Below the pieces are notes generated by a model, which made no database searches, was not told where the DNA came from, and saw only the letters and a list, made by a program, of their open reading frames with translations. From contig ONJI01000054.1 in assembly GCA_900318075.1 (NCBI GenBank), positions 1 through 34,185 of the forward strand: 34,185 nucleotides of DNA, given 5' to 3'. Source of the stretch: an uncultured Bacillota bacterium. GTDB lineage: Bacteria > Bacillota_I > Bacilli_A > RF39 > UBA660. The position numbers and the translations under genes are program-made. The first letter of the stretch is position 1, and every line of letters begins with the position of its first letter. Of the stretch, positions 1 to 34,185 are shown piece by piece.

Positions 1-2
1 AA

Positions 3-350
3 CTAACTGATAAAAATCAATTAAGTGATTCAGTTCATTTATTTGAAAGTGCAATAGATTTATTATCATATGCAACAATTCTAAAAGGAAATAATAAGAT
101 TTTTCATTTAGAAAACTTATTACCATTAACTTTTTTTTTAAATAATAATTCAAACATTAATAAAATATATCTTCATTTAGATAATGATCAAGCTGGATGA
201 TTAGCAATTCATGCATTAAATAATTCAATTATGAATAAATATGAAGTGATAGATGATTCAACAAAAATAGGAAAATATTTTAATGATTATTTATGTAGCA
301 TTAAAGGAATTAGAAGGAATTATGAAGGAAGTAATGAATATGAAAAATAA
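3..350 (+). pseudogene. Toprim/DUF3991-type mobile-element protein, C-terminal remnant with in-frame TGA
   Basis: The frame enters from the left edge of the window, so the N-terminus is not visible. The translation contains HLFESAIDLLSYATI and, about 45 residues later, IYLHLDNDQAG, then a GKYFND motif. This is the order seen in Toprim-like domains of DUF3991 proteins carried by Gram-positive conjugative and mobilizable elements (typically FESAID, LDNDxAGR, GKDxND). At 198-200 a TGA replaces the codon that normally encodes Arg after the AG; one C-to-T change from CGA would produce it. The frame then stays open to TAA at 348-350. Because TGA terminates many genes elsewhere in the window, I read this as a nonsense mutation. 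The family is inferred from motifs; the nonsense codon is seen directly. Confidence 0.72.
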
Positions 351-621
351 TAATTATATAGGAGAAATTATAAATAATAAAAGAAAAAGACTAGGAACGT
401 CTATTAGAAAATTATCAAGATTAATTGGACTATCGCCAACAACAATTTGTGATTTAGTAAAAGGAAATATAAAGAAACATGTATTTGAATCAGTGTTAAA
501 GCTATCAAGAGTATTAGATATTGATATGAATGATTTTATAAAAAATGAGAAAACTATTTATATGGATGTATCAAAAGATTATACTGTTACTTTAAAAAGA
601 ATAGATGAAAATTGTGTATAA
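334..621 (+). CDS. XRE-family helix-turn-helix regulator
   Basis: This small protein (95 aa from the ATG at 334) has a Cro/CI-type fold. The IGEIINNKRKRLG segment begins helix 1, followed by SIRKLSRLIGLSPTTICDLVKG as the turn and recognition helices, and VFESVLKLSRVLDI as the closing helices. The open frame reaches back to 283, but the purine-rich AAGGAAG at about 325-331 fits the ATGs at 334 or 340 better. The gene overlaps the end of the Toprim remnant. It probably regulated the element now reduced to fragments. The same frame continues after the stop at 619-621 for 53 codons, so the annotated protein may itself be a truncation. The HTH assignment is secure; its target is unknown. Confidence 0.75.
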   Translation: MNMKNNNYIGEIINNKRKRLGTSIRKLSRLIGLSPTTICDLVKGNIKKHVFESVLKLSRVLDIDMNDFIKNEKTIYMDVSKDYTVTLKRIDENCV

Positions 622-780
622 TTTAGTTCAAACGATGAAGGTGTCTTACTTAAACTTCTGAAGAATTTCAATTATAGCGTTGATGAAGTTGACTTAAATA
701 AAGGAGACATTTTGAATCTCAAAATTAAGAGTATTATTTCAGATGATGAACAAGAAAACTTTATCGTAATGGTGAACTAG
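622..780 (+). pseudogene. In-frame extension downstream of the XRE stop, possible separated C-terminal domain
   Basis: Immediately after the TAA at 619-621 the same reading frame stays open for 52 codons to TAG at 778-780. It encodes an acidic, protein-like sequence (for example DEGVLLKLLKNF and FIVMVN at the end). There is no start codon with a ribosome binding site. It could be the C-terminal domain of the upstream regulator cut off by a nonsense mutation, or the tail of another lost gene. I do not recognise the domain. Confidence 0.35.
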
Positions 781-890
781 ATTGGTTTTCTTGTATTAGT
801 AAGCACTGATTTTGTACTCCCATAAGAGTAAAAATCGAAAAATAATGTGGAATAATCCCAATTTCTTATTTTTTGAAAGGAGAAAAAGTT

Positions 891-1013
891 ATGAAAGAAT
901 TATTATTCTTTGTACTTGGTTTAATGGTTGGAGGACTAACAGGTACAACTGTAATGTGTTGTCTTCAAATCAATAGATTAAACAAACATGATTATGCTAA
1001 AAAGACAAATTAA
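891..1013 (+). CDS. DUF3789-like small membrane protein
   Basis: This 40-aa protein starts at an ATG preceded by an excellent GAAAGGAG at about 875-882. One membrane helix with glycine-spaced packing (FFVLGLMVGGLTGTTVMCCL) is followed by a short basic tail (NRLNKHDYAKKTN). Size, position of the helix and the GGxxG/MCxLQ pattern match DUF3789, a family of tiny proteins encoded in Gram-positive integrative elements near mobilization genes. No biochemical role is established for the family. It is the only apparently intact gene of the decayed element apart from the XRE regulator, and it is directly followed by the broken MobC. Confidence 0.7.
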   Translation: MKELLFFVLGLMVGGLTGTTVMCCLQINRLNKHDYAKKTN

Positions 1014-1025
1014 AAACCCTTTTTT

Positions 1026-1315
1026 GTAAATAAAAAAGAAAAAAAATTTTTAAAACAGAAAGCTGCAAAAGCAAAATTATCTGAAGCAGAGTTTTTAAGA
1101 GATCTTATAACTGATAAAGAAGAGAAGTAAAAGAAAAACGAAGAATAGAATTTTATGATTATATTAAAGTTTTAAGAGGACTGTGGAACAATGTTGATCA
1201 ATTAACATTGTTAGCTCATAAAAGTGGTGAAATAAATGTAGCTAGGTATGAAGAACTAAAAAAAGAACTTGAAGATTTTATTTTAGACGTTGAATCAAAG
1301 TTAAGTGAACAATAA
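1026..1315 (+). pseudogene. MobC-like relaxosome protein, frameshifted
   Basis: Two adjacent frames together resemble MobC/bacterial mobilization proteins. The first gives FLKQKAAKAKLSEAEFLRDL and stops at 1128-1130; it matches the ribbon-helix-helix region of MobC (typically SEAEYLR). The second, in another frame from about 1139, gives YIKVLRGLWNNVDQLTLLAH and ends at 1315; it matches the conserved C-terminal segment around the NNxNQ motif. The first part also lacks a start codon. MobC helps the relaxase bind oriT, so this supports a former mobilizable or conjugative element. The frameshift is seen directly; the family is inferred from motif order. Confidence 0.65.
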
Positions 1316-1323
1316 TGTGCATT

Positions 1324-1375
1324 ACGATAGGAAAAAGTGATTTTTTGAAGAAAATGCACCTTTTCCTATCGTTTT
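1324..1375. terminator. Rho-independent terminator after mobC remnant
   Basis: A 16-nt inverted repeat (arms 1324-1339 and 1357-1372, one mismatch) is followed by a short T run. It lies 9 nt after the end of the MobC remnant. The stretch from 1376 to 1480 holds no gene that I can see. Confidence 0.75.
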
Positions 1376-1480
1376 AATGTCAAAAATTATGAAAAAATAG
1401 AAAAATATGATATATTATTGAATGTTGATGAACTATTGTTCCACGACAAAAAGTGTAGAAAATGTTCATGTTTAAAAACT

Positions 1481-2857
1481 AAGTGCACAATGTCTATATT
1501 AAATTTTATATGATGGTGGCAATTTATTTGTTGGAAATATTTATAGTTTCAGCTATAAATATTTTTATTTTAACAGTTTACTATTTAGTATAATATCATT
1601 AGTTTTAATATAATAACAATTTAATTTTTTTAATATGTATTCATTACATAGAAATAACATAGCTTCATACGGTGATTTGCCATTTTAAGAATCTCTATAT
1701 AAGCTATTAATGTTATTCATAATTAAATCATAATCAGTTTGAGAAATGTTTTTAAAAGAAGAACCTTTAGGTAAAATATATCTAATAAATTTATTTTCAA
1801 TCATATTTTTTTGATATGAGACCGATTGAACACCATAAATCAATTTAGTTATTTGTTCACCGGTTTTATAATGACATTCAATATTTAAAACACCGTAAAA
1901 TTCATGATCATTATCTGTTAATATAGTTTGAAATAAAGATTTATAATCATCATATGGTAGAGTTTCTTGTAATTAATGGAAAACTCTAGTTATTTTTTCA
2001 ATTGTTTGGCTTTGTAGTTTAAATATAAGCGTGAATTTAGATTTTTCCCAAAGAAGAGCAAGGAAACAGTCCTCTTCAGTTTGTAAACCTTCTACAGTAT
2101 CCATTTCGACAATATTTAAATCAGAATTTTTAGAAATAAAATCAGTAAAGTCTTCATATTTTCTACCAACTGGAATTTCTCTTTCTTTTCTAGTTCTACG
2201 TTTAGGCTTATTTTTCTTTTTTTATATTTTACAATTCTAGGAAAATTTAAATGTCTAAATTCAAACACACCACTATTAACATAGTTATAAAAAGAAGATT
2301 TGGAAAAATCTAAAATATCAGGATGATTAATATAGAGATGATTTATAGTTTGTCCATTTTTAATTAATGGAGTAAGTATTTTATTAATCAAATATGCTTC
2401 TTCTTCATTAAGATTGATATTTTTTCTATATTTGTTTTTAAGTTCACGATAGGAATCATCGGCTTTTCTAGCATGGTAAGTATACCTTTCTTTTCTACAA
2501 TCACTTCTTGATTTGCCCCTATTATAAAAGTAAGGATATTTAGTTAGTCGCTTACAAGGTTGATATTTATACAAATTTTTCGAATCAGTAATTTTAGAAT
2601 GATTATAATTGTTAGGTTTATAATAAAATTTATTTCTATCAATTTCTTTTATAATAGTAGAATGAAATCTATTTATTTCTTTTGAAATTTGAGTAATGGA
2701 TTTCTTGTCATTTAATACATCTTCTATATTTTTTCTATCTTCATATTATAGACAGCAATAATTTGCCATAATTATTAATGCTTTGATTAATGACAAATTA
2801 ATTGTTTAAAGGGTAGTATATATTATTATAAATCTTATTGCACATTATTGTGCACTT
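1481..2857 (-). mobile_element. Decayed IS30-family insertion sequence
   Basis: A broken IS30-type transposase on the minus strand is enclosed by the 11-nt inverted repeat AAGTGCACAAT (1481-1491 and, reversed, 2847-2857), which I take as the likely termini. A second inverted repeat of 13 nt (ACAATAATGTGCA at 1309-1321, reversed at 2839-2851) partly overlaps the right end, so the left boundary could instead lie near 1309. No clear target-site duplication is visible. The element is non-autonomous because the transposase has lost its frame and its catalytic Glu. Confidence 0.6.
1566..2769 (-). pseudogene. IS30-family transposase, multiply disrupted
   Basis: Reading the minus strand from an ATG at 2769, the sequence gives an N-terminal helix-turn-helix region (ITQISKEINRFHSTIIKEI), a basic middle region, and the catalytic core with VEMDTVEG (first Asp) and ILTDNDHEFYG (second Asp), then FIRYILPKG and NGKSPYEAM near the C-terminus. 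These are the landmarks of IS30 transposases. Damage includes a stop at codon 8 (2746-2748), a frameshift in the middle near 2200, stops replacing residues before LQETLPYDD and before NGKSPYE, and loss of the third catalytic acid (expected HEFIRY reads NKFIRY). The protein cannot be active. The ending at 1566-1568 is the first stop after the conserved tail. Confidence 0.85.
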
Positions 2858-2909
2858 TTTATTTTAAAATACAGATTTGAAATTTCCTGTAGAAAATTTG
2901 AGTAAATAG

Positions 2910-2938
2910 TAGATAAAAGAGTCAATAAATGATATAAT
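2910..2938 (+). promoter_or_regulatory. Candidate promoter of the capsule operon
   Basis: A perfect TATAAT (2933-2938) has TAGATA (2910-2915, 4 of 6) 17 nt upstream. It lies about 88 nt before the first capsule gene and just outside the IS30 remnant, so it may be a major entry point for transcription of the operon. Confidence 0.55.
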
Positions 2939-3025
2939 TTAACTTGGAATAAATATGATTAGGATACCACGTTGAATTATATTATTTTTTTGACAAATAA
3001 TAAATATATTTTAAGGAGTTACATA

Positions 3026-3643
3026 ATGAAAAAAAATGTAGTAATAATAGGCGCAAGTGGTCATGGAAAAGTTATTGCAGATATTATTATTAAATCTGGT
3101 GATAGTATACTAGGTTTTCTAGATGATAATAAGAATAAAGGAGATACCTTTTGTGGATATCCTATTTTGGGGAAAAGTACTGACTATAAAAGATTTCAAA
3201 AAAAATGTGAGTTCGTAATTGCAATTGGAAACGCTGATATACGTGAAAAAATATCTTTATTGTGTCATAACGTAAAATGGTATACAGCCATTCATCCACA
3301 ATCAGTTATATCTACGATTGACGTATCAATAGGAGAAGGAACTGTTGTTATGGCTAATGTTGTTATTAATTCTGGTGCTAGTATTGGTAAACATTGCATT
3401 ATAAACACTAGTTCAGTTGTAGAACATGATAATAATATCTGTGATTTTGTTCATGTCTCTGTTGGAACTAAACTCGCTGGTACTGTCTCTGTTGGAAAAA
3501 AGACATGGATTGGAATAGGGGCAACGGTAAAGAACAATACTACAATTTGCGGTAATTGTATGATTGGTGCAGGTGCTGTTGTTGTTAATAATATAGATTG
3601 TGAGGGAACTTATATTGGAGTCCCTGCAAAGAAAAAAATATAA
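3026..3643 (+). CDS. NeuD/PglD-like sugar O- or N-acetyltransferase
   Basis: The 205-aa protein starts at the ATG preceded by AAGGAG (about 3013-3018); an open frame upstream to 2972 lacks such a site. Residues 1-80 form a Rossmann-like PglD N-domain (VVIIGASGHGK). Residues about 95-200 form a left-handed beta-helix of hexapeptide repeats (IGEGTVVMANVVINSGASIG and following). The EHDNN segment contains the likely catalytic His of the family. Members acetylate an amino or hydroxyl group on a nucleotide-activated or lipid-linked sugar. As first gene of the capsule operon it probably modifies a sugar of the repeat unit. The exact substrate cannot be read from the sequence. Confidence 0.85.
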   Translation: MKKNVVIIGASGHGKVIADIIIKSGDSILGFLDDNKNKGDTFCGYPILGKSTDYKRFQKKCEFVIAIGNADIREKISLLCHNVKWYTAIHPQSVISTIDVSIGEGTVVMANVVINSGASIGKHCIINTSSVVEHDNNICDFVHVSVGTKLAGTVSVGKKTWIGIGATVKNNTTICGNCMIGAGAVVVNNIDCEGTYIGVPAKKKI

Positions 3644-3668
3644 TTAAAATAAGTAAAGAGGTATTAAT

Positions 3669-4331
3669 ATGAAAGTTTTAATAATTGCACCACATCCAGA
3701 TGATGAAATAATTGGAGTAGGTGGAACCATTGCAAAAAGGGTCAATGAAGGTCACGAAGTATATGTATGTATTGTAACAAAGGGAATGAAACCTCTATTT
3801 GATGATAAATTTATAGAGCAAGGAAGAGAAGAGTGTAGACAAGCTGATAAATTATTGGGAGTTAAAGAAACTATTTTCTTAGATTTTCCTGCTGTAATGT
3901 TAGAAACTGTACCTAGATATGAATTGAACGGAAAAATTTCAGATATTATTCAACGCATACAACCTGATGAAGTTTTTATCCCGCACAGAGGTGATATGCA
4001 AATAGATCATCAACTGATAACGGATGCTTCGATGGTTGCAGTAAGACCAAAATATAAACATGTTGTTCAAAGAGTTTATTCATATGAAACTTTATCGGAA
4101 ACAGGATGGAATATTCCTAATACTGTTAATGATTTTATTCCAACAGTTTATGAAGATATATCTAAATATCTAGATATAAAAATTAAATCAATGTCTATTT
4201 TCAAATCACAGTTATCTACTTTTCCAGCTGCTAGATCAATTGAAGCTATTGAAGCCTTGGCAAAGTTTAGAGGAGCTACGGTTGGAAAACATGCGGCAGA
4301 AGCTTTTTCATTAATAAGAGAAATAAAATAG
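3669..4331 (+). CDS. PIG-L/LmbE-family deacetylase
   Basis: This 220-aa protein carries the zinc-binding signature APHPDDEIIGVGG at residues 7-19, and HRGDMQIDH near residue 110-120 supplies further metal and catalytic residues. The family removes acetyl groups from N-acetylated sugars or related metabolites. Its length and single-domain form are typical. It is 25 nt downstream of the acetyltransferase and 10 nt upstream of the sugar transferase, so it is in the same transcript. An acetyltransferase next to a deacetylase suggests that a sugar amine is first freed and then re-acylated or otherwise substituted; that coupling is inference. Confidence 0.87.
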   Translation: MKVLIIAPHPDDEIIGVGGTIAKRVNEGHEVYVCIVTKGMKPLFDDKFIEQGREECRQADKLLGVKETIFLDFPAVMLETVPRYELNGKISDIIQRIQPDEVFIPHRGDMQIDHQLITDASMVAVRPKYKHVVQRVYSYETLSETGWNIPNTVNDFIPTVYEDISKYLDIKIKSMSIFKSQLSTFPAARSIEAIEALAKFRGATVGKHAAEAFSLIREIK

Positions 4332-4341
4332 GTGATAATCA

Positions 4342-4968
4342 ATGTATAAAAGATTCTTTAAAAGATTTTTTAGCTTCTTGTTTGCCTTGATTTCCATCAT
4401 TGTTTTATTACCAGTATTTTTAATATTATCCTTTTTAGTGCTAATATTTATTGGTAAACCTATATTTTTCAAACAAGAAAGAACAACAATTAATAAAAAA
4501 ACGTTTTTTATAATTAAATTTAGAACCATGACAAATGAAAAAGATTCAAAAGGGAAATTATTACCAGATGATAAAAGACTAACTAAATTTGGTCATTTTT
4601 TAAGGACGACCTCCCTTGATGAACTTCCAGAACTGCTGAACATTATCAAGGGTGATATGGCGTTCATAGGACCCAGACCTTTGCCTAATTCATATATTAA
4701 ATTTTACAAAGATGTCGAATTAACAAGATTTGATGTAAGAGGCGGATTAATCCCACCAGATTCAGTAGATAGAAATGCTGTTATTTCGTGGGATAAACAA
4801 TTCGAATATGAAAAAGAATATGCTAAAAATGTAACAATAATAAAAGATTTTAAGATATTGATAGGAGTATTCAGAATAATTTTTCAAAGAAATAAAACAG
4901 ACTATGGTAGTTATGTACGATTGCCACTTGGTGTTGAGAGAAAAGACATGATTAAAAAGGAGGATTAA
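4342..4968 (+). CDS. Initiating sugar transferase (polyprenyl-phosphate phosphoglycosyltransferase)
   Basis: The 208-aa protein is a small monotopic phosphoglycosyltransferase of the PglC/WcaJ catalytic-domain type. A hydrophobic re-entrant helix spans about residues 8-36. It is followed by KQERTTINKKTFFIIKFRTM and the catalytic block SLDELPELLNIIKGDMAFIG, which ends in GPRP. The enzyme transfers a sugar phosphate from a nucleotide sugar to undecaprenyl phosphate at the inner face of the membrane and so begins the repeat unit. It lacks the extra N-terminal membrane domain of WbaP, as usual for the short form. The sugar (a diacetamido sugar would fit the neighbouring acetyltransferase) is not determined. 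Confidence 0.92.
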   Translation: MYKRFFKRFFSFLFALISIIVLLPVFLILSFLVLIFIGKPIFFKQERTTINKKTFFIIKFRTMTNEKDSKGKLLPDDKRLTKFGHFLRTTSLDELPELLNIIKGDMAFIGPRPLPNSYIKFYKDVELTRFDVRGGLIPPDSVDRNAVISWDKQFEYEKEYAKNVTIIKDFKILIGVFRIIFQRNKTDYGSYVRLPLGVERKDMIKKED

Positions 4969-4969
4969 T

Positions 4970-6214
4970 ATGTTAGATATAGATAAAACAAAAGCATTAA
5001 TTAATAAAAATAGTACTTCATTTTATGCTTTTGAAGAAGATGAATTTAAAAATAATTATTTGGATTTATTAAACACATTTAGATCAATTTACAGTGATTA
5101 TAATATAGCTTATTCTTATAAAACAAATTATACTCCTTATATATGTAATTGTGTAAAAGAATTAGGTGGTATGGCAGAAGTGGTATCTGATATGGAATAC
5201 ACTTTAGCAAAAAAATTAGGATATTCTAATTCTAATATCATTTATAATGGTCCTGTAAAAGGAGAAAAGTTAAAAGAACATATTCTCAATGGTGGATTGC
5301 TAAACATTGATAACATTGATGAAGCAAAAAATATAATGAATATAGCAAAAAATAATCCAAATAAATTCATTAAAGTTGGGATTAGAGTCAATTTTGATGT
5401 TGGTGCTGGTTATATATCAAGATTTGGTTTAGAATTAGATTCCGATGAGTTTGTTGAAACTATCAATCTTTTAAAGACTATGCCAAACATAAATATAGTT
5501 GGGTTGCATTGCCATATTAGCAGAGCTAGAAATATAGATTCGTGGCAAAAAAGAATTGATAAATTATTATATGCTGCTGATAAGTATCTAAATAAAACAC
5601 CTGAATATATTGATGTTGGTAGTGGTATGTTTGGGAAAATGGACCCTTTCTTTGCCAAACAATTTGGAGATAATGTTCCATCCTACTTAGATTATGCAAA
5701 AGTTGTTGCAGGAACGATGGAAAGGCATTATCATGGCCAAGAAGTTAAACCATTGTTAATATCGGAACCAGGAACGACAATTATATCAAATTATATGTCT
5801 TTAATTTCCAAAGTTGTTCAAATAAAAACAATACGAGATAAGAAATTTGCAACCATAAATTCTAGTTTTTATAATGCCGGAGATGTTTGTTTAGTTAAGC
5901 AGTTACCTTATTATGTTTTGGATAATAATTTGAATCTTAAAACAAAAGAGTGTAAGGGTATTTCTGTAATGGGGTATACATGCCTTGAGCAAGATTGTAT
6001 TGCAAAAAATTTTAATACTGAATTGGAAGTTGGTAATTATATTGTTTTTGGTAATGTAGGTGGTTATTCTATAGTTAGCAAACCACCATTTATACAACCT
6101 AATGTACCGATATTTGCAATTAGCAAAAAAAGAAATAAAGAAATAGAGATAAAAAGGTATGAATCTTTTGACGATATTTTTGCAACATTTTTGATTGATG
6201 GGATGTATATATGA
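4970..6214 (+). CDS. PLP-dependent decarboxylase-like enzyme (fold type III, LysA/group IV family)
   Basis: The 414-aa protein resembles diaminopimelate and related decarboxylases. The PLP lysine lies in YSYKTNY (about residue 47), the barrel contains GLHCHISR, the glycine loop is VGSGM, and EPGTTII replaces the usual EPGR-type phosphate-binding segment. The C-terminal beta domain has the family Cys region as YTCLEQDC and a closing GGYSIV segment. It starts 2 nt after the sugar transferase and its TGA overlaps the ATG of the ATP-grasp gene. Since this is a capsule operon rather than a lysine operon, I infer that it makes an amine for decorating the polysaccharide. A true LysA is possible but less likely. 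Confidence 0.83.
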   Translation: MLDIDKTKALINKNSTSFYAFEEDEFKNNYLDLLNTFRSIYSDYNIAYSYKTNYTPYICNCVKELGGMAEVVSDMEYTLAKKLGYSNSNIIYNGPVKGEKLKEHILNGGLLNIDNIDEAKNIMNIAKNNPNKFIKVGIRVNFDVGAGYISRFGLELDSDEFVETINLLKTMPNINIVGLHCHISRARNIDSWQKRIDKLLYAADKYLNKTPEYIDVGSGMFGKMDPFFAKQFGDNVPSYLDYAKVVAGTMERHYHGQEVKPLLISEPGTTIISNYMSLISKVVQIKTIRDKKFATINSSFYNAGDVCLVKQLPYYVLDNNLNLKTKECKGISVMGYTCLEQDCIAKNFNTELEVGNYIVFGNVGGYSIVSKPPFIQPNVPIFAISKKRNKEIEIKRYESFDDIFATFLIDGMYI

Positions 6215-7275
6215 AGAATTTAACAGTGTTATTATCCGCTAGTGGCTCTCCATCAATTCCAGGAATAATAGATTGTTTCAAAAAAAATGGTGAAAGGAAA
6301 ATTCGTGTTGTAGGAGTCGATATGAGTGAAGAACCAACAGCAAAGTATTTAGTAGATGCATTTTATAAAGTTCCCGCTGTGGCGGATAATAATTATATTA
6401 ATTTCATATTAGATATTTGCAAAAAAGAAAAGGTTGATATTTATTTTCCAAATATATCCCTAGAAGTATCAAAAGTTATAAAAATGAAAAGTGAGTTTGA
6501 TAAATTAGGAATTAAAATAGCGATATCAAATTTGCATTCAATAGAGATAGCTAATAATAAACTATCAACTTATAAATTTTTAAAGGAACACAATATAGAA
6601 GTTCCAAATTTTTATTCAGTTAAATCTTTGGAAGATTTTATAACTGGATGCAAAATTATGGGATATCCTAATAAAGCTTTATGCCTAAAAATAGTAGATG
6701 GTAGTGGAAGCAGAGGTGTCAGAATAATTGACTCAAAAAAGTCAAGATATGATATCTTTGTGAATGAAAAACCTAACACTTTTTACACTTCATATGATGA
6801 TATGGTTAGTGTATTAAAAGAAGCAAAAGATTTTCACGAAATGATGTTAGTAGAGTATATGCCTGGTCCAGAATATACAATTGATATTTTAGCTGAAAAT
6901 GGAAAGGCTTTGTACATTGTAGGAAGAGAAAATACGGTAAGCTTAATGAGTATAGCACAAGAAAGTGTTCTAAAGTATGATGCAGATGCTTATGAAATAT
7001 GCAAAAACATTGTAAAATTATTGAATATGGATGGAAATATAGGATTTGATTTTATGCGTGATCGTGAAGGCAAAGCTCAATTAATGGATATAAATCCTAG
7101 AATAACAGCTACTGTTTCAGTTATTGCTGCAGGTGGAGTTAACCTGCCTTATCTAAGAGTTAAACAATTACTTGGTGAAAAATTACCTAAACTTGATCCA
7201 AAATATGGAACGTTCTTAAAAAGAAGATATGGTGAAATCTATACAGATAAAGATGGAAATAGAATAGAAATTTAG
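6211..7275 (+). CDS. ATP-grasp carboxylate-amine ligase-like protein
   Basis: The 354-aa protein has a pre-ATP-grasp N-domain (residues 1-100, with SASGSPSIPGII), then the ATP-grasp fold: a glycine-rich loop SGSRGV around residue 167, MLVEYMPGPEYTIDIL around 213-228 and the Mg-binding FDFMRDREGKAQLMDINPR around 275-295. It ends shortly after the fold, so there is no fused second enzyme. Such ligases join a carboxylate to an amine through an acyl-phosphate. It overlaps the decarboxylase by 4 nt, which implies translational coupling and a shared pathway. Amide linkage of an amine or amino acid to a sugar acid is a reasonable guess, not shown. Confidence 0.85.
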   Translation: MKNLTVLLSASGSPSIPGIIDCFKKNGERKIRVVGVDMSEEPTAKYLVDAFYKVPAVADNNYINFILDICKKEKVDIYFPNISLEVSKVIKMKSEFDKLGIKIAISNLHSIEIANNKLSTYKFLKEHNIEVPNFYSVKSLEDFITGCKIMGYPNKALCLKIVDGSGSRGVRIIDSKKSRYDIFVNEKPNTFYTSYDDMVSVLKEAKDFHEMMLVEYMPGPEYTIDILAENGKALYIVGRENTVSLMSIAQESVLKYDADAYEICKNIVKLLNMDGNIGFDFMRDREGKAQLMDINPRITATVSVIAAGGVNLPYLRVKQLLGEKLPKLDPKYGTFLKRRYGEIYTDKDGNRIEI

Positions 7276-7294
7276 AAGTAGAGGAGATATTAAT

Positions 7295-8461
7295 ATGCTA
7301 TTTATTAAAATTATATTTTTTTTAAACGCTTTTATAGTGTTTTTTGCAATGATTGGTTATCCTTTACTATTAATTATATTAGATAAAATATTAAAAAAAC
7401 CATGCATAGATAAAGACTATGGATATGAGCCAACAGTTACAATTATGGTTGTGGCTCATAATGAAGAAAAGGTAATAAAAAATAAGCTAGATAATTTGAT
7501 TAAAATTGATTATCCGCTAAATAAATATGAAATTGTTGTTACATCTGACTTTTCAACAGATAATACTAATATAATAGTTGAAGAGTTTATTAAAAAAAAT
7601 AAAAAATATAAAATAAAACTTCACAAGACAGTTAAGCATGGTGGAAAAACAAATGCACAGAATGAAGCACAAAAAAGTATTGACTCTGATATTTTAATTA
7701 TGACAGACGCCAATTGTTATTTTGATAAAAAAGCCGTAAAGGAAATTGTTGCTTGCTTTAAAGACCCATTAGTAGGATATGTATGTGGTGCAACAATATA
7801 TACAAACAAAGATGATAATAATACAGCAGATTCAGAAAATACATACTGGAATTTTGATTCTAAGTGTAGAGACATTGAAAGTCGAATTCAAACAATAACA
7901 GCTGGAGATGGTAATTTATATGCTTGTAGAACCAATGAATACATAGACATCCCGTTTATTGAATGTCACGATAGTAGTTTTCCAATTTTATTCGCCTTAA
8001 ATAATAAAAGGGCTTTGTTTGATCCAAAATCAAAAGCTTATGAAAAAGCAGGAGAATCAGATAAAGATGAATATAAAAGAAAGGTCAGAATGAATAGAAA
8101 TATAATTCACAATATATTACCATCAATTAAAATACTGAACTTTTTTAAATACAAATGGTTTTCTCTATTCTATTTTGGACATAGAACATGTAGATATTTA
8201 CTATGGTTAGCACATATTTTACTAGTTGTTTGTAATATAATACTTGCGATATTTAATGGGTATATGTGGCTCTGTTTTCTTATATTACAATTATTATTCT
8301 ATAGTGTCTCAATTATTTCGGGGATTACAAAAACAAGCAATAAACTATTTAAAATGATGTCATATTATACTATGACAGTATATGCACAAATCAATGGAGT
8401 ATTAAATATAATTTTAGGTAGAAGTAAATCAACGTGGGCTAAAGCTGAATCTACAAGATAG
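7295..8461 (+). CDS. Membrane-associated GT2 glycosyltransferase
   Basis: This 388-aa protein has an N-terminal membrane helix (about residues 3-28), then a GT-A domain starting at PTVTIMVVAHNEE and containing the metal-binding MTDANCYFD (about residues 138-146). Several membrane helices close the protein (about residues 290-375). The arrangement is that of processive or lipid-linked GT2 enzymes. It would add a sugar to the lipid-linked repeat unit at the cytoplasmic face. Where many relatives have an ED acceptor motif, this protein has ECHDSSFP, so the acidic base is at least shifted. Donor and linkage are unknown. Confidence 0.85.
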   Translation: MLFIKIIFFLNAFIVFFAMIGYPLLLIILDKILKKPCIDKDYGYEPTVTIMVVAHNEEKVIKNKLDNLIKIDYPLNKYEIVVTSDFSTDNTNIIVEEFIKKNKKYKIKLHKTVKHGGKTNAQNEAQKSIDSDILIMTDANCYFDKKAVKEIVACFKDPLVGYVCGATIYTNKDDNNTADSENTYWNFDSKCRDIESRIQTITAGDGNLYACRTNEYIDIPFIECHDSSFPILFALNNKRALFDPKSKAYEKAGESDKDEYKRKVRMNRNIIHNILPSIKILNFFKYKWFSLFYFGHRTCRYLLWLAHILLVVCNIILAIFNGYMWLCFLILQLLFYSVSIISGITKTSNKLFKMMSYYTMTVYAQINGVLNIILGRSKSTWAKAESTR

Positions 8462-8471
8462 GAGAGATTAA

Positions 8472-9278
8472 ATGAGTGTAGAAGTTTTACTTTCAACAAT
8501 GCATCAAAAAAACTTCGATATTGTTGAAAAGTGTAATATTAAGTCTGATGCAGTAATAATAAATCAGTGTGATGAAGAAAAAATTGAAACTAAAAAGTAC
8601 GATTTTGGAACTGTAAGAATGATTTATACGAAGACAAGAGGACTGTCTAAGAGTAGGAATATGGCATTAGAAAACGCAAAAGGAGATATTTGCATAATTT
8701 GTGATGATGATGTTGTTTATTATGACAATTATGTTTCTATAACTGAAACGGCCTTTTCTAATAATAAAAATGCAGATCTAATAGTCTTTAATATTAAGAG
8801 TATAAATACTAATATAAGGAAACAAGAAAAACTATTTAAAAAAGTCAAAAAAATTCCTTATTATAAATCTTATAGTAGTGTACATATTGCTTTTAGACGC
8901 AAAAAAATAATTGAGAAAAAAATAAAGTTTGACGAAAATTTTGGAGCAGGATCTGGTATATATTCATTTGCAGAAGATTCATTATTCTTTAACGATGTTC
9001 ATAAGAACAATCTTGTTGCAATAGTTTATCCTGCTATAATAGCAAAGTTATATTCGGAAAAATCATCGTGGTTTAAGGGATTTAATGAAAAGTATTTTTA
9101 TGATACAGGAGCTTTTGTTGCTGCATGTTATCCTAAAACAAAGTGGTTGATTAAATGGTACTATCCATTTAGATTGATTAATAAAAGCAAACTTGGTTTT
9201 TTTAAAATGATAAGGTATATAAATGATGGAATAAAAGGATATAAAAAAAAGTTATCGTTTGATAACTATTATGGGTGA
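8472..9278 (+). CDS. GT2-type glycosyltransferase
   Basis: The 268-aa single-domain protein begins with EVLLSTMHQKNFDIV, an N-terminal pattern of a GT2 subgroup common in Gram-positive capsule loci. It contains RGLSKSRNMALENAKGDICI, leading to the metal-binding CDDDV at about residue 78. AEDSLFF (about residue 168) is a plausible acceptor-base segment. There is no membrane helix. It lies 10 nt after the preceding GT2 gene, and its TGA overlaps the start of the polymerase gene, which indicates co-expression. Donor sugar is not determined. Confidence 0.83.
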   Translation: MSVEVLLSTMHQKNFDIVEKCNIKSDAVIINQCDEEKIETKKYDFGTVRMIYTKTRGLSKSRNMALENAKGDICIICDDDVVYYDNYVSITETAFSNNKNADLIVFNIKSINTNIRKQEKLFKKVKKIPYYKSYSSVHIAFRRKKIIEKKIKFDENFGAGSGIYSFAEDSLFFNDVHKNNLVAIVYPAIIAKLYSEKSSWFKGFNEKYFYDTGAFVAACYPKTKWLIKWYYPFRLINKSKLGFFKMIRYINDGIKGYKKKLSFDNYYG

Positions 9279-10471
9279 TGAGAATGGATAAAGAATTATT
9301 ATATGATAAAAAAAGAGTAAATATGTTATTTCTAATGTTGGCAATCTTACCTATAAATGATATTGTTTCTACAATTTTGTATACTTTTAATGTTAATATG
9401 TCGAGAATCACAATAATGCTTTATTTTATTGTTATAGTTATAGGAATTTTTACATTAATAAGATGTCCTATTTATAAATCTGATATTCTTTCATTATTAA
9501 TTATCTTCTTCATATATACATTTTTATATTTTGTATCTACAGATTATGCAAAAAAAGAATTTTTTACTACTAATATGAGAATTATATATTTTTACTACAT
9601 ACCATTTTCAATATTTTTTATTTCACATATAAAAAGATGGGATATATTGTTTACTGAAAAAAAGTTTATTGTTATATCTGACATGATACTAATTATTTCC
9701 TTTTTGACTAGGACACTTAATGATACAATTGATTATATGGTTTTTTCATACAATATATTGCCATTGTGTGGGATAATAGCTGTCACAATAATAAAGTTTG
9801 AAAATAAAAGACAGATTATATTTATAATATTGTCAATTGTTGAATTAATGTTGTTTGGAAGCAGGGGAGCATTAATTTGGTTGCTGATTTGTGGAATGTT
9901 ATTGTATTTATCAACTTTTATAAGATCTTTTAATAGCAAAAAAGAGTTCTATAAAAAAATAATTTCTATAACTCTAGTGTTTATAGCATCGTTATTTTTT
10001 ATAACATATATAATTCCAAAAGCTGTTCAATCTTCTTTTGGAAACACTTCTTATATTCTTAGAAGAATAAAAGGTGGAAATGTTACTGAGAGTGAGGCAA
10101 GATTATCTATTTATAAGACATCTTTAGAACACATAAAAAATAACGGTATTAACATCAATGGACTATTTTATGATAGAACTGTTTTACCTAAAAATATGTA
10201 TGCACATAATTTAGTCTTAGAATCTTATTTGTCATTTGGATTATTATTTGGTACTTTCATATTATTAGCCTTTATATATATGATTTTACGAACAATAAAA
10301 AAAAGTCATAATATTTACTCGTACGCCACAATATACTTTATTACAATTTTCTTGTTGCGTTATTTTGTATCTGGAAGTGCTTTTAGTGAAGGAAAATTTA
10401 TAATATTCATCGCATTTCTTTATTCGATAATATGTAATAAACAATTATCAAATAATATTAAAGCAGAATAA
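9278..10471 (+). CDS. wzy: Wzy-like capsule repeat-unit polymerase
   Basis: The protein is almost entirely membrane segments (about ten), with a larger extracytoplasmic loop around residues 250-300 that contains RRIKGGNVTESEARLSIYK. The H-N-L-x-L-E-S-Y-L-S-F-G segment following this loop resembles the conserved O-antigen ligase/polymerase region. Wzy proteins join flipped repeat units outside the membrane; they are poorly conserved, so topology and location next to Wzx and GT genes carry the assignment. I start at the ATG overlapping the upstream TGA; a GTG at 9275 and an ATG at 9284 are alternatives. Confidence 0.8.
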   Translation: MRMDKELLYDKKRVNMLFLMLAILPINDIVSTILYTFNVNMSRITIMLYFIVIVIGIFTLIRCPIYKSDILSLLIIFFIYTFLYFVSTDYAKKEFFTTNMRIIYFYYIPFSIFFISHIKRWDILFTEKKFIVISDMILIISFLTRTLNDTIDYMVFSYNILPLCGIIAVTIIKFENKRQIIFIILSIVELMLFGSRGALIWLLICGMLLYLSTFIRSFNSKKEFYKKIISITLVFIASLFFITYIIPKAVQSSFGNTSYILRRIKGGNVTESEARLSIYKTSLEHIKNNGININGLFYDRTVLPKNMYAHNLVLESYLSFGLLFGTFILLAFIYMILRTIKKSHNIYSYATIYFITIFLLRYFVSGSAFSEGKFIIFIAFLYSIICNKQLSNNIKAE

Positions 10472-10498
10472 ATACTCATAAAATAAGGAGAAGTAAAA

Positions 10499-11422
10499 AT
10501 GAAAAACAATAAAGAAAATGAACGAATGGTGAGTATAATAATACCGACATATGGAGGATCTGATTCTTTATCACGTGCTATTGATTCAGCACTCAATCAA
10601 ACATATAAGAATATTGAGATCATTGTTGTTGATGATAATCCTCCTAAGTCAGTTGGTAGAAAAAAAACTGAAAAACTAATGGAACAGTATTCAAATGAAA
10701 TTAGAGTAAAATACATTAAACATAAAGAAAATAAAAATGGCTCATCTGCAAGAAATACTGGTGTATCAAACTCGAATGGATATTATATTTCTTTTCTTGA
10801 TGATGATGACTACTTTTTTAAAAGAAAAACCGAAAAGCAAATCAATTTATTAAATAATAAGAATATAGATTTTTGCACATGTTTCTACAAAAAAAGTGGA
10901 GTAGGATATTCTTTTGATGTTAAAGAAGATTATATCGAAGATATATTATTACTTAGAAACACTCCTCAAACGTCATCGTTTGTAATGACAAGACATCTTT
11001 ATGATAAATTAAAGGGTTTTGACGAATCATATTCAAGACATCAAGACTATGAGTTTTTGATAAGAGTATGTTTAAATACCAAGGTAGAATGCATTAATGA
11101 ATATTTATACGAAAGGATTGGCAACTCGGTAGAAAATAGACCTAATGCAAAAAAAATGGAATTAATAAAAGATAAATTATTAACAGATTTTGATAGTCTA
11201 TTTATACAAAAAAATATCAACAAAAAAAAAGTTTTTGCTAAAAACTATTCATACGTTTTTTATCTTTATATAAAAGAATATAAAATAAAAGAAGCTTTTT
11301 TGCTTATGAAAAAGCATTTTAGCCTTAGATTTATACTATATTTTATTTTATTGATTTTTCAAATATTAAGAAAAAAAATATGTTTTATTACACATAGAAA
11401 AAAATTATTGAAAATAATATAA
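10499..11422 (+). CDS. GT2-family glycosyltransferase
   Basis: This 307-aa enzyme starts 8 nt after an AAGGAGAAG site. The GT-A domain is clear: MVSIIIPTYGGSDSLSRAI at the N-terminus, YKNIEIIVVDD with the nucleotide-binding Asp, and FLDDDDYF as the DxD region (about residue 98). Its RHQDYEFL motif (about residue 180) resembles the ED-containing acceptor segment. Hydrophobic residues near the C-terminus (about 270-290) may associate with the membrane. It is probably the third elongating transferase of the repeat unit. The donor cannot be deduced. Confidence 0.88.
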   Translation: MKNNKENERMVSIIIPTYGGSDSLSRAIDSALNQTYKNIEIIVVDDNPPKSVGRKKTEKLMEQYSNEIRVKYIKHKENKNGSSARNTGVSNSNGYYISFLDDDDYFFKRKTEKQINLLNNKNIDFCTCFYKKSGVGYSFDVKEDYIEDILLLRNTPQTSSFVMTRHLYDKLKGFDESYSRHQDYEFLIRVCLNTKVECINEYLYERIGNSVENRPNAKKMELIKDKLLTDFDSLFIQKNINKKKVFAKNYSYVFYLYIKEYKIKEAFLLMKKHFSLRFILYFILLIFQILRKKICFITHRKKLLKII

Positions 11423-11442
11423 TGTAGAGAGTGGGGTGTATT

Positions 11443-12852
11443 ATGAATAATAGAAAAAAAGAGTTAGTTAAAAATACGTTTATTCTTACTATTGGGAAAT
11501 TCCTTCCTAAATTGATATCAATTTTGATAATTCCTATTATTACGGCAAAACTAACTAAGGCTGAATATGGTACCTATGATTTGATAAGTACAATTGTTGC
11601 ACTTTTATTACCAATAGCAACCTTACAATTACCATCTGCGGCATTTAGGTTTTTAGTTGATTATCGAGGAGATGAGAAAAAAACAAAAAAAGTTGTATCT
11701 AATATAATGATTACAACTCTTTCTATCTCTTCTATAGTTTGTATAATAATATTTTTAATATTAGGCAAAATACAATTAATAACGAGATTACTAATATGTT
11801 CATACTTTTTATTGGATATTATTAATTATGTCTCCTCTCAAATATGTAGAGGCTTGTCTTATAATAAATATTATTCTATTAGTTCAATTTTATTCTCTTT
11901 AATGCATTTGCTTTCTATTTATTTTACTTTGAATTTTAATAATTATGGATTAAATGGAGTTCTAATTTCTTTATGTTTGGCATATATTATTTCAATTTTA
12001 TTTATAATAATTAGCTCAAAGTTCTTAAAATATATAGATTTTTCTATGTTAAATAGAAAAGATTGCATAGAGTTTATAAGTTATTCTTGGCCTATGATTC
12101 CCAATAATTTATCAGCTTGGGTTTTAAATGTTTCTGACAGATTAGTAATAAATCATTTCCTAGGAATAGAAATGACAGCAATTTATGCCGTAGCAAATAA
12201 AATACCTAATATTTTATCCATTTTTCAAGAAGTTTTTAATTTAGCTTGGCAAGAAAATGCGTCCTTAAGTGTTAAAGATAAAGACGCTGACATATATTAT
12301 TCAAGCATGTTCTCTTTAATATTTAATTTTATGATTGGCGGAACTGCTTTATTGATAGGATTTACTCCTATAATATTCACAATTCTTATTAGAGGGGACT
12401 ATTTAGCAGCTTATAAAGAAATGCCAATTTTGATACTTGCTATGTTGTTTTGTTGTTTATCCTCATTTCTAGGAGGAATATATATAGCACACAAGAAAAC
12501 AAAGGAATTAGGACTCTCAACATTAATTGTAAGCATTATAAATTTAGGCATTGACTTATTACTTGTGAGATATATAGGAATAACAGCTGGGTCTATTTCT
12601 ACCTTAGTGTCGTATATGATATTATATATTTATCGATTAGCAAATATTAATAAGTTTCAAAAATTAAAAATAGATTTAAAAAAACAAATATTCTATTTTA
12701 TTATTGTGATTATAATGTTATTGGTGTGTACATTTAACAAATTTGAATTAAATATTGTTAATATGATTGGTTCACTAGTTTTTTCAATTATTATTAACTA
12801 TAAATTTGTTAAAAAAATTTTAGTCACAGCAAGAAAGAAGGTCAAAAAATGA
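11443..12852 (+). CDS. wzx: Wzx-like oligosaccharide flippase
   Basis: This protein of about 469 aa has around 12-14 membrane helices and the usual N-terminus of the polysaccharide synthase/Wzx family (LVKNTFILTIGKFLPKLISI, then AEYGTYDLISTIVALLLP). NRKDCIEFISYSWPMIPNNL marks the middle of the transporter. It moves undecaprenyl-linked repeat units to the outer leaflet. The frame is open from a GTG at 11431, but the ATG at 11443 is preceded by GTGGGGTG and matches family N-termini. It overlaps the next gene by 4 nt (ATGA). A second, broken flippase lies about 1 kb downstream. Confidence 0.88.
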   Translation: MNNRKKELVKNTFILTIGKFLPKLISILIIPIITAKLTKAEYGTYDLISTIVALLLPIATLQLPSAAFRFLVDYRGDEKKTKKVVSNIMITTLSISSIVCIIIFLILGKIQLITRLLICSYFLLDIINYVSSQICRGLSYNKYYSISSILFSLMHLLSIYFTLNFNNYGLNGVLISLCLAYIISILFIIISSKFLKYIDFSMLNRKDCIEFISYSWPMIPNNLSAWVLNVSDRLVINHFLGIEMTAIYAVANKIPNILSIFQEVFNLAWQENASLSVKDKDADIYYSSMFSLIFNFMIGGTALLIGFTPIIFTILIRGDYLAAYKEMPILILAMLFCCLSSFLGGIYIAHKKTKELGLSTLIVSIINLGIDLLLVRYIGITAGSISTLVSYMILYIYRLANINKFQKLKIDLKKQIFYFIIVIIMLLVCTFNKFELNIVNMIGSLVFSIIINYKFVKKILVTARKKVKK

Positions 12853-13676
12853 AAAAAATAAGAGTATGTTATTCAGATGTTAATAATATGGGTGACAGGT
12901 TAAACAAGGAGTTACTTGAGCATTTGTTTAATTGTACTGTTGTACAATCGTCTCATTATAATGCAGATTTAATTGCAATTGGAAGTGGACTAGGAACTTA
13001 TCTTCTAGATCAATCTACGATTAAAAAGATAAAAAAAAAGCTGCTTGGAATTATTTATCCTAAGGTTTATGTTTGGGGAACAGGTTTTCTAGACTACAAT
13101 AAAAATGAAGAAAAATTTTATAAGAAAAACATGGTTTTTTGTTCAGTAAGAGGTAACTTAACCAAAAATAGAGTTGAAAAGATTTTAGGCAAAAAGCTTA
13201 ATATTCCAACAGGTGATGGCGGATTATTATCATCATACTTGTTAGACGCTATGCCAACAAAAAAATATGATTTAGGAATAATTCCGCATTTTAGAGAAAA
13301 AGATGATAAAATATTTGATGAATTGTTAAAAAAATATCCTAATTCCATAATTATAGATGTTCAAGATAGCCCAATTAATGTAACAAAAAAAATAGCTGAA
13401 TGTAAAAACATAATATCTAGTAGTTTGCATGGATTAATAATTTCTGATAGCTTAAATATTCCAAACATTCATTTAGTAGTATCAGATAAATTGTTAGGCG
13501 ACGGGTATAAATTTGATGATTACTATTCATCGTATAATATTAAACATTTATTTATTACCAAAAATGATATTAATAACTTTCATATAAATGATATAAGGAA
13601 AAATTATATGATTAAGAAAGAGGATGTTGAAGAAAAGAAAAAACAATTACTTGAATGTTTTCCGTTTAATAAATAA
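12849..13676 (+). CDS. Polysaccharide pyruvyl transferase-like protein
   Basis: The 275-aa protein shows the landmarks of the CsaB/WcaK family. MKKIRVCYSDVNNMGDRLN is at the N-terminus, followed by IAIGSGLGT, VYVWGTGF and CSVRGNLT. IPTGDGGLL lies in the middle, and IISSSLHGLIISDSLNIPN (about residues 192-210) is the conserved SxHG segment. The family transfers pyruvate from phosphoenolpyruvate to a sugar to form a ketal, although many members in capsule loci have no tested activity. The ATGA overlap with wzx places it in the same operon. The next gene to the right is a pseudogene, so this could be the last intact gene of the contiguous synthesis unit. Confidence 0.82.
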   Translation: MKKIRVCYSDVNNMGDRLNKELLEHLFNCTVVQSSHYNADLIAIGSGLGTYLLDQSTIKKIKKKLLGIIYPKVYVWGTGFLDYNKNEEKFYKKNMVFCSVRGNLTKNRVEKILGKKLNIPTGDGGLLSSYLLDAMPTKKYDLGIIPHFREKDDKIFDELLKKYPNSIIIDVQDSPINVTKKIAECKNIISSSLHGLIISDSLNIPNIHLVVSDKLLGDGYKFDDYYSSYNIKHLFITKNDINNFHINDIRKNYMIKKEDVEEKKKQLLECFPFNK

Positions 13677-13679
13677 TTT

Positions 13680-14549
13680 TTTGAGATATTCGTTTTTAAA
13701 AAATAATAGAATTAGGAATTATATGAAAATTGCAGTAGGGATGCTTTTTGGTAACAAGTCGCTATGTTTGTAATGACAAATACTGATATTATTATATTAA
13801 CAACTTTCTCAAGCATGGCAAATCTTTCAGTTTATAGCGTGTATGCACTTATTATTAATGGTATTAGAAAAGGTATAAAGGCTTTTACAAATGCTCTTGA
13901 AGCACCTTTTGGTAATATGATTGCAAAAAACGAGAAAAAAGCTTTATATGAAAATTTGTCAATAATTGAGTTGATTATGTATTCAATGTCTACTATAATA
14001 TATACTGTCGCAATAATTATTATTCTTCAATTTGTTTCGGTTTATACTAAAGGCATTTCTGATGCAAACTATTTAGTTCCATTATTTGCTTATATTCTTT
14101 TAGTTGCACAATTTTTTGATTCAATTAGGAATCCATATCAATTAGTAGTACAAGCTGCGGGGCATTATAAACAAACTAAAGTTGGTTCTATAATTGAGCC
14201 TATAATTAACATAACACTTTCGACAGTTTTTGTTTTAAAATATGGGTTAGTAGGTGTTGCAATTGGTACTTTAGTTGCTACTGTGTTTAGGACGATACAA
14301 TATTCATTTTATATGTGCAAAAATATAGTTAAAAGAAATCAATTAATTACCATATTTAAGATTTTTGTTTCTATTGTTGAATCTTTGACTATTATTTTAG
14401 TTATTAATATTTTGAAATTGGATTTTACTTCTAACTTTATGCAATTGATTATAAATTTTATAATTGTATTAATTATTTCATGTTTTGTTGTATTATTATC
14501 CAATTATTTCATATTTAGAAAAGATTATAAAAATACTATAAAAAAATGA
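13680..14549 (+). pseudogene. Second Wzx-like flippase, 5'-truncated and frameshifted
   Basis: From 13764 a 261-residue open frame shows the C-terminal half of a polysaccharide flippase: TNTDIIILTTF, then EAPFGNMIA and several membrane helices with QAAGHYKQTKVGSIIEPIIN. A complete Wzx has 450-500 residues. In another frame just upstream (about 13680-13760) the sequence encodes NYMKIAVGMLFGNKS, which belongs directly before this segment in the family, so a frameshift sits near 13760. The N-terminal half is missing. It is probably the relic of a flippase from an earlier capsule type that has been replaced by the intact Wzx. The truncation is seen; the history is inference. Confidence 0.75.
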
Positions 14550-14595
14550 AAAATATTTTTAAAAGAAAAAAGAAAAGTGTAGAAGGGATTAAAAT

Positions 14596-15539
14596 ATGAA
14601 GCAAAAAGTTAAATATATTTTCAGACAAGTAGTTAATTTGTTTAAGTTTATGAAATATTTTAAAGTTAATAGAAATAGCCTTAATGCAATTGCAGCAGAA
14701 TTGATGAGGAATACTCATTCCATTGAAAAAGGTTTATCTATTGATAATGTCAGATTAGGTTTTGGTCATGCTAAGCAAAAAATAATGATGGATTATGTTG
14801 ACATTCTTTCTAAACATGATTCTATCTATTATGATGAAGTCATTAAAATGGCAGTTTCTTCTTTAGAGGCATATGTTAATTATCATGTAAAAAGAAATTA
14901 TAATGATGATTTTATACCAATAATAAAAGATTTTCTTTTAAAGTATAATTTTTATATAAAAGATTCTTATGGTGGGACGGTTAAAATTAATTATAAAAAA
15001 TTAAAATTTGATATTAAACTTATAGAAAACTTTATAAATAGTAGACATAGTATTCGTAATTTTTCTAATAAACCTGTTGATGAAAAAAAATAAAAAAAGC
15101 TATTATTTTAGCTCAGAGATGTCCTTCTGCTTGTAATAGGCAAGGAGTTAGGGTCTATATTGTTGATAAATCTAAGGCTAAAACTATAAAGAGAGATTTA
15201 CAAGGTATTGGAGTTTTTTTAGAATCTATAGATAAAATCGTCATTATTACTGGTAAGTTAAGTTCTTATAGATTTAATGAGTATAATCAGTATATTGTTT
15301 CTGCTAGTATGTACGCAGCTTATCTTTCTTTAACTTTACACTTATATGGCTTAGGTGCATGTGTTATTCAAAGATCTGTTATTTGGAATAAAAAATTAGA
15401 AAAAATAAAAAAATTCTATGATATAGATGATGATGAACAAATAATTTGTATGATTGGTGTTGGTAATGTTGATGGAGAAATTGATGTACCAATATCTCAT
15501 AGAATTGATATTGATGAATTTTATAAGTATATAAAATAA
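14596..15539 (+). pseudogene. Nitroreductase-family protein, split by a poly-A frameshift
   Basis: The first frame (14596-15093, 165 aa) encodes the N-terminal extension typical of capsule-locus nitroreductases (AAELMRNTHSIEKGLS) and the start of the FMN domain (SRHSIRNFSNKPVD). The rest, ILAQRCPSACNRQGVRVYIV to the C-terminus at 15539, is in another frame. The break is at a run of eight As near 15082-15091; one additional A would restore DEKKIKKA and a continuous protein of about 314 aa. Such proteins often accompany pyruvyl-transferase-like genes. Either the gene is inactive, or the run varies by slippage, or the base call is wrong. Substrate is unknown. Confidence 0.82.
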
Positions 15540-15640
15540 AAATTGTACTGGTAATATAGGAATAATATTTAGGCGCTTTCTATATTATTGTGATTATCAA
15601 TATATTATTTGTTACAAAAAATAAAAATGGAGGTAGAAAA

Positions 15641-16807
15641 ATGAAGATTTCTGTTGCCGGTACAGGCTACGTTGGATTATCACTTGCTACATTGCTTGCT
15701 CAAGATAATGAAGTAGTAGCACTTGATGTAATACCTGAAAAGGTAGATATGATAAATAATAGGATTAGTCCTATTAAGGATGAATATATTGAAAAATATT
15801 TTAAGGAAAAAAAGTTAAATTTAAAAGCTACTTTAGATTATAGAGAAGCTTTTGATGGAGCTGAATTTGTAATTATTAGTACACCTACTAATTACGATGA
15901 AGAACACGGGTTTTTCGATACCAGTAGTGTTGAGGATATTATTGAGAAAGTTATTAGTATGGGGAATAATACAACAATGGTTGTAAAATCTACTATACCT
16001 GTAGGTTTTATAGAGAGCATTAAAGATAAATATAATATTGATAATATTATGTTTTCACCAGAGTTTTTAAGAGAGGGTAGAGCTTTATATGATAATTTAT
16101 ATCCTTCTAGAATAATAGTTGGAGATAAAGGAGAAAAAGCTCATCAGTTTGCTGAGTTATTATTAGATGGTTCTTTAAAGAAGGATGTTCCTGTTAAATT
16201 TATGGGGGCTACAGAAGCAGAGGCTGTTAAGTTATTTGCTAACACTTACTTAGCTTTAAGGGTTGCATATTTTAATGAGCTTGATACTTATGCTGAAATA
16301 AAAGAACTAAATACTAATGATATAATTGATGGTGTGTGTTTGGATCCAAGAATTGGAAATCATTATAACAATCCATCTTTTGGTTATGGTGGGTATTGTT
16401 TACCAAAGGATACCAAACAGTTACTTGCAAATTATAAAGATGTTCCTCAAAATTTGATAGAGGCTATTGTTAAATCAAATGATACTAGAAAAGATCATAT
16501 TGCTGACATGATAATTAAAAGGAATCCTGAGTGTGTAGGAGTATATAGATTAACTATGAAAAGTGGTTCTGATAATTTTAGAGCTAGTGCTATTCAGGGA
16601 GTTATTGATAGAATAAAATCTAATGGTATAAAGGTAGTAATATATGAGCCTACATTAAAAGAAAATATTTTTAATGACTGTGAAGTAATTAAAAGTTTTG
16701 CTGAATTCGAAGATATGACAGATGTTGTGCTTGTTAATAGGATGGATGAAAATGTTGAATTAATAAAGGAAAGGGTTTATACAAGAGATTTATTCTGCAG
16801 AGATTAA
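15641..16807 (+). CDS. ugd: UDP-glucose 6-dehydrogenase
   Basis: The 388-aa enzyme oxidises UDP-glucose to UDP-glucuronate with NAD. The N-terminal Rossmann motif is SVAGTGYVGLSLATLL. STPTNYDEEHGFFDTSSV, the KLFANTYLALRVAYFNELD helix and the catalytic-Cys segment FGYGGYCLPKDTKQL follow in order, and YEPTLKE lies in the UDP-binding C-domain. Length equals the short Ugd form, and the wording of the motifs is very close to enterobacterial Ugd. The start is the ATG after GGAGG (about 15629-15633); an in-frame ATG at 15590 lacks such a site. It supplies uronic acid to the capsule and is separated from the broken nitroreductase by about 100 nt. Confidence 0.94.
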   Translation: MKISVAGTGYVGLSLATLLAQDNEVVALDVIPEKVDMINNRISPIKDEYIEKYFKEKKLNLKATLDYREAFDGAEFVIISTPTNYDEEHGFFDTSSVEDIIEKVISMGNNTTMVVKSTIPVGFIESIKDKYNIDNIMFSPEFLREGRALYDNLYPSRIIVGDKGEKAHQFAELLLDGSLKKDVPVKFMGATEAEAVKLFANTYLALRVAYFNELDTYAEIKELNTNDIIDGVCLDPRIGNHYNNPSFGYGGYCLPKDTKQLLANYKDVPQNLIEAIVKSNDTRKDHIADMIIKRNPECVGVYRLTMKSGSDNFRASAIQGVIDRIKSNGIKVVIYEPTLKENIFNDCEVIKSFAEFEDMTDVVLVNRMDENVELIKERVYTRDLFCRD

Positions 16808-16878
16808 GTCTTTTACATCTTGTTATGGAAAATGTATTTTTAGGCGAAAATTATCGGATTTTTGTGGATATTACATAT

Positions 16879-16907
16879 TTGAAACTGTCATAATTTTATG
16901 ATAGGAT
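16879..16907 (+). promoter_or_regulatory. Weak candidate promoter upstream of vanZ-like gene
   Basis: TTGAAA (16879-16884) is followed after 17 nt by TAGGAT (4 of 6). Between it and the next gene lies a 10-bp all-A/T inverted repeat around 16938-16963. Both are weak signals in AT-rich DNA. Confidence 0.3.
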
Positions 16908-16984
16908 TATTTATGATAACTGCACAATCATATTTACTATTATTATTTAGTAATTAAATAATAAAGGAAAGGGGAATAGACTAT

Positions 16985-17470
16985 ATGAAAAATAAATTTT
17001 TATTAATTATGACTATTTTGTTCACTTTTATTTGGATGGGTGTAATATTCTCTTTTTCTAATGCATCTTCTGATGTTTCTAATAACGGAAGCAAAACTAT
17101 TATTAGATATATTGTAAAAAAGATTTATAAAGAAAAATCTGATTCTGATATAGAGAAAATTGTTGTTAAAATAAATAAGCCTTTTAGGAAATTCGCTCAT
17201 GCTTCTGTATATTTAGTACTTGCAAATTTCGTTAATAGTGTATTGTGTGTATTTATAAAAAATAAATTAAAATTATGTAATATGATATGTTTGATTGTTT
17301 GTTTTCTATATGCTTGTACTGATGAATGGCATCAGACATTTATTAGCCATAGGACAGGCCAAATTAGTGATGTTTTTATAGATACTTTTGGAGCTTTAAT
17401 AGGCTGTGTTATATTTGATTTTATATATAAGAAAGTTAAATCTAAAGATATACCAAAAAATAATATCTGA
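16985..17470 (+). CDS. VanZ-family membrane protein
   Basis: The 161-aa protein has an N-terminal membrane helix ending in FSFSNASS, then RKFAHASVYLVLA, two further helices and the C-terminal signature DEWHQTFISHRTGQISDVFIDTFGALIG. These are VanZ-like motifs. VanZ homologues include low-level teicoplanin resistance proteins, but most members have no known role; many sit near cell-envelope genes. A diverged C-terminal fragment of the same family lies at 28069-28218, on the other side of the recombinase array. GGAAAGGGG lies upstream of the start. Confidence 0.85.
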   Translation: MKNKFLLIMTILFTFIWMGVIFSFSNASSDVSNNGSKTIIRYIVKKIYKEKSDSDIEKIVVKINKPFRKFAHASVYLVLANFVNSVLCVFIKNKLKLCNMICLIVCFLYACTDEWHQTFISHRTGQISDVFIDTFGALIGCVIFDFIYKKVKSKDIPKNNI

Positions 17471-17677
17471 ATGCTGATTTTATTGTTTGAGTGTATAGTC
17501 TTTTTTGCCTGAACGCAGATATACAATAACTTTAAGCGAAATTATAAATATTTAGTGCAAATAATGATAACATTGGAACGTAGTTTCTGATGTTTTTTAA
17601 TATTTGAATATAATAAATTACCAATAACTGTTAAAAGTGGGGTTAATGATATAAAAGAATAATTATTTTGAGAATGA

Positions 17678-17706
17678 TTTAGTTTAAGCTTAATCAAAGT
17701 TATAAA
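17678..17706 (+). promoter_or_regulatory. Candidate promoter of the recombination module
   Basis: TTTAGT (17678-17683, 3 of 6) is 17 nt before TATAAA (17701-17706, 5 of 6). Transcription would start near 17713 and produce a leader of about 270 nt before the sigma-like gene. The upstream stretch 17471-17677 shows no gene. Confidence 0.4.
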
Positions 17707-17729
17707 TTATTTAGTTAGAGGTGATTATT

Positions 17730-17790
17730 ATATTGTTCTCATACTAGGGGTAGCTACATAGGGAGTATATAAAATGCATGAGGACAATAT
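17730..17790 (+). ncRNA. Long stem enclosing a G-rich conserved-looking core
   Basis: Arms 17730-17742 and 17778-17790 pair over 13 positions (one G-U). They enclose 35 nt with an inner ATACT/AGTAT stem and a G-rich loop that contains TAGCTACATAGGG. A related TAGCTACA...TAGGGG arrangement occurs in the second leader at about 18692-18717. It could be an aptamer-like or protein-binding domain; no known family was recognised. Confidence 0.5.
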
Positions 17791-17830
17791 ATCAATTCTT
17801 TTATACTTTGTTTTATTGATTGATTATTTC

Positions 17831-17846
17831 GACATATATATATGTC
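17831..17846. repeat. Perfect 16-nt palindrome
   Basis: GACATATATATATGTC reads the same on both strands. It could be an operator for a dimeric repressor or a small hairpin in the leader RNA. Its position between the basal stem and the terminator is the only support for a role. Confidence 0.4.
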
Positions 17847-17871
17847 AAATGGATTCTTGTACTCTTTTAAG

Positions 17872-17918
17872 CACCTATTATAAAGATCATTATGTGATTT
17901 TTATAATAGGTGTTTTTT
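17872..17918 (+). terminator. Leader terminator (possible attenuator)
   Basis: Two 18-nt arms (17872-17889 and 17895-17912) pair with a single mismatch or G-U, with a 5-nt loop, and are followed by six Ts (17913-17918). It lies 66 nt before the sigma-like gene and downstream of a promoter candidate, so it may act as an attenuator. It may instead simply end an upstream transcript. Confidence 0.75.
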
Positions 17919-17937
17919 ATTTGCCTTTAAATAGAGG

Positions 17938-17979
17938 TCCTCCTCGTTCGATTTGTAAAAAAACAAATTGAATGGAGGA
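17938..17979 (+). promoter_or_regulatory. Hairpin sequestering the ribosome binding site of the sigma-like gene
   Basis: TCCTCC (17938-17943) pairs with the Shine-Dalgarno GGAGGA (17974-17979). After a small internal loop, ten further positions (17947-17956 with 17963-17972, one G-U) pair around a six-A loop. The start codon at 17985 lies 5 nt after the stem. Translation should therefore be low unless the hairpin is opened. Confidence 0.7.
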
Positions 17980-17984
17980 TAGAA

Positions 17985-18455
17985 ATGAATAGACCTAAAA
18001 GAAGAAAGAGTAAGGATAATCCTTATACGTTAAAAATTATTAATAATACATATATTGTTACATTTATCGATAGTAATAATGTAAAAAGAGAAGTATCTTT
18101 ATCTGAGGATGTTTTTAATGCAATGGATAAGTTTGAACTTGAGGATATTTCTCAGATGCATAAAGCTGACAGACATATTGAAAGAAAGGAATTTTCTGAA
18201 ATTAATATAAATAAAAAAGCTTTTGTTAAGCCTTTATTATTAGAAGATGATTTTATTAACAATGCTAGTTTTAAAGAATTAAAAAATGCGATTGATAAGC
18301 TTCCGAGTATTCAAAAAAGAAGAATAAAAAAATATTATTTTGATGAGAAAAATGAATATGAAATAGCTGATGAAGAGAATACATCACAACAAGCAATTAA
18401 TAAGTCTTTAAACCTTGCTATTAAAAATTTGAAAAAATTTTTAAAGAAATTTTAA
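17985..18455 (+). CDS. Sigma-70 region 4-like DNA-binding protein
   Basis: The 156-aa protein has a basic N-terminus (NRPKRRKSKDNPYTLKI), an acidic middle and a C-terminal helix-turn-helix resembling sigma-factor region 4: LPSIQKRRIKKYYFDEKNEY, then IADEENTSQQAINKSLNLAI. There is no recognisable region 2, so it is unlikely to be a complete sigma factor. Proteins of this kind are common in Firmicutes integrative elements, near recombinase genes, and are thought to regulate element functions. Its ribosome site is masked by a hairpin and a terminator follows 31 nt after it. Target promoters are unknown. Confidence 0.75.
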   Translation: MNRPKRRKSKDNPYTLKIINNTYIVTFIDSNNVKREVSLSEDVFNAMDKFELEDISQMHKADRHIERKEFSEININKKAFVKPLLLEDDFINNASFKELKNAIDKLPSIQKRRIKKYYFDEKNEYEIADEENTSQQAINKSLNLAIKNLKKFLKKF

Positions 18456-18486
18456 AAAATGGGTTGTTATTTTGGCTCTGAGTGGA

Positions 18487-18532
18487 GAAATAAGTGAAGG
18501 GGTATTTTGCTCTTTCACTTATTTCATATTTT
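18487..18532 (+). terminator. Terminator after the sigma-like gene
   Basis: Arms 18487-18498 and 18514-18525 form a perfect 12-bp stem, followed by an AT-rich tail with five Ts. It separates the sigma-like gene from the toxin-recombinase operon, which therefore probably needs its own promoter. Confidence 0.75.
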
Positions 18533-18625
18533 TATGAGACAGTTCTTTGAAAATTTAATAATGTATTTATCAGATACGTTCCTACTTTTTTAAGCACGTT
18601 AGTAAACTCGCTTGACGAATAAAGT

Positions 18626-18655
18626 TTGACTATAAAATTAACTGGCAATTAATAT
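18626..18655 (+). promoter_or_regulatory. Candidate promoter of the mazF-recombinase operon
   Basis: TTGACT (18626-18631, 5 of 6) and TAATAT (18650-18655, 4 of 6) are 18 nt apart. Transcription would start near 18662, at the 5' side of the structured leader described next. The stretch 18533-18625 shows no gene or strong pairing. Confidence 0.45.
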
Positions 18656-18660
18656 GCGAT

Positions 18661-18814
18661 GATGATTAGTAGGGTTAAAGATACTCCTGCCTAGCTACAG
18701 ACTCAATCAATAGGGGCAGTTTTGAGAGAACCTCAAAAGGGTGAAATTCCCGTGATGTTGGTTAGCCACCATACAGTTTGATAAATAAAAATACATAATA
18801 CAAAGGAGAGGTAT
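18661..18814 (+). ncRNA. Structured leader RNA of the mazF-recombinase operon (unknown class)
   Basis: The 154 nt between the promoter candidate and the toxin gene can form several compact helices. CTGCC (about 18688) pairs with GGCAG (about 18715). TTTTGAG pairs with CTCAAAA (about 18720-18738) around a 5-nt loop. GGG-TGAAATT-CCC (about 18739-18751) has a seven-base loop with the U and A spacing of a T-loop, and GGTTAGCCACC can form a small hairpin. The GGTGAAATTCC style loop occurs in FMN and cobalamin riboswitches, but the rest of those consensus sequences is absent. A clear GGAGAGG ribosome site follows. This is a candidate new cis-regulatory RNA. Confidence 0.55.
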
Positions 18815-19168
18815 ATGAAAGTTTATAAAGGTGATATTTATTATGCTGATTTGGATCCTGTTAAGGGTTCTGAGCAAGGGGGAATAAGACCTATTATTGT
18901 TCTTCAAAATGATGTCGGAAATATTATGAGTTCTACTATTTTAGTCGCACCTCTTACTAAAAAATTTCATAATAAACCTAATCTACCAACACATATAACG
19001 ATAAATAATAAAAAATTAAAATACGAATCTATTGTCTTGCTTGAACAAGTAAAGGTTATTGATAAAGAAAGATTAAAACATGATTTTGTATGCAGAGTTT
19101 CTAAAAAGGTTATTAAGAAGATTGATAAGGCTTTATTAAAGTCTTTTGGAATAGGAGTGAAAAGATGA
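18815..19168 (+). CDS. MazF/PemK-family endoribonuclease toxin-like protein
   Basis: The 117-aa protein shows the MazF fold: KGDIYYADLDP at residues 5-15, EQGGIRPIIVLQND around 20-33 with the conserved Arg-Pro, and STILVAPLTKK around 40-50 with the conserved Ser/Thr and Pro. MazF-family proteins cleave RNA at short sequences. No antitoxin gene is visible upstream, where only the leader RNA lies. The next small gene overlaps its TGA by 4 nt and could be a partner, though it does not resemble MazE. In this context the protein may process transcripts of the recombinase operon instead of killing; that is speculation. Confidence 0.87.
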   Translation: MKVYKGDIYYADLDPVKGSEQGGIRPIIVLQNDVGNIMSSTILVAPLTKKFHNKPNLPTHITINNKKLKYESIVLLEQVKVIDKERLKHDFVCRVSKKVIKKIDKALLKSFGIGVKR

Positions 19169-19341
19169 AGGAATATGAAGTAAAGTTTACGATTAAACAG
19201 AAAATGTATTTAAAAGCTAAGAGTAAGAAAAAAGCTGAGGAAATGGTTAAGGATTTACTTTTGAATTTAAAATATTTTGAGTTAAGAGAAAAAGAAGTAA
19301 AAGTTCACGGTAAAAGGATTGATTGGAGGAAGAAGGTATAA
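19165..19341 (+). CDS. Small DpnD/PcfM-like protein
   Basis: This 58-aa gene starts at an ATG overlapping the TGA of mazF (ATGA) and ends at TAA 19339-19341, the last A of which is the first base of the next ATG. The protein begins MKEYEVKFTIKQKMYLKAKS, with KKKAEEMVKDLL following. A short beta strand pair followed by an Ala/Lys/Glu helix is characteristic of DpnD/PcfM-like proteins found in mobile elements. Tight overlaps on both sides show coupled translation. Family assignment rests on pattern only; a role as a MazF partner is possible but untested. Confidence 0.6.
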   Translation: MKEYEVKFTIKQKMYLKAKSKKKAEEMVKDLLLNLKYFELREKEVKVHGKRIDWRKKV

Positions 19342-19607
19342 TGGACATGCAGTTACTTAAAGATAAGATTAATAGAGCAAGTAGTATTGATATAAGAAAA
19401 GTAAATATTGATGATTTAAATGATTTTGATGATATTAAAATTGATGATAGTAAGACAAGTAGGGAGAGGATTATTGATTTCTTAATGGAAGTAAATAATC
19501 CTTATTTTTTTAAATGTAATGGTTATATTGTTAAGACTTCATTTAGTGATTATGGGATACTTGCTGAAGATTGTGTTTTAGATGCTTTTAAAAGTATTTA
19601 TAAATAG
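19341..19607 (+). CDS. DUF6870-like small protein
   Basis: From the ATG at 19341 the protein has 88 aa. It contains SSIDIRKVNIDDLNDFDDIK, SRERIIDFLMEVNNPYFFKC and VKTSFSDYG, an order I associate with DUF6870, whose members are encoded beside recombinases and mobilization genes in Firmicutes. Function is unknown. The start overlaps the preceding stop (TAATG) and follows GGAGGAAGAAGG; an in-frame TTG at 19323 is a poorer start. It is followed after 80 nt by the first large serine recombinase. Confidence 0.62.
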   Translation: MDMQLLKDKINRASSIDIRKVNIDDLNDFDDIKIDDSKTSRERIIDFLMEVNNPYFFKCNGYIVKTSFSDYGILAEDCVLDAFKSIYK

Positions 19608-19687
19608 TCAAATGTGTGTGCTTAAATTTTGCATGTTAGATTTTTTTATGTATTTTGAGTAGAATTTGTGCTGGGAGGAGGGTAAAA

Positions 19688-21334
19688 ATGTTTAGATGTG
19701 ATAATTGGAACTTAGGTGTTTATATAAGACTTAGTCAAGAGGATGGTGATGATAAGGATGAGAGTAATAGTATTACTAATCAGAGAAATTTGATTAATCA
19801 ATTTATCGAAAATGAAGAGAAGGTGCTTGTTATTGATTATTATATTGATGATGGTTATTCTGGTACGACTTTTGATAGGCCTGGTTTTAAAAGAATGATG
19901 GAGGATATAAAGAGCAAAAAAATAAACTGTGTTATTGTTAAAGATTTATCTAGATTTGGTAGAAATTATATTGAAGTAGGAAATTATCTAGAACAAATAT
20001 TTCCTTTATATGACTTAAGATTTATTTCTATTAATGATGAAGTTGATAATTATAAAAATCCTGAGTCAATTAGTAACATAATAGTGCCTTTTAAAAATTT
20101 GATGAATGATGAGTATGCGAGGGATATTTCCAATAAGGTAAAGGCATCCTTTTATGCTTTAAAAAAGAAAGGACTATTTATAGGCTCTATTGCTCCTTAT
20201 GGGTATGTTCGTGATCCAAATGATAAGCATAAGCTTATTGTTGATGAAAATGTAAGAGATGTAATTGAAACTATTTTTAAGCTATCGCTTGAAGGTAAAG
20301 GTGTAGGATATATTTCTGATTATTTAAATAAGAAGAATGTTTTAAGTCCTTTTATGTATAAAAAGAAAGTTTTAAAATCAATAAAAAAATATTGTAATTA
20401 TGATGAAGACCATGTTTTTTACTGGAATAGTAGTGGTGTAAAGTCAATACTTAAGAATAGAGCTTATTGTGGTGATATGGTTCAAAATAAAAGAAGAGTG
20501 ATTAGTTATAAAATTCATAAGTCTGTTAAGATTGATAAAGAAGATTATATTATAGTAGAAGATACGCATGAGGCTATTATTAGTAAGAATATTTTTGAAA
20601 AAGTACAAGAAGGATTATTTAGTAGGGCTAGTAGAGCATCGAAGACTGGCGAAAAACATATTTTAGCAGGTTATATTAAATGTGGTGATTGTGATAGATG
20701 TCTAACTAAGTATAAACAAGGAAAATGGATAACTGAGCCTGATAGAATAAATTATATGTTCCGGTGTTCGACTTATGCTAGAAGAGGCAAAACGTTATGT
20801 ACTCCACATAGAATTGATGAAGAAACTATGTATATAGCTGTTTTAAATGCTGTGAAGATGCAGATTGATCTGATTATAAACATGGAAAAAGCAATCGATA
20901 AAATGAAAAATAGTTGTGATAATGAGATTTTAAAAAGCAGTTTAGAGCAAAAGATGTCATCTCTAAAAAATGAATATGATGAGAAGATGAAGGCAAAGAG
21001 GCAAATATATAAAGATTGGAAAGATGAGATTATTTCAGAGGATGATTATTATCAATTTTCTAATATCTATGATAAGGAAATAAATCAAATTGTTTCTAAT
21101 ATAAATGATGTAAAAAAACAACAATGTGATATTTCTTTTAAGAATAATAACGATTGGATTTTAGAATTTAAAAAATATAAGAATATTAATACTTTAACAA
21201 GAGAAATGGTTATTGATTTAATCGATAATGTATATCTTTACGAAGGCAAAAGAATTGAAGTTAAGTTTAAATATGATGATGAGTATAAAAAGATTATAGA
21301 ACTTTTGGAGAGTACAACAAATGGGAAAAAATAG
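19688..21334 (+). CDS. Large serine recombinase 1
   Basis: The 548-aa protein has all large serine recombinase parts. The catalytic domain has Ser16 in VYIRLS, then the QRN segment and VKDLSRFGRNYIEVG. A recombinase domain spans about residues 165-300 (APYGYVRDP onward). The zinc ribbon has KCGDCDRC around residue 340 and later single Cys residues before CTPHRI. A coiled-coil region covers about 400-500. It cuts and rejoins DNA at paired att sites. The start is the ATG after GGGAGGAGGG; an upstream in-frame start at 19655 lacks such a site. It overlaps the next recombinase by 14 nt. Confidence 0.93.
   Translation: MFRCDNWNLGVYIRLSQEDGDDKDESNSITNQRNLINQFIENEEKVLVIDYYIDDGYSGTTFDRPGFKRMMEDIKSKKINCVIVKDLSRFGRNYIEVGNYLEQIFPLYDLRFISINDEVDNYKNPESISNIIVPFKNLMNDEYARDISNKVKASFYALKKKGLFIGSIAPYGYVRDPNDKHKLIVDENVRDVIETIFKLSLEGKGVGYISDYLNKKNVLSPFMYKKKVLKSIKKYCNYDEDHVFYWNSSGVKSILKNRAYCGDMVQNKRRVISYKIHKSVKIDKEDYIIVEDTHEAIISKNIFEKVQEGLFSRASRASKTGEKHILAGYIKCGDCDRCLTKYKQGKWITEPDRINYMFRCSTYARRGKTLCTPHRIDEETMYIAVLNAVKMQIDLIINMEKAIDKMKNSCDNEILKSSLEQKMSSLKNEYDEKMKAKRQIYKDWKDEIISEDDYYQFSNIYDKEINQIVSNINDVKKQQCDISFKNNNDWILEFKKYKNINTLTREMVIDLIDNVYLYEGKRIEVKFKYDDEYKKIIELLESTTNGKK
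19847..19908 (+). repeat. 62-nt segment identical to 26435-26496
   Basis: This part of recombinase 1, encoding DDGYSGTTFDRPGFKRMMED, is identical at the DNA level to the corresponding part of recombinase 5, although the genes differ widely elsewhere. It is a direct repeat about 6.6 kb apart that could support homologous recombination or reflect gene conversion. Confidence 0.75.
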
Positions 21335-22982
21335 ATATGGTTTGTCAAAAAATAATGCATGCAAGAAATATAAGGCTGGAATATATTTAAGAATTTCTAT
21401 TGATGATAATAATAATTCTGAAAGTAATAGTATTACTAATCAGAGAAGTTTTATTAATGATTGGATTAATAGGAGTGATGATGTTCAGTTTGTTTCAGAG
21501 TATGTAGACGATGGTTATACTGGTACAAATTTCAACAGGCCAGCATTTATGAAGATGATGAAAGATATAGCAGGCAATAAAATTGATTCTGTCATAGTAA
21601 AAGATGTTTCTAGAATTGGTAGAAATTATATTGAGGTTTCTAATTATATTGAAAATATTTTTCCTATGTATAACATTAGATTTATTTCTATCATGGATAA
21701 AATTGATTCTTTATCTAAGCCAAAGTCTATATCAAACATTTATTTTTCATTAAAAAACATTATGAATGAGCAGTATTCTAGAGATATATCAAAGAAAGCT
21801 TATTCATCTAAAATTGCTAGAAGAAAAATGGGATTATATGCTGGAAGTATTATTCCCTATGGTTATAAAGCTAGCGAGGAAGGTATTAAAAAATGGATTA
21901 TAGATGAAAATTCATCTAAAGTTGTGAAATATATTTTTAATGAATATAAAAATGGCTTAGGTTATACGAAAATTGCGTACAATTTAAATGAACGTGGAAT
22001 TTTATGTCCTTCTAGATACTTGGTTGAGGTATTAGGCTGTAAATATGGTAATTCATCTTGTGACAGTAATTCTGTTTCAAATAATTATTGGGGTATTAAA
22101 AATGTTAAAGAAATATTAAGTAATGAGGCTTATTGTGGTGATATGATACAAGGAAAATTTAGGAAGGCTAGTTATAAACAAAAAGAACTTATCAAACTTC
22201 CAAAAGATGAATGGATTGTTGTTAAGAATACTCATGAGCCTATCATTTCTCGTGAATTATTTGATGAGGTGCAAAGGATTATTAGTTCTAAAAGAGTTGA
22301 AACAAAGAGATATAATCCAAATATTTTCAAAGGATTATTAAGATGTGGTGATTGCCATAGAAGTATGATTAGAAAATATACAGGACAGAGAAAAAGCAAT
22401 CCTGAGATAGCTAATTATACATATTACTGTATGACATATTCTAGAATTAGTAGAAAACTTTGTACTTTGCACAGAACTAAGGGAGAAGATTTAGAAAAAA
22501 TTGTATTATCAGCTATTAATAATCAAATTAAACTTTACATAAATTTAAGAAATATCATTACAGATATTAAAAATAGTAATAATGATGTATTTAAAATAAA
22601 TGAAATAGAGAGAGAGATTAATTCTTATAAAATAAAACTTGAAAAATGTATGAAGAGAAAACTTAATCTTTATGAACAATATAAAACAGGTAGTCTTTCT
22701 TTGACTTATTACAATTATTTATATAATAAAAATATTGAAAATGTAAAAAATGTCAAGGATAAGTTAGATGATTTCTCTATAAAATACGAGAAAATAAAAA
22801 ATAATATTAATGATTTGTCCTGGATAGAGGAATTAACAGCAAATCCAATTATTACTAATTTGGATAACGATATTATGAAGAAGTTTATTAATTATATTTA
22901 TGTGTATGAAGATTATAGGGTGGAGATTTGTTTTAAATATGATGATAAATATAAGAAGATACTTGAGTATTTGAAAGGATGA
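21321..22982 (+). CDS. Large serine recombinase 2
   Basis: The 553-aa enzyme has its catalytic Ser26 in IYLRIS, after a longer N-terminal arm than recombinase 1. VKDVSRIGRNYIEVS replaces the usual DLSRFGR wording, so this copy is slightly diverged near the active site, but the key Arg and Ser are kept. The recombinase domain begins near IPYGYKAS. The zinc ribbon is RCGDCHRS with CMTY and CTLHRT. A charged coiled-coil occupies about residues 400-490. Its ATG lies inside recombinase 1, overlapping by 14 nt, so translation is probably coupled. Nothing suggests inactivation. Confidence 0.92.
   Translation: MGKNRYGLSKNNACKKYKAGIYLRISIDDNNNSESNSITNQRSFINDWINRSDDVQFVSEYVDDGYTGTNFNRPAFMKMMKDIAGNKIDSVIVKDVSRIGRNYIEVSNYIENIFPMYNIRFISIMDKIDSLSKPKSISNIYFSLKNIMNEQYSRDISKKAYSSKIARRKMGLYAGSIIPYGYKASEEGIKKWIIDENSSKVVKYIFNEYKNGLGYTKIAYNLNERGILCPSRYLVEVLGCKYGNSSCDSNSVSNNYWGIKNVKEILSNEAYCGDMIQGKFRKASYKQKELIKLPKDEWIVVKNTHEPIISRELFDEVQRIISSKRVETKRYNPNIFKGLLRCGDCHRSMIRKYTGQRKSNPEIANYTYYCMTYSRISRKLCTLHRTKGEDLEKIVLSAINNQIKLYINLRNIITDIKNSNNDVFKINEIEREINSYKIKLEKCMKRKLNLYEQYKTGSLSLTYYNYLYNKNIENVKNVKDKLDDFSIKYEKIKNNINDLSWIEELTANPIITNLDNDIMKKFINYIYVYEDYRVEICFKYDDKYKKILEYLKG
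21477..21508 (+). repeat. 32-nt segment identical to 24739-24770
   Basis: DNA encoding DDVQFVSEYVD is identical in recombinases 2 and 4. Together with their similar N-terminal arms it shows these two are closest partners in the catalytic domain. Confidence 0.7.
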
Positions 22983-22985
22983 TAA

Positions 22986-24590
22986 ATGATGGAAAATAAA
23001 CTTTGGAAAGTCGGTGGATATGTAAGATTATCTAGAAAAGAAGACGCTGTAAGTTTAAGTATTATTAATCAAAAAGAAATAATAAGACAGTATATATCTA
23101 AACATAATGATATGGTTTTATTTGATTATTATGTTGATGATGGTTATACTGGTACAAATTTTGATAGACCTGGATTTAAAAGAATGATGGAAGATATTAG
23201 AAAGAAAAATATAGATGTGATAGTTGTAAAGGATTTATCTAGATTTGGTAGAAATTATATTGAAGTAGGAAATTATTTGGAATATGATTTTAAGATTAAC
23301 AAAATTAGATTTATTTCTATTAATGATAGAATGGATAATTTATACAGCGATGCAACATCTACTGAGTTATTTTTTTCATTTAAAAATTTATTAAATGATG
23401 AGTACTGTAAAGATATATCAAAAAAGGTAAAGTCTATTTTCCATAGTCAAATGAAAGAAGGAAAATATCTCGGTGGAAATCCACCATTTGGATATCTAAG
23501 AGATGAAAATGATAAGCATAAATTAGTTATTGATAATAATGTTTCGTGGATTATAAAGAAAATTTTTAATATGGCTTTAACTGGTAAGACAAATAGAGAA
23601 ATAGCATTAGAATTAAATAAAGATGAAATAATAACTCCATTAAAATATCGTAATCCTAATACTAAATATGGTTTATATTGGACTAACAAATGTGTTGGTT
23701 CTATACTTAGGAATCAAGTTTACTGTGGTGATATGGTTCAAGGAAAAGTTAAAAATGCTAGTTATAAGCTAAAAAAAAGAATTCCAATTCCGAAAGAAGA
23801 ATGGGTTATTGTTGAAAATACTCATGAGGCTATTATTAGTAAAGATATTTATGAAAAAATCAGAAAACAAAGAATGCCTTATGTTAAAACTGGTGGGTAT
23901 GAGTCTAAGAAAGAAGTTAATTTGTTAAATAAGTATTTAAGATGTCATGACTGTAATCGAAAGATGCATATTTACACAAAGAGAAAGACTGATGATTCAA
24001 TTGGGAGTTATTGTAAATTAGTGTGTAAAACGTACTTTACAATATCTAAAGATAGATGTTTGCCTCATTATATAGATACTGATGAAATTTACGATTTACT
24101 TATTAGTGATTTTAAGAAGCAGAAAACTATTTTGGATATTTTAAAAAATGTTAAGTTTAGTGAAAGTTATAAAAATTTGTATCTAAAATTAAATAAAAGT
24201 ATTAATAAGGTTCAAAGTAATGTAGATGAAATATATATCGAGAACAATAGTCTTTATGATGACTTTATTAATGAAATGATTACTGCTGATGATTATAATC
24301 ATTTTCATTCTTATTATGTAGATAATATAAAAGTGCAAAATGCTCATTTAAATAATCTTAAAAACAAATATGATTCAGTTAAAAGAATAATTGACGATAC
24401 TAATTTTTGGTATGACAAAATTAGTAAATTAATTGAAATCGATTATTTGAATGATGAGATACTTAAGACTTATATAGATATAATATATGTAAATGATGAT
24501 GGTAGTATCAATGTAAAGTATTTGTTTGACTATTTAATTGACGAAATATCTTTATGTAGTATGGATGGTGAAACTGTTGGGAAAAGTTAG
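22986..24590 (+). CDS. Large serine recombinase 3
   Basis: The 534-aa enzyme has Ser16 in GYVRLS, the same short N-terminal arm as recombinase 1. It has DDGYTGTNFDRPGFKRMMED and VKDLSRFGRNYIEVG, a recombinase domain from about PPFGYLRDE, a zinc ribbon with RCHDCNRK and later CKTY and CLPHY, and a shorter coiled-coil region. FSFKNLLNDEYCKDIS contains an extra Cys where relatives have ARDIS. It starts 3 nt after recombinase 2; a second ATG at 22989 is equally possible. All expected catalytic residues are present. Confidence 0.92.
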   Translation: MMENKLWKVGGYVRLSRKEDAVSLSIINQKEIIRQYISKHNDMVLFDYYVDDGYTGTNFDRPGFKRMMEDIRKKNIDVIVVKDLSRFGRNYIEVGNYLEYDFKINKIRFISINDRMDNLYSDATSTELFFSFKNLLNDEYCKDISKKVKSIFHSQMKEGKYLGGNPPFGYLRDENDKHKLVIDNNVSWIIKKIFNMALTGKTNREIALELNKDEIITPLKYRNPNTKYGLYWTNKCVGSILRNQVYCGDMVQGKVKNASYKLKKRIPIPKEEWVIVENTHEAIISKDIYEKIRKQRMPYVKTGGYESKKEVNLLNKYLRCHDCNRKMHIYTKRKTDDSIGSYCKLVCKTYFTISKDRCLPHYIDTDEIYDLLISDFKKQKTILDILKNVKFSESYKNLYLKLNKSINKVQSNVDEIYIENNSLYDDFINEMITADDYNHFHSYYVDNIKVQNAHLNNLKNKYDSVKRIIDDTNFWYDKISKLIEIDYLNDEILKTYIDIIYVNDDGSINVKYLFDYLIDEISLCSMDGETVGKS

Positions 24591-26262
24591 ATATAGTGAG
24601 GCTAAAAGTAGTAATGACATTACTTATAAGGCTGGAATATATTTAAGATTATCAAAAATGATTAATGATGAAATGTATGAAGAGAGTTTAAGTATATATT
24701 CTCAAAGATTGATATTAATGGATTGGATTAATAAACATGATGATGTTCAGTTTGTTTCAGAGTATGTAGATGATGGTTATTCTGGTACTACTTTTGATAG
24801 ACCTGGTTTTAAAAGAATGGTGGAGGATATTAAAAACAATAAAATAAATTGTGTTATTGTTAAAGATTTATCTAGATTTGGTAGAAATTATATTCGTGTA
24901 AATGATTACATTTTGAACGTTTTTCCTTTATATAATGTTAGATTTGTTTCTATTATCGATAATGTAGATTCTATTTGTAATCCAAATTCAATTAATAATC
25001 CACTTTTTTCTCTTATAAATTTAATTAATGATGAGTATTCTAGAGATATTTCAGATAAACTTAAAAAAATTTGTAAACATAAAATGGAAAAAGGGTATGC
25101 AATATCTTCTGGTGGAGTTTATGGATATATAAGAAAACATAATAAATATTTTGTCGATATAGAGGCTTCCCTGATTGTGAAATATATTTTTAGTGAATAT
25201 GAAAAAGGAAAAACTTTTTCGGAAATTGCTTCATTACTTAATAAGAAAAAAATATATTCACCACTTAAGTATAAAATTTTCAAATTATATCCAGGTAAGT
25301 ATGATTTTAATTCTTATAAATATGATGTAAGAAAAGCAGTTTGGACTGACGATGTAATATCTAATATTTTAAAGGCAAGAGTTTATTGTGGAGATTTAGT
25401 TCAAGGAAAAAGAAGATATCAAAGTCATAAAATTCATAAAGTAATTAACAACCCAGAATCTGAATGGGTTATTGTTGAAAATACTCATGAGCCCATTATA
25501 GATAGAGAACAGTTTTTTAGAGTTCAGGAGTTAATAGAAAAAAGAAGATTAGATGAATTTGATAGTGGTAAGTATAATTTGTTTTACCGTATGATCAAAT
25601 GTGGTAGATGTGGTAAATATCTTATAAAAAAGGTAAGACGTACTAAGGAATGCTCTAAAATTTTTTACTGTTGCCAAACATATAATAGATATGGTATTTC
25701 TTATTGTTCTTCACATTTAATGGATGGAAATATATTATATGATTTTGTTTTAAAATCGATTAATAATAGAATCAGTCAGATTAAAAAGTTAAAAAAGAGT
25801 ATTGCTTCTATAAAAGGTAAGTTTTCTTTTATAGATGTTAATAGACTAAGAGAAAAAATAGAATTGATAAATAAAGAGATTTTGAATTTTAGAAATCAGA
25901 AACTTAAAATTTATCGTAAATATAAAAATGGTTCAATATCTAAAGATGAATATATTAATCAAGAAAGAAATATAGAAGATAGAATCAAAGAAATTAGTAA
26001 AGTTTCAAGCAAAATTATTTTTATTATTGATTTTATGGAAACTATAAAAAATAATTCTGGTTGGTTAGATTACTTTTCAAAATTTAGAATAAACAGGAAA
26101 CTTAAGCGAAAAATTTTAGAGGATATTATAGGAAACATTGTACTAACTACTGATTCTAAATTAATTATTTATTTTAAGTATGAAAATGAATTTAATGAAT
26201 TAAATAGTCTAATAAATAAAATAGATTCAAACAATATTATGGAGGTAATAAATGAAGTATGA
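24577..26262 (+). CDS. Large serine recombinase 4
   Basis: From the TTG at 24577 the protein has 561 aa and its catalytic Ser (IYLRLS) is residue 26, exactly as in recombinase 2. The beginning, MGKVRYSEAK, aligns with MGKNRYGLSK of recombinase 2, and the overlap with the upstream gene is 14 nt in both cases. This decides the start for me; an ATG at 24565 and a farther in-frame start at 24538 are alternatives. DLSRFGRNYIRVN, the domain from about GVYGYIRKH, the zinc ribbon KCGRCGKY with CCQTY and CSSH, and a coiled coil are intact. Confidence 0.9.
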   Translation: MGKVRYSEAKSSNDITYKAGIYLRLSKMINDEMYEESLSIYSQRLILMDWINKHDDVQFVSEYVDDGYSGTTFDRPGFKRMVEDIKNNKINCVIVKDLSRFGRNYIRVNDYILNVFPLYNVRFVSIIDNVDSICNPNSINNPLFSLINLINDEYSRDISDKLKKICKHKMEKGYAISSGGVYGYIRKHNKYFVDIEASLIVKYIFSEYEKGKTFSEIASLLNKKKIYSPLKYKIFKLYPGKYDFNSYKYDVRKAVWTDDVISNILKARVYCGDLVQGKRRYQSHKIHKVINNPESEWVIVENTHEPIIDREQFFRVQELIEKRRLDEFDSGKYNLFYRMIKCGRCGKYLIKKVRRTKECSKIFYCCQTYNRYGISYCSSHLMDGNILYDFVLKSINNRISQIKKLKKSIASIKGKFSFIDVNRLREKIELINKEILNFRNQKLKIYRKYKNGSISKDEYINQERNIEDRIKEISKVSSKIIFIIDFMETIKNNSGWLDYFSKFRINRKLKRKILEDIIGNIVLTTDSKLIIYFKYENEFNELNSLINKIDSNNIMEVINEV

Positions 26263-27916
26263 TTTTCAAATATCTAAACATAGTTATGTTAAGAAATATA
26301 AGGCTGCTTTATATATAAGATTATCTGCCGAAGATATGAAAAGAGGTGAGAGTAATAGTGTTACTAATCAAAGGACAATACTAAATGATTATATTGCTAA
26401 GCATGATGATTTAGTTATATATTCTGAATATGTAGATGATGGTTATTCTGGTACGACTTTTGATAGGCCTGGTTTTAAAAGAATGATGGAGGATATTGAA
26501 AATAAAAAAGTTGATACTATTATAGTTAAGGATTTATCTAGATTTGGTAGAAACTATATTGAGGTTGGCAGTTATTTAGAATATAAATTTCCTGAGTTAG
26601 ACATAAGATTTATTTCTATATTAGATGATATTGATAGTGTTGAAAAACCTGATTCAATTAATAGTATGATTGTACCTTTTAAAAATTTGATGAATGAAGA
26701 ATATGCAAGAGATATTTCAAATAAGATTAAATCAGCAATATATGCAAGAAGAAATAAAGGAGATTATATTTGTTCATCTGTTCCTTATGGGTATATTAGA
26801 GATAGTGAAAATAAGTATAAGCTTGTAATAGATAGTGATGCTGCTAAAGTGGTGAAATATATTTTTGATTTAGCTTTAAATCATACCACATCGACCTTTA
26901 TTGCAAAAAAATTAAATGATTTAGGTATTTATACTCCTTCTCAATATAAAGTAAAAGTACTTGGGAAAAAATATAGGAATTTATTTGTAAATGAATTAAA
27001 CATTGATGAGAAAAAATGGACTAGTGGAACTATTGCAGGTATACTTCAGAATAGAGTTTACTGTGGGGATGTTATACAGGGAAAATTTGCCACAATGAGT
27101 TTTAAGAATCATCATATAAAAAGAATTAATGAAGATAAATGGATTATTCATGAGAATGTTCATGAATCTATTATTAGTAGAGATGTGTTTGATAGAGTTA
27201 ACTTATTATATTTTTCGAAGATTGTAAAAGCTAATTCAAAAGGCTCTTTTGCTTTATTTGCAGGATTTGTTAGATGTTCAGATTGTTATAGAGGATTAAA
27301 TAGAGTAGGCTATAGATATAGTGGTAAAAAGAAAGCCACATCTCATTATAGTTATGTTTGTGGAACATACTTACAAATATCTAAAACTAAATGCACACCA
27401 CACAAAATAAGAGAAAATGAACTTAAAGAAATAGTTTTAAAGGCTATTAGAAATCACGTAAGACTTGTTATTAAGTTAGATACAATAGTTAAAAATAAAA
27501 CTATAGAAAAAAAACAACATTATGATAAGGATATTATCGAAAATAATATATCAATTTTAACTGATGAACTAAATCAAAATCTAATATTTAAAAGGAATTT
27601 ATATATGGATTGGAAAAATAAAATTATTTCAGAAGATGATTACAAAGAATTTAGTAGTAATTATGAAAGAAAAATAAAAGAAATTAATGAGAAAATAGAT
27701 AACTGTAAAAGTGAATTATCTAATATTAATAACACTTATAAGTTTGATTGGATTAGTACTGTAAAAAAATATAAAAATATAAAAGATATAAATCGTGATG
27801 TTTTATTTGATTTAATTAATGAGATAATTATATATGAGGATAAAAGAGTAGATATTAAATTTTTATATGATGATATATATAATGAAACATTATCTTATTT
27901 TAGTAATAAAGGGTGA
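26252..27916 (+). CDS. Large serine recombinase 5
   Basis: The 554-aa enzyme begins at an ATG after GGAGG and overlaps recombinase 4 by 11 nt. Ser25 lies in LYIRLS, preceded by a long arm ending KKYKAA as in recombinases 2 and 4. However, IVPFKNLMNEEYARDISNKI and the 62-nt identical DNA tract match recombinase 1, so this copy looks mosaic. The domain from about VPYGYIRDS, the zinc ribbon RCSDCYRG with CGTY and CTPHK, and the coiled coil are complete. It is the last gene of the array; about 150 nt later the VanZ fragment begins. Confidence 0.92.
   Translation: MKYDFQISKHSYVKKYKAALYIRLSAEDMKRGESNSVTNQRTILNDYIAKHDDLVIYSEYVDDGYSGTTFDRPGFKRMMEDIENKKVDTIIVKDLSRFGRNYIEVGSYLEYKFPELDIRFISILDDIDSVEKPDSINSMIVPFKNLMNEEYARDISNKIKSAIYARRNKGDYICSSVPYGYIRDSENKYKLVIDSDAAKVVKYIFDLALNHTTSTFIAKKLNDLGIYTPSQYKVKVLGKKYRNLFVNELNIDEKKWTSGTIAGILQNRVYCGDVIQGKFATMSFKNHHIKRINEDKWIIHENVHESIISRDVFDRVNLLYFSKIVKANSKGSFALFAGFVRCSDCYRGLNRVGYRYSGKKKATSHYSYVCGTYLQISKTKCTPHKIRENELKEIVLKAIRNHVRLVIKLDTIVKNKTIEKKQHYDKDIIENNISILTDELNQNLIFKRNLYMDWKNKIISEDDYKEFSSNYERKIKEINEKIDNCKSELSNINNTYKFDWISTVKKYKNIKDINRDVLFDLINEIIIYEDKRVDIKFLYDDIYNETLSYFSNKG
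26435..26496 (+). repeat. 62-nt segment identical to 19847-19908
   Basis: This is the second copy of the identical tract shared by recombinases 1 and 5; recombinases 3 and 4 have similar but not identical versions. Confidence 0.75.
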
Positions 27917-28068
27917 ATATAAATTTCATCTTTTTATTTTGTAGCAAATATATGATTATGTTAAAAAGCAGGTATTCACTTAGTATGATGGTATTTTTTT
28001 GACTTTTTTTAAAAATAGTTAAAAAGTATTATATCTCATATTATATAAGGCCTTTTTGAAGGTTTGAG
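27917..28068. other. Gene-free junction between recombinase 5 and the VanZ fragment
   Basis: I see no gene. Around 28033-28070 a weak nested inverted repeat (ATCTCA with TGAGAT, inside it CCTT with AAGG) occurs, followed directly by the VanZ-like fragment. This is where an element end or attachment site would be expected, but no direct repeat with the left side of the array was recognised. Confidence 0.4.
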
Positions 28069-28218
28069 ATGAGAAAAGTGTTGAAGAGGAAAGTGTGCAT
28101 TGGAAGAAGTGGGCAATTTATAGATGTTTTGATCGATACATTTGGGGCTATTATTGGATGTGTTATATTTAATATAATATATAAAAGAATTAAATATAAA
28201 AAAAACGTAAATAGTTAA
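28069..28218 (+). pseudogene. VanZ-family C-terminal fragment
   Basis: A 49-codon frame encodes GRSGQFIDVLIDTFGAIIGC and a basic tail, clearly the last third of a VanZ-like protein. It aligns with residues around HRTGQISDVFIDTFGALIGC of the intact gene at 16985-17470, but the DNA differs at many positions, so this is a paralogue or a second allele and not a recent copy. The N-terminal two thirds are missing. The stop codon lies inside the following terminator stem. Its position directly beyond the recombinases suggests an old insertion or deletion junction. Confidence 0.72.
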
Positions 28219-28246
28219 CTCAGGGATTAAACTATTTACGTTTTTT
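28201..28246. terminator. Bidirectional terminator
   Basis: A perfect stem of at least 16 bp (28201-28216 with 28230-28245) has As on the left and Ts on the right, so it can serve both the rightward VanZ-fragment side and the leftward nuclease gene, whose stop codon it touches. Confidence 0.85.
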
Positions 28247-29192
28247 ATTTTAAATTTTCAATTTCTTTTAGTGAAAGACCTGTTACTTTTGAAATTATAT
28301 TAATATCAATATTTTCTTTAAGTAAATTTTTAACAGTTTCAATTTTTTGTTCAAGTTTACCTTCTTTAATACCTTCTTTAATGCCTTGCTCTCTACCTTC
28401 TTTTATGGCATTTTCTTTTTCGGTGTAATTAGCTAGATCTTCGAGCATCTGTGCTTCCCAATTAGTGAGTATTTTTTTATTTCTATTCAATTTAATCACC
28501 TCTTCCATAATTTGGTTTATATGGTTTTCATCATCATACATTTGACATAATACTTCATAGGCTTCAGAATAAGTTTTTGATGATAGAAAGACTAACCATA
28601 AATCAGCTTTGTTTAATTTAGCTTTATTATAATATAACTTTCTGTAATATGCAACGTTTTTTATCATAACTTGAAAGTTTTTAGCTTTTATATGTTTTCC
28701 TTCTAGTTTTAAAATGTCTTCGCCAAATTTATTATCTTTTTCATTAGTGTTTATGTTTAATTGAAGTAGTTTCATTTTTTTAAGATTGTCTGTTTTTTCA
28801 CCTTTTTTGAGTAAAGAGTTTCCTGTTAATTTTGCCATATATATAAGATTTCTATACATTATATCATCATATTTTTTACCATTAGCTTCTACGTTGGCGA
28901 TAATATTATCATTTAAATACACTAATATATCGACTCTATATCCTCTACCTGTTTTGTTTTCTATTGGAAACTCTTCACTGTCAAATGTAATAGATACTTC
29001 GTTTGGATTGAGGTTTAAATTGGTTTCTAGTATTAAAAATTCTTTTAAATAATCGGGATTTCTACCGAAGAAGGCTTTGAATGGTCCGTCATGTGTTAGT
29101 GTGACTATTGTCCTTCCAGTTTTTTTAAATATGTTCTGATTTTTAATTTCGGTATCTAGATTTTTGTAATACTTAGTTTTTTCTTCTAACAT
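28245..29192 (-). CDS. Rpn/PD-(D/E)XK nuclease-family transposase-like protein
   Basis: The 315-aa protein has HDGPFKAFFGRNPDYLKEFL near residues 34-53 and the nuclease core GYRVDILVYLNDNIIANVEA (about 84-103). The C-terminal tail repeats EGREQGIKEGIKEGKLEQK. It then ends in a short helical segment (SKVTGLSLKEIENL). This is the layout of PD-(D/E)XK family transposase/Rpn proteins, DNA endonucleases that can promote RecA-independent recombination. In place of the usual E-x-Q motif it has E-x-N, which may affect catalysis. GAAAGGTG precedes the start on the minus strand. It is the only intact minus-strand gene, so it was probably acquired separately. Confidence 0.87.
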   Translation of the reverse strand: MLEEKTKYYKNLDTEIKNQNIFKKTGRTIVTLTHDGPFKAFFGRNPDYLKEFLILETNLNLNPNEVSITFDSEEFPIENKTGRGYRVDILVYLNDNIIANVEANGKKYDDIMYRNLIYMAKLTGNSLLKKGEKTDNLKKMKLLQLNINTNEKDNKFGEDILKLEGKHIKAKNFQVMIKNVAYYRKLYYNKAKLNKADLWLVFLSSKTYSEAYEVLCQMYDDENHINQIMEEVIKLNRNKKILTNWEAQMLEDLANYTEKENAIKEGREQGIKEGIKEGKLEQKIETVKNLLKENIDINIISKVTGLSLKEIENLK

Positions 29193-29351
29193 TATTTCAC
29201 CTTTCTTTATTGCCCCTTTATGATAAATATACTGGATAAAATATCGATTTCCTTTTTTTGTAAAAATTTATCTCAAAAAAGGATATCTTTAAAAATTTTA
29301 GAATATTAAATATAGAAGGGGAAAAAATAATAATAATCTAGGAGGCGCATT

Positions 29352-29486
29352 ATGATATTATTAATGTTTTTATTGCTGTTTTTTATATTATTTTTATATT
29401 GCTGTTTAAGAATTTCTAGTAGGTGCTCTAGAATAGAAGAAAATGGTTATAAAAATGATAGTGAAAAGAATATTACAGACATATAG
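29352..29486 (+). CDS. Small single-pass membrane protein, 44 aa
   Basis: An ATG preceded by CTAGGAGGCGC encodes a hydrophobic helix (LLMFLLLFFILFLYCCL) followed by a polar, charged tail with CSRIEENGYKND. The strong ribosome site supports real translation. It is too short to classify. It may belong to the envelope genes downstream or be an isolated small protein. Confidence 0.6.
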   Translation: MILLMFLLLFFILFLYCCLRISSRCSRIEENGYKNDSEKNITDI

Positions 29487-29606
29487 AAAAATGAGATAAT
29501 TTTCAATTATTTTTGTTTTTAAGTAGTTATTTAAAAATAATCTTATTTTGATTTTTAAATAGCAAACTAACATCTAAATAAAAAATACCGAATTATATTA
29601 AAAATA

Positions 29607-29635
29607 TTGTGTTTATTTTAAAAATGAGGTATAAT
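29607..29635 (+). promoter_or_regulatory. Candidate promoter of the surface-protein/capsule-regulator operon
   Basis: A perfect TATAAT (29630-29635) lies 17 nt after TTGTGT (3 of 6). The transcript would begin only about 14 nt before the start codon. Stretches 29193-29351 and 29487-29606 contain no other gene. Confidence 0.55.
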
Positions 29636-29656
29636 TGTTCCTAGGAGGGATTTGTA

Positions 29657-30184
29657 ATGAAAAAGTTTTTTGTAACATTTTTAGTTGTGAATGTATTACT
29701 AGGTGTACTAGGTGTTAGTGCAATGAGTGAAAGTAAATTACTTGAGAAGTTAAGTGCTAAATACAATATCAATGGAACTACTTATCAATTAAGAGCTGAC
29801 GATAAAGTTTTAGCTGAAAGATATCTAAACACTAACGAAGTATCTTCTAAGGATGCAGATTACATTGCTTCAAAGATTGATGAAGCTATTGAGATTATGA
29901 AAAAATCAGGTGAAAAAGATTTTACTAATTTTTCAAAATTACCTGCTTCTTTAAAGAAAGATTTAAAAAAATTAGTTCAAGACGTTGCTAGTAATACTTC
30001 AGTTAAAGCTACAACAGCTAAAGGTGTTGTTATTATCTACAACCAAGATGGTACAGTTTTTGCTGAAATCACTGGTTTAGTTAAGAATACTGGTTCTAAT
30101 TTAAATATTATTGTTCCAGCAGCAATTTTAGTTGTAGCATTAGGCGCAGTAGTACTAGTTAAAAATGTAAAAGCTAATGCATAA
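29657..30184 (+). CDS. Secreted, membrane-anchored surface protein, probable sortase substrate
   Basis: The 175-aa protein starts after CTAGGAGGG. Residues 1-23 form a signal peptide (KKFFVTFLVVNVLLGVLGV then SAMS). The middle is Lys/Asp/Ser-rich and helical. The C-terminus has VKNTG, a hydrophobic helix (NIIVPAAILVVALGAVVLV) and a short basic tail KNVKANA. That tripartite end resembles a cell-wall sorting signal, with VKNTG in place of LPxTG. The next gene is a sortase and overlaps by 8 nt, supporting a dedicated enzyme-substrate pair. I do not recognise the central domain. Confidence 0.7.
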   Translation: MKKFFVTFLVVNVLLGVLGVSAMSESKLLEKLSAKYNINGTTYQLRADDKVLAERYLNTNEVSSKDADYIASKIDEAIEIMKKSGEKDFTNFSKLPASLKKDLKKLVQDVASNTSVKATTAKGVVIIYNQDGTVFAEITGLVKNTGSNLNIIVPAAILVVALGAVVLVKNVKANA

Positions 30185-30803
30185 AAAATTAAAATTCAAT
30201 GGAAAGGCATTTGTCACATATGTGGCAATTTCCTTTTTATTTGTCTCTATTTTCATTTTAATAGTATTTTTTGGCCTTAATAATAAGATAGTTAGATATG
30301 TGGGTTTAATAAATACTATTGCAATTGAAAAAAAAGATAACGAAAAAGTTTTAAAATTTGATAGTGTAAAGAAAAGGTTAACTAGTTATCCAGCGTATGG
30401 ATCAAAATATGCAAATATTAAAATAGAGGCCATAGATTTAACTTTACCAGTTTATTATGGCGATAATTTAGAAATATTAAGTCATGGTATAGGACATTAT
30501 GCAGGATCTTATTTTCCTGGTGAAGGGGGAACTGTAATACTTGCAGGTCATAACAATTCTGGCTATTTTGATAAAATATTAGAGTTAAAAAAAGATGATA
30601 CAGTCATTATAGATGCGGATTATGGAACTTTTAAATATAAAGTTGATAGAACAGACATAGTAAATGAAAATAATTTGGAAGCTTTTCCTATTCAAAATGA
30701 TAGGGAAATGCTTATACTTTACACATGCTATCCTTTGGGAATTGGACATAAAACAGAAAGATTTCTCGTATATGCTTATAGAGCAGGTGATATGAATGAA
30801 TAG
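30177..30803 (+). CDS. Sortase (class D-like)
   Basis: The 208-aa protein has an N-terminal membrane anchor (about residues 12-36) and a sortase barrel. The catalytic His is in TVILAGHNNSG (about residue 124), Cys in LILYTCYPLG (about 182) and Arg in TERFLVY (about 197). Short length and the TCYP wording fit class D or a related housekeeping-like class. Sortases cut a C-terminal signal and join the protein to the wall or to another acceptor. It overlaps the putative substrate gene upstream by 8 nt and the membrane protein downstream by 8 nt. Confidence 0.9.
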   Translation: MHKKLKFNGKAFVTYVAISFLFVSIFILIVFFGLNNKIVRYVGLINTIAIEKKDNEKVLKFDSVKKRLTSYPAYGSKYANIKIEAIDLTLPVYYGDNLEILSHGIGHYAGSYFPGEGGTVILAGHNNSGYFDKILELKKDDTVIIDADYGTFKYKVDRTDIVNENNLEAFPIQNDREMLILYTCYPLGIGHKTERFLVYAYRAGDMNE

Positions 30804-31620
30804 AGTTAAAATAATCTTACGTGGTATTCTTGGATTTGTTTGTTCTATACTATTGTTTGGGCTTGTTATTCTTACAATTTTTAAACTTACGATATATAAT
30901 AAAAATTATGTGTTAAATAAAATGGAAAGTGAAAACTATTATACAAAAGTTTATGAAGAAATAAATAATGATATGAAAAACAGTTTACTTTCTTCAGGTT
31001 TAGATGAAACTGTTCTAGAAGGTTTAGTTACTAAAAATGTTGTAAAAAAAGAAACTAAAAATTTAGTAGGATCTATATATACTGGTTCTAAATTTAAGGC
31101 AGATACAGATTCTTTTAAAGAAAAGTTAAATGCAAATATTGATAATTATTTAAATGAAAAAAATATTCAGGTAACCGATAAAAAATCTTTAGAAACTTTT
31201 ATTTCAAATGTTGTAGATGTCTATAAAAAAGAAATTAGTTTATATGGATATTTGGAAGATTATGTTAGTAAGTTTGTAAAGATAGGAAATTATTTAGATA
31301 TGGCAATAGTGATTATGACTTTATTATTGCTTATCTTTATACTTATATTGCGTTACGGGCTTCATAGAAGATACTCTGGTGTTATATTTATGTCTGCTGG
31401 TTTGATGCTTTTGTATTTCAAATCATATATATATGAGCAGATAGATATCAAAAATATTTTAATTATATCTGACAGTTTTTCTAGTTTACTTAGAAGAATA
31501 TTATTAGACATAAACGATAAATTTTTATTTGTATTATTTATTTTCATTCTTGTAGGTATATTACTTAATTTAAAAAATGCTTTTGCAAAAAAAAGAAAAA
31601 AAGTGAAAAAAATATCTTAA
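30796..31620 (+). CDS. Membrane protein of unknown function
   Basis: The 274-aa protein has an N-terminal membrane helix (about residues 8-32), an extracytoplasmic domain of about 130 residues rich in Lys, Asn and Glu, then three membrane helices (about 172-188, 194-208 and 246-262) and a very basic tail. No enzymatic motif was recognised. It overlaps the sortase gene by 8 nt and is followed after 18 nt by the Wzz-kinase gene, so it links the sortase genes and capsule control genes into one transcript. It might help sortase function or polysaccharide anchoring; this is only positional inference. Confidence 0.7.
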   Translation: MNRVKIILRGILGFVCSILLFGLVILTIFKLTIYNKNYVLNKMESENYYTKVYEEINNDMKNSLLSSGLDETVLEGLVTKNVVKKETKNLVGSIYTGSKFKADTDSFKEKLNANIDNYLNEKNIQVTDKKSLETFISNVVDVYKKEISLYGYLEDYVSKFVKIGNYLDMAIVIMTLLLLIFILILRYGLHRRYSGVIFMSAGLMLLYFKSYIYEQIDIKNILIISDSFSSLLRRILLDINDKFLFVLFIFILVGILLNLKNAFAKKRKKVKKIS

Positions 31621-31638
31621 TTATAAGGAGTTGGGTAT

Positions 31639-32997
31639 ATGGAGGAAATTAATTTAAAAGAATTTTGGGATTATCTAAAAAAATATGCTGTTTTAATTAT
31701 AGTTATTGCAGTATTGCTAATTAGTGTTGTTTTTGCATACGATAAAGTAATCAAAAAACCAATGTATACTACTTATACGACAATAGTTTTGGTTAAAGGA
31801 GATAATACAAGTGTAACTGGAAGTTCAGAAGCTATTAGTCAAAGCGATGTTCTTTTAAATAGAAATCTTGTTTCAACTTATAGTAAAATTATCAACAGTA
31901 AGTTGGTGTTAAAACAAGTTATTAAGAATTTGGATTTGGATTATTCAGTTTATACTTTATCTAAAAATATAAGAGTTGAAGCACTAGATGATACTGAGAT
32001 ACTCAAAATTTCGGTTAGTGATGCTACACCAGAAAAGGCAGCAGATATTGCTAATGATATAGCTGATGTATTTAGTGCTGAAATAAAAAAAATATATAAA
32101 ATTAACAATGTTAGTGTGATTGATGAAGCGCAAACATCTTATGAAGTATCTAATAATACTTTAAAAAGAGATCTTGCTTTAGCGTTTTTAGTTTCTGTGT
32201 TTGGAACTGCTGCCATTATATTTGTCAAATTTTATTTTGATGATACTATAAAATATAATGAGAACTTAGAGCAGGAGATCGGCATGCCTATAATTGCTAG
32301 GGTTCTTAAAGATAATAGTAATATGGATTTACTTACATTACAAAAGCCAAATTCTTTAACTAGTGAGAGTATTAGGACGCTAAGAACTAATTTACAATTT
32401 TCATCTGTTGATGAAGAAGTGAAAACTATACTTATTACTAGTACTTTACCAGGTGAGGGAAAGAGCTTTATCAGTGCTAATTTAGCTATTTCATTTGCTC
32501 AAGCTGGTAAGAAGGTATTACTTGTTGACTGTGATCTTAGAAAAGGTCGCCAGCACAGAATATTTAAACTTTCTAATAAGACGGGACTTTCTAATTTGTT
32601 AATTGGTGATTTTGGAAAAGTTAAAGACTATATTCACAAAACTAATGTTAAAGGTTTATCAGTTATTACAAGAGGTGTTTGCCCACCTAATCCTAGTGAA
32701 CTTTTAAATTCTAAAAAGAATGGCATTTTTGTTGAAAAAATAGGTGAATGGTATGACGTTGTAATATTTGATGGTGCGCCATGCACTGGTCTATCAGATT
32801 CATTAATACTTGCATCTTTAGTTGATAGAGTAGTTATTGTTGGTTCTGAAAATTATACTCCAAAAACAGAACTTATCAATACTAAAAAAGCTATTGAAAA
32901 AGTTGGTGGAAGTATCATAGGAGTTGTAGTAAACAATATAAATACTAAAGGAAGTTCGTATGGCAGATATTATTATTACTACGAGGACGAAGAATAA
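31639..32997 (+). CDS. Fused Wzz chain-length regulator and BY-kinase (CpsC-CpsD type)
   Basis: The 452-aa protein joins a Wzz/CpsC domain and a bacterial tyrosine kinase. Membrane helices lie at about residues 14-30 and 175-197, with the extracytoplasmic domain between. The kinase part has Walker A (TLPGEGKS, about 270-277), Walker A' (VLLVDCDLRKG, about 294) and Walker B (VVIFDGAP, about 376). A Tyr-rich tail (GRYYYYYEDEE) is the autophosphorylation cluster. In most Firmicutes these parts are two proteins; a fusion is the more Gram-negative style. It regulates capsule chain length and export together with the CpsB phosphatase, whose ATG overlaps its stop. Confidence 0.92.
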   Translation: MEEINLKEFWDYLKKYAVLIIVIAVLLISVVFAYDKVIKKPMYTTYTTIVLVKGDNTSVTGSSEAISQSDVLLNRNLVSTYSKIINSKLVLKQVIKNLDLDYSVYTLSKNIRVEALDDTEILKISVSDATPEKAADIANDIADVFSAEIKKIYKINNVSVIDEAQTSYEVSNNTLKRDLALAFLVSVFGTAAIIFVKFYFDDTIKYNENLEQEIGMPIIARVLKDNSNMDLLTLQKPNSLTSESIRTLRTNLQFSSVDEEVKTILITSTLPGEGKSFISANLAISFAQAGKKVLLVDCDLRKGRQHRIFKLSNKTGLSNLLIGDFGKVKDYIHKTNVKGLSVITRGVCPPNPSELLNSKKNGIFVEKIGEWYDVVIFDGAPCTGLSDSLILASLVDRVVIVGSENYTPKTELINTKKAIEKVGGSIIGVVVNNINTKGSSYGRYYYYYEDEE

Positions 32998-33704
32998 TGA
33001 TAGATATTCATTCACATTTGTTATATGGGATAGATGATGGTTCTAAATCGATCGAAGATAGTGTTGATATAATCAGAAATATGCATAATGTTGGTTTTAC
33101 TGATATTATTCTTACACCTCACTATATTAAGGATAGTGACTATAGTAGTCCTAGGAGTAATAATTTGAAATTACTCAGAAACTTAAAACAAGCTTTAAAG
33201 GAAAATAATATCGATGTAAATTTATATTTAGGTAATGAAATTTATATTGATGAAGATATTTATGATTTGCTAGAAGAGGATGAAATCAGTTCTTTAAATG
33301 ATAGTAGATTTTTACTTATTGAGCTTCCTATGAGTGGAGAATATGATAATTATATCGATATATTTGAATATCTGATAAGTCAAGGTTATAAAGTAATACT
33401 TGCTCATCCTGAAAGATATATTTCATTTCAAAATGATCTAAGTAAGGTTTTAGAACTTAAAAAAATTGGCGTTTATTTTCAAAGTAATTTGGAAAGTATA
33501 TTGGGCAGCTATGGAAAAGGAGCAGTAAAAGCGATAAAAAAACTTTTAAAGATGAAAAAAATATCTTTCCTAGCAACAGATATCCATCATAAAAAACATG
33601 ATTATAACAAATTTGAAAAGGCAAAGAAAAAAATAAGAAAATATTTAACGGAAGAAGAATTAAACATTTTATTAAACGAAAATCCTAGTAAAATAATTAG
33701 CTAG
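32997..33704 (+). CDS. cpsB: CpsB-type tyrosine-protein phosphatase (PHP family)
   Basis: The 235-aa protein has the metal ligands of the PHP fold in IDIHSHLLYGIDDGS (residues 2-16), ILTPHY (about 39-44), GNEIYID (about 79), ILAHPERY (about 135-142) and ATDIHH (about 198-203). CpsB/YwqE-type enzymes remove phosphate from the Tyr tail of the BY-kinase and so modulate capsule assembly. Length is near the usual 240-255. Its start overlaps the kinase stop by one base, which gives a coupled kinase-phosphatase pair. A terminator overlaps its last codons. Confidence 0.92.
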   Translation: MIDIHSHLLYGIDDGSKSIEDSVDIIRNMHNVGFTDIILTPHYIKDSDYSSPRSNNLKLLRNLKQALKENNIDVNLYLGNEIYIDEDIYDLLEEDEISSLNDSRFLLIELPMSGEYDNYIDIFEYLISQGYKVILAHPERYISFQNDLSKVLELKKIGVYFQSNLESILGSYGKGAVKAIKKLLKMKKISFLATDIHHKKHDYNKFEKAKKKIRKYLTEEELNILLNENPSKIIS

Positions 33705-33713
33705 GGTTTTTAA
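33679..33713 (+). terminator. Terminator of the capsule-regulator operon
   Basis: AAAATCCTAG (33679-33688) pairs with CTAGGGTTTT (33701-33710, one G-U) and is followed by a T-rich tail. It includes the last codons of cpsB. Confidence 0.75.
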
Positions 33714-33736
33714 ATATTATGATATTTTTGTATACA

Positions 33737-33765
33737 TTGACAAAATGTCTTTTTTCTGAGAAAAT
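33737..33765 (+). promoter_or_regulatory. Candidate promoter of gpsB
   Basis: A perfect TTGACA (33737-33742) is followed after 17 nt by GAAAAT (4 of 6), 27 nt before the gpsB start. It separates the housekeeping region from the capsule operon. Confidence 0.6.
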
Positions 33766-33792
33766 GGAATTGCTAGGAAAGAGGGTTAAGCT

Positions 33793-34116
33793 ATGTTACA
33801 AGAAAGATTGCTGTTAACACCTAAAGATATACTAGAAAAAGAATTTAAAATTGATACGCGTGGTTATAGACCACAAGAGGTAGACAAGTTTTTAGATGCT
33901 GTAATTAGTGATTATGAGGAGATGATTGCAGTAGTTAGAGATCTTGAAAAAGAAAAAAAGAATTTGATTGATGAAAATATAAGATTAAAACAAGAAGTAA
34001 GAAATGCAAGAACTAAGCTTGATGTGCTTCGCGAATCTGGCAATAATGATGTATCTAATGCTGATTTACTTAGACGTCTTTCTAATCTTGAAAAGATTGT
34101 TTACGAAAATAGATAA
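33793..34116 (+). CDS. gpsB: Cell-division protein GpsB (DivIVA family)
   Basis: The 107-aa protein has the DivIVA/GpsB N-terminal membrane-binding domain, LTPKDILEKEFKIDTRGYRP and QEVDKFLDAVISDYE, then a coiled coil (about residues 45-75) and the short C-terminal trimerisation motif LLRRLSNLEKIVY. The last feature and the length separate GpsB from full DivIVA. GpsB links division and elongation peptidoglycan synthases in Firmicutes. The neighbourhood, gpsB directly before rnpB, is the same as in Bacillus subtilis and indicates a core chromosomal location. Confidence 0.93.
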   Translation: MLQERLLLTPKDILEKEFKIDTRGYRPQEVDKFLDAVISDYEEMIAVVRDLEKEKKNLIDENIRLKQEVRNARTKLDVLRESGNNDVSNADLLRRLSNLEKIVYENR

Positions 34117-34117
34117 T
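34088..34117 (+). promoter_or_regulatory. Candidate promoter of rnpB
   Basis: TTGAAA (34088-34093) and GATAAT (34112-34117, 5 of 6) are 18 nt apart, inside and just after the end of gpsB. Initiation near 34123-34125 would start the RNase P RNA. Confidence 0.6.
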
Positions 34118-34122
34118 ATTTT

Positions 34123-34185
34123 GGCAAACGCTGCATTCATAGTAATGTAGAGGAAAGTCCATACTTGCATAGTCTGTGATGACTA
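34123..34185 (+). ncRNA. rnpB: RNase P RNA (5' part, cut by the window end)
   Basis: The sequence CGCTGCATTCATAG followed by GTAGAGGAAAGTCCATAC matches the beginning of bacterial RNase P RNA, including the conserved region I (GAGGAAAGUCC). The 5' layout, with a short hairpin before GAGGAAAGTCC, fits the Bacillus-type (class B). Only about 63 nt are inside the window. This ribozyme removes 5' leaders from tRNA precursors. Confidence 0.92.

Follow-up and report, generated by a model that had tools for sequence, protein, structure and literature searches.

Five adjacent and intact large serine recombinase genes at the end of a predicted integrative element in a vanZ gene of an uncultured Bacillota bacterium

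The DNA analyzed in this study (the window; 34,185 nucleotides) is one entire contig of a 1.14-Mb genome in 71 contigs. The open reading frame (ORF) listing revealed five large serine recombinase (LSR) genes, R1–R5, that are adjacent, head to tail and all on the forward strand (19688–27916). Their products are the sole matches to the Recombinase domain (PF07508) in the source genome. The array and the features around it are as follows:

16985..17470, + strand: vanZ-like target gene (VanZ Pfam; joined to the downstream flank in array-less relatives)
17351..17363, + strand: left att junction, at the vanZ codons for Arg-Thr-Gly-Gln (placed by aligning codons with those of three empty sites)
17985..18455, + strand: sigma-region-4-like regulator (weak Pfam Sigma70_r4_2 match under the cut-off; PHROG sigma factors; homologues in sister elements)
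18675..18755, + strand: pemK RNA, a cis-regulatory motif ahead of mazF (Rfam RF02913, 57.3 bits)
18815..19168, + strand: MazF/PemK-family toxin gene (Pfam PF02452, 3e-29)
19166..19342, + strand: 58-aa ORF, assigned by reading the sequence alone
19341..19607, + strand: DUF6870 gene, immediately 5' of R1 (Pfam PF21757, 5e-20)
19688..21334, + strand: R1, LSR of type A (ATG with a good upstream ribosome-binding site; mechanically listed ORF start, 19655)
21321..22982, + strand: R2, LSR of type B (ORF, Pfam, residue table, tree)
22986..24590, + strand: R3, LSR of type A with a deviating C-terminal part (ORF, Pfam, residue table, trees)
24565..26262, + strand: R4, LSR of type B (three candidate starts: 24538, 24565 and 24577)
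26252..27916, + strand: R5, LSR of type B (ORF, Pfam, residue table, tree)
28105..28212, + strand: right att junction and displaced host vanZ 3' end (vanZ homology from 28105, continuing into the host as in genome G006)
28245..29192, - strand: PDDEXK_2 nuclease-family gene of the host flank (Pfam PF12784; also found after vanZ in G006)

Pfam identified Resolvase, Recombinase and zinc-ribbon domains in each of R1–R5; the zinc ribbon of R3 scores under the Pfam curated cut-off, and its four zinc cysteines are nonetheless there. In the alignment and residue table, Arg8, the catalytic Ser10, Asp67, Arg68, Arg71 and the four zinc cysteines are intact in all five proteins, which by their domains and catalytic Ser/Arg are thus LSRs. 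The first-pass annotation, which had described five consecutive intact LSRs, was therefore confirmed by ORFs, Pfam and residues, as was the tight gene spacing that it reported: R1/R2 and R4/R5 overlap by 14 and 11 nt, respectively, R2 and R3 are separated by 3 nt, and R3 and R4 overlap by 14–53 nt, depending on the choice of the R4 start. Because R1–R5 share only 35–43% protein identity with one another, they can be regarded neither as a recent copy-number expansion nor as an assembly collapse. This divergence, together with the synteny of both flanks with relatives, led us to reject the assembly artifact that the annotation had itself raised. It had also argued that keeping all copies intact implies selection, and five divergent intact enzymes do imply past selection on each of them.

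The LSR genes make up ~8.2 kb of an integrative element of ~10.75 kb and lie at its right end. This element is inserted in the vanZ gene of a capsule locus. Homology of the right vanZ copy begins at position 28105, at Arg-x-Gly-Gln codons, and the left copy is continuous across 17351; the element therefore extends from about 17351 to about 28105. DNA comparison showed that the vanZ 3' end is duplicated in the window (17357–17446 versus 28111–28200, 79%), and the border repeats are direct and flank the element. In the left vanZ copy the 5' part is nearest to that of genome G003 (78%) and the 3' part reaches only 68%, a comparison that rests on ~90 nt; such a split is as expected if the element had brought a substitute 3' end. 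The 5' part of vanZ is from the host, and the 3' end from ~17351 is probably supplied by the element. DNA searches of 44 genomes of the genus, a presence/absence comparison that the first-pass annotation had suggested, identified three (G006, G035 and G003) in which the dehydrogenase gene and vanZ run directly on to the downstream operon and the array is absent. With these empty sites, we are highly confident of the element and its borders. The vanZ junctions are the one att pair found in the window, and their palindromy is no higher than background. No relaxase or conjugation genes were found by Pfam scans among the ORFs listed in 17351–28105, and the element is thus not classified as an integrative conjugative element.

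Capsule or exopolysaccharide clusters flank the element on both sides (2972–17470 and 29657–34116). The upstream cluster encodes a sugar transferase, glycosyltransferases, a flippase, a UDP-sugar dehydrogenase and VanZ, and a second capsule-type operon with a sortase, a Wzz-kinase and CpsB follows the PDDEXK_2 gene. Numerous short and partial DNA matches to the latter gene occur throughout the genus, the pattern of a repeated family.

Relatives of the array were drawn from IMG/VR, phages, plasmids and family genomes. The nearest in the tree are two-LSR elements of other genera of the same family (L070–L082), in which the order sigma-like gene, MazF, DUF6870, LSR, LSR is found in L076–L080 and L082 (L079 lacks a sigma-like match). 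They share this gene order and an apparent catalytic-domain conversion with the window element; they differ in having two active LSRs, often together with a catalytic-domain-only protein that lacks the serine, and in lying at the rbgA 5' end where checked. In L076, L077, L078 and L080 the conserved block stops inside the rbgA 5' end, right after the second LSR. The LSR genes are thus at the element end adjoining the interrupted target gene in the window and the rbgA pair elements alike. This element class is real and recurrent, and the version in the window has five LSRs.

Arrays of two, three and four LSRs are frequent among the matches listed from these sources. In a Vescimonas plasmid, DUF6870 precedes four LSRs, of which the first three are full and the last is damaged. 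In the longest array, from IMG/VR (L285/L344, L344:1254-14324, IMGVR_UViG_3300010280_000498), a DUF6870 gene precedes eight LSR frames that lie back to back, and three of these frames, as read, are without canonical catalytic residues. Another kind of IMG/VR array (L323/L326) has six LSRs in what look like two triplets ~360 nt apart, and one of the six LSRs is without catalytic residues as read. Both arrays resemble that of the window in their back-to-back LSRs and, for the array of eight, in the DUF6870 gene just upstream, and differ from it in being built from the triplet lineage and in containing members without catalytic residues. Among the matches listed, the window holds the sole array of five all-active-looking members in one unbroken run. 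The first-pass annotation had considered five coupled copies to be outside known biology, which does not hold given the published triplets (PMC4701971), the frequent pairs, triplets and quartets, and the single arrays of six and eight found here. It had proposed a search for at least four adjacent LSRs; the quartets and the arrays of six and eight are of this size, and DUF6870 is a neighbor of the quartets and the array of eight. Because tandem LSR arrays are widespread and reach up to eight, five is extreme, not unprecedented, and belongs to a known but mechanistically unexplained kind. A motif search next to the other arrays found none with vanZ as the target. Separately, a three-LSR array of another genus (L083:7504-12497) has a vanZ-like gene directly after it.

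Multi-serine-recombinase integration modules are already known; the present one is distinguished by five all-intact members, an independent lineage and a small vanZ element. Triplets of serine integrases have been described in streptococcal integrative conjugative elements, where they are adjacent and co-oriented and occupy the end of the element that adjoins the disrupted target gene (Ambroset et al., 2016; PMC4701971). Each member has Resolvase and Recombinase domains and most have a zinc ribbon, and serial duplication was presumed (PMC4701971). Like these triplets, the LSRs of the window are adjacent, co-oriented and located at the element end next to the target, and thus form a multi-serine-integrase module. 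Unlike them, the array has five genes of a separate lineage outside the three position clades, its target is vanZ, and conjugation genes were not found. The gin element of Bacillus cereus is a non-phage element with three serine recombinases, one of them apart from the other two, that is inserted in a host gene; this gene is restored in sporulation, for which GirC and GirX are enough (PMC5595907). It shares with the window element the multiple LSRs and the insertion in a host gene, and its recombinases, in contrast to R1–R5, are not all adjacent. The named single-gene relatives also differ from the window: TnpX is the best relative with a solved structure and TndX is the named plasmid relative, and both types have one gene per element. 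In SCC elements, two or three LSRs per element, the Ccr recombinases, can cooperate (discussed in PMC5595907). R1–R5 do not belong to this group, given that their scores are at most 121 bits against NCBIfam equivalog cut-offs of 700–900 for CcrA/B/C and that the target gene is another one.

In the LSR tree, triplet and quartet members group into clades by array position, and the streptococcal triplet members join the same position clades. The five LSRs of the window instead make up a separate clade (95/94), close to the two-LSR lineage and outside the three position-specific clades; multi-LSR arrays therefore seem to have had more than one origin. Within the five, R1 groups with R3 (99/85) and R5 with the R2+R4 pair (98/94), giving the order A-B-A-B-B. 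In outline, the five genes very probably arose through duplication of an A-B recombinase pair. The detailed A-B-A-B-B history is tentative because a tree of the C-terminal parts moves R3 to a single-LSR lineage with modest support (81/84).

Further analyses revealed identical DNA runs, all inside the catalytic domain, between R1 and R5 (62 nt) and between R1 and each of R3 and R4 (45 nt). Among the ten R1–R5 pairs compared with synonymous-codon shuffles, five had p < 0.01, and these three runs exceeded nearly all shuffles (p 0.001–0.002). Longer runs, up to 122 nt, occur in related pairs: the catalytic domains of adjacent LSRs in L094, L099, L100 and L102, otherwise 40–48% identical, share runs of 61–122 nt. 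In L094–L102 the catalytic domains of partners cluster together, and the C-terminal parts cluster by position with strong support. These runs and trees suggest gene conversion confined to the catalytic domain, which would predict such a pattern, although they could simply mark where sequence similarity persists. The DNA-binding halves are far more diverged than the catalytic domains.

Partners without a functional active site are also conserved in related arrays. The second gene of typical quartets encodes a full-length LSR, confirmed by Pfam as a family member, that lacks the catalytic Ser and a complete zinc ribbon in all 12 rows of its clade. The Ser is replaced by Leu, Val, Ile or Thr (L108, L110, L111, L115, L116, L117, L125, L131 and L133), and this clade apparently consists of pseudo-recombinase subunits. 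Catalytic-domain-only proteins of ~155 aa accompany two-LSR modules, most of them with Ala or Gly for Ser10. Such proteins were seen upstream of the pairs in L076, L077, L078, L080, L094, L097, L099, L100 and L101. The conserved dead partners and the homogenized catalytic interface fit cooperating, probably hetero-oligomeric, recombinases, with redundancy as another possibility.

We propose that the array serves as integration/excision module for the ~10.75-kb vanZ-inserted element between the two capsule clusters and that the members of the array act together, which we consider the likeliest of the explanations weighed here and reasonably probable. Following duplication of the A-B pair to A-B-A-B-B, the encoded proteins would cooperate through one catalytic and synapsis interface in common, and their differing DNA-binding halves would recognize different half-sites of attP and attB. 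Integration and excision would then proceed via mixed complexes, whose direction may be set by DUF6870 or another small gene. The conserved module order of sigma-like gene, pemK RNA-mazF, DUF6870 and LSRs is in favor of this explanation. The heteromeric action that the first-pass annotation had offered as an example fits the shared catalytic tracts, the diverged DNA-binding halves and the dead members elsewhere; true hetero-oligomers may be formed, a more tentative claim than joint action itself.

The strongest competing explanation is that one or two of the five move the element and the rest are redundant, are decoys or serve other reactions, having been retained for a while after duplication. 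In the gin element, GirC is the only one of three LSRs needed for the gerE rearrangement, and GirC and GirX suffice for excision with the other two dispensable (PMC5595907), which counts against joint action. Single LSRs of the subfamily, such as TndX-like and Tn6104-type relatives, likewise mobilize elements unaided. We nevertheless consider this explanation less likely than joint action, given that every catalytic and zinc residue is kept in all five proteins despite their low mutual identity and that the position-specific clades of triplets and quartets show long-lived specialized roles. It is less probable still that the members recognize different attB sites and form a combinatorial set with which the element can use several targets. 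The far greater divergence of the DNA-binding halves would suit such retargeting, as would the difference in target between related elements, the window element using vanZ and the pair elements rbgA, but the single att pair of the window and the insertion of pair elements of several genera at rbgA speak against it.

Two further explanations have very little to recommend them. Several single-LSR elements could have inserted next to one another, each leaving its recombinase gene in place, as the array of six, with its two spaced triplets, might suggest; the overlapping and co-oriented frames of the window, its single DUF6870 gene ahead of the first LSR only, and a search for att-like repeats between the R1–R5 genes, which found none, make this accretion highly improbable. 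The position of the array between two capsule gene clusters also raises the idea of phase-variation invertases acting on capsule promoters. This is the least credible of all, because the border repeats are direct and lie around the element, the nearby inverted repeats are only terminator-like or AT-rich and delimit no invertible segment, and the capsule locus is present without the array in relatives.

Characterized serine integrases are homo-tetramers on two sites. Tandem LSR arrays in general might, as a tentative generalization from these comparisons, be multi-subunit recombinases with converted catalytic domains, half-site-specialized DNA-binding halves and often dedicated dead subunits, of which the window would hold an all-active version. 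Should the paralogues of such arrays, two to eight in number, act in mixed complexes, the subunits could divide half-site recognition among themselves, which would alter the view of how target choice evolves and provide new DNA-integration tools. The ~10.75-kb element, whose borders are known, offers a compact test case: it has a single target gene and five enzymes that look active.

The DUF6870 gene holds the same position in pairs, triplets, quartets and the array of eight, and a role as directionality factor is a guess. As a known directionality factor it was rejected, given that its AlphaFold model (mean pLDDT 81) has no fold match and that DUF6870 also occurs without LSRs; it was named in no paper found by literature search. 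In L231, L232, L233 and L234, several DUF6870 genes lie ~2 kb apart with accessory genes between them and no intact LSRs, upstream of rbgA in several cases, which suggests a cassette-like island.
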